A stretch of 64,000 nt of DNA from Scolanthus callimorphus (taxonomy: Eukaryota > Cnidaria > Anthozoa > Actiniaria > Edwardsiidae): positions 620,001-684,000 of the forward strand of contig CM066919.1 in assembly GCA_033964015.1 (NCBI GenBank). The letters run 5' to 3'. Every line of letters begins with the position of its first letter. Positions within the stretch are counted from its first letter, which is position 1. The notes under the pieces were generated by a model. That model ran no database searches and was not told the origin of the DNA. It saw only the letters and a program-made list of their open reading frames with translations. Below are positions 1-64,000 of this stretch, one piece after another. The position numbers and the translations under genes were made by a program.

Positions 1-320
1 CCAAAATGGCGGCACGGCGGCCATCTTGGATCCGCCATTTTGGATGACGTTCTACGCCCATCAATCACCCTATCCCATAATATAGATACATTTTTTTGAA
101 TATCACATTGCGACTTATACATTTGAATTTCACTGGCCGTTAAAATTTGAAAAGAAAATTCGGCGAAAAATTCATAGTAGAGGTTTGTGTGACAGCTGTC
201 AATCATGACGTCATTTCACCTCTTAAAATGCAAAATCTGCGTTGGCAACAAAAAAATTCGGATTCAGCGTAAAATTTCGCATAAGATGGCACTTGTTGCC
301 AGCTTTTACTAAAAAATGCC
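1..320. other. Non-coding start of window with a short hairpin
   Basis: No gene is visible. The first 44 bases form an inverted repeat: CCAAAATGGCGG at 1-12 answers CCGCCATTTTGG near 33-44, around a central GGATCC. It may be one end of a MITE cut by the window edge. The rest is AT-rich and unassigned. Confidence 0.4.
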
Positions 321-575
321 TCATGAAGTACGATTTTCCGAAAGTTCGTCTAGTCTAAGACATTCCTCGCATGGGCAACTCTTAAGTTCTTCAGGCATAG
401 CCTTTTCGCATAAATCGGCGAACACTATGTGACATGTTTTCTTGAACAAACGTCCAATCTTTGCCTCCTCTCGGTTGTCGACATAGACTACGGTTGGTAG
501 AGCGTTCGCCATGTTCTTCCACGTATTAATTTTAACGCATAGCACGATCAAGAGCCTGAATGCGTAAATGAACAT
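321..575 (-). CDS. Small hypothetical ORF with a Cys cluster
   Basis: This is an 84-codon ORF starting with ATG at 575. An internal ATG at about 511 has a better context (AACATGG) and would give about 63 residues. The shorter form is compositionally protein-like: a hydrophobic VVYV stretch, then a basic segment, several cysteines ending in CPCEEC, and a polar tail. I do not recognise a family. There are no clear splice partners. It could be a small gene, one exon of a larger minus-strand gene, or a chance ORF. Confidence 0.22.
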   Translation of the reverse strand: MFIYAFRLLIVLCVKINTWKNMANALPTVVYVDNREEAKIGRLFKKTCHIVFADLCEKAMPEELKSCPCEECLRLDELSENRTS

Positions 576-1910
576 AGCAAATGTCTAAACCGTTTTATAC
601 TCTATACGGTTCTTGGTTCTTGCTTCCCTAGCCTGCTTGCAGGCGGTACTGGATGTTTTTATCGCGGAGAAAACCCGGTGCGTTCGATGATCGGATGCCA
701 TCTTGGAATTGTGAGGCGCGTGGTCCCGGGGGTGAGCGCAAAAATCGGGCGAAGGGAGGGGGGAGGAGGAAAGGAGAGAAAAACCGCCTGCAAACAACAA
801 ACAAAAAAAAGCTGCTGCTACAAAGTAAGAGTACATAGCTCCACCAAGTGTTTTTTATGACTACACTTTCTCTGCTATCAAGATGAGTGAAGATTTTTCA
901 AAGTTTACTCGAGTTTATATTCATCAAAAGTCGGCCAATTATTGACATGACTGTCACGCTAGAGTCCCAGGCCCTCGCGATGGTGGCGCTATTATTCGTC
1001 CCACATTTCTCAAATATTATGACCCCAGACTTGCAGATCAGGACCCAAGGTAATGAGTCATCATCGACTTGCAGCGGTTTCTCATGGTTTCTCATGTTTA
1101 CCAAGGGGATGAGTCATATAGACCAATCCGGATCAACTATAGAATTCCCCAAGGGGTGACTTCCGGTGTTTACCAAGGGGATGAGTCATCGACCAATCCG
1201 CTGCGGAATTCCCAAGGGGTTGCTCTAACCCCCCTAACAATAGGCGGTCATCCGACGTCATTCAGTTTCCGACGGTTGCTCTGGTTTCTCGGGTTGCTCA
1301 TGGTTCCTAAGACCCTAACAATAGGAGCTAATCCTAGAACAATAGGAGTTGATCCCTAGAACAAAGGAGGGGATATGCCTTGACAGCTTGCTATTAAGGC
1401 GTTCAACCGGCCGTCCCCTTCTACTTATAGCTATAATGCCACTTCCACGGTGGATCCACCGATCCACCCTGATCCACCCGAGCTAAACTGTCATTTCCTT
1501 TACTACTAACCTCCCCTTGTGTTTGCATCAGAGTATGTAGACACGGAAAAAGTTCTCTATTGCTTAAATTGTGCTATCGTTTTTTAGCAAATCCCCGCGG
1601 GCTGCAGAAATACTTTTTTTCTTACTTCTTTCAAAGCTAGAAACCATTCATAATATTTATCGCCTCGATTATTTATCGTCAGGAGGATTTTTAATACGCG
1701 GTAAAAATGCAGTGATACTCCCTTTATAACTACAATGATTGATCCCCCTCAGAGCTATTAAAAGTTTTCGTAATCCCCTCGTCCCCTATTTGACCTAGTA
1801 CTGAAGACATCTTCAGTCTCATTTTTCTTACGTTTTCTTACAAATTTTGATAAACGCATTACATCAGGCCTTAGATAAAGGTTAGATGAACATTCCATTT
1901 TTTGTGTATA
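576..1910. other. Intergenic DNA with a short imperfect duplication
   Basis: No convincing coding sequence. Two imperfect copies of a 55-65 bp unit containing TTTACCAAGGGGATGAGTCA lie at about 1091-1158 and 1169-1222, followed by further diverged pieces to about 1360. The remainder, up to the BEL 3' LTR, is unassigned. The last four bases (TATA, 1907-1910) are the candidate BEL target duplication. Confidence 0.4.
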
Positions 1911-2046
1911 GTTTCAGAAAGTATCAGACTGAAACATAGTTTTGAGGTCATTTTACTGATCTTCCTGGTTTACGCTCTCGCGCTCTAATTACAAAGATTG
2001 GTTGTGACGTAATTAATTTACAGAATGATTGACAGATTATTTGACA
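1911..2046 (-). repeat. BEL 3' LTR
   Basis: 136 bp, apparently identical to 11832-11967. In element orientation it begins TGTCAAATAATC and ends TTTCTGAAAC. The purine-rich run GGGAGGG (minus strand, 2047-2053) sits directly upstream as the polypurine tract. The LTR is short for BEL. Confidence 0.9.
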
Positions 2047-2300
2047 CCCTCCCGGGCCAGCAAAATCTAAAGAGTTGATAAAAGTATAGGTTTTGAAGTC
2101 TTACAATGTACATTACAGTTATATTTCAGTTTAAATAATAGTTATATCTCATGGTGTTCGTAGAGTTCTTTGATTTTGAGTTGCCTGTTTAGCGGCAGTA
2201 CGTGATGTACGATTTTCTCGTATGATGACTTCTGGAACGTCGTCACTCTTCTTATCTGCCTCAATTGTTCCATCAAACATCTCAAAGGGGTATAGCTTTT

Positions 2301-3377
2301 CTATTGGTCTTGAATGTGATTACCATTGCTTGTTCGTAGTGTAACGGAACGCACTTGTCCATCCTTACCAGGGTGTAACTCTATGACGATAGCTGATTTC
2401 CACTGGCTGCGTGGTGTATTATCATGAATTAGCACAATTTGTCCTTTGTCCACTAGTTGTTTAGGTGTCGTTTTGACTTTCTGTGACGAGTGGTATTCTC
2501 TCAGATTCGTTAGGTATTCATTGCGCCATTGTTTCCAAAATATCTGCATTAGTTGTTGATGGTACTTTGCTCTCTTGGTTAATTCGCTTGCGGATGGTTC
2601 TTGCGGTATGTAGTCTTCTTCTGGATCGCTTTCTGGATCAGGGAGTGTTAGTAGACGGTGACCACAGAGGAAATGAGATGGAGTCAGGGGTGGTCCGTCC
2701 TCGATTTCTAGATATGTATATGTCAAAGGTCGACTGTTGAGTACAGCTTCAATTTCTGCTAGAATAGTCTGTAGTTCCATTGTGTTTAGAGAGGCTTTTC
2801 CGATTGTTTTCTTTAGTCGTCTTTTTACTAGTCCGATCATTCTTTCATAAAAGCCTCCCCACCATGGGGCCCTCTCAGTAATGAACTCCCATTTGATACC
2901 ATGGTTTGTTAGAAATTGTTGACACTCCGCTGTTTCTAGAATTTGAGTTTTGAGTGCTTTTAGTTCTTTGGAACTCGCCTTGAACGTTTTGGCGTTATCT
3001 GAAATTATATGTTCTGGTATTCCTCTTCTACTAATAAATCTTCTGAATGCTCTCAAGAATGCGTGAGCAGTATTGTCTTCGACTAGCTCAAGATGAAGTG
3101 CGCGTACAACAGCGCATGTGAAGAGGCATGTGTAAACTTTGATATTTTTCGATCAGCGTCTCGTACGTATAAGGGACCTGCGTAGTCTACACCTGTGATT
3201 TGAAATGCCTGAGTTCCGCTAAGTCTTGATTTCGGTAATGGAGGAGTGATGACTGAGCGAAAAGGGGGTCCTTCGACTTTCTTGCATGTGACGCATTGGT
3301 TAGTTCTGTTTGACTGTTTGTCGACCTTTGGGAATCCAATAGTTTTGTCTTAGCTGTGTTAAGGTTTCTCGAGTGCC
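2301..3377 (-). pseudogene. pol: BEL integrase catalytic core and C-terminus (pol 3' portion)
   Basis: This is the 3' part of BEL pol. An open frame from 3056 to 2301 (251 codons) carries the second half of the integrase: the DNA-loop motif SDNAKTF, then ERAPWWGGFYERMIG with the BEL-type glutamate region, and a C-terminal basic/SH3-like tail (KGQIVLIHDN). The upstream piece (3377 to about 3060) reads in other frames and encodes the GTRETL...YWIPKGRQ region and the first integrase catalytic aspartate area (VDYAGPLYV). A frameshift separates the two, so the copy is broken. At 3377 the frame stops because the Polinton-like element inserted here. Its remaining 5' part resumes at 7651. Confidence 0.85.
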
Positions 3378-3383
3378 ACCATG
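3378..3383. repeat. 6-bp target-site duplication, left (ACCATG)
   Basis: ACCATG directly abuts the left end of the Polinton-like element and recurs at 7645-7650 directly after its right end. Removing the element and one copy restores the BEL reading frame through a conserved HGG segment, which proves the insertion site. Confidence 0.93.
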
Positions 3384-4019
3384 AGTAGTATAGTAGGGAC
3401 CGAATTACCCTTATTTTTGCGGAGCCCGGTGCGGAGCCGCGGAGCTTTTTTGCGGAGCCCGGTGCGGAGCCCGGTGCGGAGCCGCGGAGCCGGATGACGT
3501 CACAGACTATTTTTTTTGCGGGTGAGCCTGCGGCTGAGCATGCGGGTGAGCCGGACGACGTCATTGCCTATTGTATTCAAAACAAAGGGAGACAATAGGA
3601 TACCCCCCCCCCCACTTTTTTTGTCTCCAGACAATAGAAGGAGCATTGTGGTGATGAGCCTACTGTAATTGGAGACAATGCTAGGATTAACACTGGAATG
3701 CTTTTGTTCAGGAGGGATTAAGAAAAACAAAGGGAGACAATACCAGGATTAACTAAGGGAAGGCTTTTGTGTAAGGGATTAGTGTTTGTTGACTGCAACT
3801 CGAATATTAATTATAGTGTAAGGTTTTGTTTATGCGGAGATAACATGATGCAGAGATATGGTTTATTCTCTTTATTATAATATGAATGAATATCGATTAC
3901 ATAAAATACTATTACATAAAATACTACCACTAACGGTTAGGTAAATAACCACTTTATTAAGAAATTGATTACAAGTCTAAAGTCTGTTCACTAGTATTCT
4001 TGACTTGAGGTAGAGTTTT
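3384..4019 (+). repeat. Left terminal inverted repeat of the Polinton-like element
   Basis: About 636 bp, inverted relative to 7007-7644, differing at only a handful of substitutions and a 1-bp indel. The outer 170 bp are made of GC-rich direct repeats built on GCGGAGCCCGGT, followed by a poly-C/G tract and AT-rich sequence. The inner ~50 bp overlap the last codons of the leftward zinc-ribbon gene. Confidence 0.9.
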
Positions 4020-4841
4020 CCACTCATCTTTTTTCTTGTTGTAATACGAGCCCGCCATGCAATCATAACACCGCAGAAAAGACCCCTTCCAAGCTTTTCC
4101 CATTGGGGATTGCTTTTGACAAACTGGGCATTCGTAGAGTTTGTCTTTTTCGTAACGTCCGGACATTTTATCTTGCCACAAGCATTTTCCACACCCAGCA
4201 ATATCGATGCGATAAGAATTGTTCCCTTCACAATGACTGCATAATCCATCAGCTTTCTTTTCAATGTCACCCGAGACTCCATCTCCCTCTTGTCTCATTT
4301 CTTCGTCACTGGATTGCTCAGTTTCCTCATCATCGGATTGCTCCACGTCCTTATCGTCACTAGATTGGTCAGTTTCTTCATCACTTTCATTATTATCGTC
4401 CGTTTCATCATCGCTAGATTGCTCGCTTTTTGTCTCCCTACTTTCATAGGTAACTACATCGTTCAAAGCTGCTTTGTTACGGATCAGTCTATTATCAATT
4501 CCTAATTCTGCAAGTCCCTCGAGAAAAGACTTTAAACCTCTTGGAGGTGAAATATCTTCACTGAAAGGTAGTAATACAAACTCTACAAGATCAGCAATAA
4601 CTGTGTTTGGTATTCTGCGTTTACGACGAATCATTTCCCCGTTAGGCGACCAAAACAAAATATCTTTAGAGGCGGCTATACTGTGCAGAAGGTCTCGGGC
4701 ATTTTGATAGGGAACAGCATTTGAAATCTGACTCAACACGTCTTTGATTCGAGGTCCATCATTTTCCTCCTCTTGCTCATCCTCGTCATCGCTAGACATA
4801 TCGCTATCTGAGTCCAGTGAACGTTTCATGGCGAATACCAT
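3969..4841 (-). CDS. Acidic nuclear-type protein with C-terminal double zinc ribbon
   Basis: The ATG at 4841 (or 4829) gives 286-290 residues. The first ~40 residues are a Ser/Asp/Glu-rich acidic stretch. A folded domain of about 110 residues follows, with a pattern (FWSPNGEMI...RRIPNTVIADLVEFVL) I associate with small proteins of invertebrate Polinton-like elements. A second, repetitive acidic tract (SSDDE repeats) comes next. The last ~75 residues hold paired CxxC motifs (LCSHC, CGKC, CPVC, CYDC), a likely two-site zinc ribbon. The function is unknown; DNA-binding regulation or virion assembly is possible. The gene has its own TATA-like box at 4873-4882. Its stop codon lies inside the left TIR, so the right TIR duplicates its 3' end. 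Confidence 0.7.
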   Translation of the reverse strand: MVFAMKRSLDSDSDMSSDDEDEQEEENDGPRIKDVLSQISNAVPYQNARDLLHSIAASKDILFWSPNGEMIRRKRRIPNTVIADLVEFVLLPFSEDISPPRGLKSFLEGLAELGIDNRLIRNKAALNDVVTYESRETKSEQSSDDETDDNNESDEETDQSSDDKDVEQSDDEETEQSSDEEMRQEGDGVSGDIEKKADGLCSHCEGNNSYRIDIAGCGKCLWQDKMSGRYEKDKLYECPVCQKQSPMGKAWKGSFLRCYDCMAGSYYNKKKDEWKTLPQVKNTSEQTLDL

Positions 4842-4872
4842 TGGCAAATGATTTGATCCTCAAACGTGACGT

Positions 4873-4882
4873 GTATTTATAC
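4873..4882 (-). promoter_or_regulatory. TATA-like box for the acidic zinc-ribbon gene
   Basis: On the minus strand this reads GTATAAATAC, about 32-41 bp upstream of the ATG at 4841. It shares the GTATAAATA core with the boxes at 5231-5242 and 5576-5585, suggesting common control of the element's genes. Confidence 0.5.
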
Positions 4883-4884
4883 CC

Positions 4885-5199
4885 TCACAGCAGTAATGCT
4901 AAAACAGGGACGAGTAGGTCTTGGACAAACCCACCCCCTTTTTGTGATAAGATTTGCTTTTTTTCTTTGAAAGGGGTGGAACCACTAGCCAAGGCGCCTA
5001 GGTCCTCCCCGTGTCGTCTTATGTCACTAAACTCATCATCACCCAATGGAATATATCCATTTCCAACATTATGGGCAATCTGAGTTAGAGCATGAACTTG
5101 TTCTGGGGTGGCTGTGTCGAGAAGGTATTGGCGCTGATGTGGCGGGCAACTACACAAGGCTTGAAGAAAGCCGAGGTTGTTCTTCACTACTCGAGACAT
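4885..5199 (-). CDS. Small protein with QKGGG motif and hydrophobic C-terminus (virion-type)
   Basis: The frame stays open into the upstream minisatellite. The first ATG outside that repeat, at 5199, gives 104 residues and lies 32-43 bp downstream of a TATA-like box, so I choose it. The N-terminus is polar with LQALCSCPPHQRQYLL. The middle contains GNGYIPLGDDEF. The C-terminus is KKQILSQKGGGF followed by a run of Leu/Val/Ala to the stop. Small proteins ending in [R/K]K-x-[L/V]-x-QKGG plus a hydrophobic tail recur next to A32-type ATPases in invertebrate Polinton-like and adintovirus-like elements, by my recollection. By analogy it may be a minor virion or membrane-active protein, but that is inference. 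Confidence 0.62.
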   Translation of the reverse strand: MSRVVKNNLGFLQALCSCPPHQRQYLLDTATPEQVHALTQIAHNVGNGYIPLGDDEFSDIRRHGEDLGALASGSTPFKEKKQILSQKGGGFVQDLLVPVLALLL

Positions 5200-5230
5200 G
5201 GTTACAAATGAAACAGTGTCAATGGAGCTA

Positions 5231-5242
5231 CTATTTATATAT
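5231..5242 (-). promoter_or_regulatory. TATA-like box for the small QKGGG gene
   Basis: On the minus strand this reads ATATATAAATAG, about 32-43 bp upstream of the ATG at 5199. It supports choosing that start over longer upstream reading into the repeats. Confidence 0.5.
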
Positions 5243-5280
5243 TTGTAGCGACCGTAGACAGGACGCCCACAACAGTGCCT

Positions 5281-5566
5281 GTCAACGCCCGTCACGCCCG
5301 CTACAGCGCCCGTCACGCCCGCTACAGCGCCCGTCGCGCCCGCTACAGCGCCCGTCAACGCCCGTCAACGCCCGTCAACGCCCGCTACAACGCCCGTCAC
5401 GCCCGCTATAGCGCCCGTCAACGCCCGTAGCGCCCGTCAACGCCCGCTACAACGCCCGTCGTGCCTGCTACAGCGCCCGTCAACGCCCGCTACAACGCCC
5501 GTCGCGCCCGCTACAGCGCCCGTCAACGCCCGCTACAACGCCCGTCACCGCCCGCAAGGACGCCCG
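5281..5566. repeat. GC-rich minisatellite between divergent genes
   Basis: About 290 bp of imperfect tandem repeats built on CGCCCGTCAACGCCCGCTAC (unit about 10-21 bp, roughly 14 copies of the larger unit). It lies exactly between the leftward small gene and the rightward ATPase gene, with a TATA-like box outside each edge. Apparent ORFs through it are repeat translation. It resembles an enhancer or origin-like repeat, but the function is unknown. Confidence 0.8.
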
Positions 5567-5575
5567 CAATGAAAA

Positions 5576-5585
5576 GTATAAATAG
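5576..5585 (+). promoter_or_regulatory. TATA-like box for the ATPase gene
   Basis: GTATAAATAG lies 48-57 bp upstream of the ATG at 5633. It is the mirror partner of the box at 5231-5242 across the minisatellite. Confidence 0.5.
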
Positions 5586-5632
5586 GAGTGTTTCCCGTAT
5601 CCTTACCCATTACCAAAACAAACGGTTGAAGT

Positions 5633-6466
5633 ATGAACATCATGGTAAAGAAAGCTGTTTGTCCAGAGTGTGGATCAGGATTTTCACGTCATTATGATAT
5701 GGAGAGACATAAAAAGAAATATCATCCAAACATCGTTACAGGTGAAACAAGGGAGTCAGAATCATCCATACCTTTCCGTTTTGGTGTTCACGAAACATGT
5801 GGTCCCTTTCAACTCCAACATCCTTTTACGTGTATGGTGGCGGGAATGACCGGAAGCGGGAAGACTGTTTGGGTCCAGAAACTCCTTGAGCATTGGCAAA
5901 AGACAATCTCGCCTCCACCCCAACGCATAGTCTGGTGCTATGCTCAGTGGCAGCCAGCCTACACCGCATTAGCCATGTCTACCCCACAAATAGAATTCGT
6001 TAAAGGAATCCCAACCAACATTGAGCAAGACTCATACTTTGACGTCAATGTGCGGAATCTCATTGTCATCGACGATCAGATGATTGAAACTGGGAATGAT
6101 AACAGGATTGCAAACTTATTCACCAAGGGATCCCATCACAGAAATCTGTCAGTGATTTATATCCTTCAAAACATATTTCACCAAGGAAAAGTCAATCGAA
6201 ACATATCCTTAAATAGCCACTACCTGGTCCTATTCAAGAACCCTAGAGACCAATTGCAAGTGATGACGTTGGCCAAACAAATGTATCCACGCAACACACA
6301 TTATTTTCTTGACAAGTATGAAGAAGCCGTCAGGAAACCTTTTGGCTACCTGTTTGTTGACTTAAACCAGCAACCAACGACACCTGCAGACTACGCGCCA
6401 ATGTCCTTCCTGGGGAAGTGTCAACCAATGAGAAAACGGAAGACGCCTTCGGGAAAGAGCTCCTAA
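5633..6466 (+). CDS. A32/FtsK-HerA-type genome-packaging ATPase with N-terminal C2H2 finger
   Basis: 277 residues, with a nested ATG at 5642. Residues ~9-31 form one C2H2 zinc finger (CPECGSGF...H...H). The ATPase core follows: Walker A GMTGSGKT at about residues 74-81, Walker B NLIVIDDQ at about 144-151, and a downstream polar QN motif (VIYILQN) typical of the HerA/FtsK group. Size and motif spacing match the DNA-packaging ATPases of Polintons, virophages and NCLDV. In those systems the enzyme pumps DNA into a capsid. Here it is the only conserved morphogenesis enzyme I can identify, which suggests packaging into particles supplied by another element. The frame is intact. The next gene starts 20 bp after its stop. 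Confidence 0.85.
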   Translation: MNIMVKKAVCPECGSGFSRHYDMERHKKKYHPNIVTGETRESESSIPFRFGVHETCGPFQLQHPFTCMVAGMTGSGKTVWVQKLLEHWQKTISPPPQRIVWCYAQWQPAYTALAMSTPQIEFVKGIPTNIEQDSYFDVNVRNLIVIDDQMIETGNDNRIANLFTKGSHHRNLSVIYILQNIFHQGKVNRNISLNSHYLVLFKNPRDQLQVMTLAKQMYPRNTHYFLDKYEEAVRKPFGYLFVDLNQQPTTPADYAPMSFLGKCQPMRKRKTPSGKSS

Positions 6467-6486
6467 AATTTCTTAGTTATCAAAAT

Positions 6487-6864
6487 ATGGATGTTTCTCC
6501 AGAGAAGCGGCGCATGAGAGAACTACACGACAAAATGAATGACATCCTTCACAGTCAAACTATGAGTGAAGGTGAAAAGGTCATACGATACTCGCAGCTT
6601 CAAAACGATTTGTTGCGAATGAAGCATCAAGCAAGTCACAACCCTCCAGCGAGTGTAGAACCACCAGTAACAACACCTACCTACACTACTCCCCTAAGTA
6701 TCCCGTTTTCATCACCCGAGCCAGCCACGATACCCTATTCGGCAAAGGTGGCAGAATCTCCCAAGACATCCTTTGTTCCGCCGACCCCAACACTTCCAGA
6801 ACTGACTTTGACACCGCCACCATCAGCGAGTATTACCCCAAAGAAGCCAAAGAAACCAAATTAA
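6487..6864 (+). CDS. Downstream ORF, Pro/Thr-rich C-terminus
   Basis: From the ATG at 6487, 125 residues. The frame is open from 6418, overlapping the ATPase end, but no earlier ATG exists. Residues 1-55 are charged and probably helical (EKRRMRELHDKMNDIL; GEKVIRYSQLQNDLLRMKH). The remainder is Pro/Thr/Ser-rich and ends in a lysine-proline tail. I do not recognise a family. It probably shares a transcript with the ATPase. An alternative frame opening at about 6810 runs to a stop at 6980-6982 and encodes a basic tail (LRRYRLRSYRSS), so the true C-terminus may be reached by a one-base shift. Confidence 0.5.
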   Translation: MDVSPEKRRMRELHDKMNDILHSQTMSEGEKVIRYSQLQNDLLRMKHQASHNPPASVEPPVTTPTYTTPLSIPFSSPEPATIPYSAKVAESPKTSFVPPTPTLPELTLTPPPSASITPKKPKKPN

Positions 6865-7006
6865 AAAATATCTTAAAGAATATTTGGATGATGATGCCGA
6901 TAAAGACGGACCGTATCTAAAATCGACGTTGAGACGCTATCGGTTGCGTTCTTACCGTTCTTCTCCGTATAAAATTAAATAAAAAAAAAATTGTAGTTAA
7001 TAGGGG

Positions 7007-7644
7007 AAAAACTCTACCTCAAGTCAAGAATACTAGTGAACAGACTTAGACTTGTAATCAATTTCTTAATAAAGCGTTTATTTACCTAACCGTTAGTGGT
7101 AGTATTTTATATAATAGTATTTTATGTAATCGATATTCATTCATATTATAATAAAGAGAATAAACCATATCTCAGCATCATGTTATCTCCGCATAAACAA
7201 AACCTTACACTATAATTAATATTCGAGTTGCAGTCAACAAACACTAATCCCTTACACAAAAGCCTTCCCTTAGTTAATCCTGGTATTGTCTCCCTTTGTT
7301 TTTCTTAATCCCTCCTGAACAAAAGCATTCCAGTGTTAATCCTAGCATTGTCTCCAATTACAGTAGGCTCATCACCACAATGCTCCTTCTATTGTCTGGA
7401 GACAAAAAAAGTGGGGGGGGGGGGGTATCCTATTGTCTCCCTTTGTTTTGAATACAATAGGCAATGACGTCGTCCGGCTCACCCGCATGCTCAGCCGCAG
7501 GCTCACCCGCAAAAAAAATAGTCTGTGACGTCATCCGGCTCCGCGGCTCCGCACCGGGCTCCGCACCGGGCTCCGCAAAAAAGCTCCGCGGCTCCGCACC
7601 GGGCTCCGCAAAAATAAGGGTAATTCGGTCCCTACTATACTACT
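7007..7644 (-). repeat. Right terminal inverted repeat of the Polinton-like element
   Basis: Inverted copy of 3384-4019. It includes the AT-rich segment with AATAAA-like signals for the rightward transcript, the long G tract, and the CCGGGCTCCGC repeats, ending ...CCCTACTATACTACT. Apparent coding sequence here is shared with the left TIR in mirror image. Confidence 0.9.
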
Positions 7645-7650
7645 ACCATG
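7645..7650. repeat. 6-bp target-site duplication, right (ACCATG)
   Basis: Matches 3378-3383 exactly and directly follows the right TIR tip. Confidence 0.93.
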
Positions 7651-8370
7651 CATGACAATCAAGTGGGTTTCTCGTACGATTAGTGTGGTTAAGTGACTCT
7701 TTCTTGGTAGCAGGATTGGAAACTTTGTCTTGTACTGTAGTGGAGCGTGTTGTAGTCGCCCATGGCAGCGCAACAATCCATCGTTTTCATCTATATAGAG
7801 ACCGAGTTGGTGCACAATAGGGGGAAGGTTACCATTCTTGCTGCTTTGGAGTTTAGTTATAATGTTAGCATAGTGGTCTTGCTGAGAAGCTTTAAGGAGG
7901 CTGTTTAGTGCTTGTTTTCGTTCTGTAGCAGTAATCTCGAAATTGACTCCAGGTTTCTTCGTCAACTTCTTAGCAAATTGGGTAACGAGCGCTGTGATGC
8001 GTACTGCTTTGTTTAAGGTACTATACCTTGTAATGTCGATTACATCTAGTAGATTTGTATTTAGCTTCTCGGTGCTCGTCAGATTAGAACTCATAGATAT
8101 ATCTTTGTCTTCTCCAGTTTCATAGTCTTGTAGCTGATCGTCATCAGCTCGTGGCCATTCGTTTTCAGGCATCGTGAGCCAGGAGGGTCCGTGGCTCCAG
8201 TAGTCTAGTTTAGACATGAAGGTTTTAGTATCCATACCTCTTGTTAGTAGATCAGCGGGGTTTGACATTGAGGGACAGTATCTCCAGGTAGAGTCTTTAG
8301 TCTTTTCTCTGATTTTTTGGATTCGCGATGGACGAACTGTTGCCGCAATGGCTTGGGGGATTTTATCCAC
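7651..8370 (-). pseudogene. pol: BEL RNase H end and integrase N-terminus (pol middle portion)
   Basis: An open frame from 8370 down to the insertion point at 7650. It carries the RNase H/integrase linker (WRYCPSMSNPADLLTRGM, with a BEL-type SNPADLLSRG signature) and then the integrase N-terminal region (GLYIDENDGLLRCHGRL; RETHLIVMHG). The frame reads in register into the segment beyond the Polinton-like element at 3377, so only the insertion breaks it here. Upstream frames are offset, indicating additional indels. Confidence 0.82.
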
Positions 8371-8510
8371 GAAAGGACGATTTTAGAATCGCTCCAAAGT
8401 ATTGTTTCAGAAATTCTGAATTTATTGCGTAAGGGCGATAGATGCTGTGACAAATCGGCTCCCAGCAAAGCAGCGAGTAATTCAAGTCGGGGCAGCGTTT
8501 GCGTCTTCAC
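8244..8510 (-). pseudogene. pol: BEL RNase H fragment
   Basis: Contains LPRLELLAALLGA and ILWSDSKIVLSWI, the RNase H signature of BEL/Pao pol, with the catalytic aspartate in WSDS. It is offset from both the upstream RT frame and the downstream integrase frame, so at least two indels bracket it. Confidence 0.8.
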
Positions 8511-8599
8511 AGGTGCTACTTTGCTTTTAGATATAACAAGGGTAGATTCTGTATTTGAATGCTTAGTAGTTCCTTTGAGGTAAGCTACCGTTCCATAAG

Positions 8600-9031
8600 C
8601 TAGCTGACTAATGTCACAGAATATATGAATTTGAACTGTGTCAACGACTTCAGTGAAGTATGCTCTGGAATACTAATAAAAACAAGATCTTTTAAGTCGT
8701 TTAGCCATCTGGACCATTTTTCCTCAAGATCTTCAGGTAGATCTGTGTCCCATTTTACGTCTCTCTTCCAAAGTTCTTGCATGAATAGTTTAGCTTTCAC
8801 TGTAACTGGTTCAGCAAATCCTAATGGGTCAAATAGTTTTGAAGATAGACTTAGTGCTGATCGTTTAGTTATTTTCCGTACAGAACAAATTTCTTCGGTC
8901 AGTTTTTGAAGAGAGAGTGATATTGTGTCGGCGTCAGCCTTCCAGACGAGTCCTAACACTTTTACAGTTAGCGCAGCATTGTTCCGTCTTCCTTCGCTTG
9001 CTTGTTGATGAGAGTGGAATTGCTGGTCCAT
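8600..9031 (-). pseudogene. pol: BEL RT thumb/connection segment
   Basis: Carries VLGLVWKADADT, TKRSALSLSSKLFDPLGF and VTVKAKLFMQELWK, the highly conserved BEL/Pao connection region between RT palm and RNase H. It is in a different frame from the palm segment that precedes it. Confidence 0.85.
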
Positions 9032-9432
9032 TGCCTTAGATTCATTCTTGCCTCTTTAAAATGGTGTCTTGACGTCGTATAGTACTCTATGGCTTGGGAG
9101 TCATTTGATGTTCCGGACACCACATTGTCCATGTAGATGGAGTCCTTTAAATCGTGTGATATCCAGTCTTTTCTGTTGTCAAGGTGATGCTGAATTGTCG
9201 CGTTTAGTAGAAATGGGGATGGTGCAGCACCGAATAGTACGCGACAAAATCTATAGATTATTATGTTTTCTGGATTGCTAGCTGATTTGTTTGGATCTTT
9301 GAGCCACAGGAACCTGGTAGCATCTCTATCTTCTTCGTTTAGCTCGATTTGCAGGAATGCTTTCTCTATGTCTGCCGTGAATGCAATTTGGTTGACCCTG
9401 AATTTTAATAAGATTTTCTGAAGCTCTTGCAT
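8968..9432 (-). pseudogene. pol: BEL reverse transcriptase palm
   Basis: The RT core has the first catalytic aspartate in FTADIEKAFLQI, then FCRVLFGAAPSPFLLNA and the active site IYMDNVVSG. The YxDN form rather than YxDD is a variant I associate with BEL/Pao and is not necessarily a loss of function. A one-base shift near 9467 separates it from the upstream protease/RT frame: the conserved LSLNDCLYTGPNL segment reads only after changing frame. Confidence 0.88.
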
Positions 9433-9467
9433 GAGATTGGGGCCCGTGTAAAGGCAATCATTTAGAC

Positions 9468-10643
9468 TTAGTGCTTTGGAGACGATTTAGCGGATGCATC
9501 GTAGACGATTCTCATGGCGGTGCTTAGGCTTTCTTTGAAGACGGGGAAATGGGCCATGTAATGTAGCTTGCTTTGGTATGCGTTAGGGTTTTTAACGATT
9601 TCTATAAATCCTTGTTTTAGTTGAGATTGAAGTTGCTCGTGATATTTGAAAATAAGTTCTGGGTCTCGTTTATTCAAGCTGTGGTGAAGGTTGTGTAACC
9701 TTTTCTTCGATAGTGCATAGTTAGTGGGTAGTTCAGTTTTAGTGGCTCTCCATGGGAGCTTAACGTTGTATCTACCTGTCTTATTGTTAAACTGTATGGT
9801 TTCTTGAAATTTTTTGTGAACGAGATTGGCGTCATCGTTGTCGATTTCGGGGATCGTGCTGATCTCCCAGAATTTAGTTAACAAGTGTTCTAGCTTTTCT
9901 TCCTCGCATTCATTTATTTCTTGATAGAGCATCGCATTAGTGTGATCGCTGCGATTTTTTGAAATTGGGCCCGATATAAGCCATCCAGCTTTACTTTCTG
10001 TGGCGATCAGAGACTCATTGTTAGACTTTTTCATATTTCCAGTGGTAAGTTTAGCAAAGTTGTCGTTGCCTATGAGGATGTCTATGTCTAGATCATCAGC
10101 TGCGTCTAGCGAGTCAGCAAGAATCAATCCCTGTAATTCTGTTGGTAGTTCAATGCGTCCACTAGTCGCAGGGAAAGGTGGACAAATAGTTTGTGTTGCG
10201 AGTGCTAATAGGTTAATTTCTTCCTTATCTATCAGGACCTCTAAAGCAACGACTTCTAGTGATTTTTTGTCCCCTTTGATTGAACCAAATGTTGAAAGGT
10301 TTATGCATTCTTTACGTAATGGCTTTAGGTTTAGTCTCTCTTTTAGAGTTTTAGTGACAAATGTTCTTTGAGACCCCGTGTCAAATAAAGCGCGGAATGG
10401 GCGCTGGGATGTAGGACCTTTTATGGTTAGAATAGCGGACTGCATATAGACATAGTCCTTATTAGCAAGCAGAGCGTGCGTTGTTCCTGTGTGAACCTTG
10501 TTTTGATCTCCCTCGTTGGGTGTTGTTTGGTTAGATTTTAAATTTGGTTGTTTAGATTTCTCAATTTTGGGTGCGGTCGCAAGCTCGTCGTTTCTTCGCA
10601 TATCGATGTGTGATGTCGTCGTCTGCATTTCAAACAGCTCCAC
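9468..10643 (-). CDS. pol: BEL aspartic protease and RT N-terminus
   Basis: 391 codons. Protease motif RALFDTGSQRTFVT at about residues 83-96, then a long linker. Next come RT N-terminal elements: LPWRATKTELPTNYALSKKR (BEL signature), HYMAHFPVFKES, and MRIVYDASAKSS just before the stop caused by a frameshift. It overlaps the gag ORF by 106 bp in another frame, so gag-pro continuity needs a frameshift or was lost by an indel. LTR identity says the element inserted recently despite this. Confidence 0.85.
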   Translation of the reverse strand: MELFEMQTTTSHIDMRRNDELATAPKIEKSKQPNLKSNQTTPNEGDQNKVHTGTTHALLANKDYVYMQSAILTIKGPTSQRPFRALFDTGSQRTFVTKTLKERLNLKPLRKECINLSTFGSIKGDKKSLEVVALEVLIDKEEINLLALATQTICPPFPATSGRIELPTELQGLILADSLDAADDLDIDILIGNDNFAKLTTGNMKKSNNESLIATESKAGWLISGPISKNRSDHTNAMLYQEINECEEEKLEHLLTKFWEISTIPEIDNDDANLVHKKFQETIQFNNKTGRYNVKLPWRATKTELPTNYALSKKRLHNLHHSLNKRDPELIFKYHEQLQSQLKQGFIEIVKNPNAYQSKLHYMAHFPVFKESLSTAMRIVYDASAKSSPKH

Positions 10644-11797
10644 CTAGATTTACATTGACTTTGAGTATGCTTAAAACCAGCGCAGTTAAAACATCGCTTG
10701 TGTTTCTCTAAAAATGTGCGGCGCTCTTGTACGGTTTTTAGTTTATCGCACTTGTCTGGTTTGTGTGAGCCATCGCAGTACAAACATGATTTTGTTTTGA
10801 TTGAGTTAGGCTTTTGAGTTTTCTGCTGTGCATTCGTAAGAAACGCGCTTGTAGTTGGAACTAGAATTTCATCTGATGTGGCCTTATCACTTATTGTGGC
10901 TGTATGGCTTTTTTCTCTAGTTTCAAGTTCTTTTCTGAGTTCTTTTCTTAATTCATTTAGAGATTTATCAGCACGTGGGTTCGCTCTAAAAATCAAGCGT
11001 GTCAACTCTTCAGGTAGTTTTTTCAAGAGAATTGGTATAAGTAGGTTTCCATACGAATCTGTGTTGACATCTAAGGCTTCCAAACCGCGAATATTTGCTT
11101 CACATAGGTCGTGAAACTCCCTTAGTTTATCTACTTCGTTCGACGGCATTGGAATGTTTAACAACGCTTCCATGTGCGCGTTTATCAAAACTTGTTCTTG
11201 ACCAAAACGTTCTTTAAGAATTTCTATTGCTTTCTGGTAGTTGCCAGTTGTCAATGGTAACCCTGAGATTGCGCACGCTGCGTCATCTTTTAGATTAACT
11301 TGCAAATAAGCCATCTTTTCTATGTCTGGTAGTTCAGTATTTTGGTGGACTGTCGCGCTAAAACAATCCCAAAACGTTTGCCAATTGAGTGGGTCACCAT
11401 GAAACGGCTTGAGACTTATTTTTGGCAGATGAACGTGCATTCTAGTTGAGGGCGTTTGCGGTTCAGTATTTAATTGTAACGGTCTTACCGGCGGTTTCTT
11501 GTTTTCGATGTATTTGCGTATTTTGATTTTAATTAACGATATGTTGTCCTGTAGGGTGAGCGCTTCTTCCGTGTCTTTTTCTATATCTTCAGGGGATTCC
11601 AGTAGAATTTGAATACTTTGATCCATAGCTGAAATCTCGATTTCTCGTTTAGTAAGGCGCTCTAAGATGGCAGTGAGTTCCTCGAACTCATCAGCTCCTT
11701 CGATGGCTAACAGGCGGTCTGCCTTCTTGAAATCTTGGGTGCAGTGGCCTTTGTAGGCTCCTCGGACTGCCTTTAGTCTAGGTAGATCCTTAGACAT
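10538..11797 (-). CDS. gag: BEL gag with zinc knuckles
   Basis: 419 codons from the ATG at 11797, 19 bp downstream of the PBS in element orientation. The N-terminus (LPRLKAVRGAYKGHCTQ) and coiled-coil-prone segment are followed by the capsid-like region LPKISLKPFHGDPLNWQTFWD (DUF1759-type, ~140-160). Two cysteine-rich knuckles lie near the end (CLYCDGSHKPDKC; CFNCAGFKHTQSQC), with another CLKCRRRHHTSIC. Family assignment to BEL/Pao gag is firm. The ORF itself is intact. Confidence 0.88.
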   Translation of the reverse strand: MSKDLPRLKAVRGAYKGHCTQDFKKADRLLAIEGADEFEELTAILERLTKREIEISAMDQSIQILLESPEDIEKDTEEALTLQDNISLIKIKIRKYIENKKPPVRPLQLNTEPQTPSTRMHVHLPKISLKPFHGDPLNWQTFWDCFSATVHQNTELPDIEKMAYLQVNLKDDAACAISGLPLTTGNYQKAIEILKERFGQEQVLINAHMEALLNIPMPSNEVDKLREFHDLCEANIRGLEALDVNTDSYGNLLIPILLKKLPEELTRLIFRANPRADKSLNELRKELRKELETREKSHTATISDKATSDEILVPTTSAFLTNAQQKTQKPNSIKTKSCLYCDGSHKPDKCDKLKTVQERRTFLEKHKRCFNCAGFKHTQSQCKSRWSCLKCRRRHHTSICEETTSLRPHPKLRNLNNQI

Positions 11798-11815
11798 CTT
11801 TAGGTTTGTCTAATA

Positions 11816-11831
11816 CCAAGTTTCGGCACCA
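11816..11831 (-). other. BEL primer-binding site
   Basis: In element orientation TGGTGCCGAAACTTGG begins immediately after the last base of the 5' LTR. The leading TGG complements the CCA end of a tRNA. This fixes the LTR boundary at 11832. Confidence 0.8.
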
Positions 11832-11967
11832 GTTTCAGAAAGTATCAGACTGAAACATAGTTTTGAGGTCATTTTACTGATCTTCCTGGTTTACGCTCTC
11901 GCGCTCTAATTACAAAGATTGGTTGTGACGTAATTAATTTACAGAATGATTGACAGATTATTTGACA
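11832..11967 (-). repeat. BEL 5' LTR
   Basis: 136 bp, apparently identical to 1911-2046. It is followed outside by TATA (11968-11971), which matches the bases before the other LTR. Confidence 0.9.
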
Positions 11968-11971
11968 TATA

Positions 11972-12877
11972 GTAAACAAAGCCTGCAAGGGGCCCATACC
12001 AGACGCTACCTCGACTATATGGCTGGTTAGAGTAAAGGTCCTATTGATGCGCACAACTGCGCGGCACAAATGACGAAATTATTATTATTAATGTGCGTGA
12101 TGACGAATTTATATGCTTGTAACGTCGAACTCACCCATACCTAAAGGGTCTTTTTTCGAACATCCTGACTGCCAGCCAGGCTTATCACTGCAGGGCATTT
12201 TTGGGAGGGTTTGTTTTTCCTCGTCAAGATACATTTGTTCTTGTAAACCAAGCGACAGTTGCCTTCGTTGCGAGAGTTCCCAAAGAGTATATTTATTTAC
12301 ATGTAATTCTTTATGCCCGAAATTTTATTAAAATGCAAATGATAGTGAAGTTGCTGGAATAGCTACTACCTGCATCTGTCTCAACCTCTTCGCCGTCCAA
12401 ATGTTGTTGAAAAAATAGGACCCTCCCCAAAGAGGAGTGAGAAAAATTTGGACCCTCCCTTTAGGCACGCAAGAACAATTAGAACCCTCCCCACAAAAAT
12501 AGGACACATCCCCCCCCCCCCACCCGCTAAATAATGACACGTCCCCCCCCCCCCCCCCCCCCGCTAAATAATGACACGTCCCCTAATATTGAAATCTCTT
12601 CTATTTAACCTTCAGGCAAACAAAATGCCGAAACAATAGAGTCCTCAGCGGTAAATAAGCAGGGAAGGCTCTTTTGTTAGACAATTTGTAAAGCTGTGGC
12701 TATTTGTGAGATGGCACATTGTGAAATTTTCTTTAAATCCTTCGTTAAATCTTTGAAAAATGGAGAAGCATGGTGTAACGGGCAACGGATTTCCTGAAAC
12801 TTCGTTAACACGTAGGAATGGGCGATCAAATAGACCACTAAAATTTCAGCCCTTTGAGTGACAATTTGAATACTTAC
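11972..12877. other. Intergenic: homopolymer-rich dispersed repeat
   Basis: No gene seen. From about 12405 to 12590 there are poly-C runs separated by GACCCTCCCC-type units and a duplicated CCCGCTAAATAATGACACGTCCC. Similar GACCCTCCC units recur at 29340-29425 and 36600-36720, so this is a dispersed low-complexity family. 12600-12877 is probable intron sequence of the sushi-exon gene. Confidence 0.5.
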
Positions 12878-13051
12878 GAACACAAGAAGGTAATGCTCCA
12901 CTCCATAGTCCAGAAAGCTGACAGGTTCGAGAACCGGAGCCATAGAGAGTGTAGCCTTCATTGCAAGTGTAGCGTACTTCACTCCCATAGTTAAAGCTAT
13001 CCCCTTCTCTTCTGCCATTATTAACGAATCCCGCGTCACCACAGTTTATAA
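12878..13051 (-). CDS. Sushi/CCP-domain exon of a host extracellular protein
   Basis: 174 bp encoding one complete sushi module with four cysteines: NCGDAG at the start, RYTCNEGYTLYG, SRTCQLSGLWSG and LPSC at the end, with the conserved tryptophan before the last cysteine. The acceptor (TTTCGTTACAG) and donor (C|GTAAGTATTC) are both good. The exon begins and ends in phase 1, as classical shuffled sushi exons do. It must be part of a larger secreted or membrane protein (complement-like, selectin-like or matrix). No neighbouring exons were recognised within 10 kb. It is on the same strand as the EGF exon at 47548. Confidence 0.85.
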
Positions 13052-14587
13052 CTGTAACGAAAGAGGCAGCATGAAATGACATGATCACGTGCAAGGGGCG
13101 TTTCTGAGTGGCTCAGATGTTCTCGCCTAAGTTGCTGCCATTTGTAACGCGCGCGGCACAGGAAACCCGTAACATAGATAAGTACGAATTAGAAGTGATA
13201 ACAAAGTTTCGAAATATTGGTGGTTTTCACGTGACGTCATCAAAATGCTAACTTCTAAAGTAAAACCTCTACAGAGATGTACTTTCAATGTTGATTATAA
13301 CTCTACTGGATGAGTCACCACGCCAAATTTCGGCACCTCCTGCCACGTAGTTCCGGAGATATCACTGAAGCTATTTATGTCACGCAACACCAGTCAAATA
13401 TTTTTCTCGTGCCGTATTTACTCAATTTGCTTAATTCTTACAATCTAGACAGATCAGAATGTTATTAATCTTCATATCCTACCATTCCGACAAGATTCTT
13501 GTTGATATGATCCATTAAATAGCCGTTTTGGAGAACTGGTAATTTGGCCGCCATGTTGGTGCTCATCTGCTTGGACACCAACATGGCGGCTCCATACATT
13601 TACTGTACAACAAAATGGCGGGGATTCATTTCCATATATTTCGCTCAGAAAACACTCAATAGGCCTCAAATTTTCCATGGAAACATAATTTTGTGTTCTC
13701 TTTACAGTTCTTTTGAGTATACAGCATTTCAAAGTATATTTGGGGAGATAAATTTAGTCACGTGACAACTGAAAACCAAGAATAGTGTCCATGTCAATCT
13801 ACAACCATATAGGGTTCCCGTCAAACCAATTGCAAAATTTCTTTCACTGCTTTAATGACGATTGAGGAAGACCTAAGCAACATTCTAAAAATCACAGAAA
13901 AACCCTTTCGTGGAACATCCCGAAACTTAGCGATAAAAATATAGGGCTGATATACCACAAGTTACCCGTGTCGTGTATAATTAGCTCTGAGTACTAAAAT
14001 CAGTCAAATAACTTTTTTTCCCACGGTTTTGTGCCCATGAGCTGTAAATAGATTGATTTTGTTTAAAGTTCGTATCACCCCTGATCTGAGACAATTTTGA
14101 CAAAAACGCCACATCGTCAGCTTTAGAATGGCACATCAATAACGTTTATCGGATAAAACCCACAATTTTTACAAGAGTTTGAAGTGCTAAGAAATATGGC
14201 ATTCGGGTAGCCTGTGGAAAAGTGTCCTAAAGAATCAAAGTCATGGGGCGAGTAATGATGACGTCGCCTTAGGCCATTGTTTTTATGCTAAACATGCCCC
14301 CCGGTAATTTATATCGTTTCTTGTCCCTTATATATACTTGGCTGCATGCTGTTTCAGAGACCATTGCTCTAAGCAGTTCGGCCTGATCCAGGATGCAATG
14401 TTATGCAATTTGGCTGTTTCTACATCCGCCAAAACATCCCTGGTTGGCAAGGCTACAATGCAGCCATTCACTTCAGTACAGCATTTCGATTCCTCAACTC
14501 GACGGTTTCCACATTTGTAATATAAGCAAATGAGAGCAGATACAGAATATAACGTGAAATACAATTATAGAATATAACAGTCAATTG
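13052..14587. other. Intergenic/intronic DNA containing a MITE-like segment
   Basis: Apart from the MITE-like segment at 13222-13776, no coding signal was seen. Scattered CACGTGAC and GACGTC motifs occur. Confidence 0.4.
13222..13776. mobile_element. MITE-like segment with CACGTGAC ends
   Basis: GGTTTTCACGTGAC at 13222 is answered by an inverted GTCACGTGACAACTGAAAACC at 13756-13776, with a small insertion in one arm. The interior (~550 bp) has no gene but holds a smaller inverted repeat around GGCGGC/GCCGCC (13548-13592). TSD not resolved. Confidence 0.42.
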
Positions 14588-14790
14588 TTCACGGCAAAAA
14601 CAAATTGCTCACGGCCAAAAACAAATTGCTCACGGCAAAAGCAAATTGCTCACGGCAAAAACAAATTGCTCACGGCAAAAGCAAATTGCTCACGGCAAAA
14701 AGAAATTGTTCACAGCAAAAACAAATTGTTCACAGCAAAAACAAATAGCTCACGGCAAAAGCAAATACCTCACGGCAAAAACAAATTTTC
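14588..14790 (+). repeat. Minisatellite, ~20-21 bp unit, about 10 copies
   Basis: Tandem units of TTGCTCACGGCAAAAACAAA with minor changes (TTGTTCACAGC in the middle copies). The two long overlapping ORFs through it are repeat translation in two frames, not genes. Confidence 0.9.
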
Positions 14791-15179
14791 ACTCCCTCCC
14801 CTTTTCAATGTTGATCTCCGGAACCAGGCACAACTTTTGCCACTCATAACCAACTTTGAATGGGTGGGGGAAGGGGAGGGGGACTCAACCATTCGGGGTA
14901 TTAGTGAAATTGAAGGGTAATGGGTGCAAGTGTCTCAACACTTTTGTCCACCAGTGTAGGTCCTCTATGGGCCAGTAAAGAAACTACAATAATTTCCTTA
15001 ATCTTTGTCACCATCAGTCCGACAGTGCCACCTTTTTTTTGCTACTAGCCACGGGAAAAGCCAATGTGACGGCATTGGTGAAACAGTCAAGCGTCTCGTG
15101 GATTTTTTTTTTCTGGTATTTGCCCAACTCCCCCTCTATCTATGTATCTAATTATAATCCAAGTATCTAATAGTCCGTA
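14791..15179. other. Intergenic, nothing recognised
   Basis: Contains G-rich GGGTGGGGGAAGGGGAGGGG at 14859-14878 and poly-T runs. No coding or RNA feature seen. Confidence 0.4.
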
Positions 15180-16205
15180 ATGTAGATAGTGATTTTTCAA
15201 ATATTCCGGCGTTTCGTAAAAAATGTACATGGTGCCCGCGTAGATATAGAGATTTAGCCATACAGGCATATTCTAGTGCTATACAAGACAAAATTCTTAG
15301 AGAGGTTAATATTGGTCGACGCATTATAGTAACATTAGTCACGATGAACGTAAGGCCCTATCACACATGAGATCGTGGATGTAGTTATAAAAAGAGGCCG
15401 ATAAAGGTTCCGGTTTAGTAGTTATGAACAAGGAAGACTACATCGGGGAAGCTGAGCGCCAGTTGCAGGCGATAGTCTATAGAGAGACCGAGCAAAATCT
15501 TACAAAATATATAAACTTAGATGGTCACATTGATGATTTTAATCATCTTTTAGTCAACAGTAACCCTAAGGCAGGACGATTATATTTGCTACCTATGCTT
15601 CACAAGCAAGGATGCCCCGGTCGTCCTGTGGTATCGGGTTGCGGAACGTGTACAGAAAAGATCATCGAGTTCGTGGACCACCACATCAAGTCATTGGTAA
15701 CTAATCCCATCACATAAAAGGGACACCAAGCACTTCCTGCAGCGTCTGCAGAATATCGGACCCCTTCCGGAAGATGCTATACTGGTAACAGCAGAATGTG
15801 GTAGGTCTATATCCACATATCCCCCACCAAGGCGGCTTTGGAGCTTTGAGGGAAGCTTTAAATAAGTCACCGATACCGCCAAAGATCTCTACTGAAGATT
15901 TGGTGGATCTGGCTCGATTTGTTCTGCAGTACAATTACTTAACGTTAAATGGCAAGCACTTCCATCAACTTAGAGGAGGGGATTGGTACTAAAATGGCCC
16001 CATCGTATGCCAGTCTGTTTATGGCTATAAAGTAGAAAGTGAGATCCTGAGAGGCTTTCCAGTCAAACCCAGCCTGACTGGCTGCTGTTCATCGATGACA
16101 TCTTTTTGTTTGGACTGACGGGGAAGAGAGTCTAGAGGAGTTCCAGGCGTATATGAATAGTTTTCATAATACCATCAAATTTACTTTTTATAAGAAAATG
16201 CCAGT
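15180..16205 (+). pseudogene. Penelope-like element reverse transcriptase, decayed fragment
   Basis: Frame-broken RT. Readable pieces in order: SHDERKAL and KEADKGSGLVVMNKEDYIG (15340-15450); LYLLPMLHKQGCPGRPVVSGCGT and KIIEFVDHHIK (15585-15690); IPHQGGFGALREALN (15800-15870); LNGKHFHQL...APSYASLFM (15950-16030); and the active site LFIDDIFLF with FIDD at 16088-16099. These are Penelope-type RT blocks. Several stops and frameshifts are present and the GIY-YIG endonuclease is missing. The fragment ends at about 16205, where a dispersed repeat begins. It is not functional. Confidence 0.85.
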
Positions 16206-16630
16206 AAAATCACTCAATAAACCCGTAGTTCAATCATGACTGGTCCCTGAGTCTTTATTACTTTTACAGACCTATGAGGGATATGATAAGAAAAAACATT
16301 TAACTTCAACACAACTATTCGGGACTATTGGATTAACGTCTCATTAACACCTGCAGTTCATGTGCGGTGCAGTTCCCAGTATGCGCCAGGCGAGCCGAAC
16401 TGAGGTTCTAACCTTGGTTAGTGATTCAAAAATTCGATTTAGAAAAATGCCTGTGTTTCATTTGAAGTTTAATTGGGTTTGATGAGCACATTGTTCGGTA
16501 ATCTTACGTTCGATTGAAATAAATTTTGCTGAGTTCGATTATGTTTGATTACCGAACTCAATCAAAATCAATCGAACGATTGGTGTTCGATTAAGTTCGA
16601 TTACCGAACGTTCGATTAGTTATGCCAGGG
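16205..16630 (+). repeat. Dispersed repeat 'ATCGAAC' family, copy A
   Basis: About 425 bp starting AGTAAAATCACTCAATAAACC. The 3' part is a dense set of direct and inverted TTCGATT/AATCGAA words ending GATTAGTTATGCC. The same sequence lies inverted at 38652-39052, with a further partial array at 39225-39412. It interrupts the Penelope fragment. No ORF. Confidence 0.75.
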
Positions 16631-16713
16631 AATCAGTAGGAAGATTTTGATGAGATTTAAAAGGTTATGGGGTTTGCTTTTCCAATTAGAGCGATGTTTG
16701 TGAAAAAATCGAG

Positions 16714-16800
16714 ATTTTCGATTTCGCCCGTTTGGGGCCCGAATATCATGTGAAATTCACTTGCTCCCAAAATGGCCTCGCGCAAGGCGAATCAGATATA
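16714..16800 (+). repeat. Dispersed repeat piece shared with 46383-46690
   Basis: The segment from CGAGATTTTCGATTTCGCCC through CTTGCGCGAGGCC-like sequence occurs inverted at 46372-46395 plus 46604-46670. The other copy is interrupted by a short retroposon with a TCTG tail. Here the segment is cut on its right side by a pogo-like repeat at a TA. Confidence 0.6.
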
Positions 16801-16992
16801 CAGTCAACTCTCGCCTTGCGGACACCCCGCTATTACGGACACCCCGCTATTACAGACAAAACGTATAGAGGAATGACTGAAATCTCTGAAACTCTCGATA
16901 TAACGGACTCTCGCTATTACGGAAATGCGGACACCCTTTTTTCCCCAGCGAGACATTTCAAGTGCTTTTGCTCTCGTTATTGCGGACAATAG
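16801..16992 (+). mobile_element. Pogo/Tigger-like MITE fragment
   Basis: Begins CAGTCAACTCTCG immediately after TATA and contains repeated CTATTACGGACACC/CTCTCGCTATTACGG words. The same family is inverted at 38482-38570, ending CGAGAGTTGACTG-TA. The CAGT tip and insertion at TA point to the pogo/Tigger branch of Tc1/mariner. The right end is not clear in this copy. Confidence 0.55.
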
Positions 16993-17864
16993 AGCTTTTT
17001 CCAAACCGGAAATTAAAGGACTGCTTGTTATTCACCAAACAATACAATAATAAACCTCAAACTCGATTGTTATCTTCCTTAGGGACCGGTCATAAATTAG
17101 AGGGGGGGGGGGGGGGGGGGCTGGTGCATTTTAATTTTGGTCTACATGTTTTTGGGAAACCCTCCCCTGACAAGATGCACGAAAAATGTTGACATATTTA
17201 ATGATAACCCCCATCCCCCCCCCCCCCCATTATTCACTGGATATATATTTTATTAGTTGTTTAAATCTACTTTTCATGTAATCAGTGCAAAATTGATGTC
17301 TTTCCTACCTGAAAGTTACTTTCACATATAGACATGTACATTATTTTGCTGAAATCCCAGAGAATAATTATCTTGCCAGGTTGAGTATTAGCGGAGCCCC
17401 ATAGCTACATGCAGGAGAAGAAGGAAACATAACAGAAAAGTGTATACCCATCGACCTTGATTTTCATGGACTTCCGGTTGTGTGTGTGTCCGTCGTCGCA
17501 CAGGTAGCCCATCAGTTTTGAGCGGGAAAATGAGCACGCGCGCGCCTTGAATTTATTTGCAGGGATTTTTTTTTCAAACAGCGAAATGCAGAGAGAAGAG
17601 GCCTCTGGCTTTGCTAAGCAGGGAAGAATTTTCGACAAGAGAAGGAATTTGTTTTCTTGCTCTTCACGAAAAAAATGAAACGTTTCTGTGACAAGCTGCC
17701 TCATTTCAAGGTATTTTAGACTAAGTCTAAAAGTCAAATTTACTGCGATGAGGTCGAAACGTCGAGATGGATATGTCGATGAACACGGGAGTTTCACGAA
17801 GGAAAAAGAAACGAAGTCATGAGGGCGAAGAGTGAGAGAGAAGAACCAGCAGCGAGCAAATGAC
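16993..17864. other. Intergenic with long poly-G and poly-C tracts
   Basis: A G20 run at 17101-17120 follows AGGGACCGGTCATAAATTAG; the inverted equivalent is at about 36690-36727. A poly-C run lies at 17213-17228. An ORF on the minus strand at 17405-17881 lacks family features and I do not call it. Confidence 0.4.
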
Positions 17865-18109
17865 ATGTCGGAAGACAACAACGGCCGTCGATCGAGAGAG
17901 AACGAAAAATTATGTCTTCAGTAGGGGGATGAAAGTACCCTAGCTAACCTGAAGATAAAAAGGCAGAGACTAAATACAACGGAAAAAAGTGTCCAGAACA
18001 TTTTCCTCAGAATCTCAGAAGGAAAGATAGAACGACGGCGCGGGAAGAAGAACGAAGGTCGAAACTCAGAAGACTGTCGTCGTCTGTGCAAGGAAAAAAT
18101 ATTCTCAAG
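17865..18109 (+). pseudogene. Possible first exon with a single in-frame TAG
   Basis: From ATG 17865 the frame reads 81 sense codons with one TAG at 17922-17924 and ends at a good donor (TCAAG|GTAGGT at 18109/18110). The product is very basic (LKIKRQRLNTTEKSVQNIF; KIERRRGKK). Without the TAG it would look like a normal 5' exon. I do not know the family. It may be a decayed transposon exon or, less likely, a read-through case. Confidence 0.28.
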
Positions 18110-20318
18110 GTAGGTCCTCACGAAAAACTTTAAAATTCAACCGTAGTTTTATAAACTTTTTTTCTTTTAACTTTTAATTTTCTTTTAAATTTTCGTTCCA
18201 AGTTTTTTCGCGTCCCGGCGGCTCGCTACGCTAGTTAGAAAATGATGAAAGTTCATTAAAAACGATGGTGGCTGTCGGGAGATTTACGTTACTTGTTTGT
18301 TTGAGGATTCCAAGTATAATACGCATTTTTAAGTGATTTTAGTTTGACAGTGATTCTACTTCCGTTGCCATAGCTTTGAGCGATAATTATTGTACTTAGG
18401 GAGAATTAGGTATTTGCTTGCCCATTAGGCAGCCATGTTGAATGAATAATTGAACGCCATCATCGAACTTTACTTTGGCAGGGACGTCAACCTTGCCGCT
18501 CGAAAAACCTTGAGACACCAAAATATTGGGCTTTTGAGGCAGGAAAAGACCTAATGTCTATCATTTTCGCTGTATTTAGCGTTCTTTTAAGGTCCAGAAG
18601 CAAAAACAAAGTCGTTTTTTCAAAAGAAAACCGGGAGATTTTACTTAAAAACCGGGAGACTCCCGGCAAAACCGGGAGAGTTGACGTCCTGCTTTGGTCA
18701 TCAAACAATGACTCAGCAATGCAATCTCCGAACTTCCGATTAGGCAATGTTACAGTAATTCTTGAGTTTATTAACCTGTTGTTCTTAGAATTGTGGAATA
18801 TTTATCCATTTCGCTGAGCCCTGAGGTTTGACTGAGGAATAATTGACTGCTTGATTTAATTTGTAGGTTTCCAGCTTATGTTTTTCTGGCTTCACAGTGT
18901 TTACCGCCAGGCAAGTAATCATTAGATTATTTTGTTTCACTGTCGGACATTTTCAAGCATATATCTTGTAGGTAGCGCAATTAGTTTATTTGAGATTAGT
19001 TTATTTGAGATTACTTTTGTCTCCCAAATCATTAAAAAAAGTTAGTTTTTACATTGTAAATAAAGTGTAAGTATACTTTATAAAACCAGACATGCTGGGA
19101 ACAACTGACAAAGTGCATCATTCACAGTTGAAGGGGAATCTGAAAATTGATTATCTAGGAAAAGAAACAAATTTAGGCATATTTTCTATTAGAACAAGAT
19201 ATTTCTCCCTCATGATATTTCGCCTTTGTCAAGCTTGAGTTTAGATGCAATTATATTAAAAACCTAGGACAATTCACAGATAGTTAATATTTGTCATAAA
19301 AATGAAAATAGTGAACCTAAATCATTTGTATCTGTGACATTGTAGCTTCATGTGATGTTTTTCATAAGTCATCTTGTGAGGATTAGCTTGCACCCCCGGC
19401 CGGGCCCCCTGCAATCATCACACTAAGTGGAATATCCTCAGTAATGACTGTAGCCAAACATAAAATGTGTGGTTCCCAGGGGGTACTTGGATATAGAAAT
19501 GACTGGGGGTCCGACAGAGCTCCAAATTTCATACCCAAAAAATGAGCCATAAATTTTAAACCGCCCGCCCATAATATCCGACTTTCTTAGTCTAAAAAGG
19601 CCATTTAATACCAGCATACACATGATGCTGTGAGCTGCTTATGTTTCCCGAAAATAGCTTGAGCTTTCGATCAACCCCCCCCCCCCCACACACACACACA
19701 CACCCCAAATACCTGGTAGAATTTTAAACCCAAAAAAATTCTTTCTACTACAAATTTCATACCCCCAAAAAATGTCAGACCTCCACATCACTTTTATATC
19801 AAGGTACCCCCTTCGTTATGGTTCCAGAAAGTATTCAAGGAAGGGCTTGGAAGTTCTAGAGTGATTGCGGGTCAATTTACCTGCTTTTTTATATACAAAT
19901 ACTCAGCTATTTTTCTTTTGATATTCCAGAGGGGTGTGTCACTTTTCAACACACTTCTGTGGAGTGAGGGAGAGAGGGAACAACACATAACACTCAGGGC
20001 CGTAGCAAGCCTCCAAAAACTGGGGGGGGGACAACATATAAAAAACCTCAAAGCGGTTTTAAAAAAAAGTTTCAACTCTTTTGCCTGAATGTGAATTTGC
20101 CACATGTTTGGGAGAACTTTGAAATGCAGGGTGCAAAATTTGGAGTTTTAAGGGCTGTTTGGGGAAAAACTGGGTCCCCCGGCCCCGGTAAGCGCTATGG
20201 CCCTGACACTGTTAATTCACCATAAATCCTTGAATTAGCGCCTGCTGGACACTTATCCACATAAAACATTCCTAAGCATATTTTTAATCGATCGGAAGCA
20301 AATAATTTCTAAAATACT
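18110..20318. other. Intergenic, no genes recognised
   Basis: AT-rich. Dispersed low-complexity pieces with ATACCCAAAAAATG and CCCCC(CA)n lie at 19490-19810, and another repeat piece with CTGGGGGGGGGACAAC at 20010-20200. No coding signal. Confidence 0.4.
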
Positions 20319-20327
20319 ACCATATCA
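20319..20327. repeat. 9-bp target-site duplication, left (ACCATATCA)
   Basis: ACCATATCA immediately precedes the left TIR and recurs at 34242-34250 immediately after the right TIR. The AT-rich target also holds a second AAAATACTACCATA word just outside on the right, but only the 9-mer abuts both TIR tips. Confidence 0.85.
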
Positions 20328-20345
20328 CTGCCTCGTACCCAGGCG
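20328..20345 (+). repeat. Left TIR of the Academ-like element
   Basis: CTGCCTCGTACCCAGGCG; pairs with inverted 34224-34241 with two mismatches. A related internal word CCTCGTACCCAG occurs at about 22548-22559. Confidence 0.82.
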
Positions 20346-20402
20346 CGTTCTAGTGATTTTCGAGGCGAGAGCGACTGGGAGCGAGCTAGCGCGAAAGGCA
20401 TC

Positions 20403-20708
20403 ATGGGAAGGGCGAAGAAAATAACGCGCCTGGCAGATTACGTTTTCAAAATGGCGGAAACTAATTTATGCGGGAAGATGAGAGTTCACAAACTCGTTAA
20501 AATAGACAAAATACCCTGTCCTGACAGCTCCTGTGAAGACAAACAAGACTTTTTCGAGAGAAACGGTATCTCCCATCATTTCCGCGTAATACACAAGACC
20601 CCTTTCACCGATGCTAACCTCAAGAAGAGCTTAGCTCTTCGAAGAAAGTTGCATGCACAAGAAACCTTACAGATTCTTGATGAAATTTCTAAACGACGAA
20701 GGCGCGAG
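20403..20708 (+). CDS. Helicase gene exon 1 (zinc-finger-like)
   Basis: ATG at 20403, with a second in-frame ATG at 20451. It encodes CPDSSC-x13-H-x5-H (one C2H2-like finger) followed by a basic, probably helical stretch ending SKRRRRE at the donor GAG|GTAGAG, phase 0. Reading through gives a longer ORF to 20822 without domain features. I favour splicing because the frame of exon 2 fits directly. Confidence 0.6.
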
Positions 20709-23700
20709 GTAGAGCATACCACGTACACTAAATTCGGCTGTAGAATCTACTTTGAATGTAGTAAATTCCGGGTACATTTACTTTCAGGCGTGCTATCATC
20801 AAGTGAGAGTTGCGAGCTCTGAATTCACGATGGAATGGTTCACGGAAAACGACAGGGAAGCCGTCCAGTTGATTTGCCTTGTATTATACCGAGCAGGAAA
20901 ATTGAAACAGTACAGTAAAGGGAGTAGTCCTTGCGTCGTCGAGCTTTATGGCAAAGGAGTCCGTGCAAGCTTCAACTGTTGGTACACTAGTGAAACGCAT
21001 TTCCAAACCCAAGCATTCTTTGTCCAACGCGTGAGTGCTTAATTTTATAAAGTTAAGTTAACTTTATCGAGAGCGGGTCGAAGGTAAACAATATTTACAT
21101 TGTACTTCCTGTTTTGATAGGCCATTCAAATATTTGTGATTGAGGCAACATTTAGTTTTGAGCGATCCACGAAATATCCCCTTGGATTTTAGCCTATTCA
21201 AAACGAAAATCTGTTGCCTATGAAAATCTGTTCAAACACCTTGCAGCTGGTACTTCGGTACTTGAAATCCCGTTTAAATACCTGGGCTGATACCTGGGAT
21301 GTTTTTCCACTAGATTAGAATCCATTAATATGGTTTGAGCATAGAATGGCCAATATAGCTCTATGTACCCATTACTAGAACAACTTATTTCTATTTATTC
21401 ATACAACCGAAAATATTTCTATACGGCAGTTGTGGAAAACAGGCCAAAAGAAAACTAATACTTCCTGTTTTTTTTGGGTACAATTCATTTAAAGTTTTTA
21501 CAACCCTCCCCAACCACCATCACCAAATGTTCAGCTTTCTTACTGGATAAATATCATCTTGCCCCTTCTTTAATAGATAAACCTGAACAATTTACAGGCT
21601 AATAAAATTGAACTCTTGGGAAATTCTAATAAGATCAAGTCATTATTAGAACTACATCAAACTAGCAAAAGTATTATCCTTCAAATAAGGCCTGTTGACC
21701 GACTTGCATTGTGGTTTCAATTTTCATATCATGCAAAAATAGGTTGCTCGCCTTGACTTTCAATCTCCATTTTGAACGTATTGCACAAAATTTGCTAGTT
21801 ATTATAGATTTCAGTAGTCATTCAAGTTTATTCTAGGGCAGTTTGCTAATGTGTGTTTCCAAAAAATATCCATACCCCTCCCACGGAAGGGTGTTGAGAA
21901 ATGACCCCCCACCCCTCTGGAATTTCCAATCCCTTCCATAGGGGGGGTATGGATATTTTTTGAAACACACAATTTGTTTTTTTATAAATATCGAGTTATT
22001 TTTGTTTACCATCACAGCAGAGGATGTCGGACAGACATTCTTTAAATTGGTAAATCATTTTTTTCCATTTTCCATTTTTGAAATGATTTGCTCTCATACT
22101 AATGTTTAAAAAAGTATTCAACAGGTAAACAACATTACTGGTGGACAGGCTCATAAAACAAAAGAAGCACTGGGAACATCAGATGACAGAATGTGAAAAA
22201 AGGGAGCTATTTTTCTTGTTCTGTGTCATTCTTATCAACTCAGTAGTGTATGAGTGCACACATGGTAAAATGAATTCCCATGGAGACTGGGTGCAATTCC
22301 CGGATGAGTTTCATGCTATTGGCACAAACAAACAAAATAGCTTCCTTAGAGAATTTATGCCTTGGGGGCTACGATTGCCTGGGATTTTTCCTCTCACATT
22401 TCTGTCCTTTTTGGAAAAAAATGTAAAATAATTTTATTACAATAAGCCCATCAAGACATTCTTTGTTTGCCTTCTTGCTGTTAAAGTCCATGAACTTGGT
22501 GACAGAGGTAGGTAATCTAACATAGCCAACTAGGCTACCTCGTACCCAGACATCCCTAGTGTGCCGGAAAAGATAGGTAACATTATTTCCAGTCATTAGT
22601 AATAGCTTCTTCTCTGTCGCTTATTTGTTGGGAGACTGATGGCATGACCAAATGACCACAGCGTTGGGACTAGTTGTTATCACGCAGAAAATGAGCAATG
22701 TGCAATATAATATCCATGTTCCCCCCTTCTCACATTATAAACACATAGAAGACATGTAATGCTATTTTATAAAACCAATGGAAATCGGATTTCAGTGGTT
22801 TACTGAGCTACAGCTATTGTTTCCCAGCATCCCTACGCACATCAGAAATGTTTAATTGCTTAAATATTTCTACCTTCTTCATTGGAGGAATTTGCCATAG
22901 CCCTCCCCCTCTAAAATCAAACAGAAAAAATATGCCCCTCACCAGAAAAAAATTACAAATGATCCCTTGTTTGTTTGTTCTTTGGGATTTTACTGTGCAA
23001 AAATGTGATAACACATGTTGAGAATATGCTACTCGTAACTAATGATCTTAGGCCTAGGGCATACATTGGATTAAGGTCAAACCGATTACATTTTTTTCAA
23101 AAGATACAGACTCATACTTTCAAATAACAAATTATCTATTGTTTTAAATGTGTTTAGACGCGACTTAGGCCTTGAAAAATTTGAGATGGAACCAAATTAA
23201 AATGTCTATTATTGTCTTTCAGGATTTCAACCCAAGTGAGCTATCACCCCTCCAAGAACATACCTGTACTCCTGTTTCCATTGTTAACAATACAGAGAAC
23301 ACAGCAGTAGTAGCAGAATCAAGTGACAGTATTGTGTCAATCCTACAAAGTGTTTTCAAGCACCATTCTTTTAGAGATGGTCAACGGGATGTTGTAGAGT
23401 GTTTGCTTGATGATAAGGACTGCCTTGCAATAATACCAACAGGTGGAGGAAAAACGATTTGCTATTCTGTACCAGGGCTAGCACAAAAGGGTTTAACAGT
23501 TGTGATTAGTCCATTGCTTGCCCTTATCAGTGATCAAGTAGAACGACTAAGGAGCAAAGGAATCAATGTCTGCTTTGTAAACTCGAGAATGACTACTGAG
23601 GAAAGAGACACTGTGTTTCACGAACTTTCAAAACCAGACACTCAATATAAATTCTTCTATTCCACCCCAGAGGTAGCTCTTTCTAAGCAGGCAATGGATG

Positions 23701-24803
23701 CCTTCCAATCCATGAATACGCAAGGGAATTTAAAGAGATTTGTCGTCGACGAGGCACATTGCATAGATCTATGGGGACTAAACTTCAGGCCTACATTCCA
23801 AGAACTTTATAAACTAAAAACATTTGGCAAACCAATATGCGCCTTTACGGGAACTGCTACTCAGAGAACACAAGAAGTTATTATTGAGAAGCTGGCTCTG
23901 TCTGAGCCAGTCATCATTCAAATGTCATGCAATAGGCCGAACTTATTTTTTGAAGTTCAAGCAAAGAAAGAACAGTCTGGGAAAGAGGATCTCGTTCAAT
24001 TGATAAAAAAACGGTTTCCACAACAAGTTGGTATTGTTTATTGTTGTACAACAAGAGAGACCCTAGAGCTCGCACATGAACTTAAGAGCAGTGGTATAGC
24101 TACTGTGTACTATCACGGACAGCTGGACACGTTCGAGCAACAGGTTAATGCCCAAGCCTGGCTTCAAGGAAAGGCATACGTGATTTGCGCTACAAGTGCG
24201 TTCGGGATGGGCATAGACAAACCCAACGTAAGATTTGTTATCCATTTCTCTATACCAAAGTCATTGGAAGAATATTACCAAGAGGCAGGACGTGCAGGTC
24301 GGGACGGGGAGAGTGCAGCTTGTATCCTATTGTACAGATTTGAAGACAGAAGCAAACTTATGAGACTCATTTTTGCCGCTGTTGCTTCAGAGGAAATTAG
24401 GAATTATCAAAAGAAAGCGCTCGATGCGGTCGTGTCCTACTGTTTGTTAAAACAGTGCCGCAGAAAACTTATTCTGGACTATTTTGATGACCCCTCTGAA
24501 ATATCATGTGAAAACGGATGTGACAACTGCAAAAGTAAGCGAACCTCTACAACTAGAAACTTTTCTGTGGAAGCCAAAAGACTCTGTCAGTGCATAGAAG
24601 AAATGATGCTGAAATCAAGTAAGATATCAATCAAACAGATATCACTGACCTTCAAGGGGTCCAAATCAAAGCGCGACGTAGAAAGTAAAGGATTTCACCA
24701 AATAGCGTCATATGGAGTGGGCCGAGGCACATTCAAAAACGATTTCGATGCTGTGACTTTCATACACCACCTGATAACTGAAGACATCCTCATGGAAACT
24801 TGA
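20403..24803 (+). CDS. RecQ-type SF2 DNA helicase of the Academ-like element (5-exon model)
   Basis: Exons 20403-20708, 20788-21030, 21598-21670, 22018-22049 and 23223-24803 join in phase (0,0,1,0) to 2,235 bp = 744 residues. Each has GT-AG borders (e.g. GCGAG|GTAGAG; TTGTCTTTCAG|GAT). The first ~218 residues are element-specific, with a C2H2-like motif (CPDSSC...HHFRVIH) in exon 1 and a compact hydrophobic domain in exon 2. The last exon carries the whole helicase. The product should unwind DNA during excision or repair of the transposon in the nucleus. The small exons 3-4 are the least certain part. An ATG at 20451 is an alternative start. It is convergent with the transposase gene. Confidence 0.65.
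20788..21030 (+). CDS. Helicase gene exon 2
   Basis: Acceptor TTTACTTTCAG; 81 codons, phase 0 to 0; donor CAACGC|GTGAGT. It contains WFTENDREAVQLICLVLYRAGKL and VRASFNCWYTSETHFQTQAFF. No family recognised. The codon-like composition and good splice sites argue that it is real. Confidence 0.6.
22125..22196 (+). CDS. Possible alternative terminal exon of the 5' helicase-gene exons
   Basis: Acceptor TATTCAACAG then 23 sense codons (VNNITGGQAHKTKEALG...) and TGA at 22194. It fits exon 4 (22018-22049) in phase 0 and would end a 241-residue protein containing only exons 1-4 sequence. This could be an alternative isoform that separates the N-terminal part from the helicase, or a chance match. Confidence 0.3.
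   Translation, partial: VNNITGGQAHKTKEALGTSDDRM
23223..24803 (+). CDS. RecQ helicase core exon (motifs I-VI, zinc-binding, winged helix)
   Basis: 526 residues from the acceptor at 23222. Motif 0 FRDGQRDVVE; motif I TGGGKT at about residues 73-78 of the exon; motif II DEAHCIDLWG (usually DEAHCxSxWG; here D and L replace the common S and Q); motif III FTGTAT; the YYHGQLD region; SAFGMGIDKPNVRFVIH; and motif VI QEAGRAGRDG. The RecQ zinc-binding cysteines follow (C in LLKQCRRKLILDYF, then CENGCDNC), then an RQC-type winged-helix segment to the stop. There is no HRDC domain. The exon is uninterrupted and looks functional. Confidence 0.9.
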   Translation, partial: DFNPSELSPLQEHTCTPVSIVNNTENTAVVAESSDSIVSILQSVFKHHSFRDGQRDVVECLLDDKDCLAIIPTGGGKTICYSVPGLAQKGLTVVISPLLALISDQVERLRSKGINVCFVNSRMTTEERDTVFHELSKPDTQYKFFYSTPEVALSKQAMDAFQSMNTQGNLKRFVVDEAHCIDLWGLNFRPTFQELYKLKTFGKPICAFTGTATQRTQEVIIEKLALSEPVIIQMSCNRPNLFFEVQAKKEQSGKEDLVQLIKKRFPQQVGIVYCCTTRETLELAHELKSSGIATVYYHGQLDTFEQQVNAQAWLQGKAYVICATSAFGMGIDKPNVRFVIHFSIPKSLEEYYQEAGRAGRDGESAACILLYRFEDRSKLMRLIFAAVASEEIRNYQKKALDAVVSYCLLKQCRRKLILDYFDDPSEISCENGCDNCKSKRTSTTRNFSVEAKRLCQCIEEMMLKSSKISIKQISLTFKGSKSKRDVESKGFHQIASYGVGRGTFKNDFDAVTFIHHLITEDILMET

Positions 24804-25119
24804 GAAGCGTATCTGATACGTGTTCCACCCCTTACATTACTCTAGGAGATAAGGCACAGCTTTTAAAAGACAATAGTCTACAAATTATGTTAGCTCTGTG
24901 ACTTTATTTGTAATGAAGTTCACGATGTGCTTTTATTTCGTCCTATCAAGCTCCCACAAACAGATGCATTATGAATATGTAAGAAAGAGTCCAATCAAAG
25001 AGATGAATGCTATATATTGTAAGTTTACACGGATTCTGAAAAAAATCAGCAGTGAAGATTGGCCGACCCAATCACCCGTAGAAACCTACTCGCATACTAT
25101 CACGAATCCTGCAACTGCC

Positions 25120-25395
25120 TCCGCTACTCGCTATTTAGCAATTATTCCTCGAGCCCGAATGGGCTCTGAGTCAATAGCCCATGAGGGCGAGAGGAATAAT
25201 TGTTGTAGTCAAATCACACTAGTAGGTCAATTTTTATAGCCAAAAACGTTTTCTGGTCTGCTCATTTGACATTATGTGGCTTCAAATCCAACACTTTTTG
25301 CTACTAGTAGGCTATAACTTATAGCCTAGTAGTAGCTCAACCAATCAGAATGCAGCATTGACAATAGACCACTAGTGTGATTTGACTAATAAGTA
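25120..25395 (+). mobile_element. MITE copy 1 (CAATTATTCCTC / TAGTCAAATCACACTAGT family)
   Basis: Contains an inner palindrome CAATTATTCCTC...GAGGAATAATTG and outer inverted words TAGTCAAATCACACTAGT (25206-25223) and ACTAGTGTGATTTGACTA (25372-25389). A direct second copy lies at 26022-26300 with about 80% identity by eye. Confidence 0.6.
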
Positions 25396-25809
25396 ATATG
25401 TAGTGAGTAGCAAAATCGCTAGCGCAAAACTTTCTAAAACCAGGAAACTTAGTGAAAGGTTTAGCAACAACTCGAAGGTAGTATTATACTAGTGGGTTTC
25501 TAAAACGACTAGGCTACTCGTTCTCAACTCGGCGCTACGCGTATTGCAGAAAACGAGAACGAGTCTAATTGTTAAATAGTATAACTGCTCAAGTGACTAT
25601 AAGAAATTCCGGTTGGTAATGTTTGTTTTCCTACTGGCGACTGTAACCAATTCAAAGCATTTTGGGTGTGCGCGCGTGATTATGTGCTGTTTGTGAAAAA
25701 ATCCCCCCCAAACAAGTTTTTTGTCTACAAATCTTTTGAGCAATTATCTAACTTATTTATACCAGTCGCCTCAGTCTCCATTATCGACTTCTTGTCGGTG
25801 ACTCGCCGA

Positions 25810-25985
25810 TACAGGCATCAAGAGTTCCAGACTCGCGGTGCACGAACAATGCATCATTAGTGATGAACAAGGAAAAAAAGTGAGCCCCTTGCTATCAAAA
25901 CGGCTTTTGGGCTCACTTTTTTCCTTTGTTCAACACTATAATGCATTGTTCGTGCACCGCGAGTCTGGAACTCTTGCTGCCTGTA
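25810..25985. mobile_element. Near-perfect hairpin element, ~176 bp
   Basis: The left arm starting TACAGGCATCAAGAGTTCCAG is mirrored by the right arm ending CTGGAACTCTTGCTGCCTGTA. A second internal pair AAAAAAGTGAGCCC/GGGCTCACTTTTTT lies near the centre. Fold-back MITE or single-strand-forming repeat; no ORF. Confidence 0.7.
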
Positions 25986-26021
25986 TAATCACGTAGCCTT
26001 CGGCGAAATAGCGACCAACCA

Positions 26022-26300
26022 CTCTATTTAGCAATTATTCCTCGAGCCCTAATGGGCTCTGACTCAATAGTTAATGAGCTATTGCTATTATGCTATTGAC
26101 TCAGATGCCATGAGGTTGAGAGGAATAATTGTTTTAGTCAAATCACACTGGTAAGTCAATTTGTATAGCCAAAAACGTTGGTCTGGTCATTATTTTGTAA
26201 ATCCGACACTTTTCGCTACTAGTAGGCTATAACTTATAGCCCACCTCAACCAATGAGAACGATGCAGCATCAACTGTGACTTGACTAACAAGGAATAGCT
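26022..26300 (+). mobile_element. MITE copy 2 (same family as 25120-25395)
   Basis: Direct repeat of copy 1 with a ~30-bp internal expansion (GAGCTATTGCTATTATGCTATTGACTCA) and a shorter right half. Confidence 0.6.
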
Positions 26301-26607
26301 ATAGATTGTAGCAGTCCTGTGGTGCCTCTTTGAGAAATATATATCCAACAACCTCAAAATGCCGCGTGTTTGTTACTTCGTTCGCCATCTCGTGTGACGG
26401 CGACAGTACGACACGGACCGTGTGTACAAGTTTGCGCTGTGGTTGGCATTTTTCTTTCGGAAACTGAAACTGAAACACAAAAACGCGAGGTTCCGCCCTG
26501 TGCTGTGATCGTAGAACGCTCTCTTTTCACAGACATGCGAAATCTGCTCTAGCTGGAAGCAACCACTCCCGAGTTATTCGTATTAATTTCCATTATAACA
26601 GATCTAT

Positions 26608-26984
26608 TCACTTTTCAGCGCTCTGGGACTTTTGGAAGGTCAGAAGTCTGAACTCTGGAAAACACGCGTGTAGTTTATCCTGGAAACGCTCAACTACTTT
26701 TTTTTGCCCCTTTTGCACTACGTTGACGTGAGCCTTCGAAACAGGTTTTCCTGCTTCACCAGAGATGGGGAGCTGCAAAGCCTTGCGTCCTGGCGAATGC
26801 GCGAAGAACTTGTGGCGCAAGCAAAACCACATGCCTTTCAGCTGATCCGGGAAGGGGTCTTGCTCCTTATGTTTTCTTGTTGGGTGATAATCAAATGCAC
26901 TAGTACTAGCGAATACCTCTCTAGTTTTGCAGAGCATCTGAATATTCGCCATCAATCTGGAACACATCTGGACGGTGGTGTGAC
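26608..26984 (-). CDS. Putative transposase exon 7 (C-terminal)
   Basis: Acceptor TTTTTTTTCCAG at 26985-26986; then 2 bases plus 125 codons ending with a stop. The phase matches the donor A|GTAGGT at 27287 exactly. Contains FRCRH-like basic segments (KGMWFCLRHKFF) and a lysine-rich end. No recognised fold. Confidence 0.6.
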
Positions 26985-29900
26985 CTGGAAAAAAAACTTT
27001 TTTTTAATAACAAAGACCTCAATACAACACGGATTAGTAATAACCCCAAAACATTCGTAAATGGTATTGACGATTAGGGTCAACGAAACATTAAAAAGCA
27101 GCAATTTGACATTAAAGTCATATTCTCTCTCTTCTATCATTCACACTCCAACTCTCCCGATTTGTCTCCAACGCGACCCAATCTCCAAAACCTAAACAAT
27201 TTCGTTTCATCACAACGTTTAGATTATGAGATTCTTCGCTGGGCATCTCTAATAAGAAGGAACAGAGAGATGTAATCGTAACCTACTGGCAGACGCAATA
27301 AAATAGTTTTCGTCATGTATCAAAAACGCACCTGTTGCGTAGTTCTTTAGAGGCTGGACGATGTAGGTTTCTACGTACTCATCCATGGCGATATTGTGGC
27401 CATCCTTTCCTGAGAGATTCACACTCGAGTTTTGTCGCAACATCTCTCTAAATGCGAGAGGCCATCGAGAGGAAAAGTTCACTACAAATACAAGAGACTC
27501 TGTCCAGTAGTTTTTAAATTTCAGTTGAGCAAACACTGGTAGAAGGAGCACCCAAACAGTTTCCCGTAGTATACCATCTCCTTCCTTTGTGGCAGCGACG
27601 AACATGTCTAGCAAAGGCCCAAATAGACAGAAAAGTTGCTGATGGTAAAGATGGCCTTCGTCACTCTCCCGGCACATTTCTAGCCACTTCTTAAATCGCT
27701 CTAACAGGATGACGCCATGGTTTCCGTTCTTTCTCATGCACTGCTGGAGCTCGGCCTGAGTTGGAAAAAAATTTGACGTACTGAATTCTTTTACAGCAGC
27801 CATGCCATATGAAATGCTGCCATCTCGTACTGCCTCTTTTATCCTATTTAAATTTTGCTCTTGGAATTTTCTCTTTCCGAAAGCTTCCTCTGTGAGCTTT
27901 GGCCGCTTCATGACCGTGTTGATAATTTTGTGTAATCCGCCTTTGGAATGGGCTTTAAAGGCAGCTTCACAAAGGAATCCTTTGGCATGCATGTCCCCTG
28001 GGATTTCAGCACACCAACTGTATGCCGACTGGTCTTTCTGCTTTACCCCACGGTTAACTTTGCATGTTCCGACGTCCCCGACAACGGCATTGGGAAACCC
28101 AAGATCTGTCCTTCTATCATAGGTCCAGTTCTCTTCTTCCTCGCCCTGCATATCCTGGTCTTTAGTTTGCGCCTGGGTAGTCGCGTCATCGGGGTTTTCA
28201 TGCGTCAAACCACTTACAAAACGCTCAAATTTTTGACAGGCATCGCGCGCTTTCTGGAAAATCTCGATGAGCGCATCATTCTCCATGATGGAAGCCATCT
28301 CTAGTGGGCTCGGAAACTCGCTGAACAATTCCCCTTCGCATTCGGCAAAGTTCTCTAACAATAGGTGGCACATATCTAGGTCACCATTGATGACAGCTAG
28401 TGTCAACGGGGTAGCACCACATCCTTCCTTTGCATTAGGATCAACACCGACTGAGAGCAGTACTTTCACCAGGGTGGGGTTCTTTATCTCGACAGCAGCA
28501 TGGAGAGGAGTGCGGCCAAAATGATCTCTTGTCGAACAAAACTTGCCTCGATCTTCCTTGAATCTCACTAGCAAAGCTTCTAATCCATTTTCCTCCTCGT
28601 TGTGAACTGCATTCCAAACTTTTTCCCTGGTCTTTTCTATCAGCTTTTTCAGTTTCCCGTCCTGTTGCTGTCTCCGCTTTTTCAGACCTTTCTGAGTGGT
28701 GGATGGCTGATTCCCGTCATCTTCCCTAGCGATATCATCATCATCTACATCGTTATCACTCTCGTTTTGACCATCGTCCTCTAGCTGCTTTTCAGTGTTT
28801 TGAATGGCTTGTTCAAATTCGGCCATTTCCTCGCGGTGGATGGAAATCGAATCCATGAACTCGAAGTGTTTCCTGGCGGCCTCAATATCATATCTGTTCT
28901 TTGTATGGTCGAAAGGCAAATAAGCAGTGGTGTGATTGCATGGTATGCCAAATTCTCGCCCAAACTCCTCAAAGATTTCCGCAGTCCCAGTTAAAGTAGC
29001 ATTGTTTTCAAGTGACAATGGTAAGATGATCGTGTCAGTCTTTCCAACTTGTTTCCTGGTACACAGCGTACTGGCTTCAGGAGCTTTAACTTTGAACTTC
29101 CGTACGGGTGCTGTAGTAAAGTCTAGAGATTTTAACCATACGTTGAATTCAGCCTCATCCATTTCATGAATTGGCTTGTCTGACTCAGGAAGATTCAGTC
29201 CTTTGTTTAGGAGCTCCATTAGGTATTTATCTTGCCAACTTTCCCACAAAGTTTGATGATCTGCCATGGATTCTGGAAACAAAAAAAAGAGTTCATCGAG
29301 CGTTGTATTAGTCATTATTATTTGGAGTGTATGTTGGCCACGAAGACCCTCCTGAAAAACAAAAGTTAGGACCCTCCCCTAAAACTATGAACAAAAATGT
29401 ATGCAGTGACCCCCCCCCCCCCTATTATCCACATTTGCTTAAAACAAAGTATATTCTCAGGAGAGTAAACTCATGCAATGCATTCAATTACTGGCAGTGC
29501 CAGAGAGACAAAGATGTTGTCTACCATAATGTAGGGGGCATACTCCCCCAGCAACAAAATTCATTTAAGATACATAAAGCTATCATTTATCATTTTCCCA
29601 AAGAACAATTAAGTTTTATTAGTGTTTAAGAAAGAGTCCAACTTTTACAGCCAAAGACTCAGAAGCGTCCCCCTCTAGAGTGAGATAGTTCATTCTTGGA
29701 ATATATTGGATCCACTATTCGATTCAATAATGCATTTGGCTTGGGAAACCGTCTTTCAATTTAAGTCACTGGTTTTATAAATCTTGGAATACTGATCAAC
29801 AGTTTCTTCTCTAAATGAACGAGGGAGAGATTTACTAAGCTCGCAAAGTATACCAGGCCTGCCATATTGGTAAAAACAAACTCACAAAAAGGTTCCCTGT

Positions 29901-32900
29901 GAATTTTTCCATATATGGAAGCGCCTCTGTTGCCTATCATGCAATCAAAAAGTAAACCCAGTTCAAATTGAAAGACTTTTTCCCAAGCTGAAAGTATATT
30001 TGAATCAAATAATGGATCCAAGAATCAACTCATTATTGCGCTTTAGGGGGGAGGGGGCAACATTTGGATAAATCCTAAGCTTAAGTACTGTAGCTTACAG
30101 GCAGATACCTTGGCATTGACTGGGTGTTCTATATTTCCCACAGATCTGTCAATTCAAGACAATTTTGAAATTTGTACACCTCAAAATGTTTGGAAAATGT
30201 TTACAGTAAAGTCAACCTCAAAAATGCACAACCAACCAAGCATTTGAAGCTCCAAATCATAGCAGCCTTTTTCCTGATAGTTAAACTAAATGCTTTTTGA
30301 GTTATATTTTTCTGGATATAACCTTGTGATAAAAGGATTTTTTCGAATCAGATAAATATATTTAACAGATTGTTATGGCAAATTTCTAAAACTTTAAATA
30401 TATAAAATATTGTCTGGTGAGAAAAGTACCTTCACAGAACTAACATCATTTTATCATAAGATGTTATCCAGAAAATAATCCGAAAAGCATTATGTGCACT
30501 ATAAATGACTTCATGGTGATACAACTAAAGAAAGCTGAGATATGCCATAAAAGGGCAATTGACACAAAAATTAAAACACTTCGTAGTAATAAAGAAAGGA
30601 ACTAGGATAATGTTTTATGTAATATGGCCAGTCATTTCACTTAATGTAAACTTTTTGATAATAGGGAGTCAGATAATATATTTTACTCCTTATATTCAAA
30701 CTATGTAATATCCTATTTCTTATGTTACAGTGTATGACTCCACACCTGAGAGTTAAAACATAGCTTTTTTGGAAAAGGAACTCTCAGAACTACCAAATCC
30801 AATCAAAACTTAACATTAGAGCAGATTTCAGAGACTATCGTGAATAATTCACATTACTTTGTAATTTTTCCTATAGGTTTAATTCAGAGTTGGTGTGATT
30901 GGTTCAGTCACATGAAATTCGCTCTAACATTATGTCATTATATATTGACTTACCCAATAGAATATCCTCTGCTCTCAGATCACCAAATTCCCTTTGTGGT
31001 TTCGTTGCGGTTTCCTTGCAGGCCATAAGGTGTTCTAGACCACTCATATTTGGAATGATTGCACCACGGCCAGTGAAATTCCACATCTTCGGCCCCAGTG
31101 TTTTGAAAAGCCTGTGGTGGCGCTTATTCCCTCTATAGAGATTGATGTTGTCCATCAAAAATATCACTGGACTTGAGGTAGGGCACTTCTCAGTAATTAT
31201 GTCAGCAAATCTTGCCAGCTTCTGATCGAAAACATTTATCCTATGAAATAATTAGCAGTCAAATTACGGTCATGTTTTCTTGGTCAAAAATTAAAACTGG
31301 TTTGATAGAAAGATATGGGAGTAAAAGGCTATGTCACACAAAGAAACTTTTCTTGTAACTGCCAGTTGCAGCAAAACATGAACACCCGATTTGCATCATG
31401 CAATGCAACAAATTATTGCATTGAAAAATCCAAAAAAATATAAACAGCTGTCCATGTGACATGGTTTTGCAATCGATTCGTCATTGCATATTATGCAAGT
31501 TGCATGAAAAATTCCTTTGTGTGACATGGCCTTAAGGAAAGGAAAACTTTGATTTACATGTATACTCAGCTGTTGGCAACAAAAGGTGGCAACAAACAAT
31601 ACTAGCATTTTTTTGGAAATCCAGACCCTTTCAAAACAGATTTTGCTTTAAATTCAGGGCACCCCCTTGAAATTGTGACCAAAAATTCAAAATCCTCTCC
31701 CCTTTTCCTGTAAGAAAGCCTTCCCAAGAATGTTCTACCAAAAATTAAGGCCCCCAAAAATGGTAGCCCCCACAATCATTCCCCAAAAATAATGAGTACT
31801 TCCTTAGAAAAATATACTTACAATGTATCCCAGCAAGGAGTCAATCCCATGGCATGTAACATATTTATGAACTGCTTCCCAGCACCATAAGTAATGCACA
31901 TCATTCCGAAAACCAGGTTCACATCATTGTCAAAGCGCTGGCTGCGTACACTGGCAAGGCATGCTAATGCATTTACACCACATTTCATTCTATGTTCTGC
32001 TGTTTTTTGGATGCTCCGTCGTGCGCTTCCAGTTACTAAGAGGGTGGACATGACATCATCAAGTAACGGACACTGCTCTTTGAATTTTTCCATCAATGCT
32101 TGAAAAATTTCACCATGCAATATTTCATCTGGTGTTCCATCTTTCAATCCTAGCTTGATGATGCCTTCAAACCTTTTCATTTCTTCATTGGCCTTTTCTT
32201 TCTGGCTACAAGTCAATGACTGTACCAGTAGATCTTGCTCCCTCTGAAGTTTGCTCAATATGGACTGGTACTGCTGTACAAGAGCAGCAGTTAGATCTTG
32301 GTATTCTCTCATGAGGGCACCACAATGCATGGCGAGGGCAACAGCTTTATCATGAACCTCGTCAGTGAGTACTGCCCATTGTGTATTGATTGTCTCCTCC
32401 ACTTCCAAAAGCTTAATCTTAATAGCAGCAATGCTTTCACCCTGGATGCTATCTGGCAAAGTGCTTGAAAACCTTGTCAACACAGACTGCTTGAGCCTCA
32501 GATGTGTGTAAAGTTTTCTAGTGGACTTGAGTTAAGGAGAAATTGCATAATGTAACCATAAAATTCAAAATAGTCCCCATGCATAGTGTGAAGGGAAGGA
32601 ACTGTAAGAGGAAAGCTCAGATTAGTCCTAGTTCATGAACCTTCATGTAAATAACACAAGAACTGAAATACCTTAACAGCAATAAGTACCAATGCAAGAC
32701 TAATGAGTCCTATTGGCTTCAATTCATAGAAGAAAAATACAATGGCACAAGCTTAAGGATACTGTTTACTTTTCCCCTCAATTAGCACCTTCTTCTTTGT
32801 AGAATTGGGAAATTCTTGTTTAATTGCACGGGAGAGGCGACTTTTTTGTTCAGGGTCCATACCCATAACCTCTAACAAAAGCGCCTGTGGAATGGTTTTT

Positions 32901-33884
32901 GTAGCATCATCCACAGGTTCAAGTGTTTCCCTCAGTTGGGCACACAGCTGCTCCCGTCTAGTGTCACATTCATATCTCCCTAAATTGAAGGCTGTAAAAA
33001 TCGAAATAATGTCTGATTGATCACCTGATGACATCATACAAACAATAGAACCAAATTCATACAAATGGTTGAAAACTTCACACAAAAATGTCATAGACAG
33101 TTGATATGTTGAAAGTCAAGCAAAAGGGACTGCACACTCATGCAAAATTTCTCACCTCGCTTTGCTTTAGACTGGACCGCTCTAGACTCGGGTGTGAGGA
33201 AATGCTTCCCTGCACCTTTGGCACTTGGGTCTGGGGTACTTGACGTAGCATCTAAACATGCAAATAATTTAGAGATTAAAGAGGCTGTTAACATGGAACT
33301 TATGGTTAATTAACAGATAAAAATAAAATCATTGCATAAATCCATTTCCGTCTACTTCAAATAAGCTAAATTGACTTGAATTTGACGGTTGAAAGATTAT
33401 TTATCAAACGTAAACTAGTATTTTGGCTCTGCAAAAAGTTTTTGTAATGTTTTTCGGTCATCTTTTTCAATTTAACACGTGTTCTGACAACAGCATCATA
33501 TATAATGGAAAATCAGGAAGTCTATGCAGGCGTTTCATAGTTTTTTTTCGAGAAGTATTCAAGGAAAATAACAAGAACATGTTTGTCTTTTTGGTAAGTT
33601 ACACATGAAGTTATTATGCGAGTTATCCCGCATAATAACTCCATGGTTATACCGGGAAAGTGCGGGAGACACTTCGCACTTCCATGTTTTCAAAGAGTGC
33701 CGACGGATTTCAATGATATTTCCCCGTTTTGAAGGAGTTAAAATAGTATTTCTTATTCAAATACTTCTTCAGGCCTTCCAGGATCTGCAGGTACCCTGAA
33801 AACCTCAAAATTTAAAACGCTTTTACCTTCTATATTCAGTTCTTGTAAGGACACATCAAGTTCCTCGATGTCGCTCTCCGCCAT
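26608..33884 (-). CDS. DUF6589-like, ankyrin-containing putative transposase (7-exon model, 1,236 aa)
   Basis: Exons 33827-33884, 33156-33251, 32789-32991, 31822-32525, 30954-31240, 27287-29272 and 26608-26984 have GT-AG borders. All junction phases agree (1,1,0,2,1,1), giving 3,711 bp with no internal stop. Order in the protein: short acidic N-terminus; helical region (~120-350); FLMDNINLYRG at ~380-390, the conserved aspartate of DUF6589 proteins; acidic tract and KKRR basic patch (~616-660); ankyrin repeats (~699-757); VVGDVGT (~848) and PGDMHAKGF (~875); a conserved C-terminal block with MDEYVE (~1080). Two Asp motifs and one Glu could form a DDE-type site (inference). It should catalyse transposition of the surrounding element. 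If the last splice is not used, the protein ends 12 codons later at 27249. Confidence 0.72.
27287..29272 (-). CDS. Putative transposase exon 6 (main exon, ankyrin and C-terminal DUF6589-type block)
   Basis: Acceptor TTTTTTGTTTCCAG at 29273-29274, then 1,986 bp open. Carries the acidic tract, bipartite basic patch, two ankyrin-type repeats (FGRTPLHAAVEIKNPTLVKVLL; GATPLTLAVINGDLDMCHLL), GDVGTCKVNRG, GFLCEAAFKAHSKGGLHKI, and the all-helical C-terminal block (LFGPLLDMFV; FVVNFSSRWPLAFREML). The ankyrin repeats sit between the presumed catalytic motifs, like an inserted protein-binding module. Confidence 0.85.
29340..29425. repeat. GACCCTCC/poly-C low-complexity repeat in intron 5
   Basis: Same dispersed family as 12405-12590 and 36600-36720; includes a C14 run at 29410-29423. 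Confidence 0.6.
29690..30045. mobile_element. Inverted-repeat MITE in intron 5 of the transposase gene
   Basis: The left arm TTCTTGGAATATATTGGATCC...GCTTGGGAAACCGTCTTTCAATTTAA is mirrored at 29955-30025 (TTGAAAGACTTTTTCCCAAGC...GGATCCAAGAATCAA). Arms ~70 bp, total ~350 bp, non-coding. Confidence 0.6.
30285..30505. repeat. Second inverted repeat in intron 5
   Basis: ATGCTTTTTGAGTTATATTTTTCTGGATATAACC... is roughly mirrored by ...ATGTTATCCAGAAAATAATCCGAAAAGCAT at 30461-30490. Imperfect arms; AT-rich MITE-like sequence. Confidence 0.4.
30954..31240 (-). CDS. Putative transposase exon 5 (LMDN catalytic motif)
   Basis: Acceptor ATTTCATAG, donor TTGG|GTAAGT, 287 bp, phase 2 to 1. Encodes FDQKLARFADIITEKCP and the FLMDNINLYRG motif, the best-conserved part of DUF6589-type proteins. 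Confidence 0.82.
31822..32525 (-). CDS. Putative transposase exon 4
   Basis: Acceptor AACTCAAG, donor CATT|GTAAGTAT, 704 bp, phase 0 to 2. A long helical, coiled-coil-prone region (residues ~120-230) is followed by CPLLDDVMSTLL and VFGMMCITYGAGKQFINMLHAMGL, a segment typical of the region just before the LMDN motif in DUF6589 proteins. Confidence 0.8.
32789..32991 (-). CDS. Putative transposase exon 3
   Basis: Acceptor GATTTTTACAG, donor AAG|GTGCTA, 203 bp, phase 1 to 0. Encodes LGRYECDTRREQLCAQLRET and a basic end. The weak donor was chosen because it is the only one that keeps exon 4 in frame. Confidence 0.65.
33156..33251 (-). CDS. Putative transposase exon 2
   Basis: Acceptor TTTGCATGTTTAG, donor GCGAG|GTGAG, 96 bp, phase 1 to 1. 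Low-complexity Ser/Pro/Lys content typical of a linker. Confidence 0.65.
33827..33884 (-). CDS. Putative transposase exon 1 (start codon)
   Basis: ATG at 33884 in context AACATGGCGG; 19 codons rich in Glu/Asp/Leu, then donor GAAG|GTAAAA in phase 1. It is the only upstream ATG exon that joins exon 2 in frame. The initiation context resembles the alternative helicase start at 20451 (AAAATGGCGG). Confidence 0.6.
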
Positions 33885-34223
33885 GTTACACTCGTGGGGT
33901 CATTCGAACTACTAAATCAAGATTTAAACTATATTTCGTACGTTTCGTGGCCAACAAACGATGAGGTGATATTAGCTGACTACATATGCAAAACAAACAA
34001 GCCAATTTCCCTGAAAATTCGCAAAGAAAGCGGCTATATTGGTCGAGGTCCAGAAATCGGGATTTTTGACCCAGAAATCGTGCAAAATCTGCGAGGCGTC
34101 TCTTTCTCTGGTTTGAGCCTTCCCATGATGCATTGCGAAATCGAACCGTTCCCAAGATGCATTGCGCGCTCGCTACCAGAACACTCGCAAGAGGCTTTTC
34201 TCTCTTTTTCTACCAAATAGAGA

Positions 34224-34241
34224 CGCCTAGGGACGAGGCAG
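34224..34241 (-). repeat. Right TIR of the Academ-like element
   Basis: On the minus strand CTGCCTCGTCCCTAGGCG; pairs with 20328-20345. Confidence 0.82.
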
Positions 34242-34250
34242 ACCATATCA
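34242..34250. repeat. 9-bp target-site duplication, right (ACCATATCA)
   Basis: Exact copy of 20319-20327, directly after the right TIR. Confidence 0.85.
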
Positions 34251-34677
34251 TAAAATACTACCATAGCATAAGTGTGTCAAAAAGATGCTTCTGTGTGTGT
34301 GCCCTGTGTGCCTCCTGGACAATCAAACAGAGACATCGTAATTATGGAGTGTTAAAAAATCAACCTTGCTTCAATCAATACATTCCTTTTAAAGTGGTGA
34401 ATCTGAAAGTTTGAATGTTATTCATCCTTGATTTAATGTTTTCATTATTTTTATGGCTTTTACAAAGATAATGGGACTCCAGTATGTTCCGTTACTAAAA
34501 TGTATAATAATATCCATGGCTATATGCTTTCATTTGGTAAATAGACAGGAAAAGAAGATCTGTGTTATAGTTTCAACATTTTTTAATGGGTTCCTATTCT
34601 CTTTCAATTTCAGTGACAAAGCAGCAGCCAGAGATCGCTCTTGGACAGGCCATCCATGGCATAAGGCAAAAATAATA
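34251..34677. other. Intergenic, nothing recognised
   Basis: AT-rich sequence between the transposon end and the next repeats. Short ORFs have no family features. Confidence 0.4.
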
Positions 34678-34725
34678 TTAATATATAGATTTAGCCACTG
34701 GCTAAAAGCGGAGCTCCTGGTTATA
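34678..34725 (+). repeat. Short dispersed repeat, inverted copy at 36337-36385
   Basis: ATATAGATTTAGCCACTGGC followed by TAAAAGCGGAGCTCC is found inverted as GGAGCTCCGCTTTTAGCCAG and TGGCTAAATCTATAT at 36348-36383. Confidence 0.65.
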
Positions 34726-34759
34726 AAATTTTCTGTGTGAATGAAAGGGATTCCCATGT

Positions 34760-35340
34760 GTACATGGTTTACATGGTTGCTTTAGAGTCTTCCCTTCACG
34801 AGATATTGATTTTTCAAGCACAGATTACGTCATCGATGCCGTCACATCACGTGACCACTTTATTTCGCTCATCTGGTGACCTGGATTACATTACCCAAGT
34901 TTGGTTGGTTTAGAGTCTTCCTCCTTTCATGAGATATTCATTTTTCAAGCGTAGATGACGTCATCGATGACGTCATATCACGTGACCACCTCATTTCGCT
35001 CATCTGGGGGCCTAGACTACACTACCCAAGTTTTGTTGTCTTAGAGTCTTCCCTTCACGAGATATTGATTTCTCAAGCATAGATGACGTCATCGATGACG
35101 TCATATCACGTGACCACCTCATTTCGCTCATCTGGTGGCCTAGACTACACTACCCAAGTTTGGTTGTTTTAGAGTCTTCCCTTCACGAGATATTGATTTT
35201 TCAAGCATAGATGACGTCATCGATGACGTCACATCACGTGTCCATGTTACAGCACCCCCCTTGTGGCATAGACAAAATATCCCAAGTATGGTTGTCTTAG
35301 CATGTTCCCTTGAGGAGATATAATTTTTTCTTTGCATACC
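34760..35340 (+). repeat. Tandem repeat, ~128-131 bp unit, with paired CRE palindromes
   Basis: Four to five head-to-tail copies, anchored by TTAGAGTCTTCC at about 34782, 34910, 35041 and 35169, with a decayed copy at 35297. Copies 2-4 each contain the 20-bp palindrome TGACGTCATCGATGACGTCA (34956-34975, 35084-35103, 35212-35231), followed by ATCACGTG. Copy 1 has a diverged version. Confidence 0.85.
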
Positions 35341-35357
35341 ACAGGGTTCCCATGTGT

Positions 35358-35391
35358 ACACGGACGGACGGACGGACGACGGACGGACGGC
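35358..35391 (+). repeat. (ACGG)n microsatellite
   Basis: CGGACGGACGGACGGACGAC and onward, directly after the CRE-palindrome array. Confidence 0.8.
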
Positions 35392-36600
35392 GTACGCTAT
35401 AGGTTTAATACCAGAAAAATAAAGAAAAAATCATATCTCCCGAAGGGTAGCTTCTATAGAAGCCAAACTTGGACAAAGTTTCAAAGACCATAAGAGGAAC
35501 TCTACACCAAAGTCACGTGCCCTTACGTCATCAATGACGTCATCAAAATGATCCATAATGCCCGTGACGTTCAAAAATCAACTCGATAGTATACTATACG
35601 TTTTTCCCTTAGGTATGGTGCTCCGCTTGCGCGGGCCTTCGGCCCGCGCAGGAGCTCCGCTAACATATTATGGCTGTAGTACATGGGAGGCAGAACATAA
35701 GTGAGGGGGCTGATAGACATTATGTATGGCAATGCGGGGGGTGGGGGAAAACAAGAAAATATGTTCAAAAGTGGATGCCCCTCCCTTCTGAGCTTCTAGG
35801 CCCACCCCCCTTACCATTCAGTGGAACTCTTAATAAATTAAAAAAGAAGGTGCAGCTGTATGAGTGGAAAGCTCATTCTCATTCATGGTATACCATATAT
35901 TGGATTGTACGGGGATGCTCGGCCCGAAAGGGGTAGGGTTTTCAGGCTAGAGGTATAAGAAAGGGGTAGGTTATTGGTAGGTATTGGTATTTTCTGGAAT
36001 GACATATTTTAGTAAAAATACACTGCTCATGTAATAAATGGGACATGTATATTGTGATTCAAATTTATAAAAAACTCATGGCAAATAATTACTTTTCTCT
36101 TTATTGCACTTTTGTTCTTTGTGAGAATTATTCAATTGGGAGGGGTTAAGTATGCTATTTTTTCTGAAGGAAGTTTCTTTACCCTACTTGACGACAGGCC
36201 AAGCTTTATTGTGCCAGTGTAGCAACAAACCAAAGAAGACACTGTATACATATCAAGAGACATGTTTCTTGTAAAGCATACTGTGACAAGCTATCTACAA
36301 TGGCAACCTTGTTTTTGTTTCATTAACACAGAAAAATATGTAACCGGGAGCTCCGCTTTTAGCCAGTGGCTAAATCTATATATTACTTACATTGTTATTG
36401 ATAAATCTAGAGATGCTAGAGATTTTCGAAGCGCGCCGAAAATTTAGAGCCCAGTATGTGAAATTTCCGCATGTTTGGGGAACTTCAATATGCAGGGTTC
36501 AAAATCGGGAGTTTTTTATAAGGATTGATTGGGGGAAAAACTGGCCATATAAGCGCTACGGCCCTGTATTACCCAAAACAACGTTTGCGTAAAAAATAAT
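35392..36600. other. Intergenic with hairpins and repeat fragments
   Basis: Includes the hairpin GCGCGGGCCTTCGGCCCGCGC (21 bp, approximately 35632-35652) flanked by GCTCCGCT and GAGCTCCGC, and the inverted repeat piece at 36337-36385. No genes seen. Confidence 0.45.
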
Positions 36601-38481
36601 GACCTCCCCTTTATCATTTGCACCAAATTTTTTGACCCTCCCTTTTTCACCTTCATGAAAATTAGAGGCCCTCCCCATATTTGCACCAGCCCCCCCCCCC
36701 CCTCCCCCCTCTAATTTACCGGTCCCTTACAAGCTAGGAATGCTTCAATTCAGCAGTCCGGTTCATTACCAGTTTTGGTAATATCAATTTTGCTCATTAC
36801 GCATGCATAATAGGACAAAATGGCGGCTGTAGCTGATATTAGCGTACCCTTCATAAAATGTACCTTTTCTTCCTCTAAAACGTCCCTACCCATGAACCTT
36901 TGCCTGAAAGACATGACAAGGGCAACAGGAACTCCATATTGCTTGCGAAACTAACGAAATCGGAGCGAAGTACGAAAATATTTGAAGATTTACTGCTGCC
37001 TCTATCAAGTTTTTACACTAATTTTTGCCTGATCGTATAGGGAAAAGGCCGAATTGAAGTAGGTTCCACCCATATTTGCAAAAAATGCACCCATAGGCGT
37101 GAAAATATAGTAGTTTTGCTTCCTATATATACAAGAATTACTTGGGTACCCGGCGATTTCGTGGGGTACTCGCGATGTGAAGTCAAATCTCTTCGCCATC
37201 GGTAGATGTACTCGAAGCGAGTAGCAACGCCACGTCAGAAGTCGAGCCGTTTATATGTGCTGGTTTTGTGAAGTCGATAATAACTACCAGAGGAAAAAGG
37301 CAAGGGGAAGAGCTCATCAAAGATCAGCAAGGAAACGAGTTTCTGCGTTCAGTTCCATCGTCTTTGGTTTTGATATGGACCCGAGAGCTCGCATTAGCGT
37401 GTATAAGCTTAATTATCACCAGCCGACAAATGACCCAAATTATAACAGGGTAAATACAAAACCCCATACAAATATGGCTACCCTTTTAAAGTTATAAGGC
37501 ACTGACCAACTAAACTCGAAGCGAAAGTCCGCGGTTTCAGCATCGTTAAACAAAATCAACTGGTACACAAACAAAGCCTAAAGCCATATAACCGTCCGGG
37601 CACTCCAGTTTGGCAGGGATATTCGACTGCGCCATGCAGTGACCAACGGCCAAGCCTTGAAACAACGGATACTGAATAGCCAGGAGTTTTCTGTTCACCT
37701 AGTCTTCTGTTTTCCATTGCAGATGAGGCTTATTTCCTCGATAGGACGACACATAAAGCCGTGAAGGGCGAAGTGAAAGCAACCCCGGGGCGATGCCAAA
37801 AACCCGCTCGAATGATAACAGCCGAGACCGTTTAATTGGTTTCAAGGGTCTGTTCTTGCCTTACAAACTAAAATACATTACTTCTCTGTCAAAATACTAA
37901 GGCCGGGTAACGAGGATGATTTTCCGTGAGTCCTGTTCGATTTTATACTTTTAGCCGTCGTTTAATTAAGCGCTGCCAGTTTTGTTTTGAAAGTACATGG
38001 AACTACAGTGGGGGGAGGGGGAGAGTTCTGTGATCTGATTGGCCGAGCGGTTTGTTTACAACATATTACCAAAACTGGTAATGAACCGGACTGTTCAGCA
38101 AAGTTCATAATATGTCAGTTTGCCTCGGAGCTATCTTCTCGGTTGCCCCTGCACTGGTGGTTTGCGCTTTCTTTTATTGTTTTCTTTGACAATACCTTCT
38201 TCCTTTTTCCTTAGTGATTTCTTGGCAGTTTCACATTCTTGTATGAGCTTGTCAAGTCTGTCCAGGTAGCTCGCGCCCCAACGAATTTATAGTTCACCGA
38301 GATTTCGATGCCTTATCCGCCTCCTCCATTAAATGCGTTTCCCGCATATGCGTTATTTTAATGTTTTTGTTACTTCTTTTTAAGCAATAAAAATATAAAT
38401 GATAGAATTATGAAAATAACCACTATTATCATTATATTTGACCATTATTATAACTTGTAAATGACGGATTATGATTTTTCC
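36601..38481. other. Intergenic, poly-C repeat then unassigned DNA
   Basis: 36601-36727 is the GACCCTCCC/poly-C family, inverted relative to 17084-17135. From 36730 to 38480 no supported gene. Duplicated ACCAGTTTTGGTAAT-type words occur near 36765 and 38067. Confidence 0.4.
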
Positions 38482-38570
38482 TCGCACCCCGCTATTACGG
38501 ACTCTCGCTATTACGGACACCGACGCTTTATATCCCCGAGGATGTCCGCAATAACGAGAGTTGACTGTAA
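38482..38570 (-). mobile_element. Pogo/Tigger-like MITE fragment, inverted copy
   Basis: CACCCCGCTATTACGGACTC... ends CGAGAGTTGACTG followed by TA. It interrupts the dispersed repeat that is uninterrupted at 46296-46360 (ATACAAATTTAAAAG there versus ATACAAATTA|CAGTC in reverse here). Confidence 0.6.
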
Positions 38571-39052
38571 TTTGTATAAAACAGACACCCAACACCTAAT
38601 CTAAGATGAATTTCCGGATTAAAACAGTTTGCGTGACACCGAACAAAACCCGGCATAACTAATCGAACGTTCGGTAATCGAACTTAATCGAACACCAATC
38701 GTTCGTTTGTTTTTTGATTGAGTTCGGTAATCGAACTCCCCAAAATTTTTTTCAATCGAACATAATCGAACGTTCGATTACCGAACAATGTGCTCAATCA
38801 AACCCAATCGAACTTCAAATGAAACACAGGCATTTTTCTAAATCGGAATCAATCACTAACCAAGATTAGCACCTGAGTTCGGCTCGCCGGCGCATACTGG
38901 GGGAACTGCACCGCAATGAACTGCAGGTGTTAATGAGACGTTAATCCAACGTTTTTTCTTATCATATCCCTCATAGGTCTGTAAAAGTGGAAATAAAGAC
39001 TCAGGCACCAGTCATGATTGAACTATGGGTTTATTGAGTGATTTTACTGACA
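38571..39052 (-). repeat. Dispersed repeat 'ATCGAAC' family, copy B (inverted)
   Basis: 38571-38640 matches 46290-46355 inverted, and 38652-39052 matches 16205-16630 inverted. It ends TATGGGTTTATTGAGTGATTTTACT. No coding. Confidence 0.75.
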
Positions 39053-39224
39053 TTTTCAGAGTTTTGTTGTTATTTAGAAGGCTAAGTGTCCAAGCTGAAA
39101 ATGAAATTTGAATAAGGCTATAGTTATGTTAACGTTAACTGTTCATGGCCGTCTATTTGTTGTGTATTACCCCATTGCGTGTCACTGATGAGTCTTACCC
39201 AATTTCTAAAGTCATGCAAAATTT

Positions 39225-39412
39225 CCGAACAAAATCGAACTTAATCAAACCAATCATTTTGATTTATGTTCGATTGAGTTCGGTAATCATACTCGCCAAA
39301 AAGTTTTGTTCGATTATGTTCGATTACCGAACCCAATCAAAACCAATCGAACGATTGGTGTTCGATTAGGTTCGATTGAAATTTTGTTCGATTTTGTTCG
39401 ATTAGTTATGCC
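39225..39412 (+). repeat. Partial array of TTCGATT/AATCGAA words
   Basis: Third occurrence of the ATCGAAC-type sequence (GATTACCGAACCCAATC..., GATTGGTGTTCGATTAGG), ending GATTAGTTATGCC like copy A. It translates as a pseudo-repetitive ORF that I do not call. Confidence 0.65.
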
Positions 39413-41171
39413 ATCCTCGGAGACCCAGGGAATTTTTCCTCTGCTCCCCGCTCGCGTTAATCATATTACTTATAGAGGGGTGAAAAAAAAATTCGAGCAA
39501 GCAAACGGCGTCCGAAAAAAAATTCGGGCCGCATTTGCAGTAGGAAAAAATTCTTAACGAGAAAAAAAATTGTCCCTCCCCCCCTCAAATATCTAATGGT
39601 CCGTCCCTAATATGCATGTAATATGAGTCGGAATTCATGCCATCAAATTACAATTATCCCTGCGAGTACTTTGGTCTATGATTAAATTTGGACTTTTTGG
39701 AGCAATTTGCATAAAACAATGGATGGGCTCAAAATTTTGGCACGGGCTTAGGGATCAAACATTTCGGGAAAATCGGGCTCAGGGATCAAAATTTCGCGAA
39801 AAAATAGGGCTCAATGTGTCCTAGATATACCATGTTACGAGGCTGCTTTTTAGTTCTGTTAAATTAAGTTCTATTATAAGCTCTTTAGCAGCTTTAGGTG
39901 ATAGCTGGTATAAAAACGCAGATATAGGTTATTAGGGAGCAGCGATTGAAAAAGAGCAAAAGCAGAGACAGCCAACGAGAGTCTAAAGTCTTGTGTTCTG
40001 TTCTCCGTTGTAAGTATTTCCGGAAAGATCAATTGGCTTTAGGCTTTCAAGTATTCATATTCATAGAGTTTTCAAACAAGATTTTTGTGCGCAAGTGTTT
40101 CTGAGTAAGAATGTGTATTAATAGTCGTTTTGGAATTGTGACACAATAGTTTTCAGAAGAGTTTTCGGTATTTCGCTAGAGTTTCGTAAGAGTTTTGACG
40201 GCTTTTAGTACTTTTGAAATATGAAAAAATCATATTTTGTTTGCTCAAAGCTAAAAGCTGCAAAACAGTGTTTTGTAATAACTTACTTGCAATAATGTGG
40301 AAGCTTTTCTCCTTCCTATAGCTTATAAACAATTGCATTATTGTTTGCTCTGCAATGATAGCTCACTGCCCCTCTTTTGTCAGCTCTAGCAGAGCTTTAT
40401 CTGGCTACACCTCTGCATACTATCATTGATAAAGAGATTCATCAACCTGTCACCTGAGTATGAGGTCATCACAGCATTCAAATGTTGTGTTTTCACGGTA
40501 GTTTAAGTTGACCATGCAATGTTGGCATTGCAGTATCAATACTGATTTGTATCCACGTCAGGTTTATAATTGCGTGTCAAAAAGTCAATGAAAAGCAATA
40601 GAAAACTACCGCTCATTTAGCAACACGGATATGTAATTTACGTTCGGAAAAACATGCGTTGTGTTCGATGGCCACTTACATCCGGCTCGCGAATCGTCTA
40701 GAAGTCTGCGTGAAAATGATCTCATACCAGTGAATAACATGCTTTGGAAGCTGTGACAGCTTTCAAGAATAGAACTAAAGTGTTCATAATGTTAACAGTT
40801 AATACTTACCGATATTCTCTGAAATTCCACGAACATGTTGTGAAAGAGCACGCACGCGTCGTCGAGAAACCAAATAAATCAAATGGGTATCCTGTGGCAT
40901 GTTGCCAACGCCAGTCGAAAATATTTATCCCCTCACGTACTTTAATCGTACTGCGCATGCGCAACAATCAAAGAGTGATACTGGTGAGCTCGTGAGTACG
41001 GTACATTTGCAAACTGTGGTACAAAATTAGAGAACGATATAATTCTCTTCATACTGAGTCGAATTTGTTATCCATCATGAGCTATAACCATTTGAATGTA
41101 TACCTGTTGTCTTCCTCAAATGTTTCGTGCACTTCTGGCTATGTATTTGAGCTACACGGGAGTTGATCTAG
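39413..41171. other. Intergenic / possible LINE 5' region
   Basis: No gene recognised. The part nearest 41171 may be 5' UTR of the LINE. AT-rich with no clear boundary or TSD. Confidence 0.4.
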
Positions 41172-42292
41172 AAGAAGTTGAATCTAGAAGAAGATAACTT
41201 TATCGTGAACGATAATGGCACGTGCGTGGTTTTTAAAACCAGTAACATCACCTTCAATTTCTATTTGAAAGCAAAAACGTTGCAGATTCAAGGGAAGGAA
41301 ACAGACGAAATCAAAAATAGCTTTATGATTCTTGCCAAAGCTAACGTCAACGAAGCCAACGACATTGATGCAAGCGCCTTCGAAGAAGAAGCGGCTCCAT
41401 CTTCCGACATTGAAGTTCTTTCAACCACTGTTGGGCCTTCTACTTCATCCTTTGTCGAGCACTTCAATGCCGAAATCTCATTTTTAAAAAGTGAAATCAA
41501 TGCCTTGAAGAATGGCCAGTTTGCTCAATCCACCTCTTCAGGAGAAGTCGCAAAACTCACCCAAGAAAATGAAGCTTTAAGACGTGAATTGATTTCGCAA
41601 AAAAATATCTGCAAATCGTTGACCGAGGAAAGGGACTCCTTGATATGCACCGTTAAAATCCTATCACGGGACCTGTACAAATCTCCCCCTCCAGCCTCGG
41701 CTACGCCAGCGCCAGCTAAACCGGCAAATTCAAACGCTGCCAATCGTCTATCTACTTTGCCTCCTCCGTCAGAACATCAACCCGACACTCCACTCGAACC
41801 TAAAGAAACTACGGTTATCATTGGCGATTCAATTCTGCAGCATACGCAAGGTTACCAACTAGGAAAGGATGTTGGCTCCCGGGTGGTCGTACGTTCATTT
41901 AGCGGTGCTTCTACGAAGCATATGAAATCATATCTACAACCGACAGTTGAAGACTCCCCTACTCGCATTGTCCTACATGTTGGAACTAATGACCTTCGTG
42001 ACAAAACCCGAGTCAAGTTGCTGACGCTATCCAAGATTTGGGCAAGATTATTGAGTCCTCGTGTAATTCTGAGATCGTAATTTCTGAGCTCGTCACCCGA
42101 AAAGATCACTTCAAGGACGCTGTGAAAACTACAAACGACTTGATCAAGAAGCTCTGTAATCAACACAAGTGGAAGCTGGTAAAACACAACAACATAAATG
42201 ACAAACATTTAAACAGGCGAGGGCTTCACTTAACTAAACAAGGTAATGAGCTCCTTCATAAGAACTTTGTTAATTTCTTATCTAACGTATAG
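41172..42292 (+). pseudogene. LINE ORF1: SGNH/GDSL esterase-type protein, one frameshift
   Basis: Open from 41172 without a clear ATG (the first in-frame sense codons are non-ATG, so the N-terminus may be offset). Residues ~95-175 are coiled-coil-like (EISFLKSEINAL; LTQENEALRRELISQ), then a Pro/Ala linker. The esterase domain has VIIGDSILQHT (catalytic Ser block) and LHVGTNDL (GTND block). At about 42020 the frame shifts by one base; the rest (KIIESSCNSEIVISELVTRKD, RRGLHLTKQGNELLHKNF) continues to 42292 with the terminal His block. Family role: RNA binding/esterase of CR1-type ORF1. Confidence 0.8.
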
Positions 42293-42301
42293 GTCAAACC
42301 A

Positions 42302-45202
42302 TTGAATGCCGTTTGTTTGGAGAAATCTAACATTACCAAACAATCCGTATACAATTTCCAGTTACCAACCGTTAGTGGGTTTAAATTAGCTTCTCTAAAT
42401 GTTAATAGCTTGTCTGCCCATATTGACGAAGTTCGCATTCTTCTTGATAATAATAACTTAGACACTCTCGCAATTCAAGAAACCAAATTAGATTCCTCTC
42501 ATTTAGACTCTGATATTCAGATTCCGAATTACGATTTAATTAGAAGAGACAGACTTAGCAATCAAGGTGGAGGCGTGTGTTTTTATGTGCGATCAGTAAT
42601 CAATTTCTCCGTGCGCAATGACCTCGCTAATTCTGATTTAGAAAATCTATGCCTTGAAATACGGATGCCGCACTCTAAACCGCTCATTGTCGTAAACTGG
42701 TATCGGCCTCCTGATTCATCTGTGAGACTCTATCCTCAAATCGAGAATCTAATCGGATTACTCGACCAGTCAAATCTAGATTTCTTTTTGGTAGGAGATA
42801 TGAACGCTAATATGGCCGCTACTACTTACGATAATGACGTTAGGCATCTAAATGACATCGCTGATATTTATGGCCTACACCAGCTGATAAACGAACCCAC
42901 ACGTATAACAGAAAAATCATCTACTCTTATTGATTTGATTTTTACTAACATTCCTGAAAGGGTTGTTTGTTCTGGTGTTGCCCATATTTCTATTAGCGAC
43001 CATAGCCTTGTATATGCATATCGAAAATTAGCTGTTGAATTACCTAAAAGAGGGCATAGCTCAGTAACCTTCAGAAATTTCAAACACTTTGACAGCGTAA
43101 ACTTTCGAAATGATATTATGAGTCAAGATTGGAATTTTGATAGCCAAACAAAGGATCCCAATCAGCTTTGGTCTGAATGGAAATCAAAATTCCACGCCAT
43201 TGCTGATAAACACGCACCACTTTGCACAAAGCGTGTGCGCGCTAAAGCGTCTCCGTGGATTTCCGCTGACTTGAAAGAAAAAATGCATAAACGAGATGTT
43301 ATGAAAATAAAAGCCATCAAGTCTAACAATCCACACGATTGGGCAAATTTTAAAAGAACGCGCAACATGGTCAATTCTGAAATAAAGCGTACTAAAGAGC
43401 GCTATTACCAAAATAAATTTGCTGAATCTGACGGTGATCCTCGTAAAACGTGGCGGGTGATCAACGAGCTTACTTCTCGGAAAACTAGCAAGCCTTCAAT
43501 TAAGGAGTTAAGACTGGATGGAGAACCAATAACGAATCCATCTGTTTTGTCGAACGCTTTCAATGATCACTTCTCTTTAATTGGTCCGAAGCTCGCAGCA
43601 GAAATACCAGTGTTTAACAGTACTAGTCCTGTTAGTTTTTATGACTACATTCCGAAGGTGGTTTCGAATTTCCAATTCCATCAAATTGGTAATAGCCAAG
43701 TTATAAATCTACTAAAGAAAATAAAGAAGACAAAAGGGGCTGGTCTTGATCACATTTCAAGTCGACTTGTTCTAGAGTGCGCCGATCTTATTGCACCACA
43801 ATTGACAATTATTTTCAATGCCTCGCTAATTTCAGGCATTTTCCCAGACGACTGGAAATGTGCTCGAGTCACCCCCCTCTTTAAGCAAGGCGATAAATGC
43901 GATATAGATAATTATCGTCCAATATCCGTGATCTCAGTAATAGGCAAAGTTTTTGAAAGAATAGTTTATAATCAAATATTTGCTTATTTGTCTGAACACA
44001 ATGTTCTTTCCAAATACCAATCTGGTTTTCGAGCTCTCCACTCTACTCAAACCGCATTGCTTGACGCAACTGATAGCTGGTCTTATAATATTGACCAGGG
44101 CAATGTAAATGCTGTTGTTTTTTTAGATCTGAAGAAAGCGTTCGATACAGTTGATCACAATATTATGTTATCTAAACTAAATTGTTACGGTATTACTGGA
44201 ATTGCGCATAAATGGTTTGCCTCATACCTAGACAATCGTGCACAAAAATGCCTTGTCAATGGTTCCCTTTCCAAAACATGTTTTCTGGAATGTGGAATTC
44301 CCCAGGGAACAATTCTAGGACCTTTGTTGTTTTTACTTTATATCAATGACCTTCCGAATTGTCTAAGCAAATCGATACCAAGAATGTACGCAGATGATAC
44401 TCATCTGACATTGTCTGGAAATGATGTTGGCTCCATCCAGTCTACTTTAAACGATGACTTGCTAAACATTAGCTGTTGGCTCTCGGTGAACAAATTAACT
44501 CTCAACATGACTAAAACTGAATTTATGTTAATTGGCTCTCGGCAAAGACTGAATAATTTCCCGCACCCCCCTAATCTAGAAATAAATAATATACCAATAA
44601 AACAATCTCATTCGGCAAAATCTCTAGGAGTTATAATCGATGAACATTTGACATGGGAAACACATGTTGATACAATATCTAAGAAAATTGCTGCCGGTGT
44701 TGGAGCTTTAAAACGAATCAGGAACTGTGTACCAAGAACAACTCTACTTGATGTTTATCAAGGCCTCGTGCAATCTCATTTTGATTATTGTAACATTGTT
44801 TGGGGTTCCTGTGGTAGTACAATTGCTAATAAACTACAAAAGCTCCAAAACCGAGCAGCCCGTATTATTACGAATTCTAATTACGATGCCGATGCCAACC
44901 TCCTTTTTGACCAGTTAGGATGGCGCAATCTCCACTGCCAACGTCAAATAACTAAGGCAATAATGATGTTCAAATCTCACAATGAACTAGTGCCTAGTTA
45001 CTTGTCCTCTAGATTTGTTCACCGAGAGGATATATCTCCTAACTATAATCTTAGAAACTCCGAGAATAAGTTGGTTGTTCCCCTGCCACGTACTAACTAT
45101 TATAAAAACAGCTTTAGCTATAGTGGTGCTGTTCTGTGGAACAAACTTCCCCCCAACTTAAGAGAAACTCAGTCTCTTCAAATTTTCGGCGACAGTTATT
45201 AA
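42302..45202 (+). CDS. LINE ORF2: endonuclease-reverse transcriptase
   Basis: 966 codons, intact. The start is taken at 42302; the frame opens just after ORF1 and the exact initiator is uncertain. Endonuclease (~25-235): LNVNSLSAHIDEV, QETKLDSS, VGDMNANM, SISDHSLVY. RT (~500-770): CARVTPLFKQGDK, NYRPISVISVIGKVFERI, QSGFRALHSTQTALL, FLDLKKAFDTVDH, GIPQGTILGPLLFLLYINDL and the active site MYADDTHL. It ends in a CR1/Jockey-type C-terminal region (FDYCNIVWGSC, KLQKLQNRAARII). It nicks target DNA and primes reverse transcription. All catalytic motifs are present. Confidence 0.92.
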   Translation: MNAVCLEKSNITKQSVYNFQLPTVSGFKLASLNVNSLSAHIDEVRILLDNNNLDTLAIQETKLDSSHLDSDIQIPNYDLIRRDRLSNQGGGVCFYVRSVINFSVRNDLANSDLENLCLEIRMPHSKPLIVVNWYRPPDSSVRLYPQIENLIGLLDQSNLDFFLVGDMNANMAATTYDNDVRHLNDIADIYGLHQLINEPTRITEKSSTLIDLIFTNIPERVVCSGVAHISISDHSLVYAYRKLAVELPKRGHSSVTFRNFKHFDSVNFRNDIMSQDWNFDSQTKDPNQLWSEWKSKFHAIADKHAPLCTKRVRAKASPWISADLKEKMHKRDVMKIKAIKSNNPHDWANFKRTRNMVNSEIKRTKERYYQNKFAESDGDPRKTWRVINELTSRKTSKPSIKELRLDGEPITNPSVLSNAFNDHFSLIGPKLAAEIPVFNSTSPVSFYDYIPKVVSNFQFHQIGNSQVINLLKKIKKTKGAGLDHISSRLVLECADLIAPQLTIIFNASLISGIFPDDWKCARVTPLFKQGDKCDIDNYRPISVISVIGKVFERIVYNQIFAYLSEHNVLSKYQSGFRALHSTQTALLDATDSWSYNIDQGNVNAVVFLDLKKAFDTVDHNIMLSKLNCYGITGIAHKWFASYLDNRAQKCLVNGSLSKTCFLECGIPQGTILGPLLFLLYINDLPNCLSKSIPRMYADDTHLTLSGNDVGSIQSTLNDDLLNISCWLSVNKLTLNMTKTEFMLIGSRQRLNNFPHPPNLEINNIPIKQSHSAKSLGVIIDEHLTWETHVDTISKKIAAGVGALKRIRNCVPRTTLLDVYQGLVQSHFDYCNIVWGSCGSTIANKLQKLQNRAARIITNSNYDADANLLFDQLGWRNLHCQRQITKAIMMFKSHNELVPSYLSSRFVHREDISPNYNLRNSENKLVVPLPRTNYYKNSFSYSGAVLWNKLPPNLRETQSLQIFGDSY

Positions 45203-45353
45203 ACTTATACCCAAACAACACGGCATTCATGGAAAACAGGCTTTAATTTTCTTTTCCTTAGTTTGTATATAATATAGATAGTTGTTCATAGTGTAGATAG
45301 TAATTAAGATATTTATATTTCGCCTGATGATTTTTAACCGTGTTCAATTTTAA

Positions 45354-45384
45354 TAAAGATGATGATGATGATGATGATGATGAT
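45354..45384 (+). repeat. (GAT)n tail at the LINE 3' end
   Basis: About ten GAT/ATG units directly after TTTTAATAAA, the expected simple-repeat tail of a CR1/L2-like element. Confidence 0.85.
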
Positions 45385-45385
45385 G

Positions 45386-45397
45386 TACATCCCGGGC

Positions 45398-45435
<38 letters not shown>

Positions 45436-45840
45436 TCTTCACTTGTCGACCTGATAGGGGTGCTCGTCGTATTTTTTAGGGGTCAAAATCGACTCTCAGG
45501 TATTTTTTAGGGGGTATCGGAGAAACATTGTGGCTTTCACTAATAAATGGTATTTTTTAGGGGTACGCAAATGAATGAAAGGGTCACAAACCAAGTAAAA
45601 CGTTTTCTTCTTTCTTTGTTCATTTATAGTTCTAAAATAAGCTTGTTTTGAGATGAAAAACAATAAACAATAACAAAAAAGGTTTATTGTTGGTATTTTT
45701 TAGGGGTCATTTTGTTTTATAAGGTATTTTTTAGGGGTTGGATTTTTTGCGTCCTGGTATTTTTTAGGGTATATTTTCCGATGTCCCGACGAGCACCCCT
45801 ATCACTCTTACATGGGAGAACCCCCCCGGGATCCCGGGTT
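45386..45840. mobile_element. Hairpin-ended repeat with six GTATTTTTTAGGGG motifs
   Basis: Left arm: CCCGGGCCCGGG, a G-run of >30 bp, then GATAGGGGTGCTCGTCG. The right arm mirrors it as CGACGAGCACCCCTATC...GAACCCCCCCGGGATCCCGGG. Between them GTATTTTTTAGGGG(T) recurs about six times. Non-coding MITE-like element; the long G run may be an assembly problem spot. Confidence 0.65.
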
Positions 45841-46289
45841 TACATGTGGTCTTGGAGAATTGCCACATGAAGTTTCAGGGTTTCAAAGCACAGTTTACGT
45901 TCATGTGTGTCATAGGAACGTCTAAATCCGATCAACGATTCCACTTCAAATATAGTAAGTTGTACATTTAAATTATTTGAGTGAAAGAAATTGACGATAG
46001 ACAATTTTTGGTTGCGTTTTGTTGAGCGTTTTCATAGCGTTGGGGTCAACACAGCGGTTGTTAATTAGACAAATTATCGTGAAAATTGCCAAATTCGTTG
46101 ACCGATTCTCAAGCGCTCATAAAATAAGCCAGCCTATTCTTTGTAGTTCGTTGAAGTAACGTATCTCTAGAGTCTAAAACCTGAATTTCAAGTAATTTGC
46201 AGGTTTACCTCTACGAAAAAAAGAACATTTAATTTTGCTTGTCCTGCTGTCAAGTACCTACTAGAGAATGTTCTTGTGGGGGGTCGAGC
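45841..46289. other. Intergenic, nothing recognised
   Basis: No genes or clear repeats. Confidence 0.4.
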
Positions 46290-47547
<1,258 letters not shown>

Positions 47548-47661
47548 CTGTTAAGCAGCCCAAACCAGTGAACCCGTCCGGACAGATGCACTTGAACATC
47601 ATACCCTCTAAATTACTACATGTGCCACCATCCTTGCATCCATCGGCCGGACACATGTCCG
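47548..47661 (-). CDS. EGF-like domain exon of a host extracellular protein
   Basis: 114 bp: acceptor TTTTGGGCAACAG, donor ACAG|GTAATT, both phase 1. It encodes one six-cysteine EGF module: MCPADGCKDGGTC, then FKCICPDGFTG and GLGC. It is a typical shuffled EGF exon and, like the sushi exon at 12878, lies on the minus strand. The two could belong to one large matrix or receptor gene whose introns are filled with the elements described here, but no other exon links them. Confidence 0.82.
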
Positions 47662-47774
47662 CTGTTGCCCAAAATAAGAAACATCAGTTCGTAAATGAAA
47701 TAACTACCAATCTACCCATAATAGCCTAATATACTGGACATTTGGACTGTTCCAGATCTTTGGTTACGCGACCC

Positions 47775-48215
47775 TAAAGCCCGGCGCAAACGGCACAACT
47801 TTGTTGTGCAACAACGTCCAACATTGTTGAACACAACCCGTTTGCGGCGTGTGTTGACAGTACTTGTGCCTTGTTTGCATGATGTTGAACGATGTTTGAA
47901 AACCCGTCAAACTTTTGGCGCAACAACCTTTTCTTTTGTCTTGTGACCAACGAGGCATAACACAACAAAGGTTTGTTCGTTTGCGCTGAACTCTCAACAA
48001 AGTTTGACTCGCGCACGCGCATTGTATACTGTATCCATAGAAATAGAGTGTAAAACAAGGTTTTGCCCAGAATGCATCGCATCGCCAGCGAGGCGAAAAC
48101 AATGTTGAGACGTGTTGTATTCGTTTCCGGCGACGCGCAACATTCAACGACATACGAACAACATTGTTGTTGCAACAAAGTTGAGAAATGTTGAGTCCGT
48201 TTGCGCCGGGCTTAA
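47775..48215. mobile_element. PIF/Harbinger-like MITE, 435 bp plus TAA duplications
   Basis: TIRs AGCCCGGCGCAAACGG (47778 onward and inverted ending at 48212), at least 16 bp perfect, extend imperfectly into TTGTTG/CAACAA-rich arms. TAA at 47775-47777 and 48213-48215 is the 3-bp duplication typical of PIF/Harbinger. No transposase inside; ORFs are shadows of the repeat. Confidence 0.72.
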
Positions 48216-49789
48216 AATATCCACAGAAAGGCTTTGCTTTTGGCCCTGAGGGTCGTTTCTCGAAACGCCCGAAAACTTTTCGGACCCGATAAATTACCCG
48301 AAAAGCGGGTGGATGACGAATTTTGCGTTTCTCGAAACTCCCGACCGCGCCCGATAAAATTGCGTCATTTTTCGCCCCTTTTAGGGGAGAAACCCTTCTC
48401 CCCTAAACTCTTCGGTTTCGGGTTTCCGAAAATCCTCAGAATAGTGAAGAAAGATAACAACATTAACTAAGATTTTTCACTCCTTTGCGACTTTCACATA
48501 GTTACGAACCGAGTTAATGAGCTGATTAAGTGCGCTTCTGCGCACTACGTCCAAGCACCAATCTAATTGATTCAAGAGACAAATTAGTATTCAACTTTAG
48601 AAGACGGACTAAAACGGAGCATAGCAACAGTAGTGAGAGCATTTGTTTTTTCCTTTATATTTCCCTGCACCAGAAATAATGGCGCCTCATAATCAATCAG
48701 ACATTATGAAGAAAGATGACAATATCCCATGCAGTGGACAGTTTAAAGATCGAGAATTCGTAGGATGAATAATTTTGCTCCAAGCGTTGCTATGCAAATC
48801 AGTGTTATCTGGAAAAACTTCAAAGCGCGTGCAAACATCTTCCGCAATTTATTACTTACTCGGCATTTTCCCAACGAAATGAAACCTCACACAATTTTAT
48901 CAATGTTTCCTTGAGATATTGTGCTAAAAGGAATTTTAATTCGGTACGGTTTTAACATTTTATTTCACAAGGTTTGATACCCTGCACTTCATCTCAAAAG
49001 TTCCACATGAATAGGCTCGTTGTCATATTGTTGCTCCATAATATTGCTTGATAAATTTGAAACATTAATTTGTTTGCCTCTTAAATTCATTTCACTAGCT
49101 GGAAATTTAATCAGAAAGTAACCTGGTTATTTGTGCGGGCGATTTGGGGTTTCTTTTGTAATGTATAGACTGCAAATGCCCTCTCGTTCAAGAATGCTAC
49201 ACGTACACAGTGACGCGCGCCCGGATTCAATTGAACACCAAACGCAACACTCAAAATTCGCGTTCTAAATAAATAAATTCAACTCCATAATAATAAGTTA
49301 TTTGTGCTTTCGATTTTGGGTTCTTTTTTTTTTGTAATACAATAGACTTCAAAGTCACTGTAGAGAATCCTATACGAGAGCCTTGATCCAATTGAACATA
49401 TAACAATTGAACTTCGCGCTCAAATAAGTACTACAGAATATGGACAAATTGTTAAGATCAAAGCATTATTTGATTTGTTTACCACAGTAATTGGCCTGAT
49501 AAACTAAACATTGACGCAGTCAACGGTATCATATGGGAACAGCTGCTAGCGGCGAAAATTAATCACTCGAAGAAACTTTTTCCTTTTAGTCAGTTTGCAG
49601 TTAAGAAATATCCGAAATCCGATCTTTATTCTGTAAATTAAATATGGTTTCAAAACTATCGTATCTAGGAAAACACCGACGTTCTCTTGAGAGGCGGGGC
49701 CCCTTTGGAGTTGAAATGGCTCACCAACTCAATAAAGTCTCCCATCTCTTGCGTGGCTTGTTTGCCTGTTCCGCTGTGACTGGGGTTAA
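48216..49789. other. Intergenic, nothing firmly recognised
   Basis: 48250-48470 has repeated CTCGAAAC/CCCGA words with GGGGCG-like arms (possible decayed MITE). 49135-49275 and 49300-49430 are two loosely related ~130-bp units (GATTTTGGGGTTTCTTTTGTAAT versions). No genes. Confidence 0.4.
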
Positions 49790-49925
49790 GGCTGGAAGCG
49801 GCGGCAGGTACAAAACGCAGGTCACAGGTCACAGGTCACATCCCTCCCGCCCACGCTCGTTGAGGATCGCATTCAACCTTTTCGTCTCAATGGACACATG
49901 TGGGATGTGGATGTGAGTGAACCGC
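49790..49925 (+). repeat. CAGGTCA-type repeat, partial copy of the 51.2-51.5 kb palindrome
   Basis: GCGGCAGGTACAAAACGCAGG, then (GTCACAG)n, CATCCCTCCCGCCCACG, and CACATGTGGGATGTGGATGTG. The same blocks occur at 51350-51440 (direct) and inverted at 51214-51300 and 51480-51515. Confidence 0.7.
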
Positions 49926-51213
49926 TGACGATTTCTATTTTTTGTGTACATATGTCATCTTACTTGTATGAGTGCTTCGCTTTTATTCAATTGCAGTATA
50001 CAGCTGTGGTCCTGTCCTATTTTGTTCACTTATTATCTCCAGCCTTCCCTTGGTGACATGTTTTGGCGTACTTTTTCCATTCTTCCAGAGCTTTTCCTTA
50101 ATGCCAGCTGCGATTATTGTGCTGCAGCCGCACTTAATCGGCCCATTTACTATATGGAAACACCTCATCGAGGCATTTGTGTAGTACGACTTCATGGATA
50201 TAAATTCATGTCCAAGTACACCAATATAGATTCACAATTTGTATTGAATTGTCTAGGGTGAGTGCGAGAGCTTTTTGAAAAAGCACAAATGCAGTATATT
50301 CCAAATAGAACGAACGAAAAGCGGTATGATTGCCTGCCAATGCCCTACGTGGACTTCAAATCACTCGGCCCCAAATGGATTCTAATGAATGGTTAGAACT
50401 GCGGTGTATGAATAAAAAACGTAAATGTAAATGTTTGAGACGGACTCCCAAGACATGCAGCTCGTAAGCTGAATAGACCGATCCCTATTTTGACGATAGC
50501 TCCGCCCACTCATAGCAAACAATAGGAAGTTTTCCCTACGGAATTCAAAATGTCCGAGCAACAAACTTGAATATCGAAGATTTTTCAATAATTATTCAGC
50601 TTTTCAAGATAAAAATATAAAATCCAAATTGCATGCAACAACTTCTAACACCTCCCTGCAATCGGTGTCTTTTCCGCGCTCTATGCCAAAGATAAAAATT
50701 TGGCTTGTCCGACGTAGCAACAGTAACTAGGGGTATAACAATGAATGCGGGATCGGTGAATTGCGTTGGGTCTCAACGGCGCTACTGGCAGCCAAGCAAT
50801 CATAAGCACAGACACTGAGGGTAGTTCTTTAACGTTCTTTAACGTACTTCCTGAAACTGTATAGAGTAATAACGGCGAGACGGGGACCCCGGTTTACTGT
50901 CTCATTCAAAATACGAATGGTAAAGATGAACGGTAAACGAGTAGATGATCATCGCAGTTAGAAGTAATCTAAGCGATCGCCATTAAAATAGCAATAACTG
51001 GTAGCAAAAAAATTCCGTCATGAGAACACTTTTACCTTCCATCGCTCGGTCAGATTTTCATTCTAAAAACACCATTATTAGGTGGGAAAAATTGGCGCGC
51101 CTATTGGACAGATTTGTTCTGAACAGTTTACCGACGGAGAGTTGCACCAGCATACGCAGAACACTCAAGGAAGAACAATGGCATGTGAAAAAATTGAAAA
51201 TCGTCAAGTCAGC
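49926..51213. other. Intergenic, no supported gene
   Basis: Short ORFs on both strands at 49944-50261 lack family features. No splice-supported exons seen. Confidence 0.4.
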
Positions 51214-51515
51214 GGTTCACGCACATCCACATCCCACATGTGTCAATTGAGACGAAAAGGCTGAATGCGATCTTCAACGGGCGTGGGTGGGAGGGATGTG
51301 ACATGTGACCTGTGACCTGTGACCCCGTTTGGGGGTCACAGGTCACATGTCACATCCCTCCCACCCACGCCCGTTAAAGATCGCATTCAGCCTTTTCGTC
51401 TCAATTGACACATGTGGGATGTGGATGTGCGTGAACCAGGTCACAGGTCACAGGTCAGACCTGTGACCTGTGACCTGTGACCTGTGACCTGCGTTTTGTA
51501 CCTGCCGCTGGACGC
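51214..51515. repeat. Large palindrome with (ACCTGTG)n arms
   Basis: 51214-51437 is a ~224-bp palindrome: GGTTCACGCACATCCACATC... is mirrored by ...GATGTGGATGTGCGTGAACC, with centre near 51325 (CCCCGTTTGGGGG). A further CAGGTCACAGGTC/GACCTGTGACCTG inverted pair extends to about 51490. It could extrude as a cruciform. It is related to 49790-49925. Confidence 0.8.
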
Positions 51516-51651
51516 GGTGCTTTTCAAGAGTCCTTGGTTAGGGCTCAAAAGTCAATAGAAAACGTGCTCACTCATCGAAATGTGTGCGTATCTGTGAGCT
51601 TTCATGCAGGGGCGTAGCCAGGGGGTGTGTGCGTATCTGTGAGCTTTCATG

Positions 51652-51967
51652 CAGGGGCGTAGCCAGGGGGGGGGGGGGGGGGGGGGGGGGGGGTTCCAGG
51701 GGTTCCGGAACCCCCCCTCTCCCGCAGCGGAACCCCCCTCGCCTTGTTTTGGACCGACTTATTACTAAAATTCGGTAAATATTAATAAACAACAAATAAA
51801 AGCTCCAATAAATGTAGCAAATTTCTTCAAACGCTAGTTTTTTCCCGAGATCAATATTTTTGGCTGGGTTTCCTGTGGCGAGAACGCAAAAACGTCCGAT
51901 TTATGTGGAGTTTTTTATCTTTTGAATTTTGGAACCCCCCCTCTCATAAGTGCTGGCTACGCCCCTG
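51652..51967. mobile_element. hAT-like MITE with CAGGGGCGTAGCCAG ends
   Basis: CAGGGGCGTAGCCAGG at 51652 is mirrored by CTGGCTACGCCCCTG ending 51967. TCATG flanks both sides, a possible 5-bp TSD. A tandem duplication of the left end and its flank precedes it (51607). Inside are a G-run of about 27 and GGAACCCCCC repeats. No transposase. Confidence 0.6.
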
Positions 51968-52017
51968 TCATGGATATGCCACACAAGAAAGCCTTACAAA
52001 GAGAAAGAATATGTAAG

Positions 52018-52152
52018 GGTTAGAGAATGGACGCGAGTGTTCTATGGGATATAGACCACTAATGAACAAAAATCTGCGAGCGCGTTAGCGCGAGCAGATT
52101 TTTGTTCATTAGTGGTCTATTTCCCATAGGACACGAGCGTCCATTCTCTAAC
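52018..52152. mobile_element. Near-perfect hairpin MITE, 135 bp
   Basis: GTTAGAGAATGGACGCGAGT... folds onto ...GAGCGTCCATTCTCTAAC, including ATAGACCACTAATGAACAAA and its complement. The centre is GAGCGCGTTAGCGCGAGC. Confidence 0.8.
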
Positions 52153-53085
52153 TTTTTTAGAACATGATCAATGCCACGAAGAAAGTCTTTGAAAGTTTTT
52201 GTGCTAGCTTGTCATTGACATACATATCAACATCATTACAGAGCATTGTTCAGAGCCATACTTCATCCAGGGCTTTTTACAATAGTAGTGTCAATCAAAG
52301 CCTTGTGAATGAAAATATCTACCGACAAAGCGGTTTGTTTTGAGTGCATGCATTGTTCTAATTAATTTCCAAGTGTTTGTTTGAGACGATAGCAGTTGAA
52401 ACTGGCCATACTGGAGTTGCTGGCAGGTTTCGCTCCCCTTTCGTTCCCGAAGTCAGGTAAGAAATGAAAATATTCTATCGCAAGCTTTTGTAATGGATTC
52501 TCGACTCCTATGGCCCAAGGAAAAGGGAGAGAACAGGAAAGCGTACATAAAATCTGGGTCTCGTTATCAGAATTCGTAAATCCGTAAAGTTTGGATCGAA
52601 CACCGGAAATTGAACTCAGAAGTCGCATTACAGCGGAACATTTGGTAAAACATACTTTTGAATTGACAATCTGTTTTTTCCCGGGGCTTTCTATGAGAAT
52701 TGCAAGAGCGCTGATGTTCGAGGCTGGAAAAATTCGAAGTTTGTTTTAGCAATTTGAGACTCAAATGTTCTTCAAATGCCTCGAGACAGCCAAGAGTTGA
52801 GTGAATCAGACAATAAACTGATGCGAAAGGTGGAAGTTTTTCCCTTAAAAATACAGTACGTTATACATGAAAAGGGAACATCAAAATGCAAAATGTTCGT
52901 GGAGAAACTTTTAGGTATTTGCTATGCTTAACTACAGAACAAAAAGCTATGTTCTTAGGGGGCTCTCGCACGCTTGCTGGCCATCTTCTCTGACAAGAAA
53001 ATAGCTCAAATCGCAATCCAATTCTATCGTCTTGATAACTGGTCAAAACAACCTAGAATTGCATTTGTCCAACACTTGAAGTAAT
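52153..53085. other. Intergenic, nothing recognised
   Basis: Minus-strand ORFs at 52362-52628 and 52567-52764 show no family motif and no splice context. Not called. Confidence 0.4.
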
Positions 53086-53213
53086 ATTTCAAATCCGACA
53101 ATGAGGACTGGACCGTATTTCAGCAATTAGTTCCAGTCCGAGGCGAAGGCGAGGACTGGAACTAATTGCAAGGACTTGAAATATGGTCCAGTCCGAATTG
53201 GAGGATTTGAAAT
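53086..53213. mobile_element. Hairpin MITE, 128 bp
   Basis: ATTTCAAATCC...GAGGACTGGACC...CAATTAGTTCCAGTCC is mirrored by GGACTGGAACTAATTG...GGTCCAGTCC...GGATTTGAAAT around a GAGGCGAAGGCGA loop. Confidence 0.8.
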
Positions 53214-54415
53214 GACTTCACATGCTCATTAATTATTTGGGAGGCAAAATTGAAAGAGAAAGACTTTAAGTAGAATCAACTTCTTTGTCTTGCTGTCGGT
53301 TGTTGTGATACAACAAAGAGAACAAGAGCGAAGTGGTTTGCATATACCCGTGTGTTATTTATCAAAACCGAAATAATCCGACTTTCATCAGTGATAAGCG
53401 GTTGGATTAAGCCCGTAAATCACAGTTAACTAATTACATAGCCTTTGTTCTGTTTACAATTTAGAGCGGAGTTTATAAAAAAACTACGCTTGAATCGAAA
53501 TCACTTGGGACTTGAGGTGTATTCGTGTTGAAGTCTGAATTTCCATTTAGCGCTGGGTCGCGATCGACTTCACTTGATTGGCACCATGGCCTCGATAAGA
53601 ATAACTGGGAGAAAATGTCGGTGCAGTCCCTTGACTTTTGGATTATGAAAGCCATGAAAGTTTGTGCAGACGGTGACCAATAAGAAAGGTAAACCTGTAA
53701 TTATTTTTTTCTGTTTAGAATTGTGCAATATTGGTAACACAACGTACTTACGAAATTTTAGTTAAATTGTTTGCTATGTATATCTTTCATAGGTGAAAAA
53801 AAATACTCACAAGTATCCTAAATGTCAACAGACTATTTCTTGATTAATAATAATAACACCACAAGAGAAATTTTGAAATCTTGACTCCACCAATATTTCA
53901 ACTGTACAAGACAGCCTTCATCAGGGTGAATGGCTGATGGCGCGTTACGCGTGATAATATGAAACATAGTTGAAAACTGCGCGAGCTACAAGTAGAGTTA
54001 ACGAACTAACTAGCGCGTGCTAATAAAACAAGAAACAAACACATTACGTGTTACGTGCGCGACGATTCTGACTATAAAAAACGTCATTGTCATTAAGTCC
54101 CTCAGGAATAAGAGTTTTAAGGCGGTATGCCATTGGCCTTCCCTATCCCTAATATTATAAAACTATGCCCTACTTTATCTATAATTGTGACAGTAACATC
54201 CTTCAAACCATGGTGACCCTCCATAAAAAAGTGCTTTTATGCTGGAGCGCGCGGTGACATTATTTATAGTGATAAGTTTGGAGTGCATATGCGACGCTAC
54301 AGCTTTTACGCAGCGAGGAGTACGTAATACGCTAAGCCAAGTTGGAATTTTTTGGCCACGAAGGTGGCATTTAATAATCAACGAATCAGATTTGTTTACA
54401 AATAATAACTACTTA
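53214..54415. other. Intergenic with a Penelope-type terminal-repeat trace
   Basis: 53890-53950 has GACAGCCTTCATCAGGGTGA, the inverse of the GATGAAGGC motifs at 46.9-47.1 kb. No genes. Confidence 0.4.
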
Positions 54416-54562
54416 TTAACCAAGCGCGAGGTCCGTACAGTAAAATATCAGCCCGAGATCGTTTTGTTTTTGTACAAACCGAGCCGTCTTCGGCGAGGTT
54501 TGTACAAAAACAAAACGATCGAGGGCTGATATTTTACTGTACGGACCGAGCAAGTGAGGTTA
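54416..54562. mobile_element. Hairpin MITE, ~147 bp
   Basis: GGTCCGTACAGTAAAATATC followed by AGCCC...CGTTTTGTTTTTGTACAAACC is mirrored on the right by GGTTTGTACAAAAACAAAAC...GATATTTTACTGTACGGACC. Confidence 0.78.
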
Positions 54563-54926
54563 ATAAGAGTTTTATTATATGGCTTTTTGCGTTATTATCT
54601 TTGTACCGGAAATATACGGAAACTTCCGGTGTGCGCGGGATCACGTGTCAAAAGGTCAAAATGCTAATGAGCAAATGGAAAACTTTCTTTAGCTTAGTAA
54701 AGCAGAACGAAAGCAGAAACACATTTGTTTCGCCAAGAGAATGTTTTTAATTTGTTTTTCATTTTAGAACAAAAAGGAAATTGCTTATACAAGGCATAAA
54801 TCGTAAGCAAATGTCTTAAAGGATTTGAATAAATCTGCAGAAAGCAGTAAGAAAATGTTTCATTCATGCGAGTGCTTCAAGCAAAAACCAAGTTCAAAAA
54901 TGGCGAGCAGCTAATCCTCTTCATCG

Positions 54927-55538
54927 CTAATCCTCTTCATCGCTCTCGATGATTACACGGCGCCGTTTCTTGGAGCTCTCGAAGGTGACAGGACCGTTGA
55001 ACACTTGGAACTGGCAATTGCAAATGTTTGCTCCCGCAAAAATCCCCGGATTGCTCGAATCAGATGTGCTGGCAGATGATACCAAGGCGCTCGATGAGAG
55101 ATTCGACTTACTTGTATTTGGCCTTGGCTTGTATGGAGGATCTTGCTGCAACTGTAAGAGGCAGTGGACGAGCCAGAAATCAGCGCATTATTGCTTGAAC
55201 TATTGGCCGACCTGCTAAGGATACAGGACATCTGGCGTTGGTGACTTGTACTGGCTGTTTTGTACGACTGGAGACTGTCGATGCTTTTGTGGCCACTGAG
55301 TTGGGCAATGAATATTTCTGGTGCGTTTGCATCCAATAACCGTGAGATTTGAGTTTTCCTCACAGAATGGTTACTGATCTTGCCATCTGAGCTTATAATT
55401 CCGGCATTGGATGCTGCTGTTGACAGAAATTTGCCGATTTGGGATATACCGAGTGGTGCTTTCTTGTACCAAACTTCGGTTCGCGAGTTCCTGTTGTGGT
55501 GAATATTGATACTTGTATTAATATAAATCTAGACCGTA
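54927..55538 (-). pseudogene. Crypton-like tyrosine recombinase, C-terminal fragment
   Basis: On the minus strand, readable from about 55538: VWYKKAPLGISQIGKFL, then NHSVRKTQISRLL (catalytic Arg), IAQLSGHKSIDSLQSYK (catalytic His of the GHKS block and probable Tyr nucleophile in QSYK). The C-terminal tail (IFAGANICNCQFQVFNG and KKRRRVIIESDEED) is in another frame, so there is an indel or an unseen splice between about 55230 and 55150. The N-terminal half is missing: a TAG at about 55538 and the DIRS leader follow. It resembles Crypton recombinases and their domesticated relatives. Confidence 0.75.
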
Positions 55539-55664
55539 CGTTTAGAGGGTGGTTCCGGCACGTAATGCGTAGGCATGCACACTCCTAATGGGAGAGACCG
55601 GAATAGGAGGAATAACTTCCGCTGTAATAGCACGTCCGTATTCCAGGTAGTGTGGGCGTAGCAC

Positions 55665-55680
55665 GCTGTATATATAATAG
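55665..55680 (+). promoter_or_regulatory. TATA-like sequence in the DIRS leader
   Basis: GCTGTATATATAATAG lies about 85 bp upstream of the first ATG (55757) of the DIRS gag-like ORF. Confidence 0.35.
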
Positions 55681-55756
55681 TGCCCCAGGCAGGCACGCAG
55701 CACTCAATACTTTAATAGCAGCAATAGCACTTGCATTTGACTTGTTTTAACGTAAA

Positions 55757-56960
55757 ATGGCAGAACTTTCCGGAAAATCTAACGATAAACGAACAAGCCG
55801 ATGCCCAGGTTGCAAAGTCCCCACGGAGGAACACTCATGGGGAATCCCAAGCAAGTTTTGCGAGGGACAGGAGCTAGGTTCTCCAAGAACACAAGTACTA
55901 AAAAACGGCGCGACAGAAGTGGGAGACGATATGGAGCTAGAAAGACTCAGGGAGGAAATGGAAGCACTGGAGCTCGAGGAGCACGACTTAAGAGAGAAAC
56001 AGTCTGAACTAGCGACAATGAGGGCTCAAGTTGCAGCAAAACGCGAGGACCTTCGCTTACTGCGTGAAAAACAGGACCCGTGGGGATAACGACACGGGAT
56101 CTGCGAAGTGGACAGAGCGCAACAAAACCTCTGACCCCATTGGATGCGCTGCTCGGCCCATCTGCACTACACTCACGGCAAGATAATGGAGTAACGCAGA
56201 ACCTGGCGTCTTTGTACAGTCTCCCCCTCCACCCGCACAACCAGTACAGCCAGCAACATCTACCCCTGCGATACTGAACCCTGCTTCAATGTTCCTCAAG
56301 CCAGGAGCCGCTAATGGTGAGAAACCTAAACTAATTATTGATTATGTAGATAATATCATACCACTTGAGGAGGAAGAGACACTTGGGATGCAAGGTCAAG
56401 CAAAGATAGTGGTACGCTATGGGCCTAGAAAGCCCAAATTAGAAACTGTCACAATTCCACAATGGGTTGTTGCAAACACTAGAATTTTAAATGCACTGAT
56501 AGAAGAGGGAAAACTCGCTTCTCCGTCGGAGTTGCAAAATTATTTTTCATATACCGTAAAAATAATGGAATTGGCCTCAAAATATGAATGGAAATCTATT
56601 TTAATATATGACAATGAGTTCCGAAAATTGCAAGCGATTTACAATTATTCGTGGAGCTTCGACTCCAACCACTTGCACACGGTATGCTTAACACCTCTTC
56701 AAAGGCTTCATAATAATACTAGTAATAACAACAATTCACAGGGCAACAGTAATAGATCCCCCCGGCTAATAACTACCGCTCCACGCCTATCGCTAATTAT
56801 ACGACGGACGGCCGTATCATCTGCCGCAACTTCAATTTCAAAGGTTGCTCGTTACCAAGCTGTAATTTTGCTCACGTGTGTAACCGGAAAGTAGCAGGGA
56901 AAGCCTGCGGGAAATTTCACACAAATACCACGCACACGGTCTCACCGCAGGCAACTAACA
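55757..56960 (+). pseudogene. gag: DIRS gag-like protein, frame-broken, with CCCH zinc finger
   Basis: From ATG 55757: Cys-rich start (CPGCKVPTEEHSWGIPSKFC), a long helical Glu/Leu-rich stretch, then breaks into other frames at about 56085 and 56280. The main conserved block (56289-56690) reads ILNPASMFLKPG...WVVANTRILNALI...SYTVKIMELASKYEWKSILIYDNEFR, typical of DIRS-like gag. After another shift a CCCH finger appears (CRNFNFKGCSLPSCNFAHVC, 56823-56883). Two to three indels separate the pieces. Probable RNA-binding capsid protein in intact relatives. Confidence 0.75.
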
Positions 56961-56999
56961 CTAACACTGCACCGCCATCGCAATGACTCACGACTATTC

Positions 57000-58440
57000 C
57001 CGGTAACCCGCTTAACTGCAAACGCTGGCTTACCGAATTAACGCATGATGAAGACAGGCAATTCATTTCTAACGGCATTCTTCATGGCTTTCAACTAACG
57101 GCGATTGGCACAGAATTTGCGCAGGTCGAGATGCACAATTACAAATCCGCGACTAATGCTGCAACTCGACCCTTGTGGAGCAAAATATCCGCGAGGAAAT
57201 AGCACAAGGCAATTATGTTATCACGACGGACAAACCTACCGTAGTCAGCGCGCTCGGAGCTATTCCGAAACCAGACTCGGATGAAATACGGCTTATTCAT
57301 GACTGTTCGCGGCCGGTTGGTCAGGCAGTAAACGACTACATAACGAACGAGACGTTTAAATTCCAGACACTTGACGACGCAGTAAAATTATTACAACCAT
57401 ATTACTACATGGCAAAGGTTGACCTGAAGCATGCATACCGCTCAGTACCCATACATCCCGACAATTACAAGGCGACTGGTTGTAAGTGGCGTTTTTCCGG
57501 AGACAAATACTACACTTATTTCTACGATTCTCGCCTCCCTTTCGGAGCGAGATCAAGTCCTAGCATATTTAATCGCATAACGCAATCGGTACGGCGTATG
57601 ATGGCCCGCAAAGGCTTCGATGACGTCATTGTTTATCTTGATGATTTTCTTGTGATAGGAAACTCATACACGAAATGCAAACAAGCTTACGACACGCTTC
57701 TAGAACTCTTAACAGGCCTCGGTTTTGAACTAAGCGCACGCAAACTAGTTCCACCGACACAGCGCTTAACTTTCTTAGGCATTGAACTCGACACGACAAC
57801 ATGTACAATGACACTCCCACAAGATAAGCTATCGGCTTTGCAACACACAGTGCAGGCATTTAAGAACAAACGACGTGCGAACAAACGCCAACTTCAGCGC
57901 TTGGCAGGCAAACTCAATTTCGCGTGCCGTGTAATTTCGGTGGTCGCACCTTTTTACGGCGAATCATAGATACAATTAACGCGCTTTCACCCACTGGCAA
58001 GTGTCGCTTTCACGAGGAGTTTCACAAGGATATTGCGTGGTGGGTAGAATTTTTACAAGTTTTCAATGGCACACGCATGTTTTTAGACACGCTACCTACT
58101 GTAGATGTAAACACTGATGCTTGCCCAACGGCGGCAGGCGGATTTTTCGCGGCGATTGGTTTTACCACACCTTCGAGTGCGATAGTCCACACTTGGCGCA
58201 CATGCACATTAATCACAAGGAAACCCTAGCAATCATCTTAGCTGCGAAGCGTTGGGCTCACTCATGGTCCAACCAGCGCGTGATCATACACAGTGATAAT
58301 CAAGCAGCAGTGTATATAATCAACAAAGGCACAACAGCGAATCGGCTTATTATGCACGAGTTGCGCGAACTGTTTGGCTTTCTGCAGCTTATAATTTTCA
58401 CATTTCAGCAGTGTATTTGGAGGGTACGAAAAATACCTTA
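57000..58440 (+). pseudogene. pol: DIRS reverse transcriptase-RNase H
   Basis: RT begins near 57025 (HDEDRQFISNGILHGFQL, NYKSATN), shifts frame at about 57175 and is then open to 57969: GAIPKPDSDEIRLIHDCSRP, MAKVDLKHAYRSVPIHP, DSRLPFGARSSPSIFNRI, active site IVYLDDFLVIG, LTFLGIELDT. RNase H follows in two further frames: VDVNTDACPTAAGGFF (first Asp), HINHKETLAIILAAKRW (Glu), IIHSDNQAAVYIINKG (Asp) and the region LADCISR at ~58440-58460. Motifs are all present, but at least three frameshifts break this copy. Confidence 0.85.
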
Positions 58441-58639
58441 GCAGACTGTATTAGCCGCCTACATGACGCTCAACACCTCTTACACTTTCACCAACTGCTC
58501 TGTACATGCTACAACAGCAACTATGTGGACTCTATGCCACTCCTTGCACACATGTCTCCTTATGCTCTTGACTTGGTGTTTCCAGATGCACTTCATCCCC
58601 AGCTAGCGGCAAAACTGGAAAGTGAGGTTCTCCTTTTAG

Positions 58640-58872
58640 ACGCCAGACTTATGCAGAATCCACTAAGGCGACTTACAAAACCCACAGGGACACATATCTG
58701 CGTTTCTGCCGATACATGGGATACTCCCCGGTACCTCTTCAACCTCAGCACCTGTTACAATACGCAGCCTTTTTAGCACGCACACTGCAACCATCCTCTA
58801 TCCGCAGCTACCTTAATATTATTGGAATCCTCCATAAGGAGTTCGGTCTGCCTAACCCGCTTCTTAATAACT
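58640..58872 (+). pseudogene. DIRS tyrosine recombinase, N-terminal (core-binding) part
   Basis: Reads TYLRFCRYMGYSPVPLQPQ, LLQYAAFLARTLQPSSIRSY, LNIIGILHKEFGLPNPLLNN up to the Gypsy insertion at 58873. This is the SAM-like DNA-binding domain of DIRS recombinases. Confidence 0.8.
58868..58872. repeat. Gypsy target-site duplication, left (TAACT)
   Basis: Matches 63443-63447. Removing the element and one copy keeps the recombinase frame. Confidence 0.92.
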
Positions 58873-59046
58873 TGTTACGTGATTGACGTATTTGCCTTAG
58901 TTAGATTACATAACAGCCTTTTATAATAGAATGCACGTGACCAACCACGCTACCAAAGCAATGTAATTCAATGCCTTATGAAGTTGATTCATTCCAATAA
59001 ACGTCTTAGTATTGAACACACGTCTTGTTATACTCTGCACGTTACA
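58873..59046 (+). repeat. Gypsy 5' LTR
   Basis: 174 bp, identical by eye to 63269-63442. Contains CCAATAAACG-type polyadenylation context in its 3' half. Confidence 0.93.
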
Positions 59047-59059
59047 TGGTGGCAAGCGG
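59047..59059 (+). other. Gypsy primer-binding site
   Basis: TGGTGGCAAGCGG begins right after the LTR end; TGG complements a tRNA CCA terminus. Confidence 0.65.
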
Positions 59060-59113
59060 TTAAATCAATAGCGAAATTCCGAAACGAACGTAGAGAAAGC
59101 ATTCTACAACACA

Positions 59114-60001
59114 ATGCCGGAGACTGAGAACGCCGAAACGGCGGCAGAACAGCACCAACCGCCCATGTTACAAGGAATCCAGCCACGAATGGGCTGAATT
59201 TAACGGTGAAAAACAAAGGATCCAACTGGAAAGTGTATAAACAGCAGTGGAAGAACTACGCGATCGTTACGAAACTCAACCAGCAGACAGAGGAGTATCG
59301 CGTAGCGCTGTTTCTATACTCAATCGGGAGCGAAGCCGTGAAGATTTTCAACAGCTTTGACATGACCGAAGAAGATCGAGGGAAGCTCGACGAAATCATG
59401 AAGCAGTTTGACGAGTATGCAGTTGGGGAAACAAACGAGACGTACGAGAGATACGTGTTCAACAGCCGCGATCAAAAGGACGGAGAAAGTATTGATAAAT
59501 ACGTCGCGGAACTGAGGACTTTAGCGCAGTCTTGTAATTTTTGTGCATGTTTACAGGATTCGCTAATACGGGACAGACTCGTGTTAGGAATACGAGATGC
59601 CAACACACGAAAGCGCCTGCTGCGACAGTCGAAGCTTACGCTACAGAAATGCATAGAGATCGTGAGGAGTGACGAGGTTTCATCGAAACAAATACAAAAT
59701 ATGGATCACGGAGGCAAGACCGAAGAAGTTCACAAACTGAAGTTGAAAGGAAAGAACCACGAGAAACAGAAAACAAGCCTCCAAACAGGAAACAGCATGA
59801 CAAACAAAAGCAAGACACAAAGCCATGCGGTTACTGTGGTCGTAAACACAGAACTGGCAAAGATAACTGTCCTGCGTACGGTCAAACGTGTAAGTCGTGC
59901 GGCAAGAAAAATCACTTCGCAAAACAATGTCGGCAAGACAAAGCACATCAACTCGGAGATGAAACAGACGAGGATTCGAGCGATTTGGAGTATGGCTACT
60001 C
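59114..60001 (+). pseudogene. gag: Gypsy gag with zinc knuckles, frame-broken
   Basis: The likely start ATG at 59114 reads 27 codons to a TGA at 59195. A one-base change near 59180 (a CC run) would join it to the long frame containing SNWKVYKQQWKNYAIVTKL, then EEYRVALFLYSIGSEAVKIF and SIDKYVAELRTLAQSCNF. Near 59775 the sequence shifts again into the pol frame, where two CCHC knuckles appear (CGYCGRKHRTGKDNC; CKSCGKKNHFAKQC, 59825-59935). The product binds RNA and builds the virus-like particle in intact relatives. Confidence 0.82.
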
Positions 60002-61214
60002 AGTAACGCTGAAACCGGAAGAGATTAACGAGGTTGGAGCATCGCGTGTTGACAACAAACAGATCTACGCTAATATGCAAATTGGCACAAAGAAGATCAA
60101 GTTCCACGTCGATTGCGGAGCTTCGGTAAACGTATTGCCGAAAAGATACGCTAACAACGCAAAGATCAAGCCAACGAAGAGAGTACTGCAAATGTGGAAC
60201 AAGACAGAGTTGAAACCGGAAGGGACGTGTTGTGTGACTGTCACGAACCCGAAGAATGGCCGGAAGTACTCAGTCGAATTCATGGTTGTCAAGCAAGATT
60301 TGACCCCGTTGTTAGGCGCCAATGTAATACAGGAAATGGGCCTAATTGAAGTGCACAAGGAGAACTTTGAGATAATCTCATCAACAAAGACGGAGATCCA
60401 ACGTTCAGCACAGGACATACTCAAGGAATACAAGGACGTGTTTGAAGGCGAGTTAGGGACGCTAGCAGGAGAACAGCGTCTGACTGTAGATACATCAGTA
60501 CCGCCTCATGTTGCGCCGTCACGTAGAGTACCGTTTGCGGTTAAGCCCAAGCTGAAAGCTGAGCTTGAGAGACTGACGGAGCTAGGGGTTCTAGCACCCG
60601 TTGACGAGCCAACTAATTGGGTTAGCAACCTAGTTATCGCCACAAAAGAATCAGGAGAACTGAGACTTTGTCTAGACCCGAAACAGCTAAACAAAGCCCT
60701 TCAGAGGGAGCGCTATCCATTGCCTGTCATTGATGACGTACTGCCGGACCTAGCGCGTGCTAAGGTGTTCACAAAGGTGGATGCACGAAATGGCTACTGG
60801 CATGTTCAGCTCGATGAGGACTCCAGCAAGCTGACAACGTTTGACACACCCTTTGGCAGGTATTGTTGGAGACGACTCCCGTTCGGAGCCTCGGTATCGA
60901 GTGAAATCTTCCAGAAGAAACTTCACCAAGCGCTCGACAAATTGGATGGTTTGCTGACTGTACACGATGATATGGTCATATATGGAGTTGGAGACACCGA
61001 GGAAGAAGCTACAGAAGACCACAACAGAAAGCTGGCACAGTTCCTACAGCGCTGCAAGGAGACTGGTGTCAAGCTGAACAAGAAAAAGCTGAAGCTACAA
61101 TGTAAAGAGATACCATATCTGGGCCACCTGATCACGGCTGAGGGACTGAAGGCAGACCCAGAGAAGATCGAGGCAGTGAAAAGATGCCAAAACCGGACAA
61201 CGTCAAGGCAGTGA
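59985..61214 (+). CDS. pol: Gypsy protease and reverse transcriptase (pol 5' part)
   Basis: 409 codons, with the frame continuing upstream into the gag knuckles. Protease: FHVDCGASVNVLP, with Cys in the usual D[TS]GA position. RT: LCLDPKQLNKALQRERYPLP, FTKVDARNGYWHVQLD, FGRYCWRRLPFGASVSSEIFQ, active site LTVHDDMVIYG (HDD instead of the common xxDD with Val/Ile), YLGHLITAEGLKADPEKI. The frame is lost at about 61175 within EAVKRCQN by a one-base indel, and the next frame continues from 61184. Confidence 0.88.
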   Translation: MEYGYSVTLKPEEINEVGASRVDNKQIYANMQIGTKKIKFHVDCGASVNVLPKRYANNAKIKPTKRVLQMWNKTELKPEGTCCVTVTNPKNGRKYSVEFMVVKQDLTPLLGANVIQEMGLIEVHKENFEIISSTKTEIQRSAQDILKEYKDVFEGELGTLAGEQRLTVDTSVPPHVAPSRRVPFAVKPKLKAELERLTELGVLAPVDEPTNWVSNLVIATKESGELRLCLDPKQLNKALQRERYPLPVIDDVLPDLARAKVFTKVDARNGYWHVQLDEDSSKLTTFDTPFGRYCWRRLPFGASVSSEIFQKKLHQALDKLDGLLTVHDDMVIYGVGDTEEEATEDHNRKLAQFLQRCKETGVKLNKKKLKLQCKEIPYLGHLITAEGLKADPEKIEAVKRCQNRTTSRQ

Positions 61215-61807
61215 GGAGATTCTGTGGGTTCGTTAACTACCTTGCAAAATTCCTGCCCAGACTAGCACAAGTACTAGAGCCAATCCAGCAACTAACACAC
61301 AGGGAGACCGCGTGGAACTGGCGACACGAGCACGACACAGCTTTTGAGAAAGTGAAGGAACTGGTGACGACTGCACCACTACTGAGGTACTACAACCCTG
61401 AACAAGAGCTTACCATACAGTGCGATGCCAGCGAGAAGGGACTGGGCGCAGCCCTGCTGCAGAATGGGCAACCTGTCGCCTTTGCCAGCCGAGCACTCAC
61501 CGATGCGGAGACTCGCTACGCGCAAATCGAGAAGGAAATGCTGGCTGTGGTATATTCACTACAAAAGTTTGACCAGTATGCATATGGTCGACTGGTGACA
61601 GTAGAGACTGATCATAAGCCTCTAGCCGCGATTGCGATCAAGCCTTTGAGGAGTGCACCGAAACGACTCCAGGGGATGCTGCTGAAAGCACAGAAGTACG
61701 ATGTACACATACAGTACAAGCCTGGGCCTGAAATGTACCTTGCAGATACGCTAAGTAGGGCATTTCTACCCACAACACAGAACACTCAGGAGAATTTGAA
61801 CGAATAA
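61184..61807 (+). CDS. pol: Gypsy RT connection and RNase H (pol middle part)
   Basis: 207 codons starting in the conserved PKPDNVKAVRRFCGFVNYLAKF block. RNase H: LTIQCDASEKGLGAALLQNG (Asp), YAQIEKEMLAVVYSLQKF (Glu), TVETDHKPL (Asp), then the terminal region LADTLSRAF. It stops at 61807 because of another one-base shift; the following frame has the expected continuation HLPMTEERLQEI. Confidence 0.88.
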   Translation: MPKPDNVKAVRRFCGFVNYLAKFLPRLAQVLEPIQQLTHRETAWNWRHEHDTAFEKVKELVTTAPLLRYYNPEQELTIQCDASEKGLGAALLQNGQPVAFASRALTDAETRYAQIEKEMLAVVYSLQKFDQYAYGRLVTVETDHKPLAAIAIKPLRSAPKRLQGMLLKAQKYDVHIQYKPGPEMYLADTLSRAFLPTTQNTQENLNE

Positions 61808-61812
61808 ATGCA

Positions 61813-63147
61813 GTGAAGCACCTGCCAATGACGGAGGAGCGGCTGCAGGAGATCAAGACAGCTACACTCAAGGATGACAGTTTGCAACAGTTGATGGATG
61901 TCATACAGAGCGGCTGGCCAGAGGAAAAGAAAGAGCTACCAGCCGTAGTAGCACCATACTATAGTTACAGAGATGAACTAAGTGTGTATGATGGACTAGT
62001 TTTTAAAGGAGAGCGACTATTGATTCCTAAGTCCATGCGCCAGATAATGAAGGAACTGCTGCACAGCCCACACACGGGAGTTAACGGATGCCTGAGGAGA
62101 GCCAGAGAATGCATGTTTTGGCCAGGAATGACAGCCAAGATTAAAGAGCATGTGTCACAGTGTGAAGTTTGTGTCACCTATGGGACAAAACAGCAAAAGG
62201 AGACTTTGATGAGCCATGAACCAACAGAGCGACCATGGGAGAAGATTGGAACAGACCTCTACAAGATAGATGGCAAGGAGTACTTAATAACTGTGGACTA
62301 CTTCTCAAACTTCTGGGAAATCGACCCTCTTCCCAATGACGCTAAGGCCTCTACAGTAATCAAGAAACTGAAAGTGCATTTTGCAAGACAGGGGATACCC
62401 GATACTGTCATTAGTGACAACGGACCTCAATTCCATTCTGAGGAATTCACCAACTTCGCACATGAGTGGGGTTTCGAACACCAGCCGGGAAGTCCAGAAC
62501 ACCAGCAGAGCAACGGAAAGGCAGAAGCAGCAGTCAAAGACGCCAAGCGATTGCTAAGGAAGGCCAAACACACTAAAGGTGACTTGTACTTGGCAGTTCT
62601 CGCGCTGAGAAACACGCCCACGGAAGCTATGGAAACCAGCCCAGCACAAAGACTACTGGGAAGACGTTGTAAGACACAGTTACCTACGACAGCACAGCTA
62701 CTGAAACCTCAAGCTGTACACACTGATAGAGTTGTAAAGGAGACAAAAGCGAAACAAGCAACGCAAGCCTCATACTACAACCGAGGGGCACGAGACCTAC
62801 CTCCACTAGAAGAAGGAGATGTTGTGAGGATGCGTCCTTTTAGACTCGGAAAGAAAGACTGGGACAGAGCGACAGTCACCAAGAGGCTCGACGAACGCTC
62901 GTATGAGGTCGAGACCAATGAAAGGGCCTACCGGAGAAACCGAGTGGACCTAAAGGAACAGAAGCAACCACCTACACCACCAACACCAGCACCACAAGAA
63001 ATAGACCCAAGACCAACCCCGGACAAGGAACAGGACAACCCAGTGACCCAAGCCAAGGAACCAAAAGCAGCACCAGCACCTGCCAATCAGCGACCACAGA
63101 GGTCAATTAGAGAGCCTTCTTGGCTTAAGGACTTTGTTAAACATTGA
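61813..63147 (+). CDS. pol: Gypsy integrase (pol 3' part)
   Basis: The frame is open to 63147. N-terminal HHCC zinc domain: LLHSPHTGVNGCLRRA...CEVC. Catalytic core: TDLYKIDGKEYLITVDYFS (Asp), VISDNGPQFHSEEF (Asp), QSNGKAEAAVKDAK (Glu). C-terminal region: VRMRPFRLGKKDWDRATV and a Pro/Thr-rich tail with QRPQRSIREPSWLKDF. The integrase looks complete and uninterrupted, in contrast to the rest of pol. Confidence 0.9.
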   Translation: MKHLPMTEERLQEIKTATLKDDSLQQLMDVIQSGWPEEKKELPAVVAPYYSYRDELSVYDGLVFKGERLLIPKSMRQIMKELLHSPHTGVNGCLRRARECMFWPGMTAKIKEHVSQCEVCVTYGTKQQKETLMSHEPTERPWEKIGTDLYKIDGKEYLITVDYFSNFWEIDPLPNDAKASTVIKKLKVHFARQGIPDTVISDNGPQFHSEEFTNFAHEWGFEHQPGSPEHQQSNGKAEAAVKDAKRLLRKAKHTKGDLYLAVLALRNTPTEAMETSPAQRLLGRRCKTQLPTTAQLLKPQAVHTDRVVKETKAKQATQASYYNRGARDLPPLEEGDVVRMRPFRLGKKDWDRATVTKRLDERSYEVETNERAYRRNRVDLKEQKQPPTPPTPAPQEIDPRPTPDKEQDNPVTQAKEPKAAPAPANQRPQRSIREPSWLKDFVKH

Positions 63148-63255
63148 AAAAGACAAAATTTGACAGGACAATGATTATTGTTATTTTTATATTGATTTGG
63201 AGATAGAACAATTTGTCTCTAGGAAATATCTTAGATTTACCAGTTACAGATCCTC

Positions 63256-63268
63256 AAAGGAAGGGGGA
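63256..63268 (+). other. Gypsy polypurine tract
   Basis: AAAGGAAGGGGGA immediately upstream of the 3' LTR. Confidence 0.8.
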
Positions 63269-63442
63269 TGTTACGTGATTGACGTATTTGCCTTAGTTAG
63301 ATTACATAACAGCCTTTTATAATAGAATGCACGTGACCAACCACGCTACCAAAGCAATGTAATTCAATGCCTTATGAAGTTGATTCATTCCAATAAACGT
63401 CTTAGTATTGAACACACGTCTTGTTATACTCTGCACGTTACA
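63269..63442 (+). repeat. Gypsy 3' LTR
   Basis: 174 bp, identical by eye to the 5' LTR. Followed by TAACT. Confidence 0.93.
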
Positions 63443-63447
63443 TAACT
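63443..63447. repeat. Gypsy target-site duplication, right (TAACT)
   Basis: Matches 58868-58872. Confidence 0.92.
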
Positions 63448-64000
63448 GGCCGTTACAATCATTATCATTACTAACGGGGATTAAACGAGCTAAAATCACG
63501 CCACCTAATCAAAAGCAACCTATAACTACTAACATGCTAACCCAGATACATGGCACGCTTGATTTTACTTCTAGCTTTGATTCCTCTTTTTGGGCAATCT
63601 GCTTAGTAGCCTTCTTTGGTATGTTTAGGAAATCACACTTACTTCCTAGCAACGCGACTAACTTTGATGCAAGCAAAACAACTAACAAAAAGCGATTTTA
63701 AGATTCTTCACTGGGGCGCACTAGTAACTATACGGTGGAGCAAGACTATCCAGTTCAGGGAACGAGTGGTAGAAATACCACTACCTCTAATTCCTCACAG
63801 CAAACTCTGCCCTGTTTCTGCAATAACGCATGCATTTTCTTTCACGAGTTTTACAGGTGCTACAAGCCAGGCCTTTAACTACTATGATAAGGCTACACGT
63901 CGCACTCATTTATTCACCTATAATATATTCTTAGAGAAACTGCGCGCACATCTTTCAAAACTAAGCATAAACACTCGTCTCTTTGCTACTCATTCTTTCA
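63448..64000 (+). pseudogene. DIRS tyrosine recombinase, catalytic part, cut by the window end
   Basis: In frame with the segment before the Gypsy insertion: LLTGIKRAKITPP, then FWAICLVAFFGMFRKSHLLP (first catalytic Arg in the FRKSHLLP block typical of DIRS), ILHWGALVTIRWSKTIQF, IPLPLIPHSKLCPVSAI, and finally LFATHSF at the last base. A frameshift occurs at about 63680 (ASKTTNKKRF versus the continuing frame). The His-x-x-Arg and Tyr blocks must lie beyond the window. Confidence 0.82.

Follow-up and report, generated by a model that had tools for sequence, protein, structure and literature searches.

The founding paper on AcademH is said to be Kojima 2020, Mob DNA 11:15. A title cited in PMC10045372 presents AcademH as helicase-encoding DNA transposons of animals and fungi. 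In the available part of PMC10045372, AcademH target-site duplications (TSDs) are 9 or 10 bp and those of AcademX 3 or 4 bp, and the lengths are related to the presence of a helicase versus a nuclease. RecQ helicases are also carried by KolobokH, which is described in the available part of PMC9587614 as encoding a RecQ helicase together with a DDD/E transposase and as reported only from fungi; the same part describes a red-alga Kolobok with RecQ on the complementary strand. Transposons that carry a helicase are, as a kind, already known. The target of Kolobok is TTAA.

The window analysed here is a 64,000-nucleotide stretch of the Scolanthus callimorphus genome (contig CM066919.1, positions 620,001 to 684,000). 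It is highly likely that positions 20328-34241 of the window are an autonomous DNA transposon of the AcademH type, almost complete and inserted recently, with a helicase gene and with a DUF6589 protein as its putative DDE transposase. The likeness to AcademH lies in the element-encoded SF2 helicase and in the 9-bp TSD, a length within the range that PMC10045372, as far as available, gives for that group. AcademX belongs to the same Academ superfamily but has a 3-4-bp TSD and a nuclease (PMC10045372, available part), and it is ruled out by the 9-bp TSD and helicase of the window element. No nuclease family exceeded its Pfam cutoff in the seven ORFs scanned. The identity of the DUF6589 protein and its ankyrin insertion are possibly new. 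Among the titles listed from the openly available literature, none links DUF6589 to a transposase or describes the ankyrin insertion.

Ends and copies of the element

The features of the element are collected in Table 1. Terminal inverted repeats (TIRs) and a 9-bp TSD had been claimed in the original prediction, and their positions are exact. The window was scanned for direct repeats of 9 bp, exact and separated by 1-30 kb, that adjoin inverted 18-mers. The pair at the element ends was the sole one in the window at ≥16/18, the runners-up matching at 14 and 13 positions. The same scan of 20 Markov-simulated windows returned no pair at ≥16/18 and six pairs at ≥13. Positions 20328-34241 are a mobile element bounded by exactly these ends.

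Table 1. Ends, exons and intergenic block of the element, in window positions.
Feature	Positions	Strand	Remarks
Left TSD	20319..20327		ACCATATCA
Left TIR, 18 bp	20328..20345	+	Outer boundary of the element; CTGCCTCGTACCCAGGCG; 16/18 with right end
Helicase exon 1	20451..20708	+	Start codon 20451; C2H2-like finger by eye; tblastn with P0131, GT donor
Helicase exon 2	20788..21030	+	tblastn with P0131; AG/GT splice sites
Helicase main exon	23223..24803	+	Pfam DEAD, Helicase_C, RecQ_Zn_bind, RQC; frame break near 24797-24803
Intergenic block	25131..26270		Repeat-rich, partly palindromic; probable nested miniature element
DUF6589 exon 6	26608..26984	-	C-terminus, stop
DUF6589 exon 5	27332..29272	-	Ankyrin repeats interrupt the DUF6589 domain; D844 at 28074-28076, D871 at 27993-27995
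DUF6589 exon 4	30954..31240	-	LMDNINLYRG motif; D379 (31150-31152) as candidate for the first catalytic residue
DUF6589 exon 3	31822..32525	-	Homologous proteins, splice sites
DUF6589 exon 2	32789..32991	-	Splice sites, open frame; likeness to P0042 by eye
DUF6589 exon 1	33156..33294	-	Start codon 33294; weakest exon, splice site and open frame only
Right TIR	34224..34241	-	Reverse complement CTGCCTCGTCCCTAGGCG; 16/18 with left end
Right TSD	34242..34250		ACCATATCA

Both ends were searched against the Scolanthus genome (597 Mb, 302 contigs). The left-end query comprised 382 bases, with the first TIR base at query base 10, and 40/809 first-look candidates were scored, which makes the copy number a lower bound. 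At least 41 left-end matches were listed, and 30/41 begin exactly on the first TIR base (20328). The remaining matches are the window itself and 10 that begin at query bases 6-19, or -4 to +9 of the TIR start. For the right end 40/386 first-look candidates were scored and at least 43 matches were listed, of which 28/43 end exactly on the last TIR base (34241).

Both ends are present in 20 of the 23 loci examined in the genome, the window counted. An exact 9-bp TSD flanks 17 of these 20 loci, two others match at 8/9 positions, and one has no TSD. The 17 exact TSDs comprise 16 different sequences. The search with the element ends, proposed as a check in the original prediction, gave one of the outcomes sought: other copies with the same TIR and different TSDs. 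The one sequence that occurs twice belongs to L044 and L045, probably a single insertion that was duplicated. No end pair was recognised in 3/23 loci (L039, L046, L047); under looser matching L047 has a 9-bp duplication, ACAGACGGT, which stands outside the 17 counted.

The copies fall into several sizes. Two further long copies, C2 (14,002 bp) and C4 (14,635 bp), have two ends and a TSD. The ends of the C78 copy are ~20.8 kb apart, and this copy is not in the TSD tally. Ten two-ended loci are mid-size copies of 4.1-8.4 kb, identical to the window at 95-100% over the first ~144 bases and at 86-88% over the last ~530 bases. Three of them (L029, L031 and L037) were compared as protein and have gene matches only as scattered remnants, and no frame >120 codons was found in the two of these three whose ORFs were listed. 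Seven miniatures measure 221-259 bp. Such a mix of long copies, shortened forms and miniatures is typical of an autonomous element amplified together with its deletion derivatives.

The long copies were compared with the window over aligned codons only, gap-broken codons being excluded. In the transposase gene C2 differs by 4 substitutions in 1,197 aligned codons and C4 by 50 in 1,196; in the helicase gene C2 differs by 6 in 687 and C4 by 18 in 337. By blastn C2 is ~98.5-99.1% identical to the window, with gaps, over most of the element. The claim of a recent insertion is supported by the few transposase substitutions of C2. The dN/dS ratios of the transposase gene, 0.27 for C2 (4 changes) and 0.43 for C4, suggest constraint on that gene. 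Those of the helicase gene, 1.36 for C2 (6 changes) and 0.71 for C4 (18 changes), come from numbers too small to read. Frame breaks or gaps occur in both genes of the C2 and C4 copies.

Helicase and DUF6589 genes

Two multi-exon convergent genes had been recognised in the interior, a RecQ-type helicase on the plus strand and a DUF6589 gene on the minus strand, and both are confirmed by Pfam. They are not the sole content, as had been supposed, since the repeat-rich intergenic block also sits between them. Parts of this block recur in DNA beyond the C78 and C4 copies. The element had been called apparently intact as well. This stands for the DUF6589 gene, which has six exons with GT-AG junctions and encodes 1,216 aa with no stop. 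It does not stand for the helicase gene, described as free of stops, whose reading frame breaks close to its end, with the final ~32-34 residues, as relatives have them, in a different frame.

The best solved-structure match of the helicase is BLM (3.4e-91), and the protein shares the DEAD, Helicase_C, RecQ_Zn_bind and RQC domains with BLM/RecQ helicases. It differs from them in its N-terminal exons, which bear the C2H2-like finger. Both exons are short, lie at the 5' end and align with a protein of Dendronephthya gigantea, P0131 (LOC114543889). Between 21030 and 23223 no match was found by tblastn with seven helicases.

A helicase tree of 68 rows included 36/41 of P0122-P0162 (≥480 aa) and 31/63 of P0179-P0241 (≥450 aa, every second), while P0163-P0178 were excluded. 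A single branch with support 96/84 split 37 element-like rows from 31 RecQ/BLM rows, labels that were set by a drop in identity and not by element context. The element-like helicases group together in this tree, distinct from its host and bacterial RecQ rows. Two long-branch RecQ rows join beside the element side.

A profile search of the minus-strand protein had been proposed. The exon 5 protein matched Pfam DUF6589 (PF20231) at 72.7 bits against a cutoff of 27. The Pfam entry gives no function, and the domain in the window protein differs from the profile in that linkers and ankyrin repeats interrupt it. Homologues such as P0043 (996 aa) and P0048 (1,155 aa) extend over exons 3-6. A protein search from the pre-ankyrin part returned five proteins, the query included. 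Among 24 pattern matches in viral contigs there were no relatives. Genome contigs yielded one relative from 26 (L049, Alistipes bin), whose matched residues 625-849 are largely the ankyrin part, and it was set aside.

Evidence on the DUF6589 protein as the probable transposase

Within the Scolanthus genome 63/410 DUF6589 candidates were scored, giving at least 70 matches in 36 clusters, and 80/518 helicase candidates, giving at least 93 matches in 69 clusters. Among the scored matches, 28/36 DUF6589 clusters have a helicase cluster ≤15 kb away, and the two are convergent in 28/28. Uniform placement would put a helicase near 0.35% of DUF6589 clusters. The 36 clusters are partly copies of each other and do not equal 36 independent events. 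No scored helicase lies within that distance of the other 8/36. Host RecQ genes and other repeats may be among the 41 helicase clusters left unpaired. Three transposase/helicase pairs (P0018/P0130, P0031/P0143 and P0056/P0171) come from source contigs of equal size, which suggests but does not prove a shared contig.

Gene copies with other termini, named beforehand as an outcome that would weigh against the element, do exist. One such family was closely examined and has its own TIR and 9-bp TSD, which favours the reading as an element. This second family was found at C4:30.88 Mb and C12:26.55 Mb, where 11.7 kb align at 98% and carry the same convergent gene pair, with proteins ~30% identical to those of the window. 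Its TIR is 204 bp (99.5%), and copy A has a 9-bp TSD, CCTATTATC. Copy B has no recognised opposite end in the stretch examined. The end of the second family, TAGCCTCCTCCGCAGGC, and the left end of the window element, CTGCCTCGTACCCAGGC, have GCCTCnTnCnCAGGC in common; the right end of the window element departs once from this motif (TAGGC). A possible third family at C5:11.3 Mb has the motif GCCTCGTCCCCAGGC on its helicase side, and an opposite end matching GCCTCGTCCCCAGGC was not found in the DNA examined. Since miniatures ending in this way are frequent in the genome, we did not count the motif as evidence.

The predicted fold was taken from the full-length model of P0048 (mean pLDDT 73.5, pTM 0.68), in which 264/1,155 residues fall below 50 and which is usable in parts. 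Its strands lie at 298-307, 324-334 and 446-453, followed by a helix at 460-474, a strand at 788-792, a helix, a strand at 813-817, and then helices. The predicted core has the strand order of RNase H, b1-b2-b3-a-[ankyrin]-b4-b5. D302 lies within b1 and D793 immediately past b4 in the model, positions that would fit a DDE/RNase H core, D819 is invariant across 62 aligned rows, and the candidates for the third acidic residue are E828, E963 and E984. The strand order of the model, taken with the linkage to the helicase, makes the DUF6589 protein very probably the transposase. The original prediction of this role is supported by the 28/36 pairing, the convergence in every pair and the modelled strand order; DDE catalysis itself is inferred.

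Foldseek and VIA-align searches with the model each gave ankyrin-type or ankyrin-fusion chains in all of the top 50 rows, so the absence of transposases among these rows carries no meaning. The post-ankyrin piece folded alone gave a poor model (pLDDT 45.6), which was left unused, and a profile built from seven sequences of this piece found no match among solved chains at E ≤10. The same piece matches DUF6589 profile positions 109-361 in the row shown, and 7/7 rows match DUF6589. The pre-ankyrin piece of the window protein gives a weak match to profile positions 30-97, at E 0.013 and short of the cutoff, and the pre-ankyrin pieces of P0048 and P0042 have no match to the DUF6589 profile. The ankyrin block would thus be placed between profile positions ~97 and 109, or window protein residues ~554 and ~841. 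With the profile broken at these residues, ~285 residues, ankyrins among them, would separate strand 3 and helix 1 from strand 4. The model supports an ankyrin insertion inside the DUF6589 domain, and the weak first match (E 0.013) is the soft spot of this placement. To our knowledge no well-studied transposase has its insertion domain between strands 3 and 4. The insertions known in hAT and RAG follow strand 5.

We give even chances to a fuller proposal: that DUF6589 supplies the transposase of Academ-type elements with a helicase, and that in this cnidarian lineage its RNase H core is split between strands 3 and 4 by an ankyrin-repeat module, through which the protein could dock onto host chromatin or its helicase partner.

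Classification and proposed mechanism

Several features bear on the assignment to AcademH made in the original prediction. The TSD is an exact 9 bp in 17/20 loci and also 9 bp in copy A of the second family. The helicase carries DEAD, Helicase_C, RecQ_Zn_bind and RQC and is paired with 28/36 DUF6589 clusters. TIRs are present, 18 bp at 16/18 in the window element and 204 bp in the second family. Membership in AcademH is likely on helicase and TSD length. A rival reading is a mobile element outside Academ, a separate DDE superfamily with DUF6589 and a RecQ helicase that would resemble AcademH in TSD length only. The unusual place of the ankyrin block within the DUF6589 domain (profile positions ~97-109) is consistent with such a superfamily, as is the presence of RecQ helicases in another superfamily, KolobokH (PMC9587614, available part). 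Against it, helicase and 9-bp TSD are together AcademH features in animals and fungi (PMC10045372, available part). We consider a separate superfamily improbable.

The element might instead belong to KolobokH or another known helicase-bearing superfamily, a reading with very little probability. Its 9-bp TSDs have no fixed sequence, and the 17/20 loci with 16 TSD sequences, set against the TTAA target, rule out Kolobok. The window element shares with KolobokH a RecQ helicase beside a transposase, and the red-alga Kolobok has its RecQ on the complementary strand, but KolobokH is confined to fungi in the available part of PMC9587614. Names given to related proteins would fit two host genes lying between fortuitous repeats: relatives in Paramuricea clavata are called GA-binding subunit beta-1 and ankyrin repeat domain-containing 12, and relatives in Dendronephthya gigantea helicase Q-like 4B and SGS1-like. 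That such genes are easily annotated as host loci had been anticipated, and for some relatives it holds. The host-gene reading is refuted by a multi-copy element with precise ends and differing TSDs, and by the convergent order of 28/28 pairs; we assign it almost no weight.

For an AcademH-type element, a DUF6589 transposase of the DDE type would bind the ends, GCCTC...CAGGC, excise the element and join it to a target whose strands are cleaved with a 9-bp stagger. Repair of the gaps by the host would then produce the 9-bp duplication. The RecQ-type helicase may act as a partner, e.g. by unwinding the ends or clearing strand-transfer intermediates.

If this account is correct, the uncharacterised Pfam family DUF6589 would gain a function, and some cnidarian gene models named 'RecQ', 'ankyrin' or 'uncharacterised' would be mobile-element genes. 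One genome holds long copies that are nearly identical, together with deletion derivatives and miniatures that have the same ends. With such copies, and with ends and TSD known, one could test what a helicase contributes to this kind of transposition.

Relatives of the element and possibly exchanged ends

Ten mid-size elements of the same genome (L029-L038, 4.1-8.4 kb) match the window family at 95-100% in their terminal ~144 bases, whereas their interiors, where alignable (around 32775-33370), show only 70-74% identity. From this difference, the elements look as if their ends had been swapped with those of a sister family.

A second family, of the same design but distant, spans 868-12665 of L062+L063 (G000:C4:30.88 Mb, in the window's own genome) and ends in a 204-bp TIR with a 9-bp TSD. 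A third family carries an exact GCCTCnTnCnCAGGC motif on its helicase side (reverse strand of L067 near position 1196, approximately G000:C5:11309007); the opposite end was sought in the DNA around the locus and was not found.

For ten RecQ-like genes of this genome, no DUF6589 match was scored in the surrounding 15 kb on either side. They have 34-35% identity over query positions of about 60-390 or 60-440, with frames open for 480-621 codons, and perhaps belong to a different helicase-bearing repeat.

Neighboring elements and a probable nested element

Direct and inverted repeats occupy 25131-26270, between the helicase and DUF6589 genes. Portions of this block, probably a nested miniature element, were found also beyond the further copies of the window element on C78 and C4.

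Minus-strand ORFs running from 11809 down to 2301 form a retroelement that we label BEL/Pao-like, split by an ORF block at 3150-7530. One ORF of the block has weak similarity, below the Pfam cutoff (E 1.4e-4), to A32, the packaging ATPase of poxviruses, a hint that the block is an insert resembling a small DNA virus or a Maverick. Given the LINE-, DIRS- and Gypsy-like elements, the flank of the window element is mobile-element-dense.

Coordinates of elements and genes (window positions unless a contig is named)
Feature	Position	Strand	Remark
DUF5641 and integrase matches	2301-3152	-	within BEL/Pao-like retroelement
Inserted-block ORF	3969-4859	-	
Inserted-block ORF	4885-5364	-	
Inserted-block ORF	5630-6466	+	weakly A32-like
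Inserted-block ORF	6361-6864	+	
LINE-like	42293-45202		reverse transcriptase with endonuclease
DIRS-like (by eye)	54953-58776		tyrosine-recombinase ORF adjoining RT-like ORFs
Gypsy-like element	59128-63147		
Unpaired RecQ-like genes	G000:C107:286124, C4:16415625, C2:24057835, C6:23889451		examples
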